Shown here piece after piece: positions 1-64,000 of a stretch of 64,000 nt of DNA. The position numbers were made by a program, and so were the translations under genes. Under the pieces are notes generated by a model. The model did not search any database. It saw only the letters and a list, made by a program, of their open reading frames with translations, and had not been told where the DNA came from. The stretch covers positions 74,760-138,759 of the forward strand of contig NZ_LRTV01000001.1 of the NCBI RefSeq assembly GCF_003408845.1, written 5' to 3'. How positions within the stretch are numbered: position 1 is the stretch's first letter; each line of letters opens with the position of its first letter. This DNA is from Gardnerella massiliensis (GTDB lineage: Bacteria > Actinomycetota > Actinomycetes > Actinomycetales > Bifidobacteriaceae).

Positions 1-1
1 A

Positions 2-157
2 CGGAACAATCAGCCGAAAACATTAGCCAGGATACCTTTAGAGCAGTTCGAAGATGTACTCTCTTACATAGATAATGAAAACATAGATAATGAAAACATA
101 GATAATGAAAACATAGATAATGAAAACATAGATAATGATACAATTACGCTTATCTGA
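2..157 (+). CDS. 3' end of an unknown gene with pentapeptide repeats (partial)
   Basis: An open frame enters from the left edge and ends at TGA 155-157, leaving 51 codons. The visible C-terminus reads roughly ARIPLEQFEDVLSYIDNEN, then further NIDNE repeats, and ends DTITLI. The repeats come from a 15-bp tandem DNA repeat at about 68-139, so a change in copy number would keep the frame. No start codon or family can be assigned because the gene begins outside the window. The frame, the repeat and the stop are seen directly; that it is expressed is inference. It could also be a decayed fragment, since another frame continues open past the stop without a clear start. Confidence 0.45.
   Translation, partial: RNNQPKTLARIPLEQFEDVLSYIDNENIDNENIDNENIDNENIDNDTITLI
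68..139. repeat. 15-bp tandem repeat (ATAGATAATGAAAAC)
   Basis: The unit ATAGATAATGAAAAC occurs four times in full and is followed by a partial fifth copy. It encodes IDNEN in the plus frame of the partial gene. The period is a multiple of three, so slippage would lengthen or shorten the protein tail without a frameshift. Confidence 0.9.
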
Positions 158-363
158 GTCTCGAAAGGCGCAGAATACGCGTTGATTCCGGAGCAATGAT
201 CATTGAATTCGGTGGAGAGGAAGAAGAAAATCAGAAGGCTAAAGCGGAGTCTCAAACCTTGATACTTGAAATACTTATATTTTGGATTGATTACCGTAGT
301 GCCTTTACACTGCCACGACGTTGAATATCAGATTGTGTAAATTAGCATTTGAAGGAGAAATCA
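158..363. other. Intergenic stretch without a convincing gene
   Basis: A 43-codon frame starting at ATG 196 and ending at 324 exists (MIIEFGGEEEEN...), but it has no good ribosome binding site and no recognisable domain. It may be debris of the preceding gene. The ribosome binding site of the next gene, GAAGGAG, lies at 351-357. Confidence 0.4.
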
Positions 364-951
364 ATGAGCTTAGATGAATTGAGGAATGATATCATCATAA
401 AGCAGAAAAAAGGATTGCCGTTTATCATGGCATCGGTGATTATATGGCTTCTGATAGTACTTGTGTCAGTTTTAGATATCAATATGGATATGAAAAATTT
501 ATTGGTATTTTGCTGTTCATGCCCATTATTACCGCTGGCTTGGCTCATTGGTAAACTTATAAAGGTGGATATCTTTTCAAAACAAAATCCACTTGGACAA
601 TTAGGTTTCCTTTTCACCTTAAATCAAATGATTTATTTATTAATCGTTATGTGGGTGTTTAGTGCGGTTCCGGGAAAGATGATTATGGTATACGCTATGG
701 TGTTTGGAGCACATTTACTGCCGTATTCATGGTTGTATAAATCAAAGGGATATACAGTTGCTGCAATTTCCATTCCGATGATTTCCTTGATTTTAGGATG
801 TGCATTAAACGGCACAACGGTTGCTGTTGCGGCATGTATTATTGAGATAGTATTTGTTTGTGTATTACATATGGAATTAAAGAAAATGGGAGATAACTAC
901 AACAAATCCCAGTTTGTAGAGCTTAGCAAGGATCAGGTTTCTATGAAATAG
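364..951 (+). CDS. DUF7010-like multi-pass membrane protein
   Basis: A 195-residue protein with a short polar N-terminus (MSLDELRNDIIIKQKKGLPF) and about six hydrophobic segments. The stretches KNLLVFCCSCPLLPLAWLIG and FGAHLLPYSWLYKSKGY resemble the DUF7010 family of small membrane proteins, best known to me from Firmicutes; this is recalled and not searched. No function is established. The ATG at 364 is preferred over TTG 349 because GAAGGAGAAA sits 7-10 bases before it. It is followed by a good terminator and stands alone. Its position beside a toxin-antitoxin pair and a recombinase suggests accessory DNA, possibly acquired from a low-GC Gram-positive. Confidence 0.7.
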   Translation: MSLDELRNDIIIKQKKGLPFIMASVIIWLLIVLVSVLDINMDMKNLLVFCCSCPLLPLAWLIGKLIKVDIFSKQNPLGQLGFLFTLNQMIYLLIVMWVFSAVPGKMIMVYAMVFGAHLLPYSWLYKSKGYTVAAISIPMISLILGCALNGTTVAVAACIIEIVFVCVLHMELKKMGDNYNKSQFVELSKDQVSMK

Positions 952-986
952 AAATCTAGATCTAAAAGCGTTATGTGTAAATAATT

Positions 987-1012
987 AAGGCGGTAGTAAT
1001 ACCGTCTTTTTT
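987..1012 (+). terminator. Rho-independent terminator of the DUF7010-like gene
   Basis: A nine-base stem (AAGGCGGTA with TACCGTCTT, one G-T pair) closes a GTAA loop and runs into TTTT. Confidence 0.8.
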
Positions 1013-1336
1013 GATGTCTAAAAAGGTTTCAGAATTCAAGGTTAAATTTTTAGAGTTCAAAGAAATAGCTTCATAGTTTAAGGGTAAGTTTTCGTTGTAT
1101 CCAACACGTGATGAAACTAGACCACTCAATTTCATGTGGAGATATTATAAAATCCAGACTATTGAATTTTCTTTAGTCTATTCTTATGTTCAAAAATCAA
1201 CCTATAGAATAGATGGAGTTATCGCCGGCATCATGGTACTTGACTGTGCTATAAAAAGCGGTAATACAAAGGCAATGCGAAGGTAACACGAACACGAAAA
1301 ACATGTATGGCAGCTGAGGGATCTTATTCATATAAA
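1013..1336. other. Intergenic region, no gene seen
   Basis: AT-rich DNA between a terminator and the operator of the toxin-antitoxin pair. A 63-codon frame at 1095-1286 has no ribosome binding site and no recognisable protein character, so I leave it uncalled. Confidence 0.4.
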
Positions 1337-1370
1337 TTGTGTTGCAATATGCGACACAATAATTTATTAT
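1337..1370 (+). promoter_or_regulatory. Inverted-repeat operator and promoter of the toxin-antitoxin operon
   Basis: TTGTGTTGCA (1337-1346) and TGCGACACAA (1350-1359) form 10-base arms around a 3-base centre, with one mismatch. A promoter fits over it: -35 TTGCAA (1343-1348), 16-base spacer, -10 TATTAT (1365-1370). RelB/DinJ-type antitoxins normally repress their own operon through such palindromes, so overlap of operator and promoter is expected. Confidence 0.55.
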
Positions 1371-1392
1371 ATGCGTATGGAGGTTGATTGAT

Positions 1393-1695
1393 ATGGCAGT
1401 TACTAAAAGTGCGAATGTGAATGTGAGAATACAAGAAAATATTAAGCAGCAGGCGGAGAAGATTTTGGAAACTATTGGAATTCCTAGGGCTACTGCTATT
1501 GACATGTTTTATCGTCAAATCATTCTTAATAAGGGTATTCCGTTTTCGCTTACTATTCCAAAGTCTCTTCCAGCGCAAGATGATATGGATGAGAAAACGT
1601 TTAACGCGTTGATGGCTAAAGGTTATGATCAGGCGGTTCGTGGTGATAGTTATCCGATAGATGATGTTTTTGAAGAGCTTGAACGAGGTCTTTAA
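1393..1695 (+). CDS. RelB/DinJ-family antitoxin
   Basis: A 100-residue protein beginning MAVTKSANVNVRIQENIKQQ. It shows the DinJ/RelB pattern: an N-terminal ribbon-helix-helix segment (NVNVRI, then IGIPRATAIDMFYRQIILNKGIPF) that dimerises and binds DNA, and an acidic C-terminal part (DDMDEKTFNALMAKGYDQ...) expected to wrap the toxin. ATG 1393 follows GGAGG at 1379-1383; a TTG at 1384 is a poorer start. The stop overlaps the toxin start by one base (TAATG), the usual coupling in these operons. Family assignment is from sequence pattern. Confidence 0.85.
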   Translation: MAVTKSANVNVRIQENIKQQAEKILETIGIPRATAIDMFYRQIILNKGIPFSLTIPKSLPAQDDMDEKTFNALMAKGYDQAVRGDSYPIDDVFEELERGL

Positions 1696-2018
1696 TGGAT
1701 GAGTATAAGATAAAAGTTACTCGTCAGGCGAAAGAGCATCTTGCACTTATTCGAGAATATATTGCCACTGAGTTAAAAGAGCCGATAATAGCTAAAAGAA
1801 TACTCGAGCTGTTGAAGTCGGAAATGATGTCTTTACAGACGATGCCTTATCGTGTGAAGTTAATTGGTGAGCAACCGTGGCGTGAGCTTGGTTTTAGAAG
1901 AATACGCGTAAAAAATTATTACGTTTATTTTTGTGTTGATGAGAATAGAAAAGAAGTTCAAATACTCGCGGTTATTTACGTGAGGAGAGACCAGGCTAAG
2001 CAACTGGAACAGTTGTAA
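1695..2018 (+). CDS. RelE/ParE-superfamily toxin
   Basis: A 107-residue basic protein. It has the RelE/ParE fold signature: N-terminal strand YKIKVTRQAKEHLALIREYI, a helical hairpin, then the C-terminal sheet with RELGFRRIRVKNYYVYFCVD and VQILAVIYVRRD. The ending IYVRRDQAKQLEQL resembles the tail typical of ParE/RelE toxins. RelE members cleave mRNA on the ribosome and ParE members poison gyrase; the sequence alone does not settle which. It overlaps the antitoxin gene by one base, so both are made from one transcript. Length is normal and the gene appears intact. Confidence 0.85.
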   Translation: MDEYKIKVTRQAKEHLALIREYIATELKEPIIAKRILELLKSEMMSLQTMPYRVKLIGEQPWRELGFRRIRVKNYYVYFCVDENRKEVQILAVIYVRRDQAKQLEQL

Positions 2019-2041
2019 TGTAATGCGCTATCAAGCCAATC

Positions 2042-2242
2042 TTAAACCTTTTAACGATAGCTTTTCCTATCGTTAAAAAGTGCACCCACTATCAATAGTG
2101 TGCACTCAAAAAAGTGTAGCTATACTACCCGTTCTCTCAATCCACGTTGAGAGTGTCGTATTGATGTCTAGGGCTTAATAGGTGGGTGCATTTTTGCCCT
2201 TGTGCAGCAGGGTTTAGCGAGGGCTATCGTTAAAAGGTTTAA
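2042..2242. repeat. 201-bp element bounded by perfect 20-bp inverted repeats
   Basis: TTAAACCTTTTAACGATAGC at 2042-2061 is the exact reverse complement of 2223-2242. Inside are three hairpins: a 12-bp stem (2049-2060 with 2067-2078), a GTGCAC-containing stem around 2080-2106, and CTCTCAA (2134-2140) with TTGAGAG (2147-2153). It has no gene. It may be a small mobile repeat, a structured RNA or a recombination target of the neighbouring serine recombinase. Confidence 0.75.
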
Positions 2243-2372
2243 TGCGAAGCGGCTGTAAGCTGGCTCGGCGTGGTTTTTGAGTGCAGTTTGGCTGTATGAG
2301 GGAACATGTCGACGCTCTAGGGTTGAGTGCACAGGATGTTAACGTTAAAAAGTGCACCCACTTTGCACCCAC
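2071..2372. repeat. Direct repeats CGTTAAAAAGTGCACCCACT and TGCACCCAC motifs
   Basis: The 20-base sequence CGTTAAAAAGTGCACCCACT occurs at 2071-2090 and 2343-2362. The nonamer TGCACCCAC occurs at 2081-2089, 2353-2361 and 2364-2372 on the plus strand and at 2182-2190 on the minus strand. The last two plus-strand copies are 11 bases apart, close to one helical turn, as expected for repeated protein-binding sites before the recombinase gene. Confidence 0.7.
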
Positions 2373-2462
2373 CCTGTGAAGTGGGGTTTTATAATTCTTC
2401 ATGCTGAATTATTCTTTTCTTTTTTGAAATAATGGTGTTCAAAAAAGGAGTAGATAATAAGT

Positions 2463-3068
2463 ATGCGCTATGGGTATGCGAGGGTGTCTACAAAGGATCA
2501 GTGTGTAGACAGACAGTTTAAGGCTTTGGAAGACAGTGGCATTATGAAAGGCTGTATTTATGTTGACAAGGTATCAGGGAAGGATTTCAATCGTAGAAAT
2601 TATTTGAGATTGTTTAGACGTTTGAGATCTGGTGATGAGTTGTTTGTGAAGTCGATTGACCGTTTAGGCAGAAACTATGATGAGATTATTGAGCAATGGA
2701 ACAAAATCACAAAAGAAAAAGAAGCAAATATTGTAGTGTTGGATTGTCCTTTGCTGGATACGAGAAAACATATAGATGGTGTAACAGGTAAGTTTATTGC
2801 AGATCTTGTATTGCAGATTTTATCGTATGTTGCTCAAGTTGAGCGAGAAAATATTCATCAAAGACAGATGGAAGGAATTCGTGTTGCCAGACAAAGAGGT
2901 GTGGTGTTTGGTAGGTCAAAGATTGAGGTTCCTGATGATTTTTATGCTGTGGCGACTAGGTGGCAGCGTGGACAGGTAAATTTGCGTGAGGGTGCAGAAA
3001 TGCTTTCTGTTTCGCATACTACGTTTTCTAAGTGGCTACATGCAAGAAAAATTGAAAAAAATTTGTAA
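2463..3068 (+). CDS. Serine recombinase (resolvase/invertase family)
   Basis: A 201-residue protein of typical resolvase/invertase length. It starts MRYGYARVSTKDQ with the catalytic serine at residue 9, and has the conserved arginine region KSIDRLGRNYDEII near residues 62-75. A long helix follows (IADLVLQILSYVAQVEREN), then a C-terminal helix-turn-helix (REGAEMLSVSHTTFSKWLHARK) for site recognition. Small serine recombinases of this type invert or resolve DNA between two short sites. Its own 3' end overlaps the first of two inverted repeats (3063-3092), the next gene encodes a surface protein, and repeats lie upstream. This suggests a dedicated DNA invertase. AGGAG at 2449-2453 is the likely ribosome binding site, about 10 bases before the ATG. 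Confidence 0.88.
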   Translation: MRYGYARVSTKDQCVDRQFKALEDSGIMKGCIYVDKVSGKDFNRRNYLRLFRRLRSGDELFVKSIDRLGRNYDEIIEQWNKITKEKEANIVVLDCPLLDTRKHIDGVTGKFIADLVLQILSYVAQVERENIHQRQMEGIRVARQRGVVFGRSKIEVPDDFYAVATRWQRGQVNLREGAEMLSVSHTTFSKWLHARKIEKNL

Positions 3069-3186
3069 ATAAATCTAGACTTTAATTTACAAAATTATGA
3101 GCATGATTTCCGCCCATTCTCTACTTATTCTATTACATATTTCAGCAAAAGTCATCAAGTAAATTAAAGCCTACTTTTATTTACAA
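3063..3186. repeat. Putative invertible switch: 28-bp inverted repeats flanking a promoter-like segment
   Basis: The left arm 3063-3090 and the right arm 3159-3186 are reverse complements at 25 of 28 positions. Each arm is itself an imperfect palindrome (outer TTGTAAAT and ATTTACAA in the left one) with centres at 3077-3078 (AG) and 3171-3172 (CT), so the cores are in inverted orientation, as needed for inversion. The left arm contains the recombinase stop codon, which inversion would not alter. The arms could instead form a long hairpin, but no T-run follows. Confidence 0.6.
3130..3158 (-). promoter_or_regulatory. Candidate promoter inside the switch, now pointing away from the LRR gene
   Basis: On the minus strand TTGATG (complement of 3153-3158), a 17-base spacer and TAATAG (complement of 3130-3135) make a passable sigma-A-type promoter. 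In the present orientation it fires toward the recombinase gene; after inversion it would fire toward the surface-protein gene at 3231. No equally good promoter is seen on the plus strand of the segment. Confidence 0.4.
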
Positions 3187-3230
3187 TTGTTTTACTCATT
3201 GTAGAGATTGATGATTAGAGGTTGATTATT

Positions 3231-6149
3231 ATGGAGAGTAGTAAGAAGAAGCGTAATTCGGTTTTGCCGATTATTGTTAGCGTTGGGATTGCAACTTCAA
3301 TGGGTGTTGTTGCAAATAGTACGCCTGAGGTAGCTTATGCGAGCAGCAATGCTGCTGCTTCTGCTTCTACTTCTACTTCTGCTACGTACGCAGATAGAAG
3401 CAGTTCTGAGAATGTCGAGAATCAAGTTATTGATATCCCAGATAAAGCTTTAAAAAGCAAACTGCTTGCAGTTATGAAAGAAAACAACTATATTTCTAGT
3501 GATGCGACAGATATTACAATTGCTGATGCTGAGAGGTTGGATGAGGCAGACTTAAGCAATAAGAATACTGATAGTATGAACGCTAGTAATACTATTCATA
3601 ATTTGAAAGGGCTTGAACACTTTAAGAACCTAACAAGACTTAATCTTGATTGTAATAATGTTACGGATTTTACTGCGTTGAAGGGTTTGACAAGCCTAAC
3701 GAAACTTAGCTTTGAAAATAACAAGGTTTCGGATCTTACTACATTAAGTGGTTTGACAAGTCTAACAGAACTTGATCTTGATTATAATAATGTTACGGAT
3801 TTCACTGCGTTGAAGGGTTTAACAAACTTAACAATACTTGATATAACTGATAACAATATTTCTGATGTTACTGGGCTGGGTGATTTGACAAATCTTATAG
3901 TACTTAATTTAAGTGATAACAATATTTCTGATATTACTGCGTTGAGTAAATTGACAAACCTACAGACATTATATTTGAGGAATAACAATATTTCTGATTC
4001 TGATATTACTGCGTTGAGTAGTTTGAAAAAAATGGATGATCTTTTTTTGGATTATAACAATATTTCTGATATTACTGCGTTGAGTAAATTGAATTTAAAT
4101 GCTCTAGGTATTGGTTATACTAAGGTTTCGGATATTAGCGTGTTGCGGAATTTTCAAGTTATTCGATCCATTGATATTAATGGTTGTAATATTCCGGATA
4201 TTAATGTGCTAGGAGAATTATCGAGCCTAGGGTACCTTGATATTAGAGATTCCAATATTTCGGATATTAGCGTGTTGCGGAATTTGCCAAAACTAATAGA
4301 GCTTCTTATTAGCGGCTCCAATATTTCGAATCTTAGTGTATTGGAGAATTCGCCAAAACTAGAATATATTTATTCTTTTGATAAGTTGTCTATTGATTCT
4401 ACTAGTCCGAGCACCAGTTTGATTATTAAAGGTAATAAACATTTAGCAAAAAACGTTGTTTTCACTGTGAAAGACAACAGTTTAGGTAGCATAAACAACG
4501 GAACGTTTACTATTAATGAAAATAAACTGCCATATTCTGGTACGGTAGAAATCAATTTTACGAATAATGGTAGTGAAGATTTTGGTTATAATGGTGCTAA
4601 GTACTTTTACCTAGGAACTATAACACTGAATCTTAATGTTCCTAAGACTGATAGTGGTGTTACGACTTGGGTTATTAAAGCCAAGATGAAGTATGAGCCG
4701 GATCCAACCCTTAAGTATCAAGAAAAGAAGGTAGAAAAAGATGCCAAAGATGGTAAGAAAGAAAATAGCAATGGTATCGAGAAAGTAGTTGTTGCTGCTC
4801 AAGACGGTGTAACTAAAGTCGGTAATAAGCAGGTTACTCATGAGGGTAAGAAGATTATTACTACAACGTATACTGTTAATCCTGATACGGGTGAGTTGAC
4901 TGATCCTCATACTTCTACGACTACAGAAACTGAGCCACCGGCTCCAACTCCTGAACCACCGACTCCTCAACCGAACCCGAATCCTGTAACACCGGGAACT
5001 GGAACACCTGGAACTGGAACACCTGGAACTGGAACACCTGGAACTGGAACACCTGGAACTGGAACTGAAACACCGGGAACTGGAACTGTAACACCAGGAC
5101 AAGGCGGAACTGGTGGAACTGTAACACCAGGACAGGGCGGAACTGAAACACCAGGAACTGTAACACCAGGAACTGGAACTGGTGGAACTGTAACACCAGG
5201 ACAGGGCGGAACTGAAACACCAGGAACTGAAACACCAGGACAGAGTGGAACTGGTGAGCCTGGGCGAGGCGGAAGTGATCAAGGCGGAAGTGAATCAGGA
5301 GGTACTGAGCACGGCAATACAAATCCTGATGGCAATACACCGGGAAGTGATACACAAGGAAGCGGTACACCGGACAGTGACACCAATCCTGGTGGTGCTT
5401 ATCCGGGTGGCGTGAATCCGAATGTGAACCCGGGTGGTACGAATCCTGGCGTGTATCCTTGGTTTAATCCTGGAAGCACTGGTGGTTCGACTACAGGTTC
5501 AAATGGCGAAGGTACCAACATTCAGTCTACGGACTCAAACAACTTTGGTAATGATTTCAATACCGGAGGCACCAATTATGGTACTGGTACTGGCGCCGAG
5601 GGTGGTACGGGTGCTGAAAATAGTGCAGGTGCTGAAAATGGTGGAGGCTCCCAAAACTCTCCGTCAGCTCAACATAAGAACGGTCAAACGCATAAAACGC
5701 ACGCTAAGAATGGTACTAACTCTAATTCGAATCCTGCTAAAACCAATAAAGCTAAAGATAATAAAGCGACTGATTCTAAACCAAGCGGCTCTGAAACTGC
5801 TGGTTCTAAAGCAAATGGTTCTAAGCCAAGCGGTTCTAAGAAGACTAGTGCAAAAGCCGGCGCTAACGCTAGTAAGAATAATGCTGAAGCCAAGCGTAAA
5901 GTAAAGGTGAACAGCAAAGAAAGCAGCAAGGCGAGCAACGGTACACGTAACAAGGCAAACTCTAACTCCAAGTCTTCTGAATCTGCTAATAATTCCAGCA
6001 AGACTACCGAGTCGAGCAAGTCGTCAGCTTCTAACAGATTTGTTGCTATTATGTCCGCGTTGGGTGTGTTTATAATTGCGGTGCTTGCTGCTTTCGCAGC
6101 ATTCTTTGCAAAAAAGCATCGTGATAATTCTCGGCGTGACAGCGAGTAA
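3231..6149 (+). CDS. Leucine-rich-repeat surface protein with membrane anchor
   Basis: A 972-residue exported protein. Residues 1-40 are a signal peptide (basic KKKR, hydrophobic core, then VAYASS). About a dozen internalin-like LRRs of ~22 residues follow (about 115-385; pattern LTNLxxLxLxxNNISDITAL), then a beta-rich segment and a G5-like stretch (GVTKVGNKQVTHEGKKIITT). The next part is low complexity: Pro/Thr/Gly (GTPGTGTPGTG), Gly/Asn and Lys/Ser-rich. It ends in one membrane helix and a basic tail (FAKKHRDNSRRDSE). No LPXTG motif is visible, so membrane anchoring is inferred. ATG 3231 follows TAGAGG. LRR surface proteins usually bind host or neighbour-cell ligands. The putative invertible promoter immediately upstream suggests phase-variable expression. 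Confidence 0.85.
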   Translation: MESSKKKRNSVLPIIVSVGIATSMGVVANSTPEVAYASSNAAASASTSTSATYADRSSSENVENQVIDIPDKALKSKLLAVMKENNYISSDATDITIADAERLDEADLSNKNTDSMNASNTIHNLKGLEHFKNLTRLNLDCNNVTDFTALKGLTSLTKLSFENNKVSDLTTLSGLTSLTELDLDYNNVTDFTALKGLTNLTILDITDNNISDVTGLGDLTNLIVLNLSDNNISDITALSKLTNLQTLYLRNNNISDSDITALSSLKKMDDLFLDYNNISDITALSKLNLNALGIGYTKVSDISVLRNFQVIRSIDINGCNIPDINVLGELSSLGYLDIRDSNISDISVLRNLPKLIELLISGSNISNLSVLENSPKLEYIYSFDKLSIDSTSPSTSLIIKGNKHLAKNVVFTVKDNSLGSINNGTFTINENKLPYSGTVEINFTNNGSEDFGYNGAKYFYLGTITLNLNVPKTDSGVTTWVIKAKMKYEPDPTLKYQEKKVEKDAKDGKKENSNGIEKVVVAAQDGVTKVGNKQVTHEGKKIITTTYTVNPDTGELTDPHTSTTTETEPPAPTPEPPTPQPNPNPVTPGTGTPGTGTPGTGTPGTGTPGTGTETPGTGTVTPGQGGTGGTVTPGQGGTETPGTVTPGTGTGGTVTPGQGGTETPGTETPGQSGTGEPGRGGSDQGGSESGGTEHGNTNPDGNTPGSDTQGSGTPDSDTNPGGAYPGGVNPNVNPGGTNPGVYPWFNPGSTGGSTTGSNGEGTNIQSTDSNNFGNDFNTGGTNYGTGTGAEGGTGAENSAGAENGGGSQNSPSAQHKNGQTHKTHAKNGTNSNSNPAKTNKAKDNKATDSKPSGSETAGSKANGSKPSGSKKTSAKAGANASKNNAEAKRKVKVNSKESSKASNGTRNKANSNSKSSESANNSSKTTESSKSSASNRFVAIMSALGVFIIAVLAAFAAFFAKKHRDNSRRDSE
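4995..5066. repeat. 15-bp tandem repeat encoding GTGTP
   Basis: Unit GGAACTGGAACACCT, four full copies plus a partial one, followed to about 5240 by degenerate copies. It lies in the stalk of the LRR protein; the period keeps the frame, so copy number may set stalk length. Confidence 0.85.
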
Positions 6150-6198
6150 TTCAGGTGCTAATTAATGTTAATAATTGAATAGTTAAATACTGAATAAT

Positions 6199-6243
6199 AG
6201 AAAGCCTCACTTCATGATAGTTTCTCGCGGAGTGAGGCTTTCT
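6199..6243 (+). terminator. Terminator after the LRR protein gene
   Basis: AGAAAGCCTCACT (6199-6211) pairs perfectly with AGTGAGGCTTTCT (6231-6243). The T-run is short and interrupted, so it may work in both directions. Confidence 0.65.
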
Positions 6244-6333
6244 GCTATTACGATTGAATTATGCGTTTATTGTATGAAGTCGCAGATTTGTGATTGGGTA
6301 ATCGCTGAACAAATGTTGTAGTTTATTACCTCA

Positions 6334-6624
6334 CTATAATTTTGATACTAAATCGTTTAGTACTTTGTCGAATTCAGACATTCTGTTTTCTTGATTAAAG
6401 AATGGAAGACCTATAATCTTGTATCCTCTTCCTAAAATATCGTTAATCTTGTAGTTATTCTCAATCTGCCCTAAGAATTTTTCTTTCCACTCATCTTCAA
6501 ATAAAAGTTGACTACCTTTAGGCTCAACATATGCTTGATATGTTTTAACATCCTCATACTCTTTCTCACGAATAAAGAGCAAGTAATCAGGCTCAAAACG
6601 TTCAAAAGAGTTGCGGCAAATAAG
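6334..6624 (-). pseudogene. Remnant like the C-terminus of a type III restriction (Res) subunit
   Basis: The minus strand encodes a tail with FERFEPDYLLFIREKE, TYQAYVEPKGSQLLFEDEWK and a final IIGLPFFN...MSEFDKVLNDLV. This pattern matches, from memory, the nuclease-end of DEAD/DEAH-box type III restriction subunits, which are about 900-1,000 residues long; only about 95 remain. The TTG at 6582 is not a credible start because the matching sequence continues upstream. A duplicated 14-bp segment (6623-6650) follows and no helicase part exists. I read it as a decayed remnant rather than a small gene. Confidence 0.6.
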
Positions 6625-6728
6625 CGATGCTAAAAGAGCGATGCTAAAAGTTAGAAAATAACTATTATTCTCAATTATTATTCAACTATTGTTCAAGCAT
6701 TATCTGAGTGTTGTTCAAGCATTATCTG
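6623..6728. repeat. Short tandem duplications beside the restriction remnant
   Basis: AGCGATGCTAAAAG is duplicated in tandem (6623-6636, 6637-6650). TTGTTCAAGCATTATCTG occurs at 6689-6706 and 6711-6728 with a 22-bp period. The stretch 6650-6888 otherwise holds no gene. Confidence 0.75.
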
Positions 6729-6746
6729 CGATTTTATGTGATTTTC

Positions 6747-6760
6747 TGTGAACGTTCACA
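6747..6760. promoter_or_regulatory. Perfect 14-bp palindrome, LacI-type operator candidate before pyk
   Basis: TGTGAACGTTCACA is a perfect palindrome about 130 bases before the pyruvate kinase start. Its form fits LacI-family operators, and resembles what I recall of the motif predicted for the global bifidobacterial regulator AraQ. No regulator gene lies next to it, so the factor would act in trans. Confidence 0.5.
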
Positions 6761-6888
6761 AAACGCCGCATAAATACAATATGCGGTCACAATCCGTTGA
6801 TACACTAGAAAGCGGAATTGGGCGTTTTACGCTTGTATCGTTAAAGCGCTCATGAAAAATAAACAGAAATAGAAAATAGGTAGGCATT

Positions 6889-8328
6889 ATGCGTAAAGCC
6901 AAAATCGTTGATACTATTGGTCCAGCTACCGAATCGTTGGAAGGTATTACCAAGCTTGTTGAAGCTGGTATGGATGTTGCTCGTTTGAACCGTTCTCACG
7001 GCACTCCTGAAGATCATTTGCGTGTGTACAACAACGTTCGCGCAGCTTCCAAGTCCACCGGCCGCAATGTTGCTGCTCTTGTTGATTTGCAGGGTCCAAA
7101 GATTCGCTGCGGTTGGTTCAAGAAGAACGCTGATGGTGAAGATAAGGTTTATTTGGAAGAAGGCCAGGAGTTCATCATCACTACCGATGATGTTGAAGGC
7201 GATGAACACCGCACTTCTACCACTTTCAAGGGTTTGCCAGGTGATTGCCACGCAGGCGATCCAATCCTTATCGATGATGGTAAGGTTCGCCTTGAAGTAA
7301 CCAAGGTTGAAGGCAACGACGTTCACACCAAGGTTATTGTTGCTGGCCCAGTTTCCAGCCACAAGGGCATTAACCTCCCAGGTGTTGCAGTTTCGCTCCC
7401 AGCTTTGACTGAAAAGGATGAGGCTGATCTTCGTTGGGCTATTCGCACTGGCGCTGATATTATCGCTATGTCCTTCGTGCGTTTCGCTACCGATATTGAT
7501 CGCGCTCACGAAATCATGGACGAAGAAGGTCGTCGTATTCCGATCGTTGCCAAGATTGAGAAGCCACAGGCTGTTGAAAACTTGGAAGAGATTGTTAAGA
7601 CCTTCGATGGCATTATGGTTGCTCGTGGTGACATGGCAGTGGAAATGCCTCTTGAAGAGGTTCCACTGGTTACCAAGCGTTGCATCGAGCTTTCTCGTCG
7701 CTACGCAAAGCCAGTTATCGTTGCTACTGAAGTTCTTGGCACCATGGTCAACTCTCCAGTTCCAACCCGTGCAGAAGCCTCTGACTGCGCTAACGCTGTT
7801 CTCGACGGTGCTGACGCAACCATGACTTCTAACGAAACTGCTGTTGGTAAGTATCCTGCAGTAACTGTTCAAACCATGTCTCGCATTTCTCAGTATGCTA
7901 CTGAGCATGGCTACGATCGTATTCCTGCTGTTGAGCTTGATATGTCCAGCACTGGCGCCGTATCTTCTGCTGCCGTTGATTTGGCTGACAAGCTTAACGC
8001 TAAGGCTATTGTTGCCTACACTCAGACTGGTCGCACGGTTCATCGCATTTCTCGCGAACGTCCAACCGCTCCAATTTACGGCTTGACCAACAATGAGCAC
8101 ACCTATCGTTGGTTGGCTTTGAGCTGGGGTACTGAAGGCTTCTTGATTGATGAAGATTACCATGACATGAATCGTCACGATTTGATGATCTTCACCGACA
8201 AGGTTCTTCGCGAAGCTGGTAAGGTTTCCGACGGCGATCAGATTGTTATCTTGAGCACTGCTCAGGGTGAACGTCAGGCTGGTCGTACGGATTCCATCTA
8301 CGTACACACCGTTGGTGCTTGCGACTAA
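6889..8328 (+). CDS. pyk: Pyruvate kinase
   Basis: A 479-residue cytosolic enzyme converting phosphoenolpyruvate and ADP to pyruvate and ATP. It starts MRKAKIVDTIGPA, carries the substrate-loop Arg in VARLNRSHG, the active-site motif IVAKIEKPQAVENL, the metal-binding region IMVARGDMAVEMPLEEV and the segment PTRAEASDCANAVLDGADA. The C-terminal alpha/beta domain (about 340-479) is present, so length and domains are complete. NRSHG replaces the usual NFSHG and TSNETA the usual LSGETA; these are probably lineage variants. It stands alone with a candidate operator upstream. In the bifid shunt it makes the second ATP of the lower pathway. Confidence 0.97.
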   Translation: MRKAKIVDTIGPATESLEGITKLVEAGMDVARLNRSHGTPEDHLRVYNNVRAASKSTGRNVAALVDLQGPKIRCGWFKKNADGEDKVYLEEGQEFIITTDDVEGDEHRTSTTFKGLPGDCHAGDPILIDDGKVRLEVTKVEGNDVHTKVIVAGPVSSHKGINLPGVAVSLPALTEKDEADLRWAIRTGADIIAMSFVRFATDIDRAHEIMDEEGRRIPIVAKIEKPQAVENLEEIVKTFDGIMVARGDMAVEMPLEEVPLVTKRCIELSRRYAKPVIVATEVLGTMVNSPVPTRAEASDCANAVLDGADATMTSNETAVGKYPAVTVQTMSRISQYATEHGYDRIPAVELDMSSTGAVSSAAVDLADKLNAKAIVAYTQTGRTVHRISRERPTAPIYGLTNNEHTYRWLALSWGTEGFLIDEDYHDMNRHDLMIFTDKVLREAGKVSDGDQIVILSTAQGERQAGRTDSIYVHTVGACD

Positions 8329-8408
8329 TCTTAACTAAGTTTCGTATATGTGCAATTAATCTAATTTGATTATTTGTAAGCATATACGTAGGAATATTTA
8401 GTTTGTAT

Positions 8409-8443
8409 AATGCGCGCTTTCTGTTTTGCAGATTGCGCGCATT
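8409..8443 (+). terminator. Possible pyk terminator hairpin
   Basis: AATGCGCGC (8409-8417) pairs with GCGCGCATT (8435-8443). The stem is strong but no T-run follows. Confidence 0.4.
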
Positions 8444-8502
8444 ACTATTAGTGAGTACCTATCTATCGCTCTATTTGCGACACGCCAAAATGTGTGAGGT
8501 AT

Positions 8503-8530
8503 TTGCATACGGCTAAAAGTGTGCTATAGT
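8503..8530 (+). promoter_or_regulatory. tRNA promoter
   Basis: -35 TTGCAT (8503-8508), 16-base spacer, -10 TATAGT (8525-8530). The tRNA-Pro gene has a near-identical arrangement at 35332-35360. Confidence 0.6.
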
Positions 8531-8565
8531 CAACAAGTCGCGCAAAAACGCGGAAAATTAAAAAT

Positions 8566-8639
8566 GCCCCTGTATCCCAATTGGTAGAGGAAACAGCCTC
8601 AAAATCTGTGCAGTGTGAGTTCGAGTCTCACCGGGGGCA
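8566..8639 (+). tRNA. tRNA with CAA anticodon (Leu by anticodon) but short variable loop
   Basis: The acceptor stem GCCCCTG/CGGGGGC (one T-G pair), T arm GTGAG-TTCGAGT-CTCAC and discriminator A are perfect. The anticodon arm ACAGC/TCTGT has a C-T mismatch at its inner end; the loop is CTCAAAA, giving CAA at 8600-8602. The D arm fits best as a three-pair stem (TCC/GGA) with an 11-base loop, as in class II tRNAs. The variable loop is only GCAGT, whereas bacterial leucine tRNAs have a long variable arm, as does tRNA-Leu(GAG) at 49650-49736. CCA is not encoded. Identity as a leucine acceptor is therefore doubtful. Confidence 0.8.
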
Positions 8640-8646
8640 CGTGCAC

Positions 8647-8680
8647 AACGTCACTTAGCTTGCTGAGTGACGTTTTTTTT
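8647..8680 (+). terminator. Terminator after the CAA tRNA
   Basis: AACGTCACTTAGC pairs with GCTGAGTGACGTT (one T-G pair) followed by a run of eight T. Confidence 0.9.
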
Positions 8681-8785
8681 ATTTCGTTTTAATATTCAGA
8701 CATAAATGATAAAGCGTATAATAATAAAAGCATTTTCGCACAATGAAACAATGAATGTGCTGTACGTAATGTGAAAGGAACGAAG

Positions 8786-10462
8786 ATGATCCACAGTGCA
8801 CAATTGCAAATAAGTGAGCGTAAAAAAAGTAATTATGCTCGCAAATTAATTAATAATTACAAGCGTAATCTAATGCTTGTGTCATGTGCTGCAATTGCTG
8901 CTGTAGCAACAGTGTTAATGTGCGTTTTCACTATTGTTCCTGCCTCTTCAGCATTTGCTTCGACTAAATCAACAAACGGTCTTCCGCCAAAAGGCGTTAT
9001 TGTTACGGCTTTTCAACAGAACTGGAGGAGTATTGCCAAGGAGTGCAAAGAAACGTACGGTCCTGAAGGAGTTAAGTACGTTCAGGTGTCGCCTCCGGAA
9101 GATCATATTAAAGGTAAGGCTTGGTGGACTTCTTACCAGCCTGTGAGCTACAATCTAAATTCTAAACTTGGCACTGAAGCTGAGTTTAAGAATATGATTA
9201 CTACGTGTAAAGCAGCAAAGGTTGGAATTATTGTAGATGCCGTAATTAATCACACAACTGGTGCTGGTAATAAGGATACTGTGGGCGTTGGTGGAAGCAA
9301 ATATGATGCTGCTAACCAGAGCTATCCAGACGCTGGTTACACAAAAGATGATTTTCATCAAATAGATAAAGATATTTACACGTATAGGGATGCTCAAGTA
9401 GTTTGGAATTATCGTTTAGTTGGTTTGCTTGATTTGGATACGTCTAAGCCGCATGTGCAGCAAACTCTTGGTAACTATTTTGCAAAATTGCTAAAAATGG
9501 GAGTTGCTGGCTTCCGCGTGGACGCTGTAAAGCATATTGCGCCAAATGAAATGAAAGCTATTAAGAAGGCTGCATCCGAGGCGAGTGGGATTAAGCCTGA
9601 AAACATTTGGTGGATGCAGGAAACGATTGGTGACAGCAATGGTGCGAAAGAAAATCAGCCAGATAAATATGTTGGAACTGGTGAAGTAGACGAGTTTGAG
9701 TATTCGTACCGTTTGCGCAATTATTTCTCTGGATCGATTGACAATTTGAAGCATATTACAGATGGTCTTATTCCTAATAAGAGTGCTGCTATTTTTGTTA
9801 CCAATTGGGATACTGAGCGAGATAATGCCACAAGCGTTCTTACTTACAAAGATGGCAAGTTGTATGAGCTTGCGAATGCTTTTATGCTTGCTTACCCGTA
9901 TGGTACGCCAAATGTTTATTCTGGATACAAGTTTAGTGAGCGTGACGAAGGTGCTCCTGGCGCAACTGAAACGTCTGTTCCTGATGCAAGCTGTGGCAAG
10001 GATTCAAAGTGGCAGTGCACTCAACGTTGGACTTCGATTCGCGGCATGATTGGTTTCTACAACGCTGTGAAAGATACGAAAGTAACTAAGTGGCAAGATG
10101 ATGAAAGTAATAATATTGCTTTTAGCCGCGGAAATAAGGGTTTCTTCGCTATTAATAATGACGATAAACAAAATGATGTTAAGTACAATACTGACTTGCC
10201 AGATGGCGAGTATTGCAATGTTTACGCATCAAAGATTTGCGATAAAACCGTAACCATTAGCGGTGGGAAAGTTGAAACTACGATTCCTGCGCATTCTGCA
10301 GTGGCTTTGCATATTAAGGCTGTGAAGCATTTTGGTAACAGTGGGGTTGTTAATAAAATATTGCTAATATTTGCTGCTATTTTTATAGCTTTGGTTGTTA
10401 CCTTGGCTTTGCGTTTTAAGAAAGGAAAAGACGATTTCAAAAATAAAAGTACTAACAATTGA
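8786..10462 (+). CDS. Secreted, membrane-anchored alpha-amylase (GH13_32-like)
   Basis: A 558-residue enzyme for internal alpha-1,4 bonds of starch and glycogen. A cytoplasmic N-terminal stretch and a hydrophobic export segment (about 29-58, ending SSAFAST) precede the catalytic barrel. The GH13 regions are DAVINH, GFRVDAVKH (nucleophile D246), IWWMQETIG (acid/base E279) and VTNWDTER (D342). The His normally before the last Asp is Trp here. A beta domain follows, then a C-terminal helix (about 525-548) with a KK-rich tail, so the enzyme is likely held on the cell surface. ATG 8786 follows AAAGGA; GTG 8771 is less likely. It closely resembles residues 40-500 of the next protein. A -10-like TATAAT is at 8717-8722. 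Confidence 0.9.
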   Translation: MIHSAQLQISERKKSNYARKLINNYKRNLMLVSCAAIAAVATVLMCVFTIVPASSAFASTKSTNGLPPKGVIVTAFQQNWRSIAKECKETYGPEGVKYVQVSPPEDHIKGKAWWTSYQPVSYNLNSKLGTEAEFKNMITTCKAAKVGIIVDAVINHTTGAGNKDTVGVGGSKYDAANQSYPDAGYTKDDFHQIDKDIYTYRDAQVVWNYRLVGLLDLDTSKPHVQQTLGNYFAKLLKMGVAGFRVDAVKHIAPNEMKAIKKAASEASGIKPENIWWMQETIGDSNGAKENQPDKYVGTGEVDEFEYSYRLRNYFSGSIDNLKHITDGLIPNKSAAIFVTNWDTERDNATSVLTYKDGKLYELANAFMLAYPYGTPNVYSGYKFSERDEGAPGATETSVPDASCGKDSKWQCTQRWTSIRGMIGFYNAVKDTKVTKWQDDESNNIAFSRGNKGFFAINNDDKQNDVKYNTDLPDGEYCNVYASKICDKTVTISGGKVETTIPAHSAVALHIKAVKHFGNSGVVNKILLIFAAIFIALVVTLALRFKKGKDDFKNKSTNN

Positions 10463-10562
10463 GAATAGTGTTAAGTTTTAATTGAAGAGTATGCTTCAAT
10501 CAGAATCGTACTAACATTATTACAATCTTTAGTTACTTTTTGCAATATTGTCAATATGTCGG

Positions 10563-10571
10563 TGATATAAT
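10563..10571 (+). promoter_or_regulatory. Extended -10 promoter of the amylase-pullulanase gene
   Basis: TGATATAAT at 10563-10571 is an extended -10 element (TGN before TATAAT). It lies 28 bases before the leader hairpin, giving a transcript leader of about 120 bases. The other pullulanase gene has the equivalent TGGTACAAT. Confidence 0.55.
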
Positions 10572-10598
10572 TACCTCCGCTTATATTGCGCATTTATG

Positions 10599-10631
10599 CG
10601 ATGGCTAGCAACATAGTTGTACTAGCCATCG
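10599..10631 (+). promoter_or_regulatory. Leader hairpin of the amylase-pullulanase mRNA
   Basis: CGATGGCTAG (10599-10608) pairs perfectly with CTAGCCATCG (10622-10631); the loop contains CATAGTTG. A hairpin with the same loop octamer and a different, co-varying stem lies at 17078-17112 before the next pullulanase gene. Downstream both share TTTGC-TATT-AGCTAT and the ribosome binding site GGAGGAAAGGA. Confidence 0.6.
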
Positions 10632-10700
10632 TTTGCGTATTTAAGCTATTAGTGCGTCCAAAGAAGAAACGCGCTGATACCAATGGAGGAAAGGAAACTG

Positions 10701-13700
10701 ATGAGTCATCGTCGACACTTTGCATCGAAGATGGTTGCTGTTGCTGCGTCTGTTGCAATGCTTGTAACTGGTTTTGCTGTTACTGGTAGTGCAAACGCTG
10801 CTAGCGAAAGCAATGAAAATCTAACTCTTAACCGTAAGGGTGTTATTGTTACTGCATTCCAGCAGAATTGGAAGAGTATTGCTAAGGAATGTGAGCAAAC
10901 TTATGGTCCTGAGGATGTGAAGTATGTGCAGGTGTCTCCTCCGAATGAGCATGTAAAGGGTACTCAGTGGTGGACTTCTTACCAGCCTGTGAGCTATAAG
11001 CTTGATTCTAAACTTGGCACTAAAGCTGAGTTTAAGAATATGATTACTACGTGCAAAAATGCAGGCGTTGGAATCATTGCTGATGCCGTGATTAATCACA
11101 TGACTGGTGCCGGTAATAAGGATACTGTTGGCGTTGGTGGAAGTGAATACGATGCGGCTGCGCAGACTTTCAAAACAGCTGGATATACTAAGGATGATTT
11201 CCATCAGAGTGCTGAAAATATTAAAAATTACAAGAATGCTGAAGAAGTTTGGACTCACAGGCTTGTAGGCTTACTTGATTTGGATACTTCTAAGCCGCAT
11301 GTGCGCGAGACATTAGGTAAGTACTTTGCTCATTTGCTGGAGCTAGGTGTTGCTGGCTTCCGTATAGATGCAGTAAAGCATATTTCTCCAACAGATATGG
11401 CTGCAATTAAAGCTGAAGCTGCAAAACAATCTGGTAAAAAGGCAGATGACATTTGGTGGATGCAGGAGACGATTGGTGATCCTTCTGAAGCTAAAGAAAT
11501 ACAGCCTAGTGAACATTTAAAGGAAGGTGAAGTTAACGAATTCCAATATTCTTACCGATTAAAGAGCGATTTTTATGGTTCAATTTCGAATCTAAAGAAT
11601 ATTACTGATGGGCTTGTTAAAAGCGATAAAGCTTCGATTTTCGTTACTAATTGGGATACTCCTCGCGAAAATTATGTGCGCACACTTACCTATAAGGATG
11701 GTCCTCGCTACGAGCTTGCAAATGCGTTTATGCTTGCCTATCCGTATGGAAATCCAAATATTTACTCGGGGTATAGGTTTGATGCAAAGAATAAAGACGA
11801 TGGTGCGCCTAATGCGACCGATACGTCTGTTCCAGATGTAGATTGTTCTCCAACAACTGGCTGGCAGTGCACTCAGCGTTGGACTTCGATTCGCGGAATG
11901 GTCGGCTTCTTTAATGTTGTAAATGGTGCGAAAGTCACCAATTGGCAGGAGAGTGACAACAATAACATTGCATTTAGCCGCGAGAAGAAGGGCTTCTTAG
12001 CAATCAACAATACGCCAAATGCAAAGAGAGTTTTGTATAAGACTGATTTGCTTGACGGCGAGTATTGCAATGTGTATGAGGCTGGAAACTGTTCTAAGAC
12101 TGTTAAAGTTACAGGTGGTAAAGTTGCTGCGACTATTGCTCCTTATTCTGCAATTGCTTTGCATGTTGGTGCTAAAGCCGATGCCGCCAGTAAAACTGGT
12201 CCAGCACGTGATAAATCTGATCCAAAATACAATGTTGACGATGTTAAAGACCAGTCAACAACGGTATATTTCAATGCTAAAAATAAAGCAGGTAATCCAA
12301 GCTCAGTAAATATTCATTATCAAATAAGTGGTGATAATTGGACTGTAGCTCCTGGATTGCCAATGCGCAAAGTTTGTGGCAATTGGTTTGCAAAGACTAT
12401 TACTAATCGTGGTGAATTTAAAGCTGTATTTAACGACGGTGTAAATAAGTGGTATCACGTAAATGGCCAGAATGGCGATTTCACTATTCCTGCTAATGCA
12501 AAGAATTATGTAGTCAACGAAAATCTTGGCGTAGATACTAATGTTTCCAACGTTCCTTGTAAAGCAGAATCTTCAAAGCCTTCTGCGTTAAAGACGAAGA
12601 TTGTTATTCATTATAAGCAAAGATATGGTGACAATCGCAATATGGGCGTTTATATCTGGGGTCTTAAAGATGCAGATGGTAAAGATGCTCCTGCTAAATG
12701 GCATGAGTTTAATGGTCAAGACGTTTTCGGTAAGACTTACACAGTTGAGGCTGATGGTACTTACGAGAGTGGAAAAGTCGGATTTATTATCACCACTGAT
12801 CCAGATACAGTGGGATGGAATAAGGATGGTGGAAATCGTAATATTTCGCAAATAGAAGATGGTGTTGGCGAAGCTTGGGTTTACGGAGGAGATTCAAATA
12901 CTTTTGCCGAACCACCTTCTGAAGTTGCTGACAAGCTTAATAACCTCAAAACCTTAAACGTTACTGTTCACTACCGCAGAACAAACAAGGATTACGCTGG
13001 TTGGAATCTTTGGACTTGGTACGGTAGTAAGAAGGGTGTAAAGCGAGATTTTACGGCTCATGATGATTTCGGCAAGATTGCAGAATACACGTTTACAGAT
13101 AATAACGGTGTAAAAGATCCGAAGTTTATTGTGCGATATTCCATGCAAGGCAATGATTGGGTTGCTAAAGATCCTGGTGAAGGTGATCGCGCGATTCCTG
13201 CAAAGGCAATCAATTTAAGCCAAGATGGTAAAACTGGCAACGCTGAAATTTGGCTTATGCAGGGCGACAGTAGAGTTTACTTAAGTCCAAACGTAATCAA
13301 CACGAAGGCTAATGCTATTAATGCTGATATTACGTCTTTAAAGGAATTTACTGTAAATGTGAGCGGTGACCCTTCAGAGATTAAGAAGGATGACGTAACT
13401 ATAACTGATGTTACAGATTCAAAGAAAGATAAACATAAGGCAGTAGATATTTCGCAAGTTGCTGTTGTAAATAATAAGATTGTAATCACTGCAAAAAGCG
13501 ACTTAGATCTTAAGAAAATGTATGAAATCAACATTAAGGGTGTTGGTGGAATGCCTAAAACAGTGTCTGTGTCAACTGTTAAGGGATCTAAGATTGTTCG
13601 CACTGATGAGTTCGATCAAAAGTACGCGTACGATGGCAATGACTTGGGTGCTGTTGTAAGTGGTAATTCTACGACTTTCAAGCTTTGGGCACCAACTGCT

Positions 13701-16700
13701 ACGAAAGTGGAGTTGGTAACTTATTCTGGCACTGATGAAAATTCTCCAGAAGCTAAAACACAAGATATGAAGCTTGAAAGCAATAATAGCGTGTGGAGTA
13801 TTACTACAAGCGATGCAAAAGCTGGAACTGCTTACACGTACAAGGTTCATTTTGCAGATGGTGCTGTTAATAATTCTCCAGACCCTTATGCAAAAGCTGC
13901 TGTGCGAAATGGAATGAGATCCGTTGTATTCGGTGGCAGTATGGCGACATCTGTAACTCGTATGGCACCGTTTGGTAAGCGTCCAACTGATGCGACTATT
14001 GCAGAAATGAATATTCGTGACTTCTCAATTCACGAAAGTTCTGGCGTGAGAGAAAAGAATCGTGGCAAATATCTCGGTGTAATTGAACCTGACACTAAGA
14101 ATGGGAACAAGCCAACTGGTTTGGATTATTTGAAGTCCCTAGGCATCACTCACGTGCAAATCATGCCAATGTATGATTTTGGTTCTGTGAACGAAGCAGG
14201 AGATTTGGGTTATGTTGCTACTAACGACAAAAATAATCCTCATCAAAACTGGGGCTACGATCCAATCAATTACAACGTTCCAGAAGGCTCGTATGCGTCT
14301 GATTCAGCAAATCCTGCTACGCGTATTACTGAGCTAAAGAAAATGGTTGAAGGTCTACATAAGGCTGGTTTGCGCGTGATTATGGATGTGGTTTATAACC
14401 ACGTTTATAACGCGCAAAAGAACGCTTTTGGCCAAACTGTGCCTGGCTACTACTTCCGTTACAACGATGACGGCAGCTTATCTAATAGATCTGGTTGCGG
14501 AAACGACACTGCTTCAGAGCGCAAAATGATGCGCAAGTATATTGTTGATTCTGTAAAGTATTGGGCTAATGAGTACGGTATTGACGGCTTCCGTTTTGAT
14601 TTGATGGGATTGATTGACCTTGAAACCATGAAGGAAGTGCGTGAAGCTGTTCATGCAATTGATCCAAGCTCGATTATTCTTGGTGAAGGCTGGGATATGA
14701 GCCAATTGCCTTATGGAAACCGCACTATTCAGCCTAATGCGTATAAGCTTGCAGATAATAATGGCATTGCATTCTTTAACGATTCATTCCGTGACGCTGT
14801 AAAAGGCCATGGAGATGATGGTGTTGCTGGATTCGTGTCTGGAAACAGAGGTAGCGACAATCTGGTAATGCAAAATCTTTACGGATGCCAGCCTGGAAAC
14901 TCAAGTTGCACTGGTCGCCATTATGCGAATGCAGGTCAGACTGTGCAATATGTTGAAGCTCACGACAATCTTAATCTTTACGATAAGTTGAAGAAATCTT
15001 TGCTTCGTGAGACAGATCAGAATATTAAGAAGCGAGTAATGCTTGCTAATTCGCTTGTAATGTTTGCTCATGGCATGCCATTCTTTGAGCTTGGTCAAGA
15101 GTTCTTACGAAGCAAGAATAGTAATGCCAATAGTTACAATGCTGGCGATGGCGACAATTCCGTTAAGTGGGATTTGGTTAATAAGAATTCCGATGCTGTT
15201 GAGTACTTCAAGGCATTGATAAAGTTAAGAAACGAGATTCCAGCTTTACGCGATTCTACATATTCTGAAGTTAACAAGAATATGCATTGGATTAAGAGCA
15301 GTGATGGAATTAATGCGTTTAGCGTTGACAGCAATAATAAAACGTATGTGTTTATTTTCAATGCTAATAGTGATGAGTCTACTGTGAATATTGGCAAAGG
15401 AAAGTATCGCGTGCGCATTGCCGATGGAAAGGCTAACGGCAATGATGAGTCAAATTGGCCTGAAGTATCGGTAGATGATAATGGAAATTACAAGGTTGTT
15501 GCTCTTTCTACTGCAGTGCTTGTGAAGGATGCTGAAAAGAATAAGGATGAGAATTCTATTGATCTTGAAAAGGTCGCTGAATATAAATTGCATCCTGCTG
15601 ACGTAAGTGAACTAGTTAATGGTCCTGTGAATCCAAAGCCTAAGCCAGAGCCGGAACCTGGTCCTCAGCCACAGCCAGCTCCTGGTCCTGTGACGCCGAC
15701 ACCTCAGCCGCCTGCTCCGTCTCCGGTGCCAACGCCTCAACCACAGCCGCATCCTACTCCGAATCCGCCAGCTCCGGCCCCTAAGCCTGGTCCAGTGGTT
15801 CCGCCAACACCGCAGCCAGCTCCTGCACCTGGACCCGTGACTCCAGCTCCTGCACCTGGACCGCAGCCAGTTCCTCAGCCTGGTTCTGACTCAACGCCTG
15901 GTGATTCCGGTTCTGGCTCTCAACATGGCCCACAGCAACCTTCTGTAGAAACTCATAATCCTCAGCAAGGTAGTACTAAGTCGGAGAATCCAAAGCAAGG
16001 AAATACGCAGCCTTCAGTTAAAAACAAGCCTGAGTCCGCTCCTGCTAATAAGACTCAAGAGCATGTTAATTCTGAAGATACTGCTAAATCCGAAAACAAT
16101 GGAAAGACTGGCAAATCTGAGAGTGCTGAAACGCATGAAAATGTTGGAAAGTCTAACAATTCCACGAACACTGGAAAAGATGCAAACGCTGAAAACACTG
16201 AGAAGCCTGCCCAGGTTGAGAATCATACTCAGAAGACTGAGACTTCCACTTCAGTACCATCTACTTCAGCATCATCTGCACCGTCTGCTACGGCTCCATC
16301 TGCTCCGGCTTCATCTGCTCCGGCTCCTGAAGCTCCTGCAACAGTTAAGCAGCTTAAGCCAGAATTAAAGGGTACTCTTACTGTAGGTAGCAATGATGTT
16401 GCAACAGCCGGCGTGGTAAACAATGTGAGTATTCATGTTGTAAACAGTGATTTTACCGAACGGTTGAAGAAAGATGGTGTGGTTTATGCATACGCGTACA
16501 TTTACTCCACGCCGCGCTTACTTAAGAGTGCAAATGGTTCTAAGTATGTAACTGTTCGCATGGTGAATGGCGTTCCTCAGTTTGATGCAATGTTCCCAGC
16601 TGGATACTCCGGGAAACACACAGTTGTATTGGTTGATGAGCAAGGTAAGCAACTAGCTTGGACTGAAATAACAGTAGTAAATAATGCTGTTAATCAGCAT

Positions 16701-16829
16701 GCTCATGAATTAAGTGCAACGGGCAGTAGCGTAGCGCAAATTGCATTTATTATTGCAATATTGTTGTCTGTTGCAGGTGCTTTCTCGATTAAAGTAAGGC
16801 GTTCTAAGCATCTGTCTCGCAATTATTAA
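10701..16829 (+). CDS. Cell-surface amylase-pullulanase fusion
   Basis: A 2,042-residue exported enzyme with two catalytic units. Signal peptide 1-34 (ending SANAAS). GH13_32-like amylase about 40-500 (D223, E256, D319). A CBM25/26-like module about 515-615, two CBM41-like modules (about 632-735 and 750-857), an Ig-like module, a CBM48 (about 965-1065), then a type I pullulanase (GH13_14) with YNVPEGSY, DVVYNH, GFRFDLMG (D1300), LGEGWD (E1329) and VEAHDN (D1422). A Pro-rich and Ser/Thr/Lys-rich linker, a C-terminal beta domain and an LSATG sorting-like motif (2004-2008) with membrane helix and basic tail follow. ATG 10701 fits GGAGGAAAGGA and opens on the signal peptide, unlike ATG 10683. It would cut both alpha-1,4 and alpha-1,6 bonds of glycogen outside the cell. 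Confidence 0.93.
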   Translation: MSHRRHFASKMVAVAASVAMLVTGFAVTGSANAASESNENLTLNRKGVIVTAFQQNWKSIAKECEQTYGPEDVKYVQVSPPNEHVKGTQWWTSYQPVSYKLDSKLGTKAEFKNMITTCKNAGVGIIADAVINHMTGAGNKDTVGVGGSEYDAAAQTFKTAGYTKDDFHQSAENIKNYKNAEEVWTHRLVGLLDLDTSKPHVRETLGKYFAHLLELGVAGFRIDAVKHISPTDMAAIKAEAAKQSGKKADDIWWMQETIGDPSEAKEIQPSEHLKEGEVNEFQYSYRLKSDFYGSISNLKNITDGLVKSDKASIFVTNWDTPRENYVRTLTYKDGPRYELANAFMLAYPYGNPNIYSGYRFDAKNKDDGAPNATDTSVPDVDCSPTTGWQCTQRWTSIRGMVGFFNVVNGAKVTNWQESDNNNIAFSREKKGFLAINNTPNAKRVLYKTDLLDGEYCNVYEAGNCSKTVKVTGGKVAATIAPYSAIALHVGAKADAASKTGPARDKSDPKYNVDDVKDQSTTVYFNAKNKAGNPSSVNIHYQISGDNWTVAPGLPMRKVCGNWFAKTITNRGEFKAVFNDGVNKWYHVNGQNGDFTIPANAKNYVVNENLGVDTNVSNVPCKAESSKPSALKTKIVIHYKQRYGDNRNMGVYIWGLKDADGKDAPAKWHEFNGQDVFGKTYTVEADGTYESGKVGFIITTDPDTVGWNKDGGNRNISQIEDGVGEAWVYGGDSNTFAEPPSEVADKLNNLKTLNVTVHYRRTNKDYAGWNLWTWYGSKKGVKRDFTAHDDFGKIAEYTFTDNNGVKDPKFIVRYSMQGNDWVAKDPGEGDRAIPAKAINLSQDGKTGNAEIWLMQGDSRVYLSPNVINTKANAINADITSLKEFTVNVSGDPSEIKKDDVTITDVTDSKKDKHKAVDISQVAVVNNKIVITAKSDLDLKKMYEINIKGVGGMPKTVSVSTVKGSKIVRTDEFDQKYAYDGNDLGAVVSGNSTTFKLWAPTATKVELVTYSGTDENSPEAKTQDMKLESNNSVWSITTSDAKAGTAYTYKVHFADGAVNNSPDPYAKAAVRNGMRSVVFGGSMATSVTRMAPFGKRPTDATIAEMNIRDFSIHESSGVREKNRGKYLGVIEPDTKNGNKPTGLDYLKSLGITHVQIMPMYDFGSVNEAGDLGYVATNDKNNPHQNWGYDPINYNVPEGSYASDSANPATRITELKKMVEGLHKAGLRVIMDVVYNHVYNAQKNAFGQTVPGYYFRYNDDGSLSNRSGCGNDTASERKMMRKYIVDSVKYWANEYGIDGFRFDLMGLIDLETMKEVREAVHAIDPSSIILGEGWDMSQLPYGNRTIQPNAYKLADNNGIAFFNDSFRDAVKGHGDDGVAGFVSGNRGSDNLVMQNLYGCQPGNSSCTGRHYANAGQTVQYVEAHDNLNLYDKLKKSLLRETDQNIKKRVMLANSLVMFAHGMPFFELGQEFLRSKNSNANSYNAGDGDNSVKWDLVNKNSDAVEYFKALIKLRNEIPALRDSTYSEVNKNMHWIKSSDGINAFSVDSNNKTYVFIFNANSDESTVNIGKGKYRVRIADGKANGNDESNWPEVSVDDNGNYKVVALSTAVLVKDAEKNKDENSIDLEKVAEYKLHPADVSELVNGPVNPKPKPEPEPGPQPQPAPGPVTPTPQPPAPSPVPTPQPQPHPTPNPPAPAPKPGPVVPPTPQPAPAPGPVTPAPAPGPQPVPQPGSDSTPGDSGSGSQHGPQQPSVETHNPQQGSTKSENPKQGNTQPSVKNKPESAPANKTQEHVNSEDTAKSENNGKTGKSESAETHENVGKSNNSTNTGKDANAENTEKPAQVENHTQKTETSTSVPSTSASSAPSATAPSAPASSAPAPEAPATVKQLKPELKGTLTVGSNDVATAGVVNNVSIHVVNSDFTERLKKDGVVYAYAYIYSTPRLLKSANGSKYVTVRMVNGVPQFDAMFPAGYSGKHTVVLVDEQGKQLAWTEITVVNNAVNQHAHELSATGSSVAQIAFIIAILLSVAGAFSIKVRRSKHLSRNY

Positions 16830-16904
16830 AATTCAAAGCAATGCTTTTGAAGCTTACGTTTTATGTTTTGAACGTATTATTTCTTAAGCACTGATATTAA
16901 AATC

Positions 16905-16945
16905 GAGGGCAATGGCATCGGTGGTGTTATTGCCCTCATTTTTTT
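16905..16945 (+). terminator. Terminator of the amylase-pullulanase gene
   Basis: GAGGGCAAT pairs with ATTGCCCTC and a run of seven T follows. The loop GGCATCGGTG is shared with the terminator at 20720-20761. Confidence 0.92.
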
Positions 16946-17043
16946 GATTTTTAATTCTGTTTGTGTGCTGTTAACAATAGTTTATTTACGCACATATATG
17001 CGCTAGGGTGAGCTACACAGTTGTTATGATGTCAGTATTGAAG

Positions 17044-17052
17044 TGGTACAAT
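17044..17052 (+). promoter_or_regulatory. Extended -10 promoter of the pullulanase gene
   Basis: TGGTACAAT at 17044-17052 matches an extended -10 and lies 26 bases before the leader hairpin, as in the upstream paralogue. The intergenic region 16830-17181 holds only the terminator, this promoter and the leader. Confidence 0.5.
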
Positions 17053-17077
17053 TGCCTTGCTAGTAATATGCATTACG

Positions 17078-17112
17078 ATGCCGGTTAACAGCATAGTTGC
17101 GTTAGCTGTCAT
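17078..17112 (+). promoter_or_regulatory. Leader hairpin of the pullulanase mRNA
   Basis: ATGCCGGTTAAC (17078-17089) pairs with GTTAGCTGTCAT (17101-17112) with one mismatch and two G-T pairs. The loop contains CATAGTTG, identical to the loop of the hairpin at 10599-10631. Confidence 0.55.
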
Positions 17113-17181
17113 TTGCATATTGCAGCTATCAGCATAACCAATGGAGAAGTATGCTGGTGCCAACGGAGGAAAGGATATCGA

Positions 17182-20100
17182 ATGATTTTTCATCGACATT
17201 GTGCGTCGAAGATAACTTCGATTGTTGCGGCTGTTGCGATGTTAGTAACAGGGTTTGCTGTTGCCAATACTGCTAATGCTGCTAATTCAACAGAGGGAAC
17301 ATCAAATAAGGTAACGCTGGAAAATAAAGGTGCTACTACTTCCCAACAAGATGTGACGAGTAAAACAACTGTCCGAATCCACTATAAGCCAAAAGCAGGG
17401 GATACTCGCGATATTGGAATTTGGCTATGGGGCAAAGACAAGGATGGCAAAGATTTACCTGGAGCTTGGCATAAGTTTACTGGCACTGATTCTTTCGGTA
17501 AAGTCTTTGAAACAACAGTTGACGGTGCATTTAAAAACAAGTCTCTTTTCTTTATTACCACTACAGAAAAGTGGAATAAAGATGGTGGCGATCGTGCTAT
17601 TGACAATTGTGAAGGTGGCCTTGCCGAAGCTTGGGTAACAGGTGGAACTTGGACAAATCCTGATGAAAAAGACACTAGCGATAGCACTAAGTTTACTGCT
17701 CCAGACAATCTTAAGAATAAGCCAAAAGAATTAACGGTAACAGTTCACTATCATAGGAATAAAGGTGATTACCAAGGCTGGAATATGTGGACTTGGGAAG
17801 ACGATCGTAGTGGCACTGCTCGTCAATTCACTTCGAATGACGATTATGGCAAGATTGCAACCTTTACTGCTAAAAATGATGCTGGTATAGAAAATGCAAA
17901 ATTTATAGTAAGGTATTCAACTTCTACTAACGAGTGGGAGTCTAAAGATTGTGATCAGGACCGTACGATACCTAATAATATTATCAAGCTCGATAAGAAT
18001 GATCCTACTAAGGGAACTGCGGAAATCTGGCTTTTGCAAGGAGATCCTACAGTATATGTAAATGCCACTATGCCACAACTTACAGCTCACATAATGTCTG
18101 CTGATATCACAGGTCTTAAAAAATTGGCTGTAAAAGTGTCTGGCGATGTGTCTTCCTTGAAAAAATCTGATGTAACACTTTTGGATAAGAGTGAGAAGTC
18201 TCAAAAGGAAATTGAAATTGTTTCTGTTGAGAAAAAAGGATCAGATATTACCATTGAGACCAAGAATGAACTTGATATCAAACATCTGTATGAGTTGAAC
18301 ATTAAGGGATTAACTAAAAGTGTTGATCTTTCCGCTTCTTCTAAGACGGGCGCTAGCGTAATTCGTACCGATGAATTCGATAAGAAATATGCGTACAATG
18401 GTGATGATTTAGGTGCTGCGTATTCCGCTTCTTCAACTACTTTCAAGCTTTGGGCTCCAACAGCAACTGAAGTAAAGTTGATTACTTATAAGTCGACTGC
18501 TGAAAAAGCTGAAAAAGATAAAGAAACAGCTATGAAAGCAGAAGATCATGGCGTATGGTCTGCAAAGCTCGATGGAGATCAAGCTGGTACAGCTTATGCG
18601 TATGAAGTTCATTTTGCTGATGGTACAGTGAATGTTTCTGCTGATCCTTATGCTAAAGCTGCAGTAGTAAATGGTGAGCGTTCTGTCGTATTAGCAGATA
18701 AAGACGCGGGTAATGCTGGAAAGCGTATGCCAAAGTTTGCGCATCCAAGTGACGCAACAATTGCAGAGATGGATGTTCGTGACTTCTCGATCAATCCAAA
18801 CTCTGGTATTAGCGATGCTCATCGCGGTAAGTATCTCGGTGTAGTAGAAGCAGGTACTAAGACCACAGATAAGCATAATGTTTCTGGCTTTGATTATTTG
18901 AAGTCGCTTGGTGTCACTCACGTGCAAATCATGCCAATGTATGATTTTGGTTCAGTGAATGAAACTGGTGACTTAGGCTATGGAAAACCAGGTGCTCAAA
19001 ACTGGGGTTATGATCCGCAAAACTACAATGTTCCTGAAGGATCTTACTCTACAGATCCTGCCAATCCAACAACAAGAGTTAAGGAAGCTAAGCAAATGAT
19101 TGCTGGCCTTCATAAGGCTGGCCTGCGTGTGATTATGGACGTGGTTTACAACCATGTTTATAACGCGCAAAATCATTCGTTTAATAAGACAGTTCCTGGA
19201 TATTACTTCCGTTATAAGGATGGTGCTCTGAATGGTAATTCTGGATGCGGTAATGATACTGCTTCTGAGCGTCAAATGATGCGTAAGTATATTGTGGACT
19301 CTGTGAAGTATTGGGCTACGCATTACAACCTTGACGGCTTCCGATTTGATTTGATGGGCTTAATTGACCTGAAGACTATGCAGGAAGTGCGTGCTGAGCT
19401 TAATAAGATTGATCCGTCAATTATTGTGCTTGGTGAAGGCTGGGATATGAATACTATGCTTCCTAAGAGTGATTCTACTATTCAACCTAATGGTTCTAAG
19501 ATTCCAGGCGTAGCATTCTTTAATGATTCATTCCGTGATGCTATGAAGGGTTCTGTATTCGATGCTAAGGGTACTGGTTTTGTCAATGGCAATACTAGTA
19601 AAGATACTAAGGCTCTGCTTGAGCATAATTTGCTCGGTTGCCAATTTGGCACAGGCGGTAAGACTGCAGATGGTAAGAATACAATCAAGTGCTGGAATGG
19701 TAATGCTGAAATGCACTTTGCTGATGCGGGTCAAGTAGTTCAGTATGTGGAAGCTCATGATAACTTGTCGTTGTACGATAAGTTAAAGGTTTCTGCTCCT
19801 AACGATACTGAAGACGTGCGCATGAAGCGAGTAAAGCTTGCAAATTCAATGGTTTTGCTTTCGCGCGGCATGCCGTTCATTCAGCTCGGCCAGGAATTCT
19901 TGCGAACTAAGAATGGTAACGGAAACAGTTACAATGCTGGAGATAAAGACAATGCTCTTGATTGGAATCGTGCAACAGAAAAGTCTGATTCTGTGAACTA
20001 TTTCAGGGGATTGTTGAAGCTCCGTAAGAGCATTAAGTCTCTTCGTGATTTTGATTATGCAACAATTAACAAGAACATGAAGATGATTGCTGGCACTCCT

Positions 20101-20640
20101 GATGGTGTAATTGCTTACACGCTTAAAGATGGAGATAAACAATACGTTGTAGTGTTCAATGCTAATAATGCTGAAACTCAAGTAAAGATTCCAGCAGGAA
20201 AGTATGTTGCATTGGTTGCCAATGGTGAAGTAAATAGTAAGCCGAAGGCTGTGACTGTTGCTGCTAATGGAAAGTACAAGGTTGCTGCTCTTTCTACTGC
20301 TGTACTGCTTGATGCAGAAAAGAATTCGCAAACAACTCTAACTCCAATTCCGCAGTTTGGTTCTACTTCAAGTTCAGATCAGCAATCATATTCTGCAAAT
20401 TCCTCAGATTCAAAGAATGGGTTTGCAAGTACGGATGCTGCAACAACGCAAGAGCAGTCTTCTGGTGAGAATTCAACTTCATCTCAAAAGTTAACTGCAG
20501 ATCAGAAATCCAAGAAAGCTATTACAAAACGTGGTCGTATGTTAAGTGCAACTGGTAGCAACATAGCGCAAGTCGTTGTAATGTGCGGCATACTTATAGC
20601 TGTAGCAGTGTTGTGTTTGATGCGTAGGAAAACACGTTAA
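17182..20640 (+). CDS. Cell-surface type I pullulanase
   Basis: A 1,152-residue exported enzyme that hydrolyses alpha-1,6 branches of glycogen, amylopectin and pullulan. Signal peptide about 1-34 (ending TANAAN), two CBM41-like modules (about 55-165 and 180-295), an Ig-like module (about 305-390), a CBM48 (about 395-500) and the GH13_14 barrel with NWGYDP, DVVYNH, GFRFDLMG (D723), LGEGWD (E752) and VEAHDN (D860). The tail has a Ser/Gln-rich linker, LSATG (1121-1125), a membrane helix and RRKTR. It parallels the second half of the preceding protein, lacking the amylase and the CBM25-like module. ATG 17182 follows GGAGGAAAGGA at 6-7 bases; the longer frame would bury the signal peptide. Confidence 0.94.
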   Translation: MIFHRHCASKITSIVAAVAMLVTGFAVANTANAANSTEGTSNKVTLENKGATTSQQDVTSKTTVRIHYKPKAGDTRDIGIWLWGKDKDGKDLPGAWHKFTGTDSFGKVFETTVDGAFKNKSLFFITTTEKWNKDGGDRAIDNCEGGLAEAWVTGGTWTNPDEKDTSDSTKFTAPDNLKNKPKELTVTVHYHRNKGDYQGWNMWTWEDDRSGTARQFTSNDDYGKIATFTAKNDAGIENAKFIVRYSTSTNEWESKDCDQDRTIPNNIIKLDKNDPTKGTAEIWLLQGDPTVYVNATMPQLTAHIMSADITGLKKLAVKVSGDVSSLKKSDVTLLDKSEKSQKEIEIVSVEKKGSDITIETKNELDIKHLYELNIKGLTKSVDLSASSKTGASVIRTDEFDKKYAYNGDDLGAAYSASSTTFKLWAPTATEVKLITYKSTAEKAEKDKETAMKAEDHGVWSAKLDGDQAGTAYAYEVHFADGTVNVSADPYAKAAVVNGERSVVLADKDAGNAGKRMPKFAHPSDATIAEMDVRDFSINPNSGISDAHRGKYLGVVEAGTKTTDKHNVSGFDYLKSLGVTHVQIMPMYDFGSVNETGDLGYGKPGAQNWGYDPQNYNVPEGSYSTDPANPTTRVKEAKQMIAGLHKAGLRVIMDVVYNHVYNAQNHSFNKTVPGYYFRYKDGALNGNSGCGNDTASERQMMRKYIVDSVKYWATHYNLDGFRFDLMGLIDLKTMQEVRAELNKIDPSIIVLGEGWDMNTMLPKSDSTIQPNGSKIPGVAFFNDSFRDAMKGSVFDAKGTGFVNGNTSKDTKALLEHNLLGCQFGTGGKTADGKNTIKCWNGNAEMHFADAGQVVQYVEAHDNLSLYDKLKVSAPNDTEDVRMKRVKLANSMVLLSRGMPFIQLGQEFLRTKNGNGNSYNAGDKDNALDWNRATEKSDSVNYFRGLLKLRKSIKSLRDFDYATINKNMKMIAGTPDGVIAYTLKDGDKQYVVVFNANNAETQVKIPAGKYVALVANGEVNSKPKAVTVAANGKYKVAALSTAVLLDAEKNSQTTLTPIPQFGSTSSSDQQSYSANSSDSKNGFASTDAATTQEQSSGENSTSSQKLTADQKSKKAITKRGRMLSATGSNIAQVVVMCGILIAVAVLCLMRRKTR

Positions 20641-20719
20641 GCATATTGCTTAATATGTGTGCTACATATTCGAGTAGGTTCTTGAATAGTAAGCTACGCT
20701 AAAAACATATATGTACTAC

Positions 20720-20761
20720 GAGGGCGATGGCATCGGTGATGTTATCGCCCTCAATTTTTTG
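20720..20761 (+). terminator. Terminator of the pullulanase gene
   Basis: GAGGGCGAT pairs with ATCGCCCTC and a T-run follows. Compared with 16905-16945, an A-T pair has become G-C on both sides, a co-varying change. Confidence 0.92.
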
Positions 20762-21039
20762 ATTTTTGCTTGCGTGTTGCATGCTTTTTAGAAATTTTTT
20801 GCGTAGCATAATTTCGGGCGTTTTCTAAAATTATAGAAGCCGTTTTCCCTTATATAACAAGGGTTTGTAGACGTTTTCTAAAAAGTAATATTTTACTTAT
20901 ATTTTTGAAAATATGAGATTATTTTACGAATAAATATTTGCATTTGTACTTTTGCAGTGTTAGCATCATTTTCAACACAAACGAATATCGAATACTTCGG
21001 TTGAGGTTTGTGCGTGAACCATAGTCAGCTAATGAGCTT
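20762..21039. promoter_or_regulatory. Promoter region of the tryptophan leader
   Basis: AT-rich and without a gene. CGTTTTCTAAAA occurs twice (20819-20830, 20872-20883). A promoter candidate is TTGCAT (20938-20943), 17-base spacer, TAGCAT (20961-20966), which would start the transcript about 80 bases before the leader peptide. Confidence 0.45.
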
Positions 21040-21054
21040 AAGGAGGCAGTTATC

Positions 21055-21159
21055 ATGCGTAACATGAACATGAATGCTGAATCTCACAATGCTCTTAACG
21101 CTGCACGTATGTGGTGGTGGCAGTCTTCTCTTTGGCGTGAGTTTACTCTGATGTTTTAG
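21055..21159 (+). CDS. Tryptophan-rich leader peptide
   Basis: A 34-residue frame starting MRNMNMNAESHNALNAARM and then WWWQSSLWREFTLMF. AAGGAGG lies 9 bases before the ATG. Three consecutive Trp codons (21112-21120) and a fourth at residue 27, followed 21 bases after the stop by an intrinsic terminator, are the hallmark of transcription attenuation: when charged tRNA-Trp is scarce the ribosome stalls at the Trp codons and the terminator does not form. The peptide itself probably has no other role. It is too short for normal gene calling. The genes downstream encode an ECF transporter, which points to tryptophan as its substrate. Confidence 0.88.
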   Translation: MRNMNMNAESHNALNAARMWWWQSSLWREFTLMF

Positions 21160-21180
21160 AAGCTGCGTATAAAAGCTTGT

Positions 21181-21214
21181 AAAAGACCTCCGGGGTAAGC
21201 CCGGGGGTCTTTTT
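21181..21214 (+). terminator. Attenuator terminator of the trp leader
   Basis: AAAAGACCTCCGGG (21181-21194) pairs with CCCGGGGGTCTTTT (21200-21213), 14 pairs with one G-T, and runs into T residues. I could not settle the competing antiterminator by eye; GAGTTTACTC and AAGC/GCTT between the Trp codons and the terminator are candidates. Confidence 0.88.
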
Positions 21215-21332
21215 GTATACAAGCTTAAATTTTCAAAATAACCAAATCACAAAACAAATCACAAAACAAATCACAACAAAATATTCGATAGCTTTATATG
21301 AACAATATAAAGCCCAAACAAGGAGAGAAATC

Positions 21333-21959
21333 ATGGCTCAAGAAATTAACGAAACCGTTAAGGAAACTTATAACAATGATGCAAACGCAACTACTGATGC
21401 TGCTGCAGCAATGATGCAAAATGTAAAAGTTAAGCATCATGCGCTGGATATTACTTCGCTGGTGCTGGTTGCTGTACTGTTCGCCGCAGGCTGCATTCTC
21501 GATTTCACGGTTGCGAAGTCCCTTTCTATTGGCAACATTCAACCGGAATTTGTTATTGCATCCTTCTGCCTGTCAATTCTGCTGGTTCGTCCTAATATTC
21601 TGCAAGGAGCTATTATTGGTGCTCTCGCGGCAACATTGATTCAGTTCAATACGTCGATTCCAGGTCTCGAGTACGCTTGCGATATTCCTGCCGCAATTAT
21701 TATGACGGCAATGCTTATGGCGTATGTTCGCTTCTTCCCGAAAGACGCCGAGCGTAAGGTGAGTGTTTTCCCATTAATTGCCACCTTTGTAACTACGGTA
21801 ATTTCTGGTTGCATTTTTGCTCTTATTGCCGCATTCTTCGTATTGCATTCTCCAAACATGGTTCTTGTGATGTTCCCAATTATTTTGGGTACCGCTGTGT
21901 TTAATGCTGTTGTTGTTGAAGTTCTTTATACTCCAATTCGACTCGTTTTGCACAAGTAA
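21333..21959 (+). CDS. ECF transporter S component, probably for tryptophan (copy 1)
   Basis: A 208-residue membrane protein. After a polar N-terminus of about 45 residues it has five or six hydrophobic helices: LVLVAVLFAAGCILDFTVAK, FVIASFCLSILLV, ILQGAIIGALAATLIQF, AAIIMTAMLMAYVRFF and two more. The size and pattern fit substrate-binding S components of ECF transporters, near the TrpP group. Tryptophan as substrate is inferred mainly from the Trp-codon leader and attenuator before it. ATG 21333 follows AGGAGAG at 7 bases. Three copies of CAAATCACAAAA-like sequence (21244-21275) precede it. The next gene is a close paralogue. Confidence 0.82.
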   Translation: MAQEINETVKETYNNDANATTDAAAAMMQNVKVKHHALDITSLVLVAVLFAAGCILDFTVAKSLSIGNIQPEFVIASFCLSILLVRPNILQGAIIGALAATLIQFNTSIPGLEYACDIPAAIIMTAMLMAYVRFFPKDAERKVSVFPLIATFVTTVISGCIFALIAAFFVLHSPNMVLVMFPIILGTAVFNAVVVEVLYTPIRLVLHK

Positions 21960-22102
21960 AACAACATTGAAGAATAAGTAAATAAATTAACTTGAATCAA
22001 CGTAAACAAATATAAACAAGCATAAATGAATGTAAATAAACATAAATAAATATCAAAAGTCGATAATTAAAATTTGATTATCGCAGTATAAAGGAGAAGA
22101 TT

Positions 22103-22684
22103 ATGAATCAGGAAATTAACGAACATGCAGGTAACATGATTAATTCTGTAAGCATTAAAAAGCATGCTTTAGATGTTACGTCTTTAGTGTTGGTTGCAGT
22201 TCTTTTTGCAGCAGGGTGTATTCTTGACTTTACAGTTGCAAAAGCACTTTCAATTGGAAACATTAAACCAAACTTCTTAATCGCATCATTCTGCCTTGCG
22301 ATTTTGCTGGTTCGTCCACATGTTATTCAGGGCGCGATTATTGGTGCTTTGGCTGCAACTTTGATGCAATTTAACGCATCTATTCCTGGTCTTAATTATG
22401 TTTGCGATATTCCAGCAGCAATTGTTATGACTTTGATGATTATGGCTTATGTTCGCGTTTTCCCTAAGGATGCTGCTAGAAAGTTCAGTATTTTCCCACT
22501 TATAGCAACTTTTATAACTACAGTTGTTTCTGGTTTAATATTTGCATCTACTGCATCTTTCTTTGTTCTTCATTCTCCTAAGACGATTCTTGTTATGCTT
22601 CCAATCATTTTTGGAACTGCTGTGTTTAATGCTGTTGTTGTTGAAGTTCTTTACACTCCAATTCGACTCGTTTTGCATAAGTAG
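22103..22684 (+). CDS. ECF transporter S component, probably for tryptophan (copy 2)
   Basis: A 193-residue paralogue of the preceding gene; the stretches LVLVAVLFAAGCILDFTVAK and VFNAVVVEVLYTPIRLVLHK are identical, while the polar N-terminus is shorter. The membrane core aligns over its full length, so both copies look functional. AAAGGAG precedes the ATG by about 7 bases. It is separated from copy 1 by about 140 AT-rich bases with no clear terminator and is probably co-transcribed. The two proteins may differ in affinity, prefer related indoles, or simply raise dosage; the sequence does not decide. Confidence 0.82.
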   Translation: MNQEINEHAGNMINSVSIKKHALDVTSLVLVAVLFAAGCILDFTVAKALSIGNIKPNFLIASFCLAILLVRPHVIQGAIIGALAATLMQFNASIPGLNYVCDIPAAIVMTLMIMAYVRVFPKDAARKFSIFPLIATFITTVVSGLIFASTASFFVLHSPKTILVMLPIIFGTAVFNAVVVEVLYTPIRLVLHK

Positions 22685-22795
22685 CACAGTTTGTGTTTGC
22701 AATATGTGTTAGGAATGTTTGGTAAATTATATAATCGTTAGATAATAATCAATAATTAGTAATCAATTTATTGGTTTTAAGAGTTAGGAATTATT

Positions 22796-24691
22796 GTGCC
22801 TTTGCTTGAGTTAAAAGATGTGTCTTTTAAGTATGTGAATCGGAATAAAGATGATTCTTTGGACTCTTCAAAGGCACAAGATTCCACTTTTGCACTAAAA
22901 GATGTAAGTCTTAGCGTAGAATCTGGCGAATTTGTGGGAATTATTGGCCCTTCAGGATCTGGAAAAACAACTCTTGCTTCGCTTTTTTCTGGTGCTATTC
23001 CGCATCATTATTCTGGCGAACTCTTAGGAAGCGTTAAAATTGCAGGTCAAGACACTAAAAATCTTGCTTTAACTAACATTGCTTGCTTAATTGGATCTGT
23101 TATTCAAGATATTGATGCGCAAATGGTTGCTGCAAACGTAGAAGATGAGATTCTTTTTGGCTTAGAAAACTTTGGCGTTGCGCATAGCGAAATACCAAGT
23201 CGAATAGATGAAGCTTTGCAAATTGTTGGCATTAGTGACTTGCGCAACCGCGATTTAGACACTCTTTCTGGAGGTCAAAAGCAGAAAGTTGCGATTGCTG
23301 CTATTCTTGCGCTAAAGCCTAAAGTTATGGTGTTAGATGAGCCTACGTGCGCTTTAGATCCTGTCTCTTCTAAAATGATTTTTTCGATTCTTAAAGATTT
23401 GAATAAGAATTTTGGAATAACTGTTGTTGTAATTGAGCAAAAAGTGGCGCTTTTAAGCGAGTATTGCAAGCGTTTAGTTGTGCTTTCTAATGGCACTTTG
23501 GCGCTTGATTTACCTTTACCGCAAGCGTTGAAAAACATGGATTTGCTTTATTCTATTGGAATAAATTATCCGCGTACTACGCATTTGGTTAATGATTTGC
23601 AGCGTGAGAATATTTGCTATAAAAGCGATTTGCCTGTGTCTGTAGAAGATACAGTAAATACTATTGTTAATACGATTAATAGTGAAAAATCTTTGACTTC
23701 ACATGTTGATTCACATAGTGATTCGCCTAGTGAATTTGATAATAGTGAGTGCGATTCAAATAAATCGGCGGTTGCTTGCGACTTTTCCCACGAATCGCAA
23801 GTCTCCGCACAATCTTCCGCACAAAATAAATCGAAAAACAATTCGCCATGTCTTTCGCTTAAAAACGTCAGTTTTTCGTATCAGAGTGGCGTTAGTGCGC
23901 TAAAAAACGTGTCTTTTGAAGCTTACGCTGGAGAGCTTGTAACTCTCGTTGGTAGAAATGGTGCTGGTAAAACAACTATTACCAAAATTATTAATGGTTT
24001 ATTAAAACCAACAGAAGGCAGCGTAACAATTGATGGCGTTGACACTAAGTCTCTTCGTATCAGTCAAATAGCAAAATATGTTTCTACGCTATTCCAAAAT
24101 CCTGACCGACAATTATGCAAAGAAACAGTACTTGAAGAAGTTACTTTAAGCTGCACTCTAATTGGTCAGAATGAGGACGAAGCTAAAGCTCACGCAATGG
24201 AAATTATTGATGAGTTGGAGCTGGATCCTGAAGCTAGCCCGTTTATGCTTTCGAGAGGACAGCGTCAAATGGTGGCGCTTGCTGCAACGGTAGTGACGCA
24301 TCCTAAAATTTTGGTGCTCGACGAGCCAACTTGTGGTCTTGATTACAAGGAATGCATGAGAATTATGCAAGTTGTAGAGCGTTTAAGAAAAAACGGTTGC
24401 TGTGTGATTATGGTTTGTCACGATATGGAAGTTGTTCTTGATTATGCAACTCGACTTATAACAATTAATGATGGAAAGCTTATTATTGATGGTTCAGCAT
24501 ACGATGTGTTTGAAAAGCCGGAAGTGTGCTCTGCTGCAGCATTGTATCCGCCATTATTATGTTCCGTTTCTCAAGGCCTTGTTGCGCATGGATTTAATAA
24601 GTGCAATGGCTTGTATGTGAGAGAAGAATTAGTAGAAGCGTTGCGCGGCGAAAAAATCACAAAACAGACTGTACAAAATCAGCAGAATTAA
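22796..24691 (+). CDS. ECF transporter double ATPase (fused EcfA-EcfA')
   Basis: A 631-residue protein with two ABC ATPase domains in one chain. Domain 1 (about 1-265): Walker A GPSGSGKTT (51-59), signature LSGGQKQKVAIA near 156, Walker B VMVLDEPT. An unstructured Ser/Asp/Asn-rich linker follows (about 285-350). Domain 2 (about 352-610): Walker A GRNGAGKTT, signature LSRGQRQMVALA and ILVLDEPTCGLD. The signature of domain 2 has Arg for the first Gly. It powers uptake through the S components upstream and the T component downstream. The GTG start follows AGGA at 6 bases. Confidence 0.92.
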   Translation: MPLLELKDVSFKYVNRNKDDSLDSSKAQDSTFALKDVSLSVESGEFVGIIGPSGSGKTTLASLFSGAIPHHYSGELLGSVKIAGQDTKNLALTNIACLIGSVIQDIDAQMVAANVEDEILFGLENFGVAHSEIPSRIDEALQIVGISDLRNRDLDTLSGGQKQKVAIAAILALKPKVMVLDEPTCALDPVSSKMIFSILKDLNKNFGITVVVIEQKVALLSEYCKRLVVLSNGTLALDLPLPQALKNMDLLYSIGINYPRTTHLVNDLQRENICYKSDLPVSVEDTVNTIVNTINSEKSLTSHVDSHSDSPSEFDNSECDSNKSAVACDFSHESQVSAQSSAQNKSKNNSPCLSLKNVSFSYQSGVSALKNVSFEAYAGELVTLVGRNGAGKTTITKIINGLLKPTEGSVTIDGVDTKSLRISQIAKYVSTLFQNPDRQLCKETVLEEVTLSCTLIGQNEDEAKAHAMEIIDELELDPEASPFMLSRGQRQMVALAATVVTHPKILVLDEPTCGLDYKECMRIMQVVERLRKNGCCVIMVCHDMEVVLDYATRLITINDGKLIIDGSAYDVFEKPEVCSAAALYPPLLCSVSQGLVAHGFNKCNGLYVREELVEALRGEKITKQTVQNQQN

Positions 24692-24752
24692 CAGAAGCAA
24701 TAGAAAACTAAAAGTAGCAAATAGAAGTAAGAAGTAAAGGCGTCTGATATTT

Positions 24753-25526
24753 ATGAAAACTAGATTATTAACCTACCAACCAGGTAACACTTTTCTTCAT
24801 CGCACTAATCCTATTGCAAAACTAATTCTTGCTGCGAGTGTTGTAGTAAGCGTGTTTATTGCTAAACAGTATTCTGTGCTTATTGCGCTTGTAGCTATTA
24901 TTTTTATTGGTATGGCTTTTACTGGAGTTGTTAAAGCATTATCTGGTCTTATTAAAGCTATGCTAATAATTTCTTGCGTAATGTTTTTGCTGCAGACTGT
25001 TATTGCTCAAAGTGGCAACTATATTTTCTTGTGGTTCACATTGCACGGCATTGATATTGGCGCAAAAGCTGCTTTAAGATTGTTCTGCTTTGCTTTTCCT
25101 CTTGTAACAGTTCTAACTGTGACTAAATTAAACGATCTTGCGAATGCTGTAGTGCAATATTTGCACGTGCCATACTGCTACGCTTTTACTATTACAACAG
25201 CAGTGCGTTTCGTACCAATTTTTGCTTACGAAATGTCTCAAATCACGGAAGCTCAAATGGCTCGTGGTGTTGAATATGATACTAAAAATCCGTTCAAAAA
25301 AATAAAGCTTATGATGCCGCTTATTGTACCTCTTTTAGTTTCTTCAGTTCGAAAAGCAGACAGTTCCGCACTTGCTGCCGAGGAGCGCGGGTTTTATTTG
25401 CGTACTCGCAAATCCTCGTATTATAAGTATCAATTCGGGTGGCGCGGATTTTTATCTGTGCTTATTTCTGCGCTTATTATTGCTTTACCAATATGCGCAT
25501 CAATCTTCTTGCCAAATCTCGTGTAA
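24753..25526 (+). CDS. ECF transporter T component
   Basis: A 257-residue membrane protein (EcfT/CbiQ-like) that couples the ATPases to the S component. Several hydrophobic helices are visible (PIAKLILAASVVVSVFIAKQ and others). The conserved cytoplasmic coupling motif appears in two forms: ITEAQMARGVEYD and SALAAEERGFYLR, matching the A-R-G and E-R-G boxes of the family. It follows the ATPase gene by about 60 bases. With the two S genes and the fused ATPase it completes a dedicated transporter, so sharing with other S components is not needed but is possible. Confidence 0.92.
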   Translation: MKTRLLTYQPGNTFLHRTNPIAKLILAASVVVSVFIAKQYSVLIALVAIIFIGMAFTGVVKALSGLIKAMLIISCVMFLLQTVIAQSGNYIFLWFTLHGIDIGAKAALRLFCFAFPLVTVLTVTKLNDLANAVVQYLHVPYCYAFTITTAVRFVPIFAYEMSQITEAQMARGVEYDTKNPFKKIKLMMPLIVPLLVSSVRKADSSALAAEERGFYLRTRKSSYYKYQFGWRGFLSVLISALIIALPICASIFLPNLV

Positions 25527-25573
25527 ATTATTTATGCAATAATGAAATAATAAAATAATCTACGAGGCTATTA

Positions 25574-26662
25574 ATGAAAAGTCTAGGGATTTGGCTTAAA
25601 GGTGCAAGAATTTACACATTGCCAATAGGCTTAGTACCTGTTGTGGTGGCATTTGCTGTTGCTTTACGAATGATTCGGTTTTCATGCTTTGGGGAATCTT
25701 ACGTGCATTCTTGGTGGTGTGCTCTTCAATGTCTCCTATGTGCAGTGGTTGCTGTATGTATGCAGATCTCAGTTAATTACGCTAATGATTACTGTGACGG
25801 GCTGAATGGTTTAGACGACAATCGTAGCTTACGTGCTGTAAGTGGTAGCAATAATTCTAAGCCATTGTGTGATGTCTCTTGGCGTCTTGCAAATGCTGGT
25901 ATTAAGCCGAAAGCAGTGCTGAAAGCTGTAATCATTTCTGCAATAATTGCGTGTATTTTTGGTTTTATTATTGTTGTGCGCACAGGAATATGGTGGTTTA
26001 TTCTGCTAGGAATTGCATGCGTTGCTGCAGCATGGTTTTATGCTGGAGGAAAGCACCCTTATGGTTATAAAGGTTGGGGAGAAGTAAGTGCTTTTGTGTT
26101 CTTTGGACCCGTGCCTTTTATCGGAACCTTATGCGCAGTTACCTATGGGATTGGCGTACAAGCTAACAGCATATTTATTAATAACCCGTTAAGAATTTTG
26201 ACTTGCGTGCTCATGTCTTGTATTCCGGGAGCTTATTCGGCTTGTCTAATGATGGTGAACAATCTTCGAGATATTGCAAGCGATGAGAAGCACGGTAAGA
26301 TAACTGCAATAGTAAGGCTTGGCGAGCACAACGGTAGGCGTTTATGTGCCACGATGAGCACTATAGCAATGCTGTTATTACTAGCATATTCAGCTTTGAT
26401 TATTGCTTTACCTTCCGCAGTGCCTTCAATATGGCGTTTTGGTAGTGAGGAAGTTCTCTTCAGTTTTAGCATGATTATGTGCAACGCTAGATGGCATCTA
26501 TTTGTTGCTGTTTTTCAGTGGATTATATTGGTAGCTCTTGTAATAAAAGCATATAAATTTATTAAATGTGTGATTCGTGGCGATTATAAGAATGCTTTTC
26601 CTCTGTGTGTTGCTCAGGCAATGTTTGCTGCTACAGCTGTATTGTTGTCGGCGATTATATAA
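25574..26662 (+). CDS. menA: UbiA-family prenyltransferase (MenA-like)
   Basis: A 362-residue membrane enzyme. The two Asp-rich prenyl-diphosphate motifs are visible: NYANDYCDGLNGLDDNR and NNLRDIASDEKHGKITAIVRLG; about eight hydrophobic helices surround them. The second motif is typical of 1,4-dihydroxy-2-naphthoate polyprenyltransferase, which makes demethylmenaquinone. No other menaquinone gene lies in the window and bifidobacteria are largely fermentative, so the acceptor substrate is uncertain. The gene has its own GAGG site 10 bases before the ATG and starts 47 bases after the T component, so it could share the transcript. Confidence 0.8.
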   Translation: MKSLGIWLKGARIYTLPIGLVPVVVAFAVALRMIRFSCFGESYVHSWWCALQCLLCAVVAVCMQISVNYANDYCDGLNGLDDNRSLRAVSGSNNSKPLCDVSWRLANAGIKPKAVLKAVIISAIIACIFGFIIVVRTGIWWFILLGIACVAAAWFYAGGKHPYGYKGWGEVSAFVFFGPVPFIGTLCAVTYGIGVQANSIFINNPLRILTCVLMSCIPGAYSACLMMVNNLRDIASDEKHGKITAIVRLGEHNGRRLCATMSTIAMLLLLAYSALIIALPSAVPSIWRFGSEEVLFSFSMIMCNARWHLFVAVFQWIILVALVIKAYKFIKCVIRGDYKNAFPLCVAQAMFAATAVLLSAII

Positions 26663-26888
26663 AATAGCCAAAATGGTGCGAATAATGTACATTTTTTCGC
26701 GCGTCTTGTGAATCTTATGATATCATTGATTGACACAAACATGGTGCGCGTACGGTTGTTTGAAGACATGCAGAGTCATGTTATGAGGCGTGAATTTACT
26801 ACTGTTTGAATGCTGAGCGTGCACGCCGTGTTAATGATGCATGGCGATGTTGCCCTGTGAATGAGTGGCAAGGAAATGAGGTTGTGAT

Positions 26889-27677
26889 ATGTCAGTTGCA
26901 AATGACAATGAGGGGGCAGAACCGACTGTGCCTGTGGTACTTACTGATGATGAGTTGCGTAAAGCTGCCGATGAGGAGTCTGCTCAACGTGAGCTTAGCA
27001 AGAAAAATAGTCACGGCGTTCGAACTGTTGTTGTTGCAGAAGACGAAGCAGTGAACCGTATGGATTTAGTAGCAATGCTTGAAGATAACGGCTATAAGGT
27101 TGTTGGTCAGGCTGCTAATGGTCAGGAAGCTATTGAATTAACTCGTGAGCATCGTCCGGACGTAGTTTGCATGGATGTTAAGATGCCGGTAGTTGATGGT
27201 ATTACAGCTGCTGCTACTATCTGCGACGAAAATATTGCTCCAGTAGTTATGCTGACTGCTTTTTCGCAATCTGATTTAGTAAAACAGGCAACCGGTGCTG
27301 GAGCGATGGCGTACGTAACTAAGCCGTACGAGGAGTCTAAGCTTCTTCCTGCGTTGGAAGTTGCAATGGGTCGTTTCAGTGAGATTAACGATTTGTTGGA
27401 TAGCGTAGAGCGTACAGAAAACAAGTTACGTGACACTGAAGATCAGCTCAAGAAAACTGAAGAAAAGCTCAAGAAAGCTGAAGATACGTTAGAGGAGCGT
27501 AAGCTTGTCGACCGTGCTAAAGGCTTGCTTATGGATAAAGCTGGATTCTCAGAGCAGGGTGCTTTCCGTTGGATTCAGAAGACTTCCATGGATCAGCGTA
27601 TTCCTAAGAAGCGCTTAGCTTTGGCTATTATCGCTAAGTATAGTGATGACAAACCTGAGCCTGAATCTGAAAATTAA
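26889..27677 (+). CDS. Response regulator with ANTAR RNA-binding domain
   Basis: A 262-residue protein of PdtaR type. Receiver domain about 44-160 with the acidic pair E51-D52, phosphoacceptor D96 (VVCMDVKMP), T123 and K145 (YVTKPYEE). A coiled coil follows (about 165-202, repeated KLKKAEDT-like heptads), then the ANTAR domain (203-251: ERKLVDRAKGLLMDKAGFSEQGAFRWIQ). ANTAR proteins bind tandem hairpins in mRNA leaders and prevent termination once phosphorylated. The cognate kinase is not in this window. A disordered N-terminal extension of about 43 residues is unusual. It precedes polA, a gene order also seen in other actinobacteria as far as I recall. Confidence 0.92.
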   Translation: MSVANDNEGAEPTVPVVLTDDELRKAADEESAQRELSKKNSHGVRTVVVAEDEAVNRMDLVAMLEDNGYKVVGQAANGQEAIELTREHRPDVVCMDVKMPVVDGITAAATICDENIAPVVMLTAFSQSDLVKQATGAGAMAYVTKPYEESKLLPALEVAMGRFSEINDLLDSVERTENKLRDTEDQLKKTEEKLKKAEDTLEERKLVDRAKGLLMDKAGFSEQGAFRWIQKTSMDQRIPKKRLALAIIAKYSDDKPEPESEN

Positions 27678-27757
27678 GATGTAAGTAGAGCTTATGCTAT
27701 GGTATAAGCTCACATATTATAACAAGTAAATTACGGAATGTAGGTGAAGAGTCAACA

Positions 27758-30700
27758 GTGGATGCCAACATCGTCGAAGAACATTATTCGCAGAACAAGA
27801 ATGATAAGGGGACGTTGTTGGTCGTTGATGGCCACTCGCTTGCATTCCGTGCTTTTTTTGCGATTTCAGTAGATAATTTTTCTACGCGCTCAGGTCAGGC
27901 CACTAATTCTGTTTGGGGCTTTATTACCATGCTTTCGGAAGTGGTAAAAAAAGAGCATCCTGATCGTTTAGCTATTGCTTTTGACGTTAAAGGTGGCACC
28001 TTCAGAAATACTTTGCTGCCCCAGTATAAAGGGACTCGTGATGCTGCACCTGAGGAATTGCTTTCTCAACTTCCGCTTATTCAGCAATTGTTGACGGCTC
28101 TTGGAGTTACCTATATTGAAAAACCGGGCTACGAAGGTGACGATGTTATTGGCACGCTCGCAACTATGGGTGCCAATGCTGGCTATCGTACGCTTGTACT
28201 TTCTGGTGATCGCGACGCATTCCAACTCATAGATAACAATATTACCGTGCTATATCCAGGTCAGCATTTCAAAGATTTGAAAGCTATGGATCCTGCCGCC
28301 GTATTCGAAAAGTATCGTGTTACTCCTCAGCAGTATCCGGATTTGGCAGCGTTAAGAGGAGAAACTGCCGATAATATTCCTGGAGTACCAGGTGTCGGTG
28401 ACGGTTATGCAGCGAAGTGGATTAATCAGTTTGGTAGCTTGGAAGGTATTATTGCTCACGCTGACGAAATTACTGGCAAAAAAGGTGAGGCTTTACGCGA
28501 AAATATTGACCAAGTGCGCCTTAATCGTAAAGTTAATGCTTTAGTAAGAGATTTGGATCTTGGAGTAAGCGTAGAAGATTTACGTTTCGGCGAAGTTGAC
28601 GCTGTAAACTTGGGGAAGTTGCTATCTCAACTTGAGTTTGGCGAGTTAAAAAAACGCAAGATTTTGAAAACCTTTAATCTCGTGCCGAAGCAAACTCTTG
28701 AACGCAATATGCAGATTATGCTTTCGTCTATTTACAACGATTCCGATACTTCATTTGCAGATGAGGAGTCAGATCAAGAGATTGATGATATTCAATCAAT
28801 GCTAGAAAAAATACACGTTCATCATGTAAAATCACTGGAAGATTTTCTGAACTGGCAGCGCCGTGTTTCGTCTATTATGAAGCAATCGGCTGATTCGCCT
28901 GATAATACTAGCGTGAATTCTGGTGATTTATCTCATGATTTATCTCATGATTCCGATAAAAATTACGGTATTGATGCGTCGAAGCAGTGTGCTGCTCGTA
29001 TAAAAAATAATACGGAATTAACTTTGTATGCTCACGAGCGAAAATGTGTAGCAAGTAGACATTTTGGTTTGAAAGCAGATTCTCTCGTCATGCTTGTTGG
29101 TCACGAAGCGGCAGTATTATATGCTGACGATATTGCTTCAAAAGAAAAGAATATTTTGCCGTCTTTGCGAGAATTTTTGAATGCTCATAGTTCCGCTATG
29201 GTGTTGCATGATTATAAGAAACATTTAGCGTTGTTTAAATCTTTGGGAATATTACAGGATAACAGCGAAAATATTTGTATGCCACTTCTTGATACGAGAC
29301 TGGCATCGTACCTTTTGGAACCTGATTTTCGTGCAGACACTATTGAAACTGTAGTTGAGCATTATTTAGATATTCACCCATACGAGGGTGATGCTGATGC
29401 TCAAAAACCTGAGCAGGGTGAGCTTGACCTTCTTCTTGATGATGACACTACGCGTGAGGAAACGAAAGCTGAGGCTGAAGCAAGCAGGCTTCGTGAAGAA
29501 AATCTGCTAAGAATAGTGATTCTTACTCGTTCGTTAGCTCGTCAATTCGCTCCTAAAATTGATGCGCGGAAGCAGACAGGGCTTATGTCCGATTTGGAAA
29601 TGCCGGTTTCGCGCGTGTTAAGAGGCATGGAAGACACTGGTGCTGCAGTAGATTTACAGCGTTTAGAGGATATGTTCCGCAAATTCTCCTCAGACGCAGA
29701 GTTTGCGCAGAATATGGCATGGAAGTTGGCAGATAAGCGCGTGAATTTACAAAGTCCAAAGCAACTCCAGCAAATTCTGTTTGAACATTTTGGTCTCAAG
29801 CCTACGCGACGCACGAAAAGCGGATCATACACTACTAATGCGGAAGCTTTGCAGGAAATGTATGCGAAAACCGATCCAGATGAAGCGTCAAGCCAATTTT
29901 TGGGAGCATTGTTAAAGCATCGTGAAACAAATAAGTTGAAACAAATTGTGCAAAGCTTAATTGAAGCTGCACATTATGACGACAATCGTATTCATACTAC
30001 CTTTGAGCAAACTATTGCTGCGACAGGTCGCCTCAGCTCAACTGATCCAAATTTGCAAAATATTCCTAACAAAAATGCTACTGGACGTGAAATCCGTGCT
30101 GCTTTTGTGCCTGGGGAAGGCTTTGAATCGTTAATGAGCTGCGATTATTCGCAAGTCGAATTGCGTATTATGGCTCATGCTTCTCAAGATAGCACGCTTA
30201 TTAAAGCATTTTGTTCTGGAGTAGATTTCCATAAGTATGTAGCAAGTTTGGTTTACCAAATTCCAGTAACGCAGGTTAATGCGGAGCAGCGTTCGCATGT
30301 AAAAGCTATGAGTTACGGTTTGGCCTACGGGTTGAGCACTTACGGTTTAGCTAAGCAACTTTCTATTACTCCTGCCGCTGCTGAAGTGTTGAAAAATAAG
30401 TATTTTGATACTTTCGGAAACGTACACGATTACTTGGAATCTTTGGTTGCGCAAGCCCGAAAACTTGGTTATACGGAAACAATGTTTGGCCGCCGCCGCT
30501 ACTTCCCGCAGCTTTCTTCAACGCATAGAACTGTTCGCGAGGCAGCAGAGAGAGGCGCCCTTAATGCTCCAATTCAAGGAACTGCGGCGGATATTATGAA
30601 ACTTGCTATGCTTCGTGTTGATGAAGGATTGCGTAAGGCGAAACTGCTAAGCCGTGTTATTTTGCAGATTCACGATGAACTTATTTTGGAAATTGCTCAT

Positions 30701-30820
30701 GGTGAACAAGAATCAGTGGAAACTGTGGTTCGTCAAGCGATGGAGCATGCTGTAGAGCTTGATGTTCCGCTCGATGTGTCTACGGGTGTTGGAGCAGACT
30801 GGCAGCTAGCAGCGCACTAA
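27758..30820 (+). CDS. polA: DNA polymerase I
   Basis: A 1,020-residue enzyme for Okazaki fragment processing and repair. The N-terminal 5'-3' exonuclease domain (about 20-310) has LVVDGHSLAFRAFF, GYEGDDVIGTL and LRGETADNIPGVPGVG. The middle domain lacks the DxE motif of a working 3'-5' exonuclease and contains an Asp/Ser/His-rich insertion with the repeat LSHD (about 385-400). The polymerase domain (about 600-1020) has motif A DYSQVELR (D796), the O-helix region and motif C QIHDELI (D973). Start GTG 27758 follows AGGTGAAGAG. The length is normal for actinobacterial PolA. Confidence 0.97.
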   Translation: MDANIVEEHYSQNKNDKGTLLVVDGHSLAFRAFFAISVDNFSTRSGQATNSVWGFITMLSEVVKKEHPDRLAIAFDVKGGTFRNTLLPQYKGTRDAAPEELLSQLPLIQQLLTALGVTYIEKPGYEGDDVIGTLATMGANAGYRTLVLSGDRDAFQLIDNNITVLYPGQHFKDLKAMDPAAVFEKYRVTPQQYPDLAALRGETADNIPGVPGVGDGYAAKWINQFGSLEGIIAHADEITGKKGEALRENIDQVRLNRKVNALVRDLDLGVSVEDLRFGEVDAVNLGKLLSQLEFGELKKRKILKTFNLVPKQTLERNMQIMLSSIYNDSDTSFADEESDQEIDDIQSMLEKIHVHHVKSLEDFLNWQRRVSSIMKQSADSPDNTSVNSGDLSHDLSHDSDKNYGIDASKQCAARIKNNTELTLYAHERKCVASRHFGLKADSLVMLVGHEAAVLYADDIASKEKNILPSLREFLNAHSSAMVLHDYKKHLALFKSLGILQDNSENICMPLLDTRLASYLLEPDFRADTIETVVEHYLDIHPYEGDADAQKPEQGELDLLLDDDTTREETKAEAEASRLREENLLRIVILTRSLARQFAPKIDARKQTGLMSDLEMPVSRVLRGMEDTGAAVDLQRLEDMFRKFSSDAEFAQNMAWKLADKRVNLQSPKQLQQILFEHFGLKPTRRTKSGSYTTNAEALQEMYAKTDPDEASSQFLGALLKHRETNKLKQIVQSLIEAAHYDDNRIHTTFEQTIAATGRLSSTDPNLQNIPNKNATGREIRAAFVPGEGFESLMSCDYSQVELRIMAHASQDSTLIKAFCSGVDFHKYVASLVYQIPVTQVNAEQRSHVKAMSYGLAYGLSTYGLAKQLSITPAAAEVLKNKYFDTFGNVHDYLESLVAQARKLGYTETMFGRRRYFPQLSSTHRTVREAAERGALNAPIQGTAADIMKLAMLRVDEGLRKAKLLSRVILQIHDELILEIAHGEQESVETVVRQAMEHAVELDVPLDVSTGVGADWQLAAH

Positions 30821-30890
30821 TGGTGCTGATATCTTTTATTTGTATACGTTCTTACAAATATTATATGTGAGCCGAGCGATAGGGGGCATT

Positions 30891-31775
30891 ATGACTACGT
30901 TATACGAGGCTGCTAAGGCGTTGGAGCAGTTGTATCCATTGCGTTATGCGGAACAGTGGGATGCCCCAGGACTGATTGTTGGTGATGTGCGTAAACGTTT
31001 ACAGCGTATTGTTTGCGTATGCGATCCCACATTGGCAATGGTTGATCGTGCGCTTGCAATGGGAGCGGATTTGCTTGTCACTCACCATCCCTTGTTCTTT
31101 AGGGCGGTGCACGAAGTAGCAGGCTTTGGGGTACGAGGCGAAATTGTGCGCCGGTTGATTGAGAATAATTGCGGCTTGTGGGTTGGCCATACTAATGCTG
31201 ATGCGGCTTGGCGTGGGGTTGCTCATGCTGCGGCAGATTCTTTTGGTTTGCACAATCTTCGTCCGCTCGTACCGCAATCTCAGCCAGATTCTTACGGTCA
31301 TGAAGTTGGTTTAGGGCGTATTGGAGAACTTAATTCTCCGGTTACTTTGCGCGATTTTGCTCATACAGTATTCAATGCTTTGCCTCGCACACATTTTGGA
31401 GTGCAAGTTGCTGGTAATCTTGACGCTCAAGTTCGTTCAGTTGCTGTGTTGCCTGGTTCAGGGGACAGTTTGTTTGACGAAGTGCGTGCTGCTGGCGTCG
31501 ACGTGTATGTTACTAGTGACTTGCGTCATCATCCTGCAACGGATGCTATTGAGCAGGCGCGTTATGAAGCTCAGTTGCGATTTGATTGCGGATTGGAGTC
31601 TTCTCAGAACATGCGTCCTATGCTTATCAATACGCCACACAGCGCTATTGAATCGTTATGGTTTAATTATGCTGTTGGCGACATTGCAGATTCCGTTGCG
31701 AAAATTTCTGGAGAACGTCCCGAGGTGACTTGGATTGGTGAAGCCTGTGATCCTTGGAATTACGTAATTAATTAA
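30891..31775 (+). CDS. NIF3-like metal-binding protein (YqfO/YbgI family)
   Basis: A 294-residue protein. The family motifs LVTHHPLFF and VGHTNADAAWRGVAHAAAD supply the metal-binding His and Asp residues, and WDAPGLIVGD is the typical N-terminal motif. Members bind a dinuclear metal centre and have been called GTP cyclohydrolase I type 2, but the cellular role is not settled. It follows polA by 70 bases, with AGGGGG 5-10 bases before ATG 30891; the longer frame from 30840 lacks a site. The insert found in some longer homologues is absent. Confidence 0.88.
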   Translation: MTTLYEAAKALEQLYPLRYAEQWDAPGLIVGDVRKRLQRIVCVCDPTLAMVDRALAMGADLLVTHHPLFFRAVHEVAGFGVRGEIVRRLIENNCGLWVGHTNADAAWRGVAHAAADSFGLHNLRPLVPQSQPDSYGHEVGLGRIGELNSPVTLRDFAHTVFNALPRTHFGVQVAGNLDAQVRSVAVLPGSGDSLFDEVRAAGVDVYVTSDLRHHPATDAIEQARYEAQLRFDCGLESSQNMRPMLINTPHSAIESLWFNYAVGDIADSVAKISGERPEVTWIGEACDPWNYVIN

Positions 31776-31827
31776 ATGCTGTGTAAAATATAAATTTTCA
31801 GGTTTCTTGAAATATAAGCAACATGGC

Positions 31828-31856
31828 GTGAAAACTGTAGAAATATATGCGATACT
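31828..31856 (+). promoter_or_regulatory. Promoter suggesting a leaderless glgX mRNA
   Basis: -35 GTGAAA (31828-31833), 17-base spacer, -10 GATACT (31851-31856). Transcription would start at or within a base of ATG 31863, and no ribosome binding site is present before that ATG. Confidence 0.5.
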
Positions 31857-31862
31857 TATATT

Positions 31863-33992
31863 ATGCATATAAGACCAGGTTCCATGTATCCGCTTGGTGC
31901 CAATTATGATGGTGCCGGCGTGAATTTTGCGCTGTTTTCCGAAGTTGCAAAGCGCGTTGAATTATGTTTGTTTGATGAGCACGATAACGAAACGCGTATT
32001 GATATGACCGAGCAGAACTCATACGTATGGCACAATTATGTGTCTGGTATTCAGCCTGGCCAGCGATACGGGTATCGTGTCCACGGTCCGTATGATCCAT
32101 CTCATGGATTATGGTGTAACCCGCATAAGCTGTTACTTGACCCATACGCTAAGGCGATTGAGGGCAATATTGACGGCGATGAAAGTCTTTTCTCATATTG
32201 GTTCGCCAATCCGGATGATATTTCAGCGATGAATACTCTGGATTCTGCCGCACACACTATGAAAGCTGCTGTTATTAACCCATATTTCGATTGGGGTAAT
32301 GATCAGCATCCTATGATTCCGTATCACGATTCAGTCATTTATGAGGCGCATGTGCGTGGTATGACTAATCTCGACAAGCGCGTTCCGGCGGATATTCGTG
32401 GCACCTATGCTGGTCTTGCGCACCCAAGTGTTATTTCGTATTTGAAGAAACTTGGTATTACTGCAATTGAACTTATGCCGATTCATCAGTTTGTGAACGA
32501 TTCATTCTTGCAAAATAAGGGGTTGAGCAACTATTGGGGCTATAATACAATCGGCTTCTTCGCTCCTCAGAACTCTTATTCAAGCTCAGGTCAGCGCGGT
32601 GAGCAGGTAAATGAATTCAAGTCCATGGTGAAGGCTTATCATGCGGCCGGCATGGAAGTTATTCTCGATGTGGTTTATAACCATACTGCTGAAGGAAACG
32701 ATAGAGGCCCAACTTTAAGCTTCCGCGGTATTGATAATCGAGCCTACTACCGCTTGGTTGACAACGATCAACGTCACTATTTTGATACCACTGGCACCGG
32801 TAATTCGCTGCTTATGCGCTCGCCAAAAGCATTGCGATTGATTACTGATAGTTTGCGCTACTGGGTGACTGAAATGCACGTTGACGGTTTCCGCTTTGAT
32901 TTGGCGGCAACACTTGCGCGTCAATTCCAGGAAGTCGATAAGCTTTCCGCATTCTTCGACATTATTGAGCAAGATCCTATTATTTCAAGTGTGAAGCTTA
33001 TTGCTGAGCCTTGGGATATTGGCGTGGGTGGATATCAGGTTGGTGGCTTCCCTCCAAGCTGGTCGGAATGGAACGGTCGTTATCGTGATTGTGTGCGCGA
33101 TTTTTGGCGGTCGCAGCCTTCGACGCTTCCTGAATTTGCAAGTAGACTTATGGGTAGCTCTGATTTATATGAGCAGAACGGGCGTAAGCCGGTTGCGTCG
33201 GTGAACTTTATTACAGCTCACGACGGCTTTACTATGAACGATTTAGTGAGTTACAACGAAAAGCATAATGAAGCGAATAAGGAAGGCAATTGCGACGGTG
33301 CCAATGATAATCGTTCGTGGAATTGCGGTGTAGAAGGACCTACTAATATTCACGATGTGAACGAACTGCGTGAACGTCAGATGCGTAATCTGTTCTCAAC
33401 TTTGCTTATGAGCCAAGGCATTCCTATGATTTGCGCTGGCGATGAAGTGATGCGTACGCAGAACGGTAACAATAACGCGTATTGCCAAGATAACGCTATT
33501 TCGTGGATGAGTTGGGATTGTAACGAAAAACAGCGCGATATGTTTGATTTCGTTGCTAAGCTCATTCATTTGCGACTAAGTCATCCTGTTCTACATCGTC
33601 GTCGGTTCTTTACTGGTAGATCGAATGAGGATGACGTTTGTGATATTCCGCAAGTTGAGTGGCTTGACCATAGCGGCACTGTTATGGATATGGAAGACTG
33701 GTCAAATACCCATGCCTTATCGGTTATGATTTATTTGAATGGTTCTGATATTCCGGAAACAGACTGGTATGGTACCAGGATGGTTGATAATGATTTCATT
33801 CTTATTTTTAATGCGCATTATGAACCAATCACGTTTACTTTGCCAGATAAGCGTTATGGAGAAAAGTGGAAGCTTATTGTAGACACGCACAATCCAAAAG
33901 GTCCTGAACTTCTTTATGAAGCAGGTTTTAATATTGTTGCTCAGTCGCGTAGTTTCTTGCTCCTTATGAGTGAGCATAAGCCAGAGCACTAG
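31863..33992 (+). CDS. glgX: Glycogen debranching enzyme GlgX
   Basis: A 709-residue cytosolic GH13 isoamylase-type enzyme that removes limit branches of glycogen. An N-terminal CBM48-like domain (RPGSMYPLGANYDGAGVNFALF) is followed by the barrel with DVVYNHTAEG, VDGFRFDLAA (D346), IAEPWDIG (E382) and ITAHDGFTMNDL (D454). No signal peptide is present, unlike the pullulanases at 10.7-20.6 kb, so it acts on internal glycogen or imported dextrins. The start matches the family N-terminus, yet there is no ribosome binding site; a leaderless transcript is likely. Confidence 0.96.
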   Translation: MHIRPGSMYPLGANYDGAGVNFALFSEVAKRVELCLFDEHDNETRIDMTEQNSYVWHNYVSGIQPGQRYGYRVHGPYDPSHGLWCNPHKLLLDPYAKAIEGNIDGDESLFSYWFANPDDISAMNTLDSAAHTMKAAVINPYFDWGNDQHPMIPYHDSVIYEAHVRGMTNLDKRVPADIRGTYAGLAHPSVISYLKKLGITAIELMPIHQFVNDSFLQNKGLSNYWGYNTIGFFAPQNSYSSSGQRGEQVNEFKSMVKAYHAAGMEVILDVVYNHTAEGNDRGPTLSFRGIDNRAYYRLVDNDQRHYFDTTGTGNSLLMRSPKALRLITDSLRYWVTEMHVDGFRFDLAATLARQFQEVDKLSAFFDIIEQDPIISSVKLIAEPWDIGVGGYQVGGFPPSWSEWNGRYRDCVRDFWRSQPSTLPEFASRLMGSSDLYEQNGRKPVASVNFITAHDGFTMNDLVSYNEKHNEANKEGNCDGANDNRSWNCGVEGPTNIHDVNELRERQMRNLFSTLLMSQGIPMICAGDEVMRTQNGNNNAYCQDNAISWMSWDCNEKQRDMFDFVAKLIHLRLSHPVLHRRRFFTGRSNEDDVCDIPQVEWLDHSGTVMDMEDWSNTHALSVMIYLNGSDIPETDWYGTRMVDNDFILIFNAHYEPITFTLPDKRYGEKWKLIVDTHNPKGPELLYEAGFNIVAQSRSFLLLMSEHKPEH

Positions 33993-34029
33993 TAATGGTT
34001 GTGTGAGTTTTCATCCACTTTTGAAAGTT

Positions 34030-34080
34030 AAGGGCAGTGTGGGAGCGCGTTTGTATTTGTGCTTCTGTACTGCCTTTATA
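34030..34080. terminator. Bidirectional terminator between glgX and a convergent gene
   Basis: AAGGGCAGT (34030-34038) pairs with ACTGCCTTT (34069-34077) with one G-T pair and a 30-base loop. T residues on both sides are sparse. Confidence 0.45.
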
Positions 34081-34122
34081 TTATGTGATTGATTGTGTTG
34101 AACGTTGCGTTGAATGTCACTG

Positions 34123-35244
34123 TTAGCGTTGATAGATGACGTGCGACTTGTCGGTTTGTGATTCTTTATTTGCTATAATCATTTGATTAATTTTTGATTG
34201 AAGTCGATCGCTTTGCATGGCTGCAACTTGTCGTGAAAAGACAATAATCCAACCTAGGAAAAGTAAGCATGAAAGTGCTTCCACATTGGTGAGCGTATTA
34301 TGACCATGAAGCCACTGGTTTCCAGCCCACGAAGTGAGTGCAACTGCTAAATCTGAAGCTATATAAAACGTTCGTGACAGCCGAGGAGCAAGCCACGGAA
34401 GACAAACGAGCATAGTGCAGATTAATCCTGTGACGCCTCGCGCACACAAGTCGTGAAGGATGGGGTGTGGCGTGTACCGGAATGTACCTATGCCAATAAA
34501 AGCGATACCTCCAAGAATAAGCAGCGCAGCCATAATGGTAATTCGCACTTTGAAATGCTTCGTTTTTTCTTGGCTGTTTCGTGTTAGTATTTCGTGTTGT
34601 GTTGCAATAAACTCGCTGATAGCAAAGTAGCTAGTAATAATAATGCAAAGTCCTGCTAAAACAAGTGTTGCGTTAAACATATTGGCGGCAAAAGTTGTAC
34701 GATCTCCAAGCTGAGAAAAATTATTGTTGTACCAGTAGGGGTCGTCGGACGTTAATCCTGCTGTTGCTGCTCCAGAAATAACAAATAAGGGGAGTAGTGA
34801 GGCGACAGTTTTTGCTTCTAGTAGTTCTGCTTGGATAAGTGTTGCGTAACCAACTATTCCGGATAATGCTGAACATAATACGGGAAGATAGCTATTCATT
34901 GCTGATCTTCCTATAATCCCGTTGATAATAGAAAGTAGTGCGAAAGACATGAGGAACATGGTTGCGCCGTACATGGTTGAAAGTGCGGTAATTTCAAAAG
35001 TGTGTTTTGCGAGGCGTATTAAGTAGCTGCCGGTAAATTTTTTGTTGGTGCGTAAATATCCAATAACGAATGCGTCAACGCTGCAAAGGGCCACAATTCC
35101 AGATGCAGTGAGGAAGAGTCGTTGACTTATTTGCCAAATTGCTGGCATTACGGACATGTATAAAGACATAACAATCATGCCGTAGACAGCGCATGCAAGA
35201 AATGCTATCAAACCTGCTGCTTCTGTTCGTTGAAAACGTCCCAT
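34123..35244 (-). CDS. DUF998-like multi-pass membrane protein
   Basis: A 373-residue protein with about ten hydrophobic helices. It contains GDRTTFAANMFNATLVLAG and FRYTPHPILHDLCARG, which fit my recollection of the DUF998 family (helix pairs followed by a conserved His-Asp). No enzymatic function is known to me. ATG 35244 is chosen because GAGGGG lies 6-11 bases upstream; a TTG seven codons earlier is weaker. It is transcribed alone against glgX. The role is unknown. Confidence 0.7.
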   Translation of the reverse strand: MGRFQRTEAAGLIAFLACAVYGMIVMSLYMSVMPAIWQISQRLFLTASGIVALCSVDAFVIGYLRTNKKFTGSYLIRLAKHTFEITALSTMYGATMFLMSFALLSIINGIIGRSAMNSYLPVLCSALSGIVGYATLIQAELLEAKTVASLLPLFVISGAATAGLTSDDPYWYNNNFSQLGDRTTFAANMFNATLVLAGLCIIITSYFAISEFIATQHEILTRNSQEKTKHFKVRITIMAALLILGGIAFIGIGTFRYTPHPILHDLCARGVTGLICTMLVCLPWLAPRLSRTFYIASDLAVALTSWAGNQWLHGHNTLTNVEALSCLLFLGWIIVFSRQVAAMQSDRLQSKINQMIIANKESQTDKSHVIYQR

Positions 35245-35331
35245 ATAAACCCCTCTGTGGTGCAACTTACTCTATTGTAGCTTGTGCTGGTGGAGATGCT
35301 TTCTGTGTTCTCGCATCAGTGTGTCGCGGAT

Positions 35332-35360
35332 TTGCATTTGTCATAAATGTGCGCTATAGT
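35332..35360 (+). promoter_or_regulatory. tRNA-Pro promoter
   Basis: -35 TTGCAT (35332-35337), 17-base spacer, -10 TATAGT (35355-35360), the same elements as before the tRNA at 8566. Confidence 0.65.
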
Positions 35361-35401
35361 AATTGATTGTGCTTGGAAGCCAGGTTGTGGTTTTGAAGCA
35401 T

Positions 35402-35478
35402 CGGGGTGTAGCGCAGTTTGGTAGCGCGCCTGCTTTGGGAGCAGGATGTCGCAGGTTCGAATCCTGTCACCCCGACCA
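35402..35478 (+). tRNA. tRNA-Pro (anticodon TGG)
   Basis: Acceptor CGGGGTG/CACCCCG, anticodon stem CCTGC/GCAGG with loop TTTGGGA (anticodon TGG), T arm GCAGG-TTCGAAT-CCTGT, discriminator A and an encoded CCA (35476-35478). All stems are complete. Confidence 0.97.
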
Positions 35479-35480
35479 TG

Positions 35481-35508
35481 AGCCCGAGTCTTTGACTCGG
35501 GTTTTTGT
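35481..35508 (+). terminator. Terminator after tRNA-Pro
   Basis: CCCGAGT (35483-35489) pairs with ACTCGGG (35495-35501) followed by TTTTTGTTT. Confidence 0.88.
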
Positions 35509-35670
35509 TTATTAATATTGAATGATATCGCCCAATTTTTCCTTTTATCTTATAGATTTCTATTTTTCTCTAGGCACTCTGTTGAATGATGTCATACTAG
35601 TGTGTATTGTTGAACTGTTGGGCTTGTACATGCAGTAATTGCGTGTGTGAGCTTTACTAATGATTGAATA

Positions 35671-35755
35671 TTGACTCGGGAGCCGCAAGGCTGAGAGGAA
35701 GCGTAAGCTTCGACCGATTGAACGTGTGTTAAGTAATATTAGCAACGGACGTCGC
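35671..35755 (+). promoter_or_regulatory. TPP riboswitch (THI element)
   Basis: The pyrimidine-sensing core GCCGCAAGGCTGAGAGG is followed by a GAAGC/GCTTC hairpin, then GACCGATTGAAC and the pyrophosphate-side element TTAAGTAATATTAGCAACG. These match the conserved THI-box blocks in order and spacing. The closing P1 helix could not be drawn with certainty. It precedes a thiamine-type ECF transporter, the expected target. Confidence 0.85.
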
Positions 35756-35805
35756 TCTTTTCCCGTGCCCCAATCTATCTATTCATAGAAAGAAAGGCAC
35801 TTATT

Positions 35806-36417
35806 ATGTCTACTGTTGAAAATTCGGAAGTAAAACATTCTAACCGTTGGCGAGTTATTGATATTGTTATCGCCGCAATTATCGCCGTTGCCTCTGGTGT
35901 ATTGTTCTGGGCTTGGGACATTGTGTGTGCAGCTCCTACTAATCTTTTCGCAAGCCTGTTGCCTGGCGCTGAAGGTTTGTCTAATGGTTTTTGGCTTTTT
36001 GCTGGACCTTTAGCTGCAATAATCGTGCGTAAGCCTGGTGCTGCATTATTTGCTGAAACTTTAGCTGCGTTTGTTGAACTCATGCTGGGCAATCAGTGGG
36101 GCGTTGGCGGATCTTTGATTGTTGGTATTATACAAGGCATTGGCGCAGAACTTGCGTTCATTTTCTTCATGTATAAGGCATGGAACTTGCTTTCTACCGT
36201 TATTTCGGGTGCGTTGGCAGGTTTGGCTTGCTTCCTTTACAATTGGACTAGCGGTGGCCAGGGCTGGAGTGTTCAGTACATTACAGCAAATGTAATTACT
36301 TCTATTATTTCCGGTTTCATTATTGCCGGCGTGCTGATGTGGGTTGTGCAAAAAGCATTAGCTGCAACGGGTGTTCTCGATCGTTTTGAATCAGGCCGCC
36401 CTCAAGCATTAGTGTGA
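35806..36417 (+). CDS. ykoE: Thiamine/HMP ECF transporter S component (YkoE-like)
   Basis: A 203-residue membrane protein with about six helices. It shows the YkoE pattern: ASGVLFWAWDIVCAAPTNLF, GFWLFAGPLAAIIVRKPGAA and LMLGNQWGVGGSLIVGIIQG, with conserved Trp, Arg and Glu residues that in this family recognise thiamine or its hydroxymethylpyrimidine part. The TPP riboswitch 50 bases upstream supports the substrate. AAAGAAAGG precedes the ATG by about 8 bases. It heads a three-gene transporter operon. Confidence 0.92.
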   Translation: MSTVENSEVKHSNRWRVIDIVIAAIIAVASGVLFWAWDIVCAAPTNLFASLLPGAEGLSNGFWLFAGPLAAIIVRKPGAALFAETLAAFVELMLGNQWGVGGSLIVGIIQGIGAELAFIFFMYKAWNLLSTVISGALAGLACFLYNWTSGGQGWSVQYITANVITSIISGFIIAGVLMWVVQKALAATGVLDRFESGRPQALV

Positions 36418-36444
36418 GCGCTTAAAGAAAGTGCTTGAAATCTT

Positions 36445-36492
36445 AAACTATCGTGTTCTAGTGCTTGCAAAAGCATTAAAACACGATAGTTT
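36445..36492 (+). promoter_or_regulatory. Intercistronic hairpin between the S and ATPase genes
   Basis: AAACTATCGTGTT (36445-36457) pairs perfectly with AACACGATAGTTT (36480-36492); an inner TGCTT/AAGCA stem extends it. No T-run follows, so it is more likely a transcript-stability element or weak attenuator than a full terminator. A TATAAT at 36498-36503 could be an internal promoter. Confidence 0.55.
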
Positions 36493-36528
36493 GTTCATAT
36501 AATGCTTCGGTAATGAAAGTTTGTTATT

Positions 36529-38121
36529 ATGCAACTTGCAGATAATGTCGCATGGGCTCCTGCGAGCGTTGTTGCTCAAGACTGGGGTTGGCGTCACACA
36601 ACGCGTAAAGATTTTGTATTACGTCATGTAAATATTGATATTAAACCAGGCGAACACGTGTTATTGCTGGGCGCGTCTGGAGCTGGTAAAAGTACCTTAA
36701 TGGCAGGTTTGGCTGGTGTTCTTGGAGACGAAACTGAGGGCATGGCAGAAGGTAGCCTTTGTATAGATGGGGTTGAGGCAAAGGATGCACGTGGCAGAGT
36801 CGGTTTGGTTATGCAAGATCCCGATTCTCAGATTATTCTCGAACGAACTGGTGATGATGTTGCTTTCGGCAGTGAAAATCTCGGTATTCCAGTAGAAGAA
36901 ACGTGGAAACGAGTACGTGAATCTTTACAAGCAGTTGGTTTGGACGATATTACTTCAGGAAGTGAAGGTCTTCGTCGATCGACGCAATGTTTATCTGGAG
37001 GGCAGCGACAACGCCTTGCATTAGCTGGTGTGCTTGCTATGCACCCTGGACTGTTGTTATTAGATGAGCCTACAGCCAATCTCGATCCTGAAGGAGTAAA
37101 GCAAGTACATGACGCGGTAGCCAATGTGCTTGTAAAAACTGGTGCCACTATGGTAGTGGTTGAACATCATATTGATATTTGGATGGATCTTATCGACAGA
37201 GTGATTGTAATTGGAAAACCTTCCCAACATCACGCTGACGATACTGACGATACTGGCGATACTGACGCTAACGTTGGCTGCGTTATTGCAGACGGCGATC
37301 CAAAAGAAGTATTTGCACAATTTGGTGACATGCTTGCAAACGGCGGTGCTTGGGTTCCTGGAAGAACTATTACATCGTTTGCTCCGAAAAAAGAATATAG
37401 TTGTGACGATAAATCGCAAGATCTTGCACTTTATACTCGTGACTGTTCCTTCGGAAGAACAGTGCCGTTAGCTCAGCATGTTAATATTGGCTTTCGTTTT
37501 GGTGAAGTAGCTGCGCTCATGGGACCTAATGGTGCAGGAAAAACTACTGTAGCACTCACCCTTGCAGGCCTATTAAAACCTCTTGAAGGAAGCGTGTGTT
37601 TAGCGAAAGATTTGGTTCCTGAAAAGCGAGATAATAATCTTTGGACGTGGAAAAGCCGTGAATTGCTGGGACGCATTGGCATGGTGTTCCAAGAGCCTGA
37701 ACACCAGTTTGTAACGTCGTGCGTACGAGATGAAGTTGCTTTAGGACCAAGAAAGCAAGGCAAAAGTGAGCAAGAATCTTACGATATTGCTGACGCAATG
37801 CTGGAACGTATGAATCTGAAACGTTTTGCGCTAGCTAATCCGTATACCTTATCTGGCGGTGAAAAGCGTCGCCTTTCTGTTGCTTCGTTGCTGGCTGCAG
37901 CTCCCCGAGTAGTTATTATGGACGAACCGACGTTTGGTCAGGACTTTACTACGTGGACGGCCATGGTTGAATTGATTGCGCAAATTCGAGACAGCGGTTC
38001 TGCAGTTATTATGGTTACGCACGATGACGCTTTAGTAGAAGCATTGGGTGCTCGTGTAATACGTGTTGAGCATGAGGAGAGTGTTGATCCTGCGTGCGAG
38101 CAGAGCGAAAGGAACGTGTAA
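36529..38121 (+). CDS. ykoD: Thiamine ECF transporter double ATPase (YkoD-like)
   Basis: A 530-residue protein with two ABC ATPase domains. Domain 1 has Walker A GASGAGKST (48-56), signature LSGGQRQRLALA and LLLLDEPTANLD. Domain 2 has Walker A GPNGAGKTT (near 332), signature LSGGEKRRLSVA and VVIMDEPTFGQD, in which Gln replaces the usual Leu-Asp context. The linker near 230 carries a small in-frame repeat (DDTDDTGDTD, from a 9-bp unit GACGATACT). It drives thiamine uptake with the flanking S and T proteins. The ribosome binding site is weak. Confidence 0.92.
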   Translation: MQLADNVAWAPASVVAQDWGWRHTTRKDFVLRHVNIDIKPGEHVLLLGASGAGKSTLMAGLAGVLGDETEGMAEGSLCIDGVEAKDARGRVGLVMQDPDSQIILERTGDDVAFGSENLGIPVEETWKRVRESLQAVGLDDITSGSEGLRRSTQCLSGGQRQRLALAGVLAMHPGLLLLDEPTANLDPEGVKQVHDAVANVLVKTGATMVVVEHHIDIWMDLIDRVIVIGKPSQHHADDTDDTGDTDANVGCVIADGDPKEVFAQFGDMLANGGAWVPGRTITSFAPKKEYSCDDKSQDLALYTRDCSFGRTVPLAQHVNIGFRFGEVAALMGPNGAGKTTVALTLAGLLKPLEGSVCLAKDLVPEKRDNNLWTWKSRELLGRIGMVFQEPEHQFVTSCVRDEVALGPRKQGKSEQESYDIADAMLERMNLKRFALANPYTLSGGEKRRLSVASLLAAAPRVVIMDEPTFGQDFTTWTAMVELIAQIRDSGSAVIMVTHDDALVEALGARVIRVEHEESVDPACEQSERNV

Positions 38122-38122
38122 T

Positions 38123-39037
38123 ATGAAGTTGCGTAGTGTATCAGAAAATTTCGCTAATAATGTAAGTTCTAAAGCGGATCTTAATCCGAAAGTTGAGGAA
38201 GATCTTGCTAAGGTTTCTTCTATAAATGTCACTTCAGCTTCGCAACGTGTGGAACACGAAAGGCTTGTATCACCATCGTGGTTTATTCGTAAACTTAATC
38301 CAATAAGCCGTTTCATTGGAGCTTTGCTGCTGTGTTTGCCGATGTTTGTTACGTTAGATATTGTTTCAGCTTCTATCGCATTCGGTTTGGATATACTGCT
38401 ATTGGCAATTGGTGGCGTTATGCCGTGGTATGTTTTACGTCACACTTGGCCGGTTTGGATTGCTGCTTCAGGCAGTTTCATATCTGTACTTTTATACGGT
38501 CAAAGCTCCGGAAACGTGCTGTTCCAATTCGGTTGGATGCACGTAAGTCAAGGCTCGTTATATTTAGCTTGTTGCACATTTGTCCGTGTTGCAGCAGTGG
38601 CGGTTCCGGGCGTTATACTGGCGCTCGGCTTAGATCCTACTGATTTGGCAGATGGATTAGTGCAGATTTTGCATTTTTCTCCACGCTTTGTGTACGGTGC
38701 GTTAGCTGGATTGCGCATGTTTACTTTATTACAGGACGATTGGCATGCTTTTGGTTTGGCACGTAGGTCTCGCGGCATTTCAGACGGTAAGGCTTTACAA
38801 CGCATGCTTTCGCAATCTTTTGGTTTGCTTGTGCTTTCTATTCGTCGTGGAACTAAGCTCGCAACCGCTATGGAAGCGAGAGCCTTTGGCAGTACTGTTA
38901 AACGCGTTCCAGCGAGAAAATCCAAATTAACAGTATTTGATTGGGTGTTTTATCTGATTAGTATTGCTATTCCAACTATTGCTCTTTACACTTCAATTCG
39001 AACAGGGTATTGGCATAATGCGTTTATTCGTATGTAA
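38123..39037 (+). CDS. ykoC: Thiamine ECF transporter T component (YkoC-like)
   Basis: A 304-residue membrane protein of the EcfT/CbiQ family. A polar N-terminus of about 60 residues precedes PISRFIGALLLCLPMFV and further helices. Coupling motifs are FGLARRSRGISDG and ATAMEARAFGST, the A-R-G-type boxes. The ATG lies two bases after the TAA of the ATPase gene, with GAAAGGA upstream, so translation is coupled. It completes the YkoE/D/C-type transporter under the riboswitch. Confidence 0.9.
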   Translation: MKLRSVSENFANNVSSKADLNPKVEEDLAKVSSINVTSASQRVEHERLVSPSWFIRKLNPISRFIGALLLCLPMFVTLDIVSASIAFGLDILLLAIGGVMPWYVLRHTWPVWIAASGSFISVLLYGQSSGNVLFQFGWMHVSQGSLYLACCTFVRVAAVAVPGVILALGLDPTDLADGLVQILHFSPRFVYGALAGLRMFTLLQDDWHAFGLARRSRGISDGKALQRMLSQSFGLLVLSIRRGTKLATAMEARAFGSTVKRVPARKSKLTVFDWVFYLISIAIPTIALYTSIRTGYWHNAFIRM

Positions 39038-39097
39038 TTTCGCTATAATTTAGTAGCTAGTAACGTAAGAATGCGCAGAAAAGCTTGAGATTATTGT

Positions 39098-39138
39098 GCG
39101 TACCGTACATGCGTACCGTACATGTTGCTCGCTAGTAT
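39098..39138 (+). promoter_or_regulatory. 13-bp tandem repeat and -10 before aroA
   Basis: GCGTACCGTACAT is repeated in tandem at 39098-39110 and 39111-39123. TAGTAT (39133-39138) is a -10 candidate whose start site would coincide with ATG 39145; no ribosome binding site is present. The repeat covers the -35 area and may be a regulator site. Confidence 0.45.
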
Positions 39139-39144
39139 CGTAGT

Positions 39145-40509
39145 ATGAATGAAATGATGAATCCTTGCAGTTGCCTTAACCTTTGGGCCGCGCCATTATG
39201 TGATACGCCACTCAACGCGACGGTAAATATTCCAGGTAGCAAATCATTATCGAATCGGTATTTGATACTTGCAGCACTTGCAAAAAAACCTGTGATATTA
39301 CAAGGATTGTTGCGTTCTAGAGACACGGAACTTATGATAGATGCGCTCAAAGTTTTTGGCGTCACATGTGAGTCTCTTAACGTTGAAGGGACTATGGTTC
39401 GCGTGGAGCCTCCTGAATCTGGAATATTCAATGTTCAGGAGGGGAGTGTTGTAAATTGTGGTTTAGCTGGAACGGTGATGCGTTTCGTTAGTGCGTTAGC
39501 GCTTTTTGCCGACGGTCCTGTGCGATTTGATGGTGATGAGCAGGCGTATGCACGTCCTATGAAACCAGTACTTGATGGTTTGGAGCAGCTTGGTGCGACA
39601 GTTACGTACCATGGTGCAGTCGGTTTTTTGCCGTATACTATTACGCCTCCGCAGCGTGAAATTTCAGAAGATAATTTGAAGAAAATTGTGCGCATTGATT
39701 CGTCTGCGTCATCTCAATTTATTTCTGCTTTGTTGCTTATTGGATCCAGAATTTCTGGTGGATTATATCTTGAACATACTGGCGCAACTTTGCCGAGTAT
39801 GCCACATATTCGTATGACGATGGATGATATTCGTAAGGCTGCTGGCACTGTACGAATGTGCGAACCTAGTAGTTGGAGTGTTTCGGAAGCGCACTTAGTT
39901 TTGCCAAATGTGGTAGTTGTTGAACCTGATTTGTCAAATGCAGCACCATTTTTGGGCGCAGCATTGATTGCTGGAGGCACAGTTAGGGTTCCAAACTGGC
40001 CGAAGAATACAACTCAGCCAGGGGGTTTGCTTCCAAACTTGCTTGAGCAGATGGGTGCTGTAGTTAATTTTGAAGAAGATAGTGCTAATAGTGAATCTGG
40101 AGTGCTTTCTGTTACTGGCAATGGTAGTATACGTGCAATTTCTTCGCTTGATTTAAGTGCAGCAGGGGAGATTGCTCCGAGTATTGCGGCTATTCTTGCT
40201 TTTGCGGATGGGGCAAGCGAACTTCACGGTATTGCACATTTGCGTGGTCATGAGACGAATCGTTTGGCGGCGTTGGTAGCTGAATTGAAACGTGTTGGAA
40301 TTGGTGCGGAAGAACTTGACGACGGTATTCGTATTGAGCCAAGTAAGCATATTTATGGGGAAGTTATGGAAACGTATGCTGATCACCGTATGGCTACGTT
40401 TGCTGCAATGCTGGGGCTGAGAATAAAAAATATACGCGTCAAGAATATTGTTACAACTCGAAAAACGATTCCTGATTTTCCGGGCATGTGGCATAAAATG
40501 CTTGCATAA
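39145..40509 (+). CDS. aroA: 3-phosphoshikimate 1-carboxyvinyltransferase (EPSP synthase)
   Basis: A 454-residue cytosolic enzyme joining shikimate-3-phosphate and phosphoenolpyruvate in aromatic amino acid synthesis. It has the N-terminal motif IPGSKSLSNRYLILAAL, the LAGTVMRFVSALA loop with the conserved Arg, RPMKPVLDGL, and the C-terminal DHRMATFAAMLGL followed by KTIPDFPGMW. Length and both domains are normal. LAGT replaces the more usual NAGT at the PEP-site loop. It stands alone; the absence of a ribosome binding site with a -10 seven bases upstream suggests a leaderless transcript. Its stop lies inside a 13-bp repeat. Confidence 0.96.
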   Translation: MNEMMNPCSCLNLWAAPLCDTPLNATVNIPGSKSLSNRYLILAALAKKPVILQGLLRSRDTELMIDALKVFGVTCESLNVEGTMVRVEPPESGIFNVQEGSVVNCGLAGTVMRFVSALALFADGPVRFDGDEQAYARPMKPVLDGLEQLGATVTYHGAVGFLPYTITPPQREISEDNLKKIVRIDSSASSQFISALLLIGSRISGGLYLEHTGATLPSMPHIRMTMDDIRKAAGTVRMCEPSSWSVSEAHLVLPNVVVVEPDLSNAAPFLGAALIAGGTVRVPNWPKNTTQPGGLLPNLLEQMGAVVNFEEDSANSESGVLSVTGNGSIRAISSLDLSAAGEIAPSIAAILAFADGASELHGIAHLRGHETNRLAALVAELKRVGIGAEELDDGIRIEPSKHIYGEVMETYADHRMATFAAMLGLRIKNIRVKNIVTTRKTIPDFPGMWHKMLA

Positions 40510-40540
40510 CAAGTTTGCATAACAAGTTTGCATAACAAAT
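40502..40540. repeat. 13-bp repeat across the aroA stop codon
   Basis: TTGCATAACAAGT occurs twice (40502-40514, 40515-40527) plus a partial third copy. The first copy contains the aroA stop TAA. Confidence 0.8.
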
Positions 40541-40571
40541 AATCCCGAGCCTTATTCGACTCGGGATTATT
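40538..40571. terminator. Bidirectional terminator between aroA and ackA
   Basis: AATAATCCCGAG (40538-40549) pairs perfectly with CTCGGGATTATT (40560-40571), with T-rich sequence on the plus side and A-rich on the other, serving the two convergent genes. Confidence 0.85.
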
Positions 40572-40626
40572 TATATCTATTCAAATTTATTTTTATTTAT
40601 TATTTCGCTCTGTTTAGCGAAACTGT

Positions 40627-41856
40627 TCAGCGCTCAAACTTGTTGCCGTAGCTGTCCTCGCCAGCTTCAGCAATAGCTGCAGCCTTGCGTGCAATTGCCA
40701 ACTCTTCGTTCGTTGGAATCACAGCAATAATCACAGAGCTATCTGGAGTGGAAATAACGCGTGGCTCCTTAGAACGAACAAGGTTCTTTTCCTTATCGAG
40801 CTTAACACCGAATGGCTCAAGCTTTTCGCATACGCGCGCGCGCACAATTTCATCGTTTTCGCCAACACCAGCGGTGAAGGTAATAACGTCAACGCCACCC
40901 ATTTGAGCAGTGTAGTTGCCAATGTAACCAACAATGCGATGTACGTATACGCCGAGAGCAAGCTCAGCGTTCTCGTCACCTTCAGCAATAAGCTTATGAA
41001 TATCGCGCAAATCGCCGTGGCCGGTCATACCCATCATGCCGGAACGCTTGTTGAAGAGAGTGTCAAGCTCGTCCACGTTCATGTGAGCGTTACGAATAAG
41101 GTGGAACACTACTGCCGGATCGATATCGCCAGTACGACCACCCATCATCAAACCCTCGAGTGGAGTTAAGCCCATAGAGGTTTCAACTGGCTTGCCAGAA
41201 ATCTGAGCAGAAGCGGAAGCGCCGTTTCCAATGTGCAAAACAATCTGCTTCAGACCTTCTGCTGGCTTGCCAACAACCTGTGGCACTACGGAACCAATGT
41301 ACTCGTGAGAAGTACCGTGAGCGCCGTAACGACGAATGTGGTAACGGTCTGCAATTTCCTTATTCAAAGCGTAAGTTGCTGCAACCTGTGGCAAAGCATG
41401 GAAGAACGAAGAATCGAATACCATAATTTGTGGAACATCTGGCAAAAGCTCAGTCATGACTTCAGCGCCAACAGCTTCTGGGCCGTTGTGGAGTGGAGCC
41501 AAAACTGCCAAATCCTTAACCTTATTAATCGTCTTCTCGTTGACTAATGCAGGCTTAGGGAATGTTAATCCACCCTGAACAACGCGGTGACCTACAGCAA
41601 CAATGCCGGATTCAGAAAGCTTCGGACCATATTCTTCGAAGAATCCAAGTACGCGCTTTAAGCCTTGCTCGTGGTCGTGAACTGGCTCATCGAACTCATG
41701 CTTTTCGCCATTGAATACGTGCTTGTAGTGGCCGTCAACTGGTTCACCAATCTTTTCAACGATGCCGGAAGCGAGACCTTCGCCGCTTTCCAAGTCAACG
41801 AGCTGATACTTAATCGAACTGGAACCAGAATTGATAACAAGAACGGTTTTTGCCAT
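40627..41856 (-). CDS. ackA: Acetate kinase
   Basis: A 409-residue enzyme converting acetyl-phosphate and ADP to acetate and ATP, the main ATP-yielding end step of the bifid shunt. It starts MAKTVLVINSGSSSIKYQLV (ASKHA phosphate loop) and has HRVVQGG, FDSSFFHALP, YGAHGTSHEY, LHIGNGASASAQ and FTAGVGEND, all expected motifs. The start at 41856 follows GGAGG at about 8 bases; the longer frame to 41901 lacks a site. It lies downstream of pta and xfp in the same direction. Confidence 0.97.
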   Translation of the reverse strand: MAKTVLVINSGSSSIKYQLVDLESGEGLASGIVEKIGEPVDGHYKHVFNGEKHEFDEPVHDHEQGLKRVLGFFEEYGPKLSESGIVAVGHRVVQGGLTFPKPALVNEKTINKVKDLAVLAPLHNGPEAVGAEVMTELLPDVPQIMVFDSSFFHALPQVAATYALNKEIADRYHIRRYGAHGTSHEYIGSVVPQVVGKPAEGLKQIVLHIGNGASASAQISGKPVETSMGLTPLEGLMMGGRTGDIDPAVVFHLIRNAHMNVDELDTLFNKRSGMMGMTGHGDLRDIHKLIAEGDENAELALGVYVHRIVGYIGNYTAQMGGVDVITFTAGVGENDEIVRARVCEKLEPFGVKLDKEKNLVRSKEPRVISTPDSSVIIAVIPTNEELAIARKAAAIAEAGEDSYGNKFER

Positions 41857-41917
41857 GTGGGCATCCTCCATAAAGTATTGATAAGGCTTGTAAATTGCCA
41901 CGCTCTAGTTTACCTTT

Positions 41918-41962
41918 AAGTTCCTACAATACGGAGAGTTATTTTACGCATTGTAGGAACTT
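41918..41962. promoter_or_regulatory. 13-bp perfect inverted repeat upstream of ackA
   Basis: AAGTTCCTACAAT (41918-41930) and ATTGTAGGAACTT (41950-41962) are perfect reverse complements around a 19-base centre, 60-105 bases before ackA and after pta. No T-run follows on either strand, so an operator or an RNA-processing hairpin is more likely than a terminator. Confidence 0.6.
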
Positions 41963-42027
41963 ACTCAGTATAGGTCGTGTTTAAGGTATTACTTTGTAAT
42001 TATTTTCTTAAATTTAGCTGAACGTCC

Positions 42028-43734
42028 TCATTCCGATTGTGCTTCAATAGCAGTTAAAGCAACGGTATTTATAATATCTTGCACTAATGCGCCTCGAGAT
42101 AAATCGTTAACAGGCTTATTTAATCCTTGCAAAATAGGTCCAACTGCTAATGCTCCGCTGGAACGTTGTACAGCCTTGTATGCAATGTTTCCGGCGCATA
42201 AATCAGGGAACACGAACACATTTACGTGACCCGCAACAGGATTATCTTTTGCTTTAGTTGCAGCTACGGTAGGTGACCAAGCGGCATCAAACTGAATAGA
42301 ACCGACAACTGCCAAATCGGGAGCTTTTTCTTTGACTATCTGCGTTGCTTCCTCTACGGTGTCAACGTCTGGGCCTTTGCCTGAGCCTAGTGTGGAGTAA
42401 GAAAGCATACCCACCTTAGGTTCAATGCCGAAGGATGCAGCCGTGTTTGCGGATTGAATAGCAATGTCAGCAAGCTGTTCTGCGCTTGGATTTAGATTAA
42501 TTGCGCAATCTGCGAATACTGCCACGTGGTCCTTGAAACACATAAGGAAGGCGCCGGAAACAAGCTTGGATTCTGGCTTTGTTTTAATAACTTGCAATGC
42601 TGGGCGTACGGTGTTTGCTGTTGAATTTATAGATCCAGAAACGAGGCCGTCAGCTTGACCTAGTACAACAAGCATTGTGCCAAAATAGCTGGCGTCAGCA
42701 AGTTGCTCGCGTGCTTGTTTTTCTGTCATGCCTTTTTTAGCTCGTAGCTCGCACAGTTTGGCAACCATGTGACTAAGCATTGCTTCGTCGTGCATGGACT
42801 GGAAGCTCGCTTTGTGAAGAGAATTGAGATTTAGTTCTTCTGCGCGTGCAAGAATAGTGTCACGTTCTCCAATAATAATAATATTTACAATGTCTCGTTC
42901 AAGCAGATAGTCTGCTGCTTTCAAAATACGATCTTCTTCGCCTTCTGGAAGCACGATAGTTTTTTTGCTTGCTTTTGCTTTGCCGAGCAAACTATATTGG
43001 AATGCATACGGGGTAATAGGGGCATTATACGGTTGACGGAGTGCATTGATAACGTCATTTTCGTTTACGAATCTAGCAAATGTTTGTAATGCGCATTCAG
43101 TTGTTTCATTTTCTAATTGTGGAAGCACCCATAATGGAATTTGGCTTACTCGCGTTGCATCTTCGCTAGAATTTGCATAATTCCTGGCAGTGTAGTCGCG
43201 CATTAATTCTGAGCCTAAACCTTCGCTGCAACCGGTAACGAATACTCCTAAAACTTGTGTGCAGGATTTCAGAATACAAGCATTAGCTGCGTCAATAGTT
43301 TGTAGAATTTGCTGAGCATCCCTATTTTTAGCAGAAACCGTAAGGAATACAGGTGAGGCCAAGTCTGCTGCAACGGTTGCGTCAAAAGTAAATAAGTCAG
43401 GGTCGTAAATTGGTGTTGCGTCGCTTGCAATAATAACTGAGGCTTGAGCGTCAGTGGTAGCTAATACTTCATGATACCTTGCAACAATATCTCCGCGAAC
43501 TGTTTCTTTATGAGATAAAATTGTTTCAGGGGTTTTTGATATAACTTGTTCTACTGTGGTTGGCGTGTTTGTAATGCGAAGAAGATTGTTAGTAAAATCG
43601 TCGTTGAGCTGTGCAGATGGTCGAAAAATAGTAGTGTGATAATGGTTAACTAATGCTTTGGTGACACCAAGCGCGACGGCATTGCGTCCAAGCATATCTT
43701 CGTTGCCAATAATCGTTACGTTGAGGTGTGACAC
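42028..43734 (-). CDS. pta: Phosphate acetyltransferase
   Basis: A 568-residue enzyme interconverting acetyl-phosphate and acetyl-CoA. The C-terminal PTA domain (about 240-568) carries KTIVLPEGEEDRILKAADYL, ADGLVSGSINSTANTVRPALQ, GKGPDVDTVEEAT and the final NDLSRGALVQDIINTVALTA. The N-terminal part (about 1-225) is a divergent DRTGG-type regulatory region; its P-loop is absent. GTG 43734 is chosen because CAAAGGAGA lies 6 bases upstream, whereas the ATG at 43767 has no site. Together with Xfp and AckA it links acetyl-phosphate to acetyl-CoA. Confidence 0.95.
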   Translation of the reverse strand: MSHLNVTIIGNEDMLGRNAVALGVTKALVNHYHTTIFRPSAQLNDDFTNNLLRITNTPTTVEQVISKTPETILSHKETVRGDIVARYHEVLATTDAQASVIIASDATPIYDPDLFTFDATVAADLASPVFLTVSAKNRDAQQILQTIDAANACILKSCTQVLGVFVTGCSEGLGSELMRDYTARNYANSSEDATRVSQIPLWVLPQLENETTECALQTFARFVNENDVINALRQPYNAPITPYAFQYSLLGKAKASKKTIVLPEGEEDRILKAADYLLERDIVNIIIIGERDTILARAEELNLNSLHKASFQSMHDEAMLSHMVAKLCELRAKKGMTEKQAREQLADASYFGTMLVVLGQADGLVSGSINSTANTVRPALQVIKTKPESKLVSGAFLMCFKDHVAVFADCAINLNPSAEQLADIAIQSANTAASFGIEPKVGMLSYSTLGSGKGPDVDTVEEATQIVKEKAPDLAVVGSIQFDAAWSPTVAATKAKDNPVAGHVNVFVFPDLCAGNIAYKAVQRSSGALAVGPILQGLNKPVNDLSRGALVQDIINTVALTAIEAQSE

Positions 43735-43807
43735 GATGTTTCTCCTTTGATACGTTTCGTGTTGCATTATGAGCTTTCATATAGTATTTGCGAACATTTG
43801 TAGGCTT

Positions 43808-43836
43808 TACAATATGAACAAACTTGTTCTATTGTA
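43808..43836. promoter_or_regulatory. Operator-like inverted repeat upstream of pta
   Basis: TACAATATGAACAA (43808-43821) and TTGTTCTATTGTA (43824-43836) are reverse complements with a one-base bulge, 75-100 bases before the pta start. Its core GAACAA/TTGTTC is a compact palindrome. The cognate protein is unknown. Confidence 0.5.
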
Positions 43837-43944
43837 CGGCTTTTTCACGTTATACACGCACGAAATATGAATTGCGAGATATGAATTTCGTCACGTATAG
43901 TTTGGGAACTAATCCAAACAAGCTTTATTGCTTGCTACTTGTTA

Positions 43945-43984
43945 TATATAAAAACGGGAGCCAACCTTTCGATTGACTCCCGAA
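43945..43984 (-). terminator. xfp terminator
   Basis: On the minus strand CGGGAGTCAA pairs with TTGGCTCCCG (one G-T pair) and runs into TTTTTATATA. Confidence 0.88.
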
Positions 43985-44022
43985 TGTTTTATCTAACCAG
44001 TTTTAGCTTTAATAGCTTAAAA

Positions 44023-46500
44023 CTACTCGTTATCGCCTGCGGTTGCAGCGGTAGCGGTGACAGCGCCTGGCTTGTCGGTCTTAACGCCTGGCCACACCCA
44101 ATCGGTGTAGTCTGGGTGATCGAGACCATTGTCGACTGCATACTGGAAGGCTTCGAGACGGAAGTCTTCGAGCTTCTTGATTTCGTCGGCATACTTAGCG
44201 GCGTCAACCATGCGCAATGCTTCAGCGGTAAGCTCGTAACGATCCATGTCGTTAACGCGAACCATGTCGTATGGCGTGGTGGTGGAGCCCTGCTCCTTGT
44301 AGCCATGGACGTTGAAGTTGTCGTGGTTTGGACGATCGAAGATCAAGCCGCGAACGTCATGTGCATAGGAGTGGTAAGCGAGAAGGACTGGCTTGTCAGC
44401 GGTGAAGAGCTCAGTGAACTCTTCGTCAGTCAAAGCCTCGTTGTTTTCCTTAGCGGACTGCAACTTGAGCAAGTCAACAATGTTAACGACCTTGAACTTA
44501 ACGCCAAGCTTGTTCAACTTGTCGGCAGCGGCCATCAATTCCTGCTGTGGAACATCGCCGATACCAGCGAGAACAACCTGAACTTCGTCATTGGTCTTAG
44601 CGTTAGATGCCCACTTCCACTCAGCAGCACCCTTCTCGAGCTCTTCGCGAGCTTCGTCGAGGGTCAGCCAAGTAGCAGCTGGCTGCTTACCAGCGAAGAT
44701 TGCGTTGATCATGTTGGTGGACTTGTAAACCTTCTCACCAACAGCGAGCAACATGTTGGAATCTACTGGGAAGTAAATGCCGATAACGTGATCGTTGTTG
44801 AAGGTCTTGTTCAAAAGAACAGAAGTTACACCTGGATCCTGATGGGAGAATCCGTTGTGATCCTGACGCCATACGTGAGAGGATACCAACAAGTTCATGG
44901 AGGAGATTGGCTTACGCCATGGAATCTCACGAACTGTAGCTTCGAGCCACTTTGCGTGCTGGTTCAACATGGAGTCGATAACGTGTACGAAGGACTCGTA
45001 AGAGCTCCAAATGCCGTGACGACCGGTGAGCAAGTAAGCCTCGAGGAAGCCTTCCATCTGGTGCTCGGAGAGCTGCTCGGTTACCTGACCGGTAACTGCC
45101 ATGTGCTCATCGACTAATTCGGAGAGGTAGCCTGCGTCCCACTGCTTGTTGGTTACTTCATAAGCAGCCTGCAAACGGTTGGAAGCGGTCTCATCTGGTC
45201 CGAAGATACGGAAGGAATCTGGGTTGTTCTTGATTACGTCGCGGGTGTAAACACCAAGGCGACGGGTAGCTTCGAGCTGACCCCAGCCGTGACCGAATTC
45301 CTTAACTTCCTTAACTTCGTAATCTTCGAGCTTTGGAAGCTTAAGGTCTTCGCGAATACGACCACCGTTGGCGTTTGGATTCTGGCCAATACGGAGTTCG
45401 CCCTTTGGCATGAAGGAAAGAACGTCTTCCTTAATGCTGCCATCTTCATTGAAGAGCTCTTCAGGCTTGTAGGACTTCATCCAGTTCTTCAAGACTTCGA
45501 AGTGAGCTTCGGTATCACGAGCAGATGCCAGTGGCACCTGGTGTGCACGCCAAGAGCCTTCAGTCTTCTTGCCGTCGATGAACTTAGGGCAAGTCCAACC
45601 CTTAGGGGTGCGGAAGATGATCATTGGGTAGAATGGACGGGTTACGTCGTTGGTCTGAGCTTCAGCCTTGATATCGCAAATCTCGTCGAAGATGGTCTCG
45701 AACATGTCGGCGAAGCGACGGTGAATGGACATGTGATCCTCATCGTCGAAGCCAGCAACGAACTCGTATGGTTCGTAGCCCATGCCGTGGAAGAACTCGT
45801 GAAGCTCTTCGTCGGAAATACGGGAAAGAATAGTTGGGTTAGCAATCTTGTAACCGTTCAAGTGCAAGATTGGAAGAACGATACCATCGGTACGTGGGTT
45901 GACAAGCTTGTTGGACTGCCAGCCAGTAGCCAAAGGACCGGTTTCTGCTTCGCCGTCGCCGACGATTGCTGGAACGAACAAGCTTGGGTTGTTCATGACA
46001 GCGCCGTAAGCGTGGGAGAGAGCGTAACCAAGCTCGCCACCTTCGTGGATGGAACCTGGGGTCTCAGGAGCGAAGTGAGAAGGAATACCACCTGGGTAAG
46101 AGAACTGGCGGAAGAACTTCTGCAAACCAGCTTCGTCCTTGGTGATCTTTGGATAGTACTCGGTGTAAGTACCGTCGAGGTAGGACTGAGCAGTACCAGC
46201 TGGGCCGCCGTGGCCTGGACCCATGATAATCACAGTGTTCTGCTGATGCTCAGCAATGAAACGGTTAATGTGGCCAATAAGGAAGTTAAGGCCTGGAGTG
46301 GTACCCCAGTGACCCACTAGACGATGCTTAACGTCTTCGCGAGTAAACGGCTCCTTCATTAGAGGGTTGCTACGAAGATAAATTTGGCCGATTGAAAGAT
46401 AGTTGGCAACACGCCAGTACTTATCTACGCCTTCGATAGCAGCCTCGGAAACTGGAGCGTTGAGCTTCTTCCAAGGTGTGCCAATAACAGGACTCGTCAT
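44023..46500 (-). CDS. xfp: Xylulose-5-phosphate/fructose-6-phosphate phosphoketolase
   Basis: An 825-residue TPP-dependent enzyme, the defining step of the bifid shunt. It splits fructose-6-P to acetyl-P and erythrose-4-P, and xylulose-5-P to acetyl-P and glyceraldehyde-3-P. It begins [16 protein letters not shown] and has [38 protein letters not shown], the TPP motif [19 protein letters not shown] and [18 protein letters not shown]. The length equals that of known bifidobacterial enzymes. The start follows AGGAG at 6 bases; the frame to 46518 is a read-through of the leader. pta and ackA follow, giving acetyl-P removal. Base composition is somewhat higher in GC than neighbours, as expected for a highly expressed gene. 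Confidence 0.98.
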
Positions 46501-46922
46501 GTGTACTCCTGTACTCAAGCACTTTTCAGTGCAATTTGATCATTACCATTTGGTTATAGAGTCTGGAAAACAAATGTATTACAGCTCTTTTTCCATCCGT
46601 TTCAGTATAGTTGCATCGTTTGACTTTTGTTCATTTGGTTACTTCTACGTGCGTTTTTGTTGAAAAAATGTGTTCTTATGTTGTAAAAAAATGGCACATT
46701 TGTAGCGAAAGTGTGCATTTTCATGTTTATTTATTCATAATATATCCGTTTTTTAGTTTAATAGGCACTATACGATGACACATAATATAGTCCCTCGTCT
46801 CAAAGCAACCCTACTATAATACTGTATTTAAGCTTCGATTATTTGCTGATTGTGCACGACACAATGGTAGAAGTTACGTCAGTTACACATATATACTGTG
46901 TACCAATATTAGAAGGAGAATC
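46501..46922. promoter_or_regulatory. Divergent promoter region of xfp and guaA
   Basis: No gene is seen. For xfp a strong -10 TATACT lies on the minus strand at 46604-46609, giving a leader of about 95 bases. For guaA a TATAAT is at 46815-46820 on the plus strand, about 100 bases before the ATG. Neither has a good -35, so both may depend on activators or other contacts. Confidence 0.5.
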
Positions 46923-48485
46923 ATGGCAAAAGGACCAGTGCTTGTCGTTGATTTTGGCGCTCAATATGCTCAGCTTATTGCTCGTCGCGTGCGAGAAGCA
47001 AATGTATATTCAGAACTTGTTCCTCATTCTATGCCAGTAGATGAGATGCTTGCTAAAGATCCTCAGGCCATTATTCTTTCCGGCGGCCCTGCTTCCGTGT
47101 ATGAACCAGGCGCGCCAGATATTGATCCGAAGATTTTTAATGCAGGAGTGCCAGTACTCGGTATTTGCTACGGCTTCCAGGTTATGGCTCACGAGCTTGG
47201 TGGAGATGTAGATAAAGCTGCACTTGGCGAATACGGCAAAACTTCCGCAACTATTGACGATTCTGAGGGCTTGCTTGCAAATTCTCCTTCTGAACAAAAT
47301 ACTTGGATGAGCCATGGGGTAGCCGTTAAACGTGCTCCAGAAGGTTTCACCGTGTTAGCTCACACTGAAGGTGCACCCGTTGCTGCAATGCAAGACGCGA
47401 ATCGAAAGCTTTACGGCGTGCAATGGCATCCTGAAGTAAAGCACACGCCTCTTGGCCAGGAGCTTATATCTACATTCCTACATAAGTGTGCAGGACTAGA
47501 TAACAATTGGAATCCTTCCAATATTATTGAAGATCAAGTTGCTAAAATTCGTGAAGAAGTTGGTGACGCACAAGTTATTTGTGGTCTTTCTGGCGGCGTG
47601 GATTCTGCTGTTGCAGCAGCTTTGGTGCATAAAGCAATTGGTGATCAGCTTACTTGCGTTTTTGTCGACCACGGTTTGCTTCGTAAAGGTGAAGTTGAGC
47701 AGGTTAAGCATGATTTCGTTGAAGCCACTGGTATTAAGCTTATTGCAGTTGATGCAGAAGATGACTTTTTGGATGCGCTTAAAGGTGTAAGTGAGCCGGA
47801 GCGTAAGCGCAAGATTATTGGTGAAAAGTTTATTCGCACTTTTGAAAAGGCTCAGCGTCAAGTTATTGAGGAGGCTGGTAAAACCGGAGCAGAAGTGAAA
47901 TTCCTCGTGCAAGGAACCCTGTATCCAGATGTCGTGGAATCTGGCGGTGGTGACGGTGCTGCCAATATTAAGTCTCATCATAACGTTGGTGGTTTGCCAA
48001 AAGACTTAAAGTTTAAGCTTATTGAGCCGTTGCGTACGTTGTTTAAGGATGAAGTTCGCGCTATTGGTACCGAGCTTGGTTTGCCTGATGCTATTGTGTG
48101 GCGTCAGCCGTTCCCTGGTCCTGGTTTGGGTATTCGTATTGTTGGTGAAATTACGCGTGAGCGTCTGGCAGTACTTCGTGAAGCTGATGCTATTGCTCGT
48201 GAAGAGCTTTCTGCTGCCGGCTTGGATCGAGATATTTGGCAGTGCCCAGTTGTGTTACTTGCAGATGTTCATTCTGTTGGTGTGCAAGGGGATGAGCGCA
48301 CATACGGTTCTCCAATCGTACTCCGTCCGGTAAGCTCCGAGGATGCAATGACTGCCGACTGGTCGCGCGTGCCTTACGATGTATTGGCGAAAATTTCCAC
48401 TCGTATTACAAATGAATGCCGTCAGATTAATCGAGTAGTGCTTGACGTGACTTCTAAGCCACCTGCCACTATTGAATGGGAATAA
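46923..48485 (+). CDS. guaA: GMP synthase (glutamine-hydrolysing)
   Basis: A 520-residue cytosolic enzyme making GMP from XMP, ATP and glutamine. The N-terminal class I glutaminase (about 1-195) has the nucleophile Cys in [16 protein letters not shown] and the His-Glu pair in [12 protein letters not shown]. The ATP-pyrophosphatase domain has the P-loop [15 protein letters not shown] and the dimerisation domain ends KPPATIEWE, as expected. AGAAGGAGAA precedes the ATG by 4-8 bases. It is complete and alone on its transcript. Confidence 0.97.
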
Positions 48486-48746
48486 AATTAGTCATTTCAA
48501 ACACATTGTTTGAACCGCGTGATTTCATCACGTCGCTATGTTTTGTGAGCGGTAGCATTGTTGCGTAATGCGATAATACTGCCGATCATAAAGTATGCGG
48601 TAATGTTATTTGTTTTCAGCATGTCGAATTGTGCATTGCTTACAATGGCTGATACGATGAGACGAGTGGATGTGAGAGCTTGACGTGGCAGTATGTTGTA
48701 TGCAACTGGGATGCGTGTGGGCTAGGAAATTTCAGGAGTTATTTTT

Positions 48747-49475
48747 ATGGTTGATGGCGTACCAAAATATATTGCTGTACGAGATAATTTGCGTGCGCGT
48801 ATTGATACAATGGTGGCAAATGAACAATTGCCTCCGGAGATTGAGTTATGCCGCCAATACAATGTAAGTCGCATTACGCTAAGGCATGCTGTCGATAATC
48901 TTATTACTGAAGGTTTGTTGATAAGGGAGCAGGGTAGAGGAACATTCAGAGCACCTGCAGTTATCAACAGTAGACATCAAGAGATAATTTCTGACCGTGC
49001 GCAAGGATTTTATGAGCAGAGTTGCGATCCTGATGCATTGATACGTGTTGAAGTGCTAGAAAATGATGTTGTTCAAGATGAAGACGCTGCTTTGAACTTG
49101 GGATTAAAACCAACCGAGGAGCTCATTTGTTTAAAGCGTTTGCGATATATTGACGACGTGTTGTCTCGTTACAGTGTGTTGTATTTGTCGGCTTCGCGTT
49201 TTCCTAAAGTATTGACTCAGGATTTTTCTGAAAAATCCTTGGCTGATTTCTTGTATCAAGCGTATGCAGTGCAGTTGGTAGAAAGCGAAGTATCTGTACA
49301 TATTGAACGTGTCTGTGGCAGGATGGCGGAGGTTCTCCATCTTGAACAAGAAACTCCAGCAATTGCCGCAAAGTCTACTGTTAAAGATAGATTCGGCACG
49401 ATTATTGCTTTTGGTGCTGCTGTGTATACTCCAAATTCTGGCGAGATTTGCTTCCATCTACATTCAAACAGTTAG
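48747..49475 (+). CDS. GntR-family regulator (HutC subfamily, UTRA domain)
   Basis: A 242-residue protein. The N-terminal winged helix (about 1-70) reads YIAVRDNLRARIDTM, LPPEIELCRQYNVSRITLRHAVDNLITEGLLIREQGRGTF, the GntR signature. The C-terminal UTRA domain (about 85-240) binds a small effector, often a sugar phosphate or amino acid derivative. The usual SE.EL segment is PEIEL here. No transporter or enzyme lies beside it, so the target is unknown. CAGGAG precedes the ATG by 9 bases. The 260 bases before it hold no gene. Confidence 0.9.
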   Translation: MVDGVPKYIAVRDNLRARIDTMVANEQLPPEIELCRQYNVSRITLRHAVDNLITEGLLIREQGRGTFRAPAVINSRHQEIISDRAQGFYEQSCDPDALIRVEVLENDVVQDEDAALNLGLKPTEELICLKRLRYIDDVLSRYSVLYLSASRFPKVLTQDFSEKSLADFLYQAYAVQLVESEVSVHIERVCGRMAEVLHLEQETPAIAAKSTVKDRFGTIIAFGAAVYTPNSGEICFHLHSNS

Positions 49476-49522
49476 TATTAAGCAAACAGTTAGTAGTAAG
49501 CAAATAATTAGTTGCAATAGTG

Positions 49523-49555
49523 TGCGCTCGCATTCTTATAGCGAGCGCAATTTTA
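49523..49555 (+). terminator. Terminator of the GntR regulator gene
   Basis: TGCGCTCGC (49523-49531) pairs with GCGAGCGCA (49541-49549), then ATTTTAT. Confidence 0.8.
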
Positions 49556-49611
49556 TTGGCCTATAACCCCTTTGACCTATAGCCCTTTTATTGCGCGTAT
49601 CGTTAGATAAC

Positions 49612-49642
49612 AAAAAAGTCTTGCCGATTTCTCAGCAAGACT
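49612..49642 (-). terminator. Terminator of tRNA-Leu(GAG)
   Basis: On the minus strand AGTCTTGC pairs with GCAAGACT and a run of six T follows. Confidence 0.88.
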
Positions 49643-49649
49643 CAATCTG

Positions 49650-49736
49650 TGTCCGGAGCGGGAGTTGAACCCGCACGCCTGTACAAATAGGCACTAGCAC
49701 CTCAAGCTAGCGCGTCTACCATTCCGCCACCCGGAC
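49650..49736 (-). tRNA. tRNA-Leu (anticodon GAG)
   Basis: An 87-base class II tRNA: acceptor GTCCGGG/TCCGGAC with one G-T pair, anticodon stem CTAGC/GCTAG with loop TTGAGGT (anticodon GAG), a long variable arm (TGCCTATTTGTACAGGCG) and T loop TTCAACT. Discriminator A; CCA not encoded. Confidence 0.96.
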
Positions 49737-49844
49737 GGGTGTTTTAAGCAACAGATATGACTATAACATCTTTTTCTGTTTCATGCTTCGGCGTGTTGAA
49801 AATTTTACGAATTTTTTATTGAAAGTGCAATAAAACACTACTTT

Positions 49845-51860
49845 TTAGTCTTGTAACAAGCTTTTATTAACTTGAAAAGTTCCGTTGCTGTCAGGTTTGA
49901 AATCAATGATAGTAACGGATTTATTGGTTACAGTTCCTTCAGAATTAATAAATGAATGTTGTGGTAGCGCGTTAGTGTCATGCTCTGGATAGTCTCTTCT
50001 TAAGAAGGATCCGCGGGATTCGTGGCGTGCGAGTGAAGCGCGCAAAACGCTTTGAGCAAGCGTAACTAGATGCTGTATTTCCCATATTGCAATAAGTTCT
50101 TGATTAAAAACTAACGTATTACTATGAAGGCGAAGCGCATTAATACGTGGAATTAGGGAGGTTTGAATTTCGTGTAATGCTTCGTTTAGTGATGTTGCGT
50201 CACAAGCTATTGCGGCGGAACGTTCCATAATGGTGCCTAAAGCGGTAAACAATTCGTAAGGATTATCTCCGATAAGATGTGTTTCGTTTATTTCTTGAGT
50301 TTCTTGAGTCTCTTGAGTTTTCTGTATTTCCTGCGTTTCCTTTGCTTCTTGCATAAAATGGTTCAATTCAAAATTGCGTTGCTCGTAAAGACTGTGCATC
50401 GTAGTGTTTTGCGGGTCGTTATTGAGGCCATTACTATTTTTGGCGAGCGTTTCAGCCATTGCTGCTCCTGCGCGACTACCAAAAAGGCATGCGTCGAGTA
50501 GAGAATTTCCGCCTAAACGATTAGCTCCGTGTACTCCAACGCATGAGCATTCTCCGGCAGCAAACAAGCCTTGAACAATATGTTGTTTGCCATCGCTCCA
50601 AGTGTACACTTCGCCGCAAAGTGTAATAGGTATTCCTCCCATGGTGTAGTGGGCTGTAGGACGAATAGGTACTAAATCGTGTGCGGGATCGAGATGTGCG
50701 TACTGTTCAATGGTTTCACTGACCTGCGGTAGTGCTTCAGCCATATAAGTTTTATCAATATTCGTCATATCGAGCCAAACGCAGTCTTTTTGCGCGTACT
50801 CTCTGTGAATGTCAGTTGAATCATATACTCCGCGGCCTTCATGTATTTCGTGAGCAATGGCGCGCGCAACTACGTCGCGTGGCGCCAAATCCGCATGAAC
50901 GGCATCATAACGCTTCATAAATGCTTCACCTTGAGCATTGCGAAGCACACCTCCTTCCGCCCTCGAAGCTTCCGACAGTAGTATTCCCGTGTGCGCAAGC
51001 CCAGTAGGATGGAATTGAATAAACTCACAATCTTCAATCTGCAATCCCGCTTGTAACGCCAATGCCATGCCGTCGCCAGTTAAATCCCATGAATTAGAAG
51101 TGGTGGCGAAAAGTCTTCCAGCGCCGCCGGTAGCAACAAGCACCAAGTTTGAGTGCAGTGTGCGCAAACGTCCTTGTGCAAGATCAAAAGCAAGTATTCC
51201 CTCAACTTTTTTCTTATCACTACTTATGGCTATGTCAGTTACATAACAATCTTCTTCAAAAGTAATATTTTCAGCAACGCATTGCTGCCAAAGGCTGTAC
51301 AAAATTTGGTGGCCTATACGATCGGCGGCAAACGCGGCGCGTGGCACGGGTTGCGCGCCAAAATGAGCAGTATGCCCACCAAAGCGACGTTGATTAATAT
51401 GCCCGTCTTGTGTACGAGAAAAAGCTACTCCGTAATGTTCCAGTTGAATGATGGTCTGTGGCGCCTTCTGAGAAAGTAATTTCGCCGCATCCTGATCACT
51501 CAGCCAGTCGCCTCCGTGAACGGTATCGTAATAATGCCACTGCCAAGTATCACGTTCAACATTACCTAAGCTTGCTGCAATTCCGCCTTCTGCTGAACCG
51601 GTGTGTGAACGAAGTGAAGGGAGCTTAGAAATTACTACAATTGAAGGTGACTTTCCTTGCTTTCTAATAGCGTCGTATGCTGGGGATTTCACCAATCCAA
51701 GTGCCGCCGAAAGTCCTGCTGCTCCTGCGCCAACAATAATCGCATCGTAATGCTCATCTGAAGCTGGTGAAGCTGCGGTATTGTGCGAACATAACGGTGA
51801 GTTAGTTAGGGAGTATTCTGTCGCTTTGCGAACTGTAGATTGGTTGTCATCTGATTGCAT
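49845..51860 (-). CDS. SdhA/FrdA-like flavoprotein (fumarate reductase/succinate dehydrogenase type)
   Basis: A 671-residue FAD enzyme. It has the dinucleotide motif [18 protein letters not shown], the [15 protein letters not shown] segment whose His is the covalent FAD site in SdhA/Frd[52 protein letters not shown] and [10 protein letters not shown]. This is the SdhA type, not L-aspartate oxidase. No iron-sulfur or membrane subunit lies beside it, so it may be a soluble fumarate reductase or its partners lie elsewhere. The C-terminal helical domain is interrupted by an acidic repeat ([13 protein letters not shown], about 506-530). Start ATG 51860 has only a weak site. dprA ends 38 bases upstream. 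Confidence 0.82.
50279..50345. repeat. In-frame short repeat in the flavoprotein gene
   Basis: Variants of TTTCTTGAG/TCTCTTGAG (9 bp) encode Glu-Thr-Gln repeats on the minus strand. Confidence 0.75.
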
Positions 51861-51898
51861 AGTCTTATTTTCTCATAACCATCGTCTTGTGTCGCATA

Positions 51899-53545
51899 TT
51901 ACGCTACTTTTTGTTGTATAAGCACTAAGTTTTCTCGATTCTGCTTAAGAGCTCCTTCCAACTCAAGTAATGTTATAGCGCCCGATATTTCTGCAACTGA
52001 TGGCGTGGCGGTATTAGAGGATTGTTGTTTACTTTTGATGATTTCGTAAATGGTATCGATATTTGCGTGTTCATGTTTGCGTCTACATATTGAGATTGCT
52101 TCAATAATTTGCTTCTGAATTTCCGTATAGTTGTGTATGGAATCTTGCGTTTGTAAAACGGTACCAGTTGCTGGATTAGTATCGTCGCCACTAGTACTCC
52201 TGGTACTGGTTTTGTTCGTGCTGTTCGCGTCGTTCGTGCCGTTTGCTACATTCGTGCCGGTTGCGTCGTGGCGCGGAGCAGTTACGTTAGCAATGTAATG
52301 GTGAGATTGCGGAAAGAGTGTATCAATATCTTGACTAGAGCACACCATAATTGCTTGTTCGTCGTGAATAAGTTTATTGCAGCCAGCATTATGAGGATGA
52401 GTAATATTTCCCGGTATTGCATAAAGTTCACGGTTGAGTTCGCTGGCCCAAGTTGCTGTATTTAATGCTCCGGATTGCAGTCGCGCTTGTGCAACGATAA
52501 CCTTTGAAGCTAAAGCTGCTATGATTCGATTTCTGAGTAAGAAACGATGACCTACAGGAGTGGTGTCCGGGCAGAGTTCGCTAATACAGGCTCCAGAATT
52601 TGCAATAATATGTTCAAAAAGTTGCATATTGCTTTGTGGGCCTATATGGTTCAAACCGCCTGCGAATACTGCAATAGTTTTCCCAATAGCTTGGTTTTCT
52701 AATGCTTCTTCTTGTGCGTCAACTGCACCCCAATGTGCTGCAGCGTCGATACCGTATGCTCCGCCAGAAATAACGGTGTGCCCTTTTGAAGCGCAGTCGT
52801 ATGCAAACTGATAAGCGAGTTCTTTTCCGTAATCTGTGCAGGAGCGCGATCCTACAATGGCGAGAGGATTGCGACACTGCGTAAGAGCGTGAGGGTCGCC
52901 AATGCCCCATAAGCATAGTGGAGGCGAGAAATGGCTATGGAAAGCCAAATCTTGTAATTGCTTAGGCCAATACTTGCTGTGTGGTGCGATAATCCATTGT
53001 TTACCTGATGAAGTAAACCAGTCGAGTAAATCAGCTTCCTCCCAAGTGGGTAGATACGTCAGTCGAATACACCATTTTGCAAGTGTTGTATGAAATGCGT
53101 CAAGTGATTGTGGAGCGTTATTATTACGATAACCCCACAGTTTTAGCCCCTTTTTGAAATAGTCATCTAGTGTAGTAAGCGCGCCATGTTCGCGTACGCA
53201 ACGCAACATATCGGTTACTAATTTCTGGTTTTTACTGCATTTGCTGGACGATGTGCTTTCAGAAGTTTCATTCTTGTCTTCATTTAATTCTTGACTTGCA
53301 AAGGGAAGTTGCATTTGTTGAGCTTCGTTTACCAATTGTTTATTAAGAAAACTTGTTGTGATCTTGTGTAACAAGGTAACTATGGTTTTTGCGCATGAGG
53401 AGCCGAGTAAAAGCGTATACATAATAGCGTCCGCACCTTCAAGACAGAAGGTGAGTATTGCGCGAGCTAACGTTTCTTCATCTATAACGATGTCGTTATC
53501 TACGGTGTTAATTTTCTTCCCGTTAGGTGTTTGCTGATTGCTCAT
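51899..53545 (-). CDS. dprA: DNA-processing protein DprA
   Basis: A 548-residue protein that protects incoming single-stranded DNA and loads RecA during transformation. The Rossmann-like core (about 210-425) has LAIVGSRSCTDYGKELAYQF, VISGGAYGIDAAAHWGA, RFLLRNRIIAALA and QSGALNTATWASELNRELYAIPGN. A C-terminal winged-helix-like part follows a low-complexity linker (NVANGTNDANSTNKTSTRST). A long N-terminal extension of about 120 residues makes it larger than the usual 300-400 residues. Its ATG overlaps the stop of the comM-like gene by four bases (ATGA), so translation is coupled. Confidence 0.95.
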   Translation of the reverse strand: MSNQQTPNGKKINTVDNDIVIDEETLARAILTFCLEGADAIMYTLLLGSSCAKTIVTLLHKITTSFLNKQLVNEAQQMQLPFASQELNEDKNETSESTSSSKCSKNQKLVTDMLRCVREHGALTTLDDYFKKGLKLWGYRNNNAPQSLDAFHTTLAKWCIRLTYLPTWEEADLLDWFTSSGKQWIIAPHSKYWPKQLQDLAFHSHFSPPLCLWGIGDPHALTQCRNPLAIVGSRSCTDYGKELAYQFAYDCASKGHTVISGGAYGIDAAAHWGAVDAQEEALENQAIGKTIAVFAGGLNHIGPQSNMQLFEHIIANSGACISELCPDTTPVGHRFLLRNRIIAALASKVIVAQARLQSGALNTATWASELNRELYAIPGNITHPHNAGCNKLIHDEQAIMVCSSQDIDTLFPQSHHYIANVTAPRHDATGTNVANGTNDANSTNKTSTRSTSGDDTNPATGTVLQTQDSIHNYTEIQKQIIEAISICRRKHEHANIDTIYEIIKSKQQSSNTATPSVAEISGAITLLELEGALKQNRENLVLIQQKVA

Positions 53546-55188
53546 ATTCGTGTCCTTAAACTAATTGCTTGTGCCATATCGGTTATATCTGGTGAAGTGT
53601 GTCCTGAAAGATCCGCTAAAGTCCATGCGAGTCGTAGCGCTCTATCTGCTCCGCGCAAACTCAATTGATGCCTTTCGAGAGAACGATTAATTAAAGCGAC
53701 GGCTTGCTGCGAAGTGTATTTTCTTAGCCAGGTGCCGGAAGCTTGAGCATTGCAATCCCAACCTTGTTTTGCAAAACGTTCTCTTGCAATATTTCGTGCC
53801 GTCATTACGTTATTTCGCATCATTTCACTGGTAAGAGGGGCATCAGAGCTTGCGTTTGGCGCGTGAGTATGTTGCTGGCGTTGCTCTGGCATAATAATTC
53901 TTTCTACAGGAGGAACGTCCATTTGGATATCAATGCGATCCAAAATAGGTCCGGAAAGTCGAGAAAAGTATCGTGCGCGCTCTCGCTCTTTGCAAGTGCA
54001 GCGCTCGCCATTTCCGTAAGCATATCCGCAAGGGCAAGGGTTTGCAGCAATTACCAGTTGAAATTTAGCTGGGTATAGTGTTGTTCCTTGTGATCGGGCA
54101 ATAGCAATATGGCCTGATTCCAACGGTTCTCGTAAGGTTTGCAGCACGCGAGGTGAAAATTCTGGCGCTTCGTCCATGAACAATACTCCGCAGTGTGCGC
54201 GCGTAATAATACCAGGTTTTGCGATTCCTGTGCCGCCGCCAATAAGAGAGGCTGCTGAAGCAGTATGGTGAGGTGCTTCAAATGGCGGTATGTCGCTAAT
54301 TCCGTAGTATGGGAGTGTGCCGCAGAGTGAACGAATTGAGGCAACTTCAAGCTGTTCTTGTTCGTTAAGAGGGCACATAATGCTTGGTATTCGTGAGGCG
54401 AGCATGGTTTTACCGGAGCCGGGTGGCCCTATCATCATTACGTGATGTCCGCCAGCTGCGGCTACTTGTAATGCCCATTTGGTGTGTTCTTGTCCGATAA
54501 CTTCAGACATGTCACCAATTTCGTGAGCTGAGTCGATTTGAAGTGGTGAAGATATTTGATCGGATAGTTCTGCTGAAAATTCTCCATCTTGCGCCGAATC
54601 TTCGGATCGTTCTCGAATTTGCATATGTTGATATGCTGGGTCTGCTTCGATAAGTTTCAGCGATTCTTCTTGTAATTTTCCGTGCAATTGCGTTATTAAG
54701 TCAAGAATATGGTGTATTCCAATTGATTCAATGCCATCTACCAATTGTGCTTCGGCAAGATTTTCTTGAGGAATAATCATTCGCTTGACATGTTGTTTTT
54801 TGGCGTAAAGTGCAATGGGAAGCATACCTTGAATTGGCAGTACTGTGCCGTCAAGATTCAGTTCTCCTAAAATAACGGTATTTTCCAGCTCGGAAAGTGG
54901 AATATAATGTTCTGCGCTTAAGATACTTGCAGCAATTGCTAAGTCGTATGATGCTCCGCTTTTAGGCATGGAAGCAGGGGAGAGATTAACAGTTACTCGT
55001 CCTTCCGGCCATTTGCAGTGAAGAGCGAGATGTGCTGATTTTACGCGTTCTCGTGCCTCACTTAAGGCGGTGTCAGGAAGTCCAATAATAGAAAAGTTGG
55101 GCATGCTTCCCGAGATAAAAGCTTGTAATTTGATGGTGAATGCTTTTAAGCCGATTAAGCCTATTGATACTGCGTTTCCGATGTTCAT
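53542..55188 (-). CDS. comM: ComM/YifB-family AAA+ ATPase (Mg-chelatase-like)
   Basis: A 548-residue protein. The N-terminal Lon-protease-like fold (FSIIGLPDTALSEARERVKSA, VNLSPASMPKSGASYDLAIA), the AAA+ module with Walker A MIGPPGSGKTMLASRIP and Walker B GVLFMDEAPEF, and a C-terminal helical domain (LRGADRALRLAWTLADLSG) with a zinc-like CPCGYAYGNGERCTC segment are all present. ComM is a hexameric helicase for branch migration in transformation. It overlaps yraN by one base (TAATG) and dprA by four, forming the yraN-comM-dprA order common in bacteria. Confidence 0.95.
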   Translation of the reverse strand: MNIGNAVSIGLIGLKAFTIKLQAFISGSMPNFSIIGLPDTALSEARERVKSAHLALHCKWPEGRVTVNLSPASMPKSGASYDLAIAASILSAEHYIPLSELENTVILGELNLDGTVLPIQGMLPIALYAKKQHVKRMIIPQENLAEAQLVDGIESIGIHHILDLITQLHGKLQEESLKLIEADPAYQHMQIRERSEDSAQDGEFSAELSDQISSPLQIDSAHEIGDMSEVIGQEHTKWALQVAAAGGHHVMMIGPPGSGKTMLASRIPSIMCPLNEQEQLEVASIRSLCGTLPYYGISDIPPFEAPHHTASAASLIGGGTGIAKPGIITRAHCGVLFMDEAPEFSPRVLQTLREPLESGHIAIARSQGTTLYPAKFQLVIAANPCPCGYAYGNGERCTCKERERARYFSRLSGPILDRIDIQMDVPPVERIIMPEQRQQHTHAPNASSDAPLTSEMMRNNVMTARNIARERFAKQGWDCNAQASGTWLRKYTSQQAVALINRSLERHQLSLRGADRALRLAWTLADLSGHTSPDITDMAQAISLRTRI

Positions 55189-55772
55189 TAAAATGCTCCT
55201 GGGATATGAATAAATTGAATTGGTTGGTTGTTTTCGATTTCTTCTCGAGCTTGTAGTTCGTATGCTGAATCAGGGTACGTGTGTTTGTTAATAATAAGAA
55301 TTGATACGGCGTCAAAACGAATACGATAGTGCGGTATGTTTTTGCCAAATTCTTTAATCCATTGCATTCCCGTTTCGCGCAGTTTACTTCGCTTTTGGCG
55401 AGTTATTGCTTCGAGAGGAGTGCCATATTGTGTGGTACGTCGCGTTTTTACTTCCACAAACACCACTGTTTGTTCGGGGGTAAGCATAACGATATCCAGC
55501 TCACCGTGGTGAGCATGCCAGTTCGTATCAAGAACATGCCAACCTTGTTGCATAAGTCGTAGTGTCGCGTAGTTTTCTCCAAGTTTGCCCAAGCTTTTGC
55601 TGTCGTATGCGCTGTCTTGCAACTCTTGGGCAACTTGTTCAAGTTTTTCTCGTAAGAGTTCTTGAACGGTCGCAACGTCCTCAATATCTGTAACGTCTGT
55701 AACGTCTGTAACGTCCTCAATATCGTCTAGTGCGATAATCTCACTGTCAATAATGCGTTTTTGTGTAGTCAT
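55188..55772 (-). CDS. yraN: UPF0102 (YraN) nuclease-fold protein
   Basis: A 194-residue protein. The family core (about 65-180) has LGKLGENYATLRLMQQGW, NWHAHHGELDIVM and VVFVEVKTRR, which form the restriction-endonuclease-like G-E-LDIV-E-K site. The N-terminal 60 residues are an acidic extension with DVT repeats (9-bp unit GTAACGTCT on the plus strand, about 55687-55722), not usual in the family, whose members are near 120 residues. The function is unsettled; the link to comM and dprA suggests DNA uptake or repair. A ribosome binding site is weak. Confidence 0.9.
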   Translation of the reverse strand: MTTQKRIIDSEIIALDDIEDVTDVTDVTDIEDVATVQELLREKLEQVAQELQDSAYDSKSLGKLGENYATLRLMQQGWHVLDTNWHAHHGELDIVMLTPEQTVVFVEVKTRRTTQYGTPLEAITRQKRSKLRETGMQWIKEFGKNIPHYRIRFDAVSILIINKHTYPDSAYELQAREEIENNQPIQFIHIPGAF

Positions 55773-56030
55773 GTTGCTATTTTCTTCGCCCTACTGGGTG
55801 GAATCTAGTTTTTTAGTGCATTGTGGTTAAAAGCTTGCTACGGCGTGTTGTCTTGGGAAATTTCTTATATTTTTCGTTTTCTAGTAGATGATTTTCCTTA
55901 TTTTGTTTAAGTTGTGAATTCGTTATAGCTAATTTTGATAACCGCGGCTATGTACGAACGTTGGTAACTGTCATATTGTCGTTATCACTGAAATTAAACG
56001 CATAAGCAGAATGTTGAAAAATAAGCGAGT
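55773..56030. other. Intergenic region between yraN and metY
   Basis: Divergent promoter space. I see no gene or clear RNA. It is AT-rich and leads into the 16-bp repeat array. Confidence 0.4.
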
Positions 56031-56094
56031 TTAATTGAGCGCGAACTTAATTGAGTGCGAACTTAATTTGGTGCGAGCTTAATTGGATTCGAAC
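56031..56094. repeat. Four 16-bp tandem repeats before metY
   Basis: Units at 56031-56046, 56047-56062, 56063-56078 and 56079-56094, consensus TTAATTGAGTGCGAAC, 12 to 15 of 16 bases conserved. The array ends 43 bases before the metY ATG, so it lies in the promoter or leader. It could bind a repeated regulator. Confidence 0.85.
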
Positions 56095-56137
56095 TGTTCT
56101 GCTTTGTAAAACACAGTCGCCACATTGGAGGGGTATT

Positions 56138-57460
56138 ATGAGCGCTACTGAAGAAACGCAAGGAAAGTATCATTTTGAAACTTTGCAGTTGCACGTTGGT
56201 CAGGAGCAGGCGGATCCTGCAACTGATTCTCGCGCAGTGCCGATTTATCAAACGACGAGCTACGTGTTCCACGATTTTGATCATGCTGCTGCTCGTTTTG
56301 ATTTGCGTGACGCTGGAAATATTTATGGCCGTTTGACGAATTCTACTCAGGATGTTTTTGAGCGCAGAATTGCGGCTCTTGAAGGTGGTACTGCGGCTTT
56401 GGCTGTGGCTTCTGGCGCGGCCGCCGTAGATTATGCTATCCGTAACATCACACAGCAGGGCGATCATATTGTTTCTTCAAAGAATGTGTATGGTGGCACT
56501 TATAACTTGCTTCGTCATACTCTTCCTCGAGATGGTGTGACAACTACTTTTGTGGATCCTAAGAATCCTCAGAACTTCGAGGATGCTATTCAGCCGAATA
56601 CGAAGCTCGTGTACTTTGAAACTTTTGGTAATCCTAATGCCGACTTGCCTGATTTTGAGGCTATTTCAGAGATTGCACACCGTCACAATCTTCCTGTTTT
56701 TGTTGACAATACTTTCGCAACTGCATACTTGTTCCGTCCGCTTGAGCATGGTGCAGATATTGTAGTTGAGTCTGCTACGAAGTTTATTGGCGGACACGGC
56801 ACAACTCTTGGCGGAATTATTGTTGAAGGCGGCAATTTTGATTGGGCTAAAGTTCCTGGAAAATTCCCAACTCTTACGGAAGCTGACCCTAGCTATCATG
56901 GTTTGAATTTCTATGATGCTCTCGGTTCTGTGGCTTTTGTGACGCGTATTCGTGCGATTATTTTGCGCGATACTGGTGCTTGCATTAGCCCGTTCGCTGC
57001 GTTCTTGCTTTTGCAAGGCACGGAAACCTTGAGCTTGCGTGTTGAGCGTCACGTTGAGAATGCGTTGAAAGTTGTTCAATATTTGCAAACTGTGCCAGAA
57101 GTTGAGTCGATAAGTCATCCTTCTATTGAAGGTCGTTCTGATCACGAGCTTTATAAGCGTTACTTCCCGAATGGCGGAGGCTCTATTTTCACGTTTGATA
57201 TTAAAGGTGGAAGGGATGCAGCTCGCGTATTTATTGACAATTTGCAGCTTTTCTCACTGCTTGCAAATGTTGCTGACGTGAAGTCATTGGTTATTCACCC
57301 TGCTTCTACTACGCACTCTCAGGAAACTCCTGAGGAATTGGAAGATCAAGGCATTCATGAAGGCACTATTCGCTTGTCTATTGGAACTGAGCATATTGAC
57401 GATATTCTTGCTGATTTGCAGCGTGGATTTGACGCAGTTCGTAAGGCGGGGCTTGCTTAA
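56138..57460 (+). CDS. metY: O-acetylhomoserine sulfhydrylase (Cys/Met PLP enzyme)
   Basis: A 440-residue PLP enzyme making homocysteine from O-acetylhomoserine and sulfide. Motifs: YQTTSYVFHDFDHAAARF, IYGRLTNSTQDVFERRIAAL, YGGTYNLLRHTLP, PVFVDNTFATAYLFRP, the PLP-lysine box SATKFIGGHGTTLGG, and HPASTTHSQ at the C-terminus. Insertions after the lysine box are typical of the MetY group and separate it from MetB. GGAGGGG lies 5-11 bases before ATG 56138; the longer frame from 56051 would read through the repeats. A terminator follows at about 57515. Confidence 0.94.
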   Translation: MSATEETQGKYHFETLQLHVGQEQADPATDSRAVPIYQTTSYVFHDFDHAAARFDLRDAGNIYGRLTNSTQDVFERRIAALEGGTAALAVASGAAAVDYAIRNITQQGDHIVSSKNVYGGTYNLLRHTLPRDGVTTTFVDPKNPQNFEDAIQPNTKLVYFETFGNPNADLPDFEAISEIAHRHNLPVFVDNTFATAYLFRPLEHGADIVVESATKFIGGHGTTLGGIIVEGGNFDWAKVPGKFPTLTEADPSYHGLNFYDALGSVAFVTRIRAIILRDTGACISPFAAFLLLQGTETLSLRVERHVENALKVVQYLQTVPEVESISHPSIEGRSDHELYKRYFPNGGGSIFTFDIKGGRDAARVFIDNLQLFSLLANVADVKSLVIHPASTTHSQETPEELEDQGIHEGTIRLSIGTEHIDDILADLQRGFDAVRKAGLA

Positions 57461-57514
57461 ATAGTCTAATAATTGTAAGAAAAGTATTCCTGAAGATTCA
57501 TTACCATTTTATTC

Positions 57515-57551
57515 GGAGCGCATTCGTATTTGTATGCGCTCCGATTTTTTG
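57515..57551 (+). terminator. metY terminator
   Basis: CGGAGCGCAT pairs with ATGCGCTCCG and a run of six T follows. Confidence 0.9.
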
Positions 57552-57715
57552 TGTATATTTTGTAAATTTGCGCATCATACTTTAGGATGAGATACTAATT
57601 TTTTCTCAATAATTTCCGCCTTACGTACGATAGTAACCAGCAGTCTTTTCCCGTAAATTTAAGTATTAGCAATAGATAACTATGCGATCACTATTTTTTA
57701 AGAAAAGGAGCAGGA

Positions 57716-58555
57716 ATGAACAGTCCGTACGAAACAAGCTCATACGATGGAGACGATGGCTTAGATTTCAAAGAAGATTTTAACCAAAACTTGATTGGCG
57801 AGACTGCGGTTGCAGCTTTGCATGTTGTTAAAGATTTTGGCAAGGGTGCAGGCATTGTTCACGCTTTGCGAGACGTTAGCGTTAGTTTTGAGCGTGGTAA
57901 GTTTACTGCAATTATGGGTCCTTCTGGTTCTGGAAAGTCAACTTTAATGCATTCTTTGGCTGGTCTTGACAGCGTTAATTCTGGAAAAGTTTTGGTTGAT
58001 GGCCTAGATATTACAGGCATGAGCGATAAGCAGCTTACGCTTATGCGACGCGAAATGGTTGGGTTCATTTTCCAAAGTTTTAATCTTCTTCCAATGTTTA
58101 GTGCTGAGCAAAATATTCTTATGCCTCTTACTTTGGCAGGTAAAAAGCCAGATAAGCAATGGTTTAATACTTTGGTTAATACTCTTGGCTTGCAAGATCG
58201 CTTAAAGCATAGGCCTGCCGAGCTTTCTGGTGGTCAGCGCCAACGCGTTGCAATTGCGCGAGCTTTAATCTCTAAGCCTTCCGTAGTTTTTGCGGATGAG
58301 CCTACCGGAAATCTCGATTCTGCTTCCAGCTCAGAAGTTTTGCATTTTTTGAAGAAGTCTGTAACGGAGCTTGGTCAAACCGTGATTATGGTTACGCATG
58401 ATGCTGTTGCAGCCTCTTACGCGGATCGAGCAATTGTGTTTGCAGATGGTCAAATTGTTGAAGACGTGCAAAATCCTACTGCAGAAGGCATGAGCAAGAT
58501 GCTTATGGAGCGTAGCGAAGCTGGTATTAATAATCAGCCTGCACAATTGCAATAA
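57716..58555 (+). CDS. ABC transporter ATPase (MacB/LolD type)
   Basis: A 279-residue ATPase. Walker A GPSGSGKSTLMHSLAGL, Q-loop FIFQSFNLLPMFSAEQN, signature LSGGQRQRVAIARAL, Walker B VVFADEPTGNLD and the His switch VTHDAVAAS. A 40-residue polar N-terminal extension precedes the domain. The pattern belongs to the group that partners FtsX/MacB-type permeases for export, antimicrobial resistance or lipoprotein handling. AAGGAG lies 6-11 bases before the ATG and the permease follows by 17 bases. Confidence 0.95.
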   Translation: MNSPYETSSYDGDDGLDFKEDFNQNLIGETAVAALHVVKDFGKGAGIVHALRDVSVSFERGKFTAIMGPSGSGKSTLMHSLAGLDSVNSGKVLVDGLDITGMSDKQLTLMRREMVGFIFQSFNLLPMFSAEQNILMPLTLAGKKPDKQWFNTLVNTLGLQDRLKHRPAELSGGQRQRVAIARALISKPSVVFADEPTGNLDSASSSEVLHFLKKSVTELGQTVIMVTHDAVAASYADRAIVFADGQIVEDVQNPTAEGMSKMLMERSEAGINNQPAQLQ

Positions 58556-58572
58556 AAGGTGGTGAAGTTAGA

Positions 58573-61266
58573 ATGTGGAAAATCGCGCTAAAACTTATGC
58601 GTAAAAGCGTGCGCATGCTAATCGCCTCTGGAATTGCAATTCTTATAGGCAGCATGTTTATGAGCGCTACTTTGCTTTTTGTAAACAGTGTTGACGACTT
58701 GATGGTTCGCAATGCAACGGAAGAATTCCATAGCGCAAATTATGCAATCTCATCTAAAAGCTCTAACAATTCTCCGAATAGTGGAATTCATTATAAAGAC
58801 CTTCATTTAGACAAAATATCGAAGATGCATGGTGTCAACGGTATTCGCAGTGACGATGCGACTGCGCTTGTAAGAGTAGAAAAAGGTGATAAATCAGTTA
58901 CGAGCATTGCTTGGTCTAGTGGTTTGTATGGAAATCTTCCTGTGTATAAATCAACAGAAGGTAGAGATCCGCAAGAAATAGGCGAAATTACGCTTATTAA
59001 AAGTATTGCTAAATCCATACATGCAAATATTGGTGATACTATAACTTTGGTTAAAGTAGATGACACTGGCGGAAATAAAGAAAAATCGTACGATGTTCGT
59101 GTGGTTGGTCTTGTTGAAGATGGAGAACATTCTCAAATATCATTTTCAAATCGTGGCATATATCTTGGCGGCGTAACGAACGATTTTTGTGCAAAACTCA
59201 ACAATCTTAAGAATTTTGATAATCAAGTTGTGCAAAGTAAAGTATACATGAGCATTGATGAATCTAAAATAAACGATTTATCTCCTAAGATTAGCGCTTT
59301 GCTTCCAGAGCAATTTTCTCTTATGTCTAGGCATGAAGTTGGTGTAAGAGCTGTTAGAAATGTGTCCAACGGCACTAATTTTGTGACTATGTTCTTGCTA
59401 TCTTTTGGTGTTCTAGCGTTGCTTATTTCTTCGCTTGTTATAGCAAACACATTCCAAGTTTTGGTTGCTCAACGCAGACGCACTCTTGCGCTTTTGCGCG
59501 TAATTGGCGCACAATCGCACCAGCTTTATGCGGCAGTTTTGCTTGAAGCTGCAATACTTGGAGTTATTTCTGCGGCTATTGGCGTGCTTTGCGCAATAGG
59601 ATTTATGGGCGCAATTAGTAACTTGAATATTAATTCTGGACCATTATCTAAAATTCCTTTGATTGTTTCACTTCCGGCGATTGTGTGGCCAATAGTAATT
59701 GGTGCGATTGTAACAGTTCTTGCATCTATGGGTGCTGCTCGATCTGCTACAAAAGTAACGCCTATGGAAGCGTTGCGACCAATGGATTTGATTAAAGATA
59801 AACGTGCAAGCATTCTTCGCTCTGTTTTTGGCGTTCTATTTATTGTTGTAGGTATTTTATTTACGGCTTTAAGTGCTACTTCTTTGGCAAGCATGATTGC
59901 TCAGCAGTCGCCTAATGCTGGTGCTGACTCTTGGAGAACTTTGCTTGTGGCAGTTTTTGGATGCGCGCTTGTGTTTATTGGAATTATTATTACAGCAACA
60001 TTCTGGATGCCGTTTGCTATGAAGGCAACTGGCGCAATCATGGCACTTTGTGGGCCTGCATCTAAAGTTGCCAACGCAAACGTGCAACGAAACCCTAGAA
60101 GAGTTGCTGCAACTGGAACGGCTTTGCTTATTGGCGTAACGCTTGTTTCAACGGTAGTAACTGGCGCAATCTGCGGTAAAGCAACTCTTAAAGGTGTTGT
60201 TGATGACCGTTACAGTGTTGACATTATTATTCAAGGCAAGAATGTTGATGAGTCTTTAGCTGCCGATATTTCAAAGATTAGTGGAATAAAGCATACTGAG
60301 TTGCTTCCTGCAGTTCCTATGACTTTTAAGAACGCTAAGGGCAAAACTGAGTACGCTATGGCAGCTGGAGTTGATAATGCAGATCAACTTCGAAATGTAA
60401 TGCACACTGATCTTGATGGCGTCAATATAACCAAAGATTCTGTGCTTTTGCCTAAGTTTAATGAAGAAGGTGGAGAGCCTTTTGAGCTTAAAAAAGGAAA
60501 CCTTAGTCTACAAGCTTACGTAGAAAAGTACAGTTCTGGTGAAACAGACAGTAACAATATTACGCCATTTACTGGCATGAATACAGACTCTAGTAATAAC
60601 GATAAGAGCATTACTGTAAAGCAAGTTCAGTTTAAGACGTATCGAAATGTTGGTGTGTATTCAAATAATACTGCTTTTGTGAGCAAATCCTACTTCAATA
60701 ACTACCTTAAGCCTACAACGCATATGCTGCTTATTTCGGTAGATTCTAGCAAAGCTAATCTTGTAGATATTGCTAAAAACATTCAAAATGTTACATCTAG
60801 CTATGCGGAGGTTATGTCTACTGGAAGCGTGTTTGAGCGGGCAAAGTGGGAGAGTGCTATCGACGCAATGATGATGGTGCTTGTTGGCTTAATAGCAGTA
60901 GCTGTTGTGATTGCTTTGATAGGTGTTGCAAACACATTAAGCTTGTCTGTTATTGAGCGAACTAAAGAATCTGCAACTTTGCGCGCAATCGGCATGACAA
61001 GAGGACAGGTTAGAAGGTCACTTGCGTTGGAAGCAACATTGATTTCCTTAACAAGCACTGTTTCGGGCTTGATTGTTGGAACAGTGTTTGGGTGGATTGG
61101 ATCCTACATGGTGTTTAGCGTAATTGGCAAAGTTCCGTTTGTAGTTGATTGGACTATTTACGCGGTTCTTGCTCTAATCGCTTTGCTTGCAGCTCTTCTT
61201 TCCAGTGTGCTTCCAGCTCGTAGAGCAGTGAAGTCTTCGCCAGTAGTTGCGCTCGCGGAGGACTAA
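58573..61266 (+). CDS. FtsX-like permease (MacB/LolE type)
   Basis: An 897-residue membrane protein. One N-terminal helix (SGIAILIGSMFMSATLLFVN), a large extracellular domain (about 45-250), a first FtsX domain with three helices (about 265-400: VLVAQRRRTLALLRVIGAQ), two middle helices, a second extracellular domain (about 540-760) and a second FtsX domain (about 765-890: ERTKESATLRAIGMTRGQV). Thus two FtsX repeats in one chain, as in actinobacterial exporters that use mechanical transmission instead of a pore. The ATG follows AGGTGG. A substrate is unknown. The downstream gene encodes a coiled-coil surface protein on its own transcript. Confidence 0.93.
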   Translation: MWKIALKLMRKSVRMLIASGIAILIGSMFMSATLLFVNSVDDLMVRNATEEFHSANYAISSKSSNNSPNSGIHYKDLHLDKISKMHGVNGIRSDDATALVRVEKGDKSVTSIAWSSGLYGNLPVYKSTEGRDPQEIGEITLIKSIAKSIHANIGDTITLVKVDDTGGNKEKSYDVRVVGLVEDGEHSQISFSNRGIYLGGVTNDFCAKLNNLKNFDNQVVQSKVYMSIDESKINDLSPKISALLPEQFSLMSRHEVGVRAVRNVSNGTNFVTMFLLSFGVLALLISSLVIANTFQVLVAQRRRTLALLRVIGAQSHQLYAAVLLEAAILGVISAAIGVLCAIGFMGAISNLNINSGPLSKIPLIVSLPAIVWPIVIGAIVTVLASMGAARSATKVTPMEALRPMDLIKDKRASILRSVFGVLFIVVGILFTALSATSLASMIAQQSPNAGADSWRTLLVAVFGCALVFIGIIITATFWMPFAMKATGAIMALCGPASKVANANVQRNPRRVAATGTALLIGVTLVSTVVTGAICGKATLKGVVDDRYSVDIIIQGKNVDESLAADISKISGIKHTELLPAVPMTFKNAKGKTEYAMAAGVDNADQLRNVMHTDLDGVNITKDSVLLPKFNEEGGEPFELKKGNLSLQAYVEKYSSGETDSNNITPFTGMNTDSSNNDKSITVKQVQFKTYRNVGVYSNNTAFVSKSYFNNYLKPTTHMLLISVDSSKANLVDIAKNIQNVTSSYAEVMSTGSVFERAKWESAIDAMMMVLVGLIAVAVVIALIGVANTLSLSVIERTKESATLRAIGMTRGQVRRSLALEATLISLTSTVSGLIVGTVFGWIGSYMVFSVIGKVPFVVDWTIYAVLALIALLAALLSSVLPARRAVKSSPVVALAED

Positions 61267-61322
61267 ATTTCGCAAAAACTATATGTGAAAGATAGTCTGT
61301 AGAAGTTAAGTTGCAGAAAATA

Positions 61323-61370
61323 AAGATAATGCCGGTGTGTAAATTTTACGTGCCGGCACTATCTTTTTCT
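61323..61370 (+). terminator. Terminator after the permease gene
   Basis: TGCCGG (61330-61335) pairs with CCGGCA (61353-61358), extended inward by wobble pairs and outward by AGATA/TATCT, then TTTTT. Confidence 0.8.
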
Positions 61371-61634
61371 TAAGCCTTTTTGACACGCAGAAAAAAATTT
61401 GTATTATCGTTATTACTTTTAGAAAATTTTTACGTATAATTATTTAATTAAATGAATATTATGTAATTAAGTCTTATTTTTTAATTAAGAAATTGGATAA
61501 ATAATACGATTATTATTCATAATAACAAGTTTTGCCGGAAATATTCCGAATAAATTGCGTTGAAAATGTATTTATTCCTTTGTTATGCTCTTGTTAACTG
61601 CTGACATAAGTTAGACGTGAAGGCCGCTACGAGC
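61371..61634. other. AT-rich promoter region of the coiled-coil protein gene
   Basis: Very AT-rich, with TTAATTAA-type stretches; no gene or RNA recognised. The ribosome binding site AAGGAG (61635-61640) lies just beyond it. Confidence 0.45.
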
Positions 61635-61649
61635 AAGGAGTAAATATAT

Positions 61650-63977
61650 ATGGTAACGGTCAAGAAAAAATCTGCCGCAGCGATTGCAGGAATCTTATTG
61701 TTAATGCAAAGCCCAATGCCAGCGTGGGCGCAAGAAGCGGCTAATGATGTTCAAACTAATATGCAACCAGCAGCAGAGGCGACTGTAAAAGCGCCTACTG
61801 CAACGGGCGTTCAAGAAGCTGAAGAACGAGTTGATAAGCTAAAATCTCAGGTCAATGATTACAAAGCTCAGATAGAAGAAGCGAATACTAATTCTAGCAA
61901 ACTTAAGAATAAAATTACCGACTTAGACAATCAAATACAACTTCTGCAAAAGAAATGGGACGCAATTCCAGAACACGGCAGCGAAGCGAGTGAAATTCAA
62001 CAAAAAATTAACTCTCTTAAAGAACAACACGCAAAAAATAAAAAGGATATAGAAGAAACTAAGGAAAGAAAAAATACTCTTCAAAATGAGTATGATCAGG
62101 AGAGTGAAGCTCTCGCAAAATTGTCGAGTGAACAGTTAAGAAAAAAGCAAGTAGTTACGGATTTAGAAAATAAATTAGCTACATTGCAAGAATCTCTAAC
62201 ACGTGATGGGAAGCAATATGACGATGAAATTGAAAAGTTAACTAAGGAAATTAAAACTGCAGAAGAATCAGTTAGCTCCCTTACGCAGCAACTCAATGAG
62301 CATAATACAAAAGCCGAATCGTTAGAAAAAGAATTAGCTGGAATCGGCGAAGAGCTCGTAGCAAAACAGATGGAGCTAAAGAAGTTTAATAAAGAGCTGC
62401 TTAATCGCATTATTAACGATGATGATACTGATAAAATCATTAACCTACAAGATGCTATTGATTCATTAAGCGAGCGATTTAACAACAAACAGAGTGAATC
62501 AGAAGCAGCTGATAATAAGTATATTGAAACAGAAAAGCAGCGTAACTTAGCATTACAGACAATTAAAAATTACCAGCAACAAAAGCAAGCTGCTACTGAC
62601 AGTAAGGCAGCATTGTTGCGAAATATAGCAGAAACCGAAGATCAAAAGAAACAAGCTGAAAGTGAGCATAAAAGTATTTCTGAAGATTATGGTAAGAGGT
62701 TCAGAGAATTTAGTAATAAACATTATGCGATAAAAGAGCTTGGAAGCCAAATAACTCGAGCTGAAGGTGAACTAAATAATTTAGAACAACAAATTCAAGA
62801 AAATACTCAGAAATTAGAAACTATTAAACAGGATACAGAAAAGAGTGCACAATTTGATGCAAAAAAACAGCAACTGAATGAGCAAAAGTCTACTTTGCAG
62901 CAGCAGCAAAATAATCTTAAAGACTCTATTGCTGAGTTGCAGTCTAATTTAGCGGAAAGTTCTAGGCAGCATGAAAATGCCGTTAAAGAATACGAAGGCT
63001 TGCGTGATAACTACAACCGCATGAATCCTAATGCTCCGTACGTATCGAAGCACCAGCTTTCGGGTTCGGCATCGCAAAATAGCAATGCTGTAGAACACGC
63101 GACAACGGAAGATAATAAAAATTCGTCGGCTGACGGTAAAGTGCCAGCTCCTTCCGAGGCGGAAAATTCAGCAAAAGAAACTACGCCAGCACAGGCAGAA
63201 TCTTCGGCAAAGCCTGAGGCTGCTCCTGTTCCTGCAGAGCCAGAAGCTAAGCTAGTGCAACCGGAAGCTGAAAAGCCTGCGAAGCAGCAAGAAGTGACTC
63301 CAGAAGAATCTGAGGTGACTCCAGAAAAATCTGAGGTGACTCCAGAAAAATCTGAGAAGCCTACGCTTGAAGCTGTGCCTCCTAAAACGGAAACTAAGCC
63401 GGCAGAGCCTGAGGCTGCTCCTGCGCAGCCAAAAACTGGTAAGTTAGCTCCAGAATCCGTAGTGCCAGCTCAAGCTGAGTCTCCAGCTTCTGCCGCTCAT
63501 GCTGCTGATATTCTGAATTTTGCCGCATATAAAGCAGCAATTCAGAAAAATAATGCTATTCAAAAGCAATCGGTAAGAGAGCATACTTCTGAAGAGCAGT
63601 CTGCGGATGAGTCTAATCAGACAGCTCGTTCTGCAGCAGCGAAAACCGCAGTTTCTCAATCTGCTTCAACTAAGCAGTCTACTTCTGCAGGAAATAAGAC
63701 TGAAGGTGAAGGCAAGTCAGCGGAGAAAGGCAAGTCAGCGGACTCTAAGGCTTCTGAAGATACGTCAGCAGATACTAACACTAAAGAAGCAGACGAGAAG
63801 ATTTCAGATGCGGAAAATAAAAAGCTAAAAGCACAAGCAAGTGCCACGGTTGAAACTAAGCCTTCTGATAACGCGTTTACTACGCTTATATGGGGAGCAC
63901 TTGGAGCTTTAACAATTACGGGTGCAGCTGCTGCCGGCGTAACTGTTATGCGTCACCGTCGCATGCCGAGAGCATAA
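61650..63977 (+). CDS. Coiled-coil surface protein with C-terminal membrane anchor
   Basis: A 775-residue exported protein. Signal peptide 1-27 (KKKSAAAIAGILLLMQSPMPAWA, cleaved near AWAQ). Residues about 50-450 are a nearly continuous heptad-rich coiled coil (Leu, Lys, Glu, Gln; no Pro). A Pro/Ala/Glu-rich region with repeats of VTPEKSE follows (about 510-620), then a Ser/Lys/Ala-rich part and a helix LIWGALGALTITGAAAAGVTVM with tail RHRRMPRA. No LPXTG motif is visible. The form, a rigid rod on a flexible wall-spanning stalk, suggests an adhesin or structural surface fibre; no family is recognised. AAGGAG lies 10-15 bases before ATG 61650. The gene ends 23 bases before the window edge. Confidence 0.82.
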   Translation: MVTVKKKSAAAIAGILLLMQSPMPAWAQEAANDVQTNMQPAAEATVKAPTATGVQEAEERVDKLKSQVNDYKAQIEEANTNSSKLKNKITDLDNQIQLLQKKWDAIPEHGSEASEIQQKINSLKEQHAKNKKDIEETKERKNTLQNEYDQESEALAKLSSEQLRKKQVVTDLENKLATLQESLTRDGKQYDDEIEKLTKEIKTAEESVSSLTQQLNEHNTKAESLEKELAGIGEELVAKQMELKKFNKELLNRIINDDDTDKIINLQDAIDSLSERFNNKQSESEAADNKYIETEKQRNLALQTIKNYQQQKQAATDSKAALLRNIAETEDQKKQAESEHKSISEDYGKRFREFSNKHYAIKELGSQITRAEGELNNLEQQIQENTQKLETIKQDTEKSAQFDAKKQQLNEQKSTLQQQQNNLKDSIAELQSNLAESSRQHENAVKEYEGLRDNYNRMNPNAPYVSKHQLSGSASQNSNAVEHATTEDNKNSSADGKVPAPSEAENSAKETTPAQAESSAKPEAAPVPAEPEAKLVQPEAEKPAKQQEVTPEESEVTPEKSEVTPEKSEKPTLEAVPPKTETKPAEPEAAPAQPKTGKLAPESVVPAQAESPASAAHAADILNFAAYKAAIQKNNAIQKQSVREHTSEEQSADESNQTARSAAAKTAVSQSASTKQSTSAGNKTEGEGKSAEKGKSADSKASEDTSADTNTKEADEKISDAENKKLKAQASATVETKPSDNAFTTLIWGALGALTITGAAAAGVTVMRHRRMPRA

Positions 63978-64000
63978 ATTAAAAAGCTACTAGGTGAGTT

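Follow-up and report, generated by a model that had tools for sequence, protein, structure and literature searches.

A putative compact invertible promoter between a small serine recombinase gene and an LRR surface protein gene in Gardnerella

Background

Among the described systems closest to the locus considered here is the Hin/hix flagellar switch of Salmonella (Hin, Gin, Pin). Common features are a small serine recombinase, short inverted sites with an asymmetric two-base core, an invertible promoter, and linkage of the recombinase gene to the segment. The Hin enhancer is 65 bp long and has Fis sites at both ends (PMC3798978). Unlike Hin/hix, our locus has the recombinase gene outside a segment of about 95 bp, and its recombinase resembles Sin and gamma-delta resolvase more than it does the solved invertases. 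The master DNA invertase Mpi of Bacteroides fragilis, also a serine recombinase, acts on many distant invertible promoters situated before surface operons, whereas our system is a single pair of sites beside its own recombinase gene. In Clostridioides difficile, the CwpV switch depends on a recombinase of the tyrosine type. The control of CwpV is described as a novel genetic switch, and the CwpV, pdcB and other C. difficile switches resemble ours in that inversion occurs before surface or signalling genes of a Gram-positive bacterium.

Sin/Bin3 is among the nearest solved relatives, and plasmid proteins about 50% identical to our recombinase have a related site of the GTAcAC type. However, all four plasmid loci considered (4/4) have a single upstream site and no downstream pair. 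In these loci (L177-L180) the upstream site is of the GTACAC or GTATAC type, and two of them lie near cfr.

A survey of gut invertons from 2025 described new groups, including ones from Firmicutes_A and Actinobacteriota, as well as links to invertases. Its main text does not contain the word "serine", and the site family described below may be among its groups. Reversible colony variants are known in Gardnerella, and a word search of a paper on such phase-variable variants (PMC11287997) finds neither recombinase nor inversion. Slipped-strand variation has been cited, in a review, for a Gardnerella sialidase. Our literature search yielded no paper on the switch considered here or its site family, and no earlier description of the compact inverton variant.

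Results

The recombinase and the repeats at the end of its gene

The region considered, below called the window, is the whole analysed stretch of 64,000 nucleotides. A gene on its plus strand (2463..3068) encodes a small serine recombinase of 201 aa, a putative DNA invertase (Pfam Resolvase, PF00239, E 1.8e-27). Residues S9, R7, R67 and R70, which we take to be the catalytic residues of small serine recombinases, are invariant across 13 aligned recombinase rows. The Resolvase domain, these serine and arginine residues and the length of about 200 aa place the protein among the small serine recombinases. The closest solved chains are Sin/Bin3 (E 1e-26) and gamma-delta resolvase (7.6e-25); solved entries named DNA-invertase rank behind the resolvases (1.5e-14 and weaker). 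The NCBIfam Mpi equivalog NF009949 scores 50.1 bits at a cut-off of 272, and thus the protein does not belong to the Mpi type. No second copy was found in the draft genome at E <= 0.001. In the genus, 24 of 101 genomes have any recombinase match, and the close match (96%) is confined to G000, G062 and G095. The frame is intact and 96% conserved in near relatives.

A pair of 28-bp inverted repeats at 3063-3186 had been proposed at the end of this gene from the sequence alone, and the repeats proved to be well above background. The arm 3063-3090 and the reverse complement of 3159-3186 coincide in 25 of 28 positions, and in the repeat search the arms stretch to 35 nt at 86% identity. Among inverted repeats of the window whose arms are 30-200 bp apart, it ranks first. 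It scores 22.5, whereas the shuffle maximum is 14.0 (40 dinucleotide shuffles of the 64 kb, 200 shuffles of 2001-4500). The recombinase ORF 2463-3068 ends, as also proposed, inside the first repeat, the stop codon TAA being at 3066-3068. The asymmetric AG/CT core, described in the sequence-only reading as the form of a small serine invertase site, is corroborated by the recurrence of facing 28-bp AG-core sites in relatives.

In the AG/CT-centred register of these relatives, candidate recombination site 1 occupies 3064..3091 on the plus strand (core AG 3077-3078; matrix score 23.7; pattern match), and site 2, inverted, occupies 3158..3185 on the minus strand (core CT 3171-3172; matrix score 23.8), the window being one of the 12 loci on which the matrix was trained. 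In this register the sites match in 24 of 28 positions, the figure of 25/28 holding for the 3063/3159 register. They are separated by 66 bp, with centres 94 bp apart, and the putative invertible segment, core to core, is 3077..3172; its spacing class is common to L153, L039, L041 and L050.

The pair sits between the recombinase gene and the LRR surface protein gene. The site pattern with at most three mismatches occurs at two places in the window, both downstream of the recombinase gene and none upstream, and at the same two places in the entire draft genome (13 contigs, 1.62 Mb). As the draft genome has just two sites, although it contains other LRR genes, a shufflon with sites at several silent surface genes was rejected for it. 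A single 35-base site-like match (89%) in G092, beside a gene resembling rsmG by eye, was taken as chance: the stricter pattern does not recover it, and that genome has no recombinase match.

Site pairs beside related recombinases

Relatives were sampled by a recombinase scan of genome contigs (69 loci), from IMG/VR (4, 1 and 2), by a plasmid search that gave Enterococcus faecalis pGTC3 (L153), and by a profile search that matched 15 of 396 Actinomycetota genomes. The 90 loci formed 62 clusters at 85% identity; 4 had too little DNA and 58 were scored. The first look at GTAGAC-like core pairs, in which facing was required by construction, produced the 28-bp consensus TGG-N8-GTAGAC-N8-CCA. The site matrix was built from 12 training loci including the window and then run freely on the remaining loci, a pair being defined as two sites scoring at least 5 within 500 bp 3' of the gene. 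In 550 shuffles of the test stretches, the 95th and 99th percentiles of the matrix score were 4.2 and 7.7.

Two downstream sites were observed in 29 of the 58 clusters, one site in 4 and none in 25. The matrix scan of 525 bp upstream of the recombinase gave no pair in 57 clusters, and no pair was found in 169 random stretches of the same loci. Of the 46 clusters that contributed no training locus, 17 showed a pair, facing inward in 16 cases; the exception, L087, has a palindromic GTATAC core with no polarity. The matrix was built without the test clusters, though the inverted repeats of some had already been inspected.

Alternatively, the recombinase could act as a resolvase, with the repeat pair serving as its res-type regulatory and crossover site and the LRR gene a bystander. 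This would agree with the ranking of solved relatives given above, and with the single related site some 170-180 nt upstream of the start codon in the four plasmid genes. However, the plasmid recombinases form a separate tree branch (support 100), and the sites of the window are downstream and facing. Crossover or accessory sites 5' of the gene, as in resolvase loci, were found neither in the window nor in the 525 bp upstream in 57 clusters, as far as sites of the pattern or matrix type are concerned. Serine recombinases acting on facing sites cause inversion, not resolution. We consider the resolvase role unlikely and inversion of the segment the preferred reading.

In another alternative, no recombination takes place and the repeats act as a hairpin in RNA or DNA, for example as a terminator or attenuator where the recombinase gene ends. 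Indeed, the region folds as RNA at -23.4 kcal/mol (z -4.1). However, the loop is about 68 nt long, no terminator-like site was called at the arms, and in relatives the arms often pair poorly while the GTAGAC core, the facing orientation and the helical spacing are kept. In L053, L105 and L051, 10 to 13 of the central 18 positions pair, and the palindromic GTAGAC core is retained. A hairpin as the function of these repeats is highly improbable, and the pair is better read as recombination sites. Because the arms of many true pairs have diverged, the matrix replaced an unguided test, in which the top inverted repeat in 300 bp 3' of the recombinase exceeded 60 shuffles (p<0.05) in 11 of 42 loci.

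Some loci have their sites elsewhere. In L044, facing sites 115 bp apart were found at a distance of 3.3 kb, and a large ORF, whose product looks secreted by eye, follows them after 68 bp; in L045 a pair 94 bp apart is 1.4 kb away, with no surface gene directly behind it. L064 has sites below the threshold, and a YSIRK/Rib protein is present. No site was found in recombinase loci of the Collinsella aerofaciens type, no pair at the threshold used in phage records with the nearest recombinases (L174-L176), and no two-site pattern in IMG/VR. L155 has three sites 3' of the recombinase, the second and third being 129 and 152 bp from the first, and they are followed by a Cna_B protein of the collagen-binding type. 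The Paraeggerthella loci L056 and L058 match as far as the site core and are unrelated beyond it, L056 having one partial site and no second. In L091 and L096 facing sites persist and the recombinase frames look broken.

In a quick tree the window belongs to a group of 15 rows (support 98); a pair is present in 11 of these rows, 2 have a distant one, and 2 have neither. The nearest rows with a named host are from Bacillota, which suggests a lateral origin of the window's recombinase. The pair/no-pair label takes 14 changes over the whole tree, and therefore pairs are often lost or missed.

In 9 of the 29 clusters (the window, L036, L037, L038, L050, L053, L086, L153, L155), the gene behind site 2 encodes adhesin-type domains or a cell-wall anchor; in L153 and L038 this surface gene comes after an Rrf2 regulator. 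In four more (L041, L051, L091, L168) the gene looks secreted by eye. A NusG-like or sugar-transferase setting, a likeness to Mpi, was observed in 3 of 29 (L161 and L164 by Pfam, L159 by alignment). The targets are a GGDEF protein in L062 and a radical SAM protein in L163; the remaining 11 clusters either lack a clear surface target or offer too little DNA. In the actinobacterial (Actinomycetota) loci L161 and L164 the switch precedes a NusG-like gene, accompanied in L164 by a sugar-transferase gene, which recalls capsule switches.

Helical spacing of the sites

Centre distances of facing pairs shorter than 160 bp (27 clusters) are 74, 93, 94 (five), 96, 104, 105, 105, 106, 109, 114, 114, 115, 116, 117, 124, 125, 126, 126, 127, 129, 137, 138 and 140 bp. 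Thus the spacing changes in steps of about one helical turn: 94, 105, 115, 126, 138 bp. Compared with jittered distances, the phasing of the 27 pairs has p 5e-5, the floor of 20,000 draws; L096 (206 bp) exceeds the 160-bp limit and was excluded. The idea of phasing came from the training loci, and the p of 0.007 for the 16 test pairs alone is the fairer figure. For all 34 pairs, unselected, R at 10.5 is 0.56, and among periods from 5 to 20 the best is 10.85. The off-phase pairs are L043/L046 (109), L155 (129) and the excluded L096 (206). For inversion on so short a loop, the recombinase dimers should share the same face of the helix. Helical phasing also matters for the Hin enhancer (PMC3798978).

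The LRR gene and exchange of the target

The next gene (3231..6149, plus strand) encodes, as the sequence-only reading had it, an LRR surface protein, here of 972 aa (Pfam LRR_4, E 4e-32). It consists of internalin-like repeats, a stalk rich in Thr, Pro and Gly, a C-terminal membrane segment and a basic tail; no LPXTG motif is seen in the translation. The NCBIfam internalin_A model gives 123.5 bits, below its cut-off of 1600. The start codon is 45 bp from site 2, and AGAGG at 3217..3221 (plus strand) is a likely ribosome-binding site. Homologues are distant, the best outside the own genome having 31% identity, with matches in 3 of 11 other genomes searched.

Counterparts of the recombinase were found in Gardnerella greenwoodii 00703Dmash (L034), Gardnerella vaginalis 1500E (L035) and an IMG/VR contig (L103). 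L034 and L103 have the same recombinase (96%) and both sites, with cores 95 bp apart in L034. Right behind site 2 of L103 is a gene whose 337-aa product has a SpaA domain and an LPXTG anchor. The same gene, different from the LRR gene, follows site 2 in L034, where the contig stops within it. The window and L103 align closely from about 2033 to site 2, and the similarity is lost past the site 2 core. Since homology ends at site 2 and the next genes differ, the switch is the conserved part and the target has been exchanged. At 183-5471 of L103, two or three ORFs of large serine recombinases and one that resembles a lysin (by eye) precede the module, an arrangement like that of an integrated mobile element.

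This exchange, together with the weak promoter of the segment (below), would also fit a former switch that is now locked, either by decay of the promoter or by capture of the LRR gene outside its control. However, the intact and conserved recombinase frame, the retention of both sites with their AG cores, and the short distance from site 2 to the LRR start codon argue against it. A locked state is improbable, and we prefer a working switch.

Window positions 66-140 contain a 15-bp tandem repeat, ACATAGATAATGAAA; a RelB/ParE-type toxin-antitoxin pair (1384-2018) is located right before the switch module; the intergenic stretch 2300-2386 has several similar copies in genomes of the genus. Just left of the window (L132 62-102, G000:C1 about 74,090), at least 10 consecutive G, a possible slipped-strand tract, abut an assembly gap; the gap comprises several hundred N and extends to the window start. 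A scan of window positions 1-20000 with Rfam gave no match except a tRNA.

Candidate promoters of the segment

The sequence-only reading suggested a minus-strand promoter TTGATG-17-TAATAG. This pair is indeed present (3158-3153 and 3135-3130), but even the best-scoring promoter pair in the segment does no better than 300 shuffled versions of that segment (p = 0.19). The higher-scoring candidate ATGACT-17-TAGAAT (3127..3155, minus strand; boxes 3155-3150 and 3132-3127) overlaps the suggested one and would face the LRR gene once inverted. In L034, ATGGCT-18-TAAAAT is observed at the same place on the minus strand (best promoter against shuffles, p 0.80); both pairs start two bases inside site 2. 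Promoters were scored with E. coli sigma-70 weights.

In relatives the site core reads TAGACT or TAGACA, a fair -35 box. In 20 of 31 loci a -10 box is positioned 16-18 nt from the site core at one end of the segment (p<0.05 for each locus by 400 shuffles), with a combined p of 1.4e-16 if the loci are independent; the shuffle tests assume this independence, and L043/L046 and L159/L161 are near relatives. Such core-embedded promoters point toward the next gene in 6 of 20 loci (L153, L039, L064, L088, L105, L167) and away from it in 14, and both directions are as expected if assemblies catch either state. Neither the window (p 0.72) nor L034 (p 0.62) has a promoter using the site core as -35. With this layout absent from the window, the Gardnerella promoter is left as a weak candidate.

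The OFF state proposed for the assembled orientation is only weakly indicated. It relies on a minus-strand pair no better than chance (p 0.19), with a similar and equally weak pair in the near relative L034, and is for this reason only plausible.

Traces of inversion

Predicted reversed junctions of the window and L034 gave no matches in IMG/VR, and neither did those of L105. A search with site 1 gave one contig and no reversed copy, and further similarity searches for reversed copies gave nothing useful. Where orientations of the same locus could be compared, in L043/L046 and L159/L161, they were the same within each pair. The contig of strain 1500E (L035) terminates at ...AAATCTAGG (ending TCTAGG), the last base common to both orientations of an L034-like locus. 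The break is where it would be if the assembler had met two continuations, which may be a hint of inversion. The segment and gene were not found elsewhere in the 1500E assembly, save for 117 bases that match the anchor region. A search with the outer half of site 2 yielded 8 hits, its control 13.

Discussion

The locus is very probably an invertible promoter controlling the LRR gene, judging by sequence comparison. More fully, we assign a probability of about three in four to a self-contained phase switch, composed of the recombinase, its facing sites and a promoter segment that would control the LRR gene. The recombinase would bind the two inverted 28-bp sites just beyond its own gene and cut at the AG dinucleotides, inverting the approximately 95 bp between them. 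In one orientation the promoter would read into the LRR gene; in the other it would face the opposite way, toward the 3' end of the recombinase gene. Inversion at the locus is strongly supported by the comparison, and is very likely because relatives of the recombinase carry the same facing, phased site pairs. From the position of the segment, we infer its control over the LRR gene. Thus the original suggestion of an invertible promoter holds in part: the module of recombinase, facing sites and surface gene is found again in numerous distantly related bacteria, frequently ahead of surface protein genes; the promoter pair is a weak candidate, and a reversed copy was not found.

Tentatively, and with more doubt than confidence, these loci may be seen as widespread, horizontally moving minimal invertons, each made of one recombinase and two sites about 9-13 helical turns apart. 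With even phasing, two recombinase dimers could come together on a short loop, for which an enhancer is perhaps unneeded. Many members may cut inside the -35 box, so that both orientations would keep the -35 and the -10 would switch sides. The window may then be a Gardnerella offshoot in which the promoter moved inward and differing adhesin genes were captured behind the same switch.

A recombinase-driven switch before an internalin-like protein is a testable cause of surface variation in such bacteria. The family rules, namely the site consensus, the helical spacing and the crossover in the -35 box, would let such switches be found and their state be read from assemblies. Finally, this would be a compact inversion system with no long segment, and as such suited to study.
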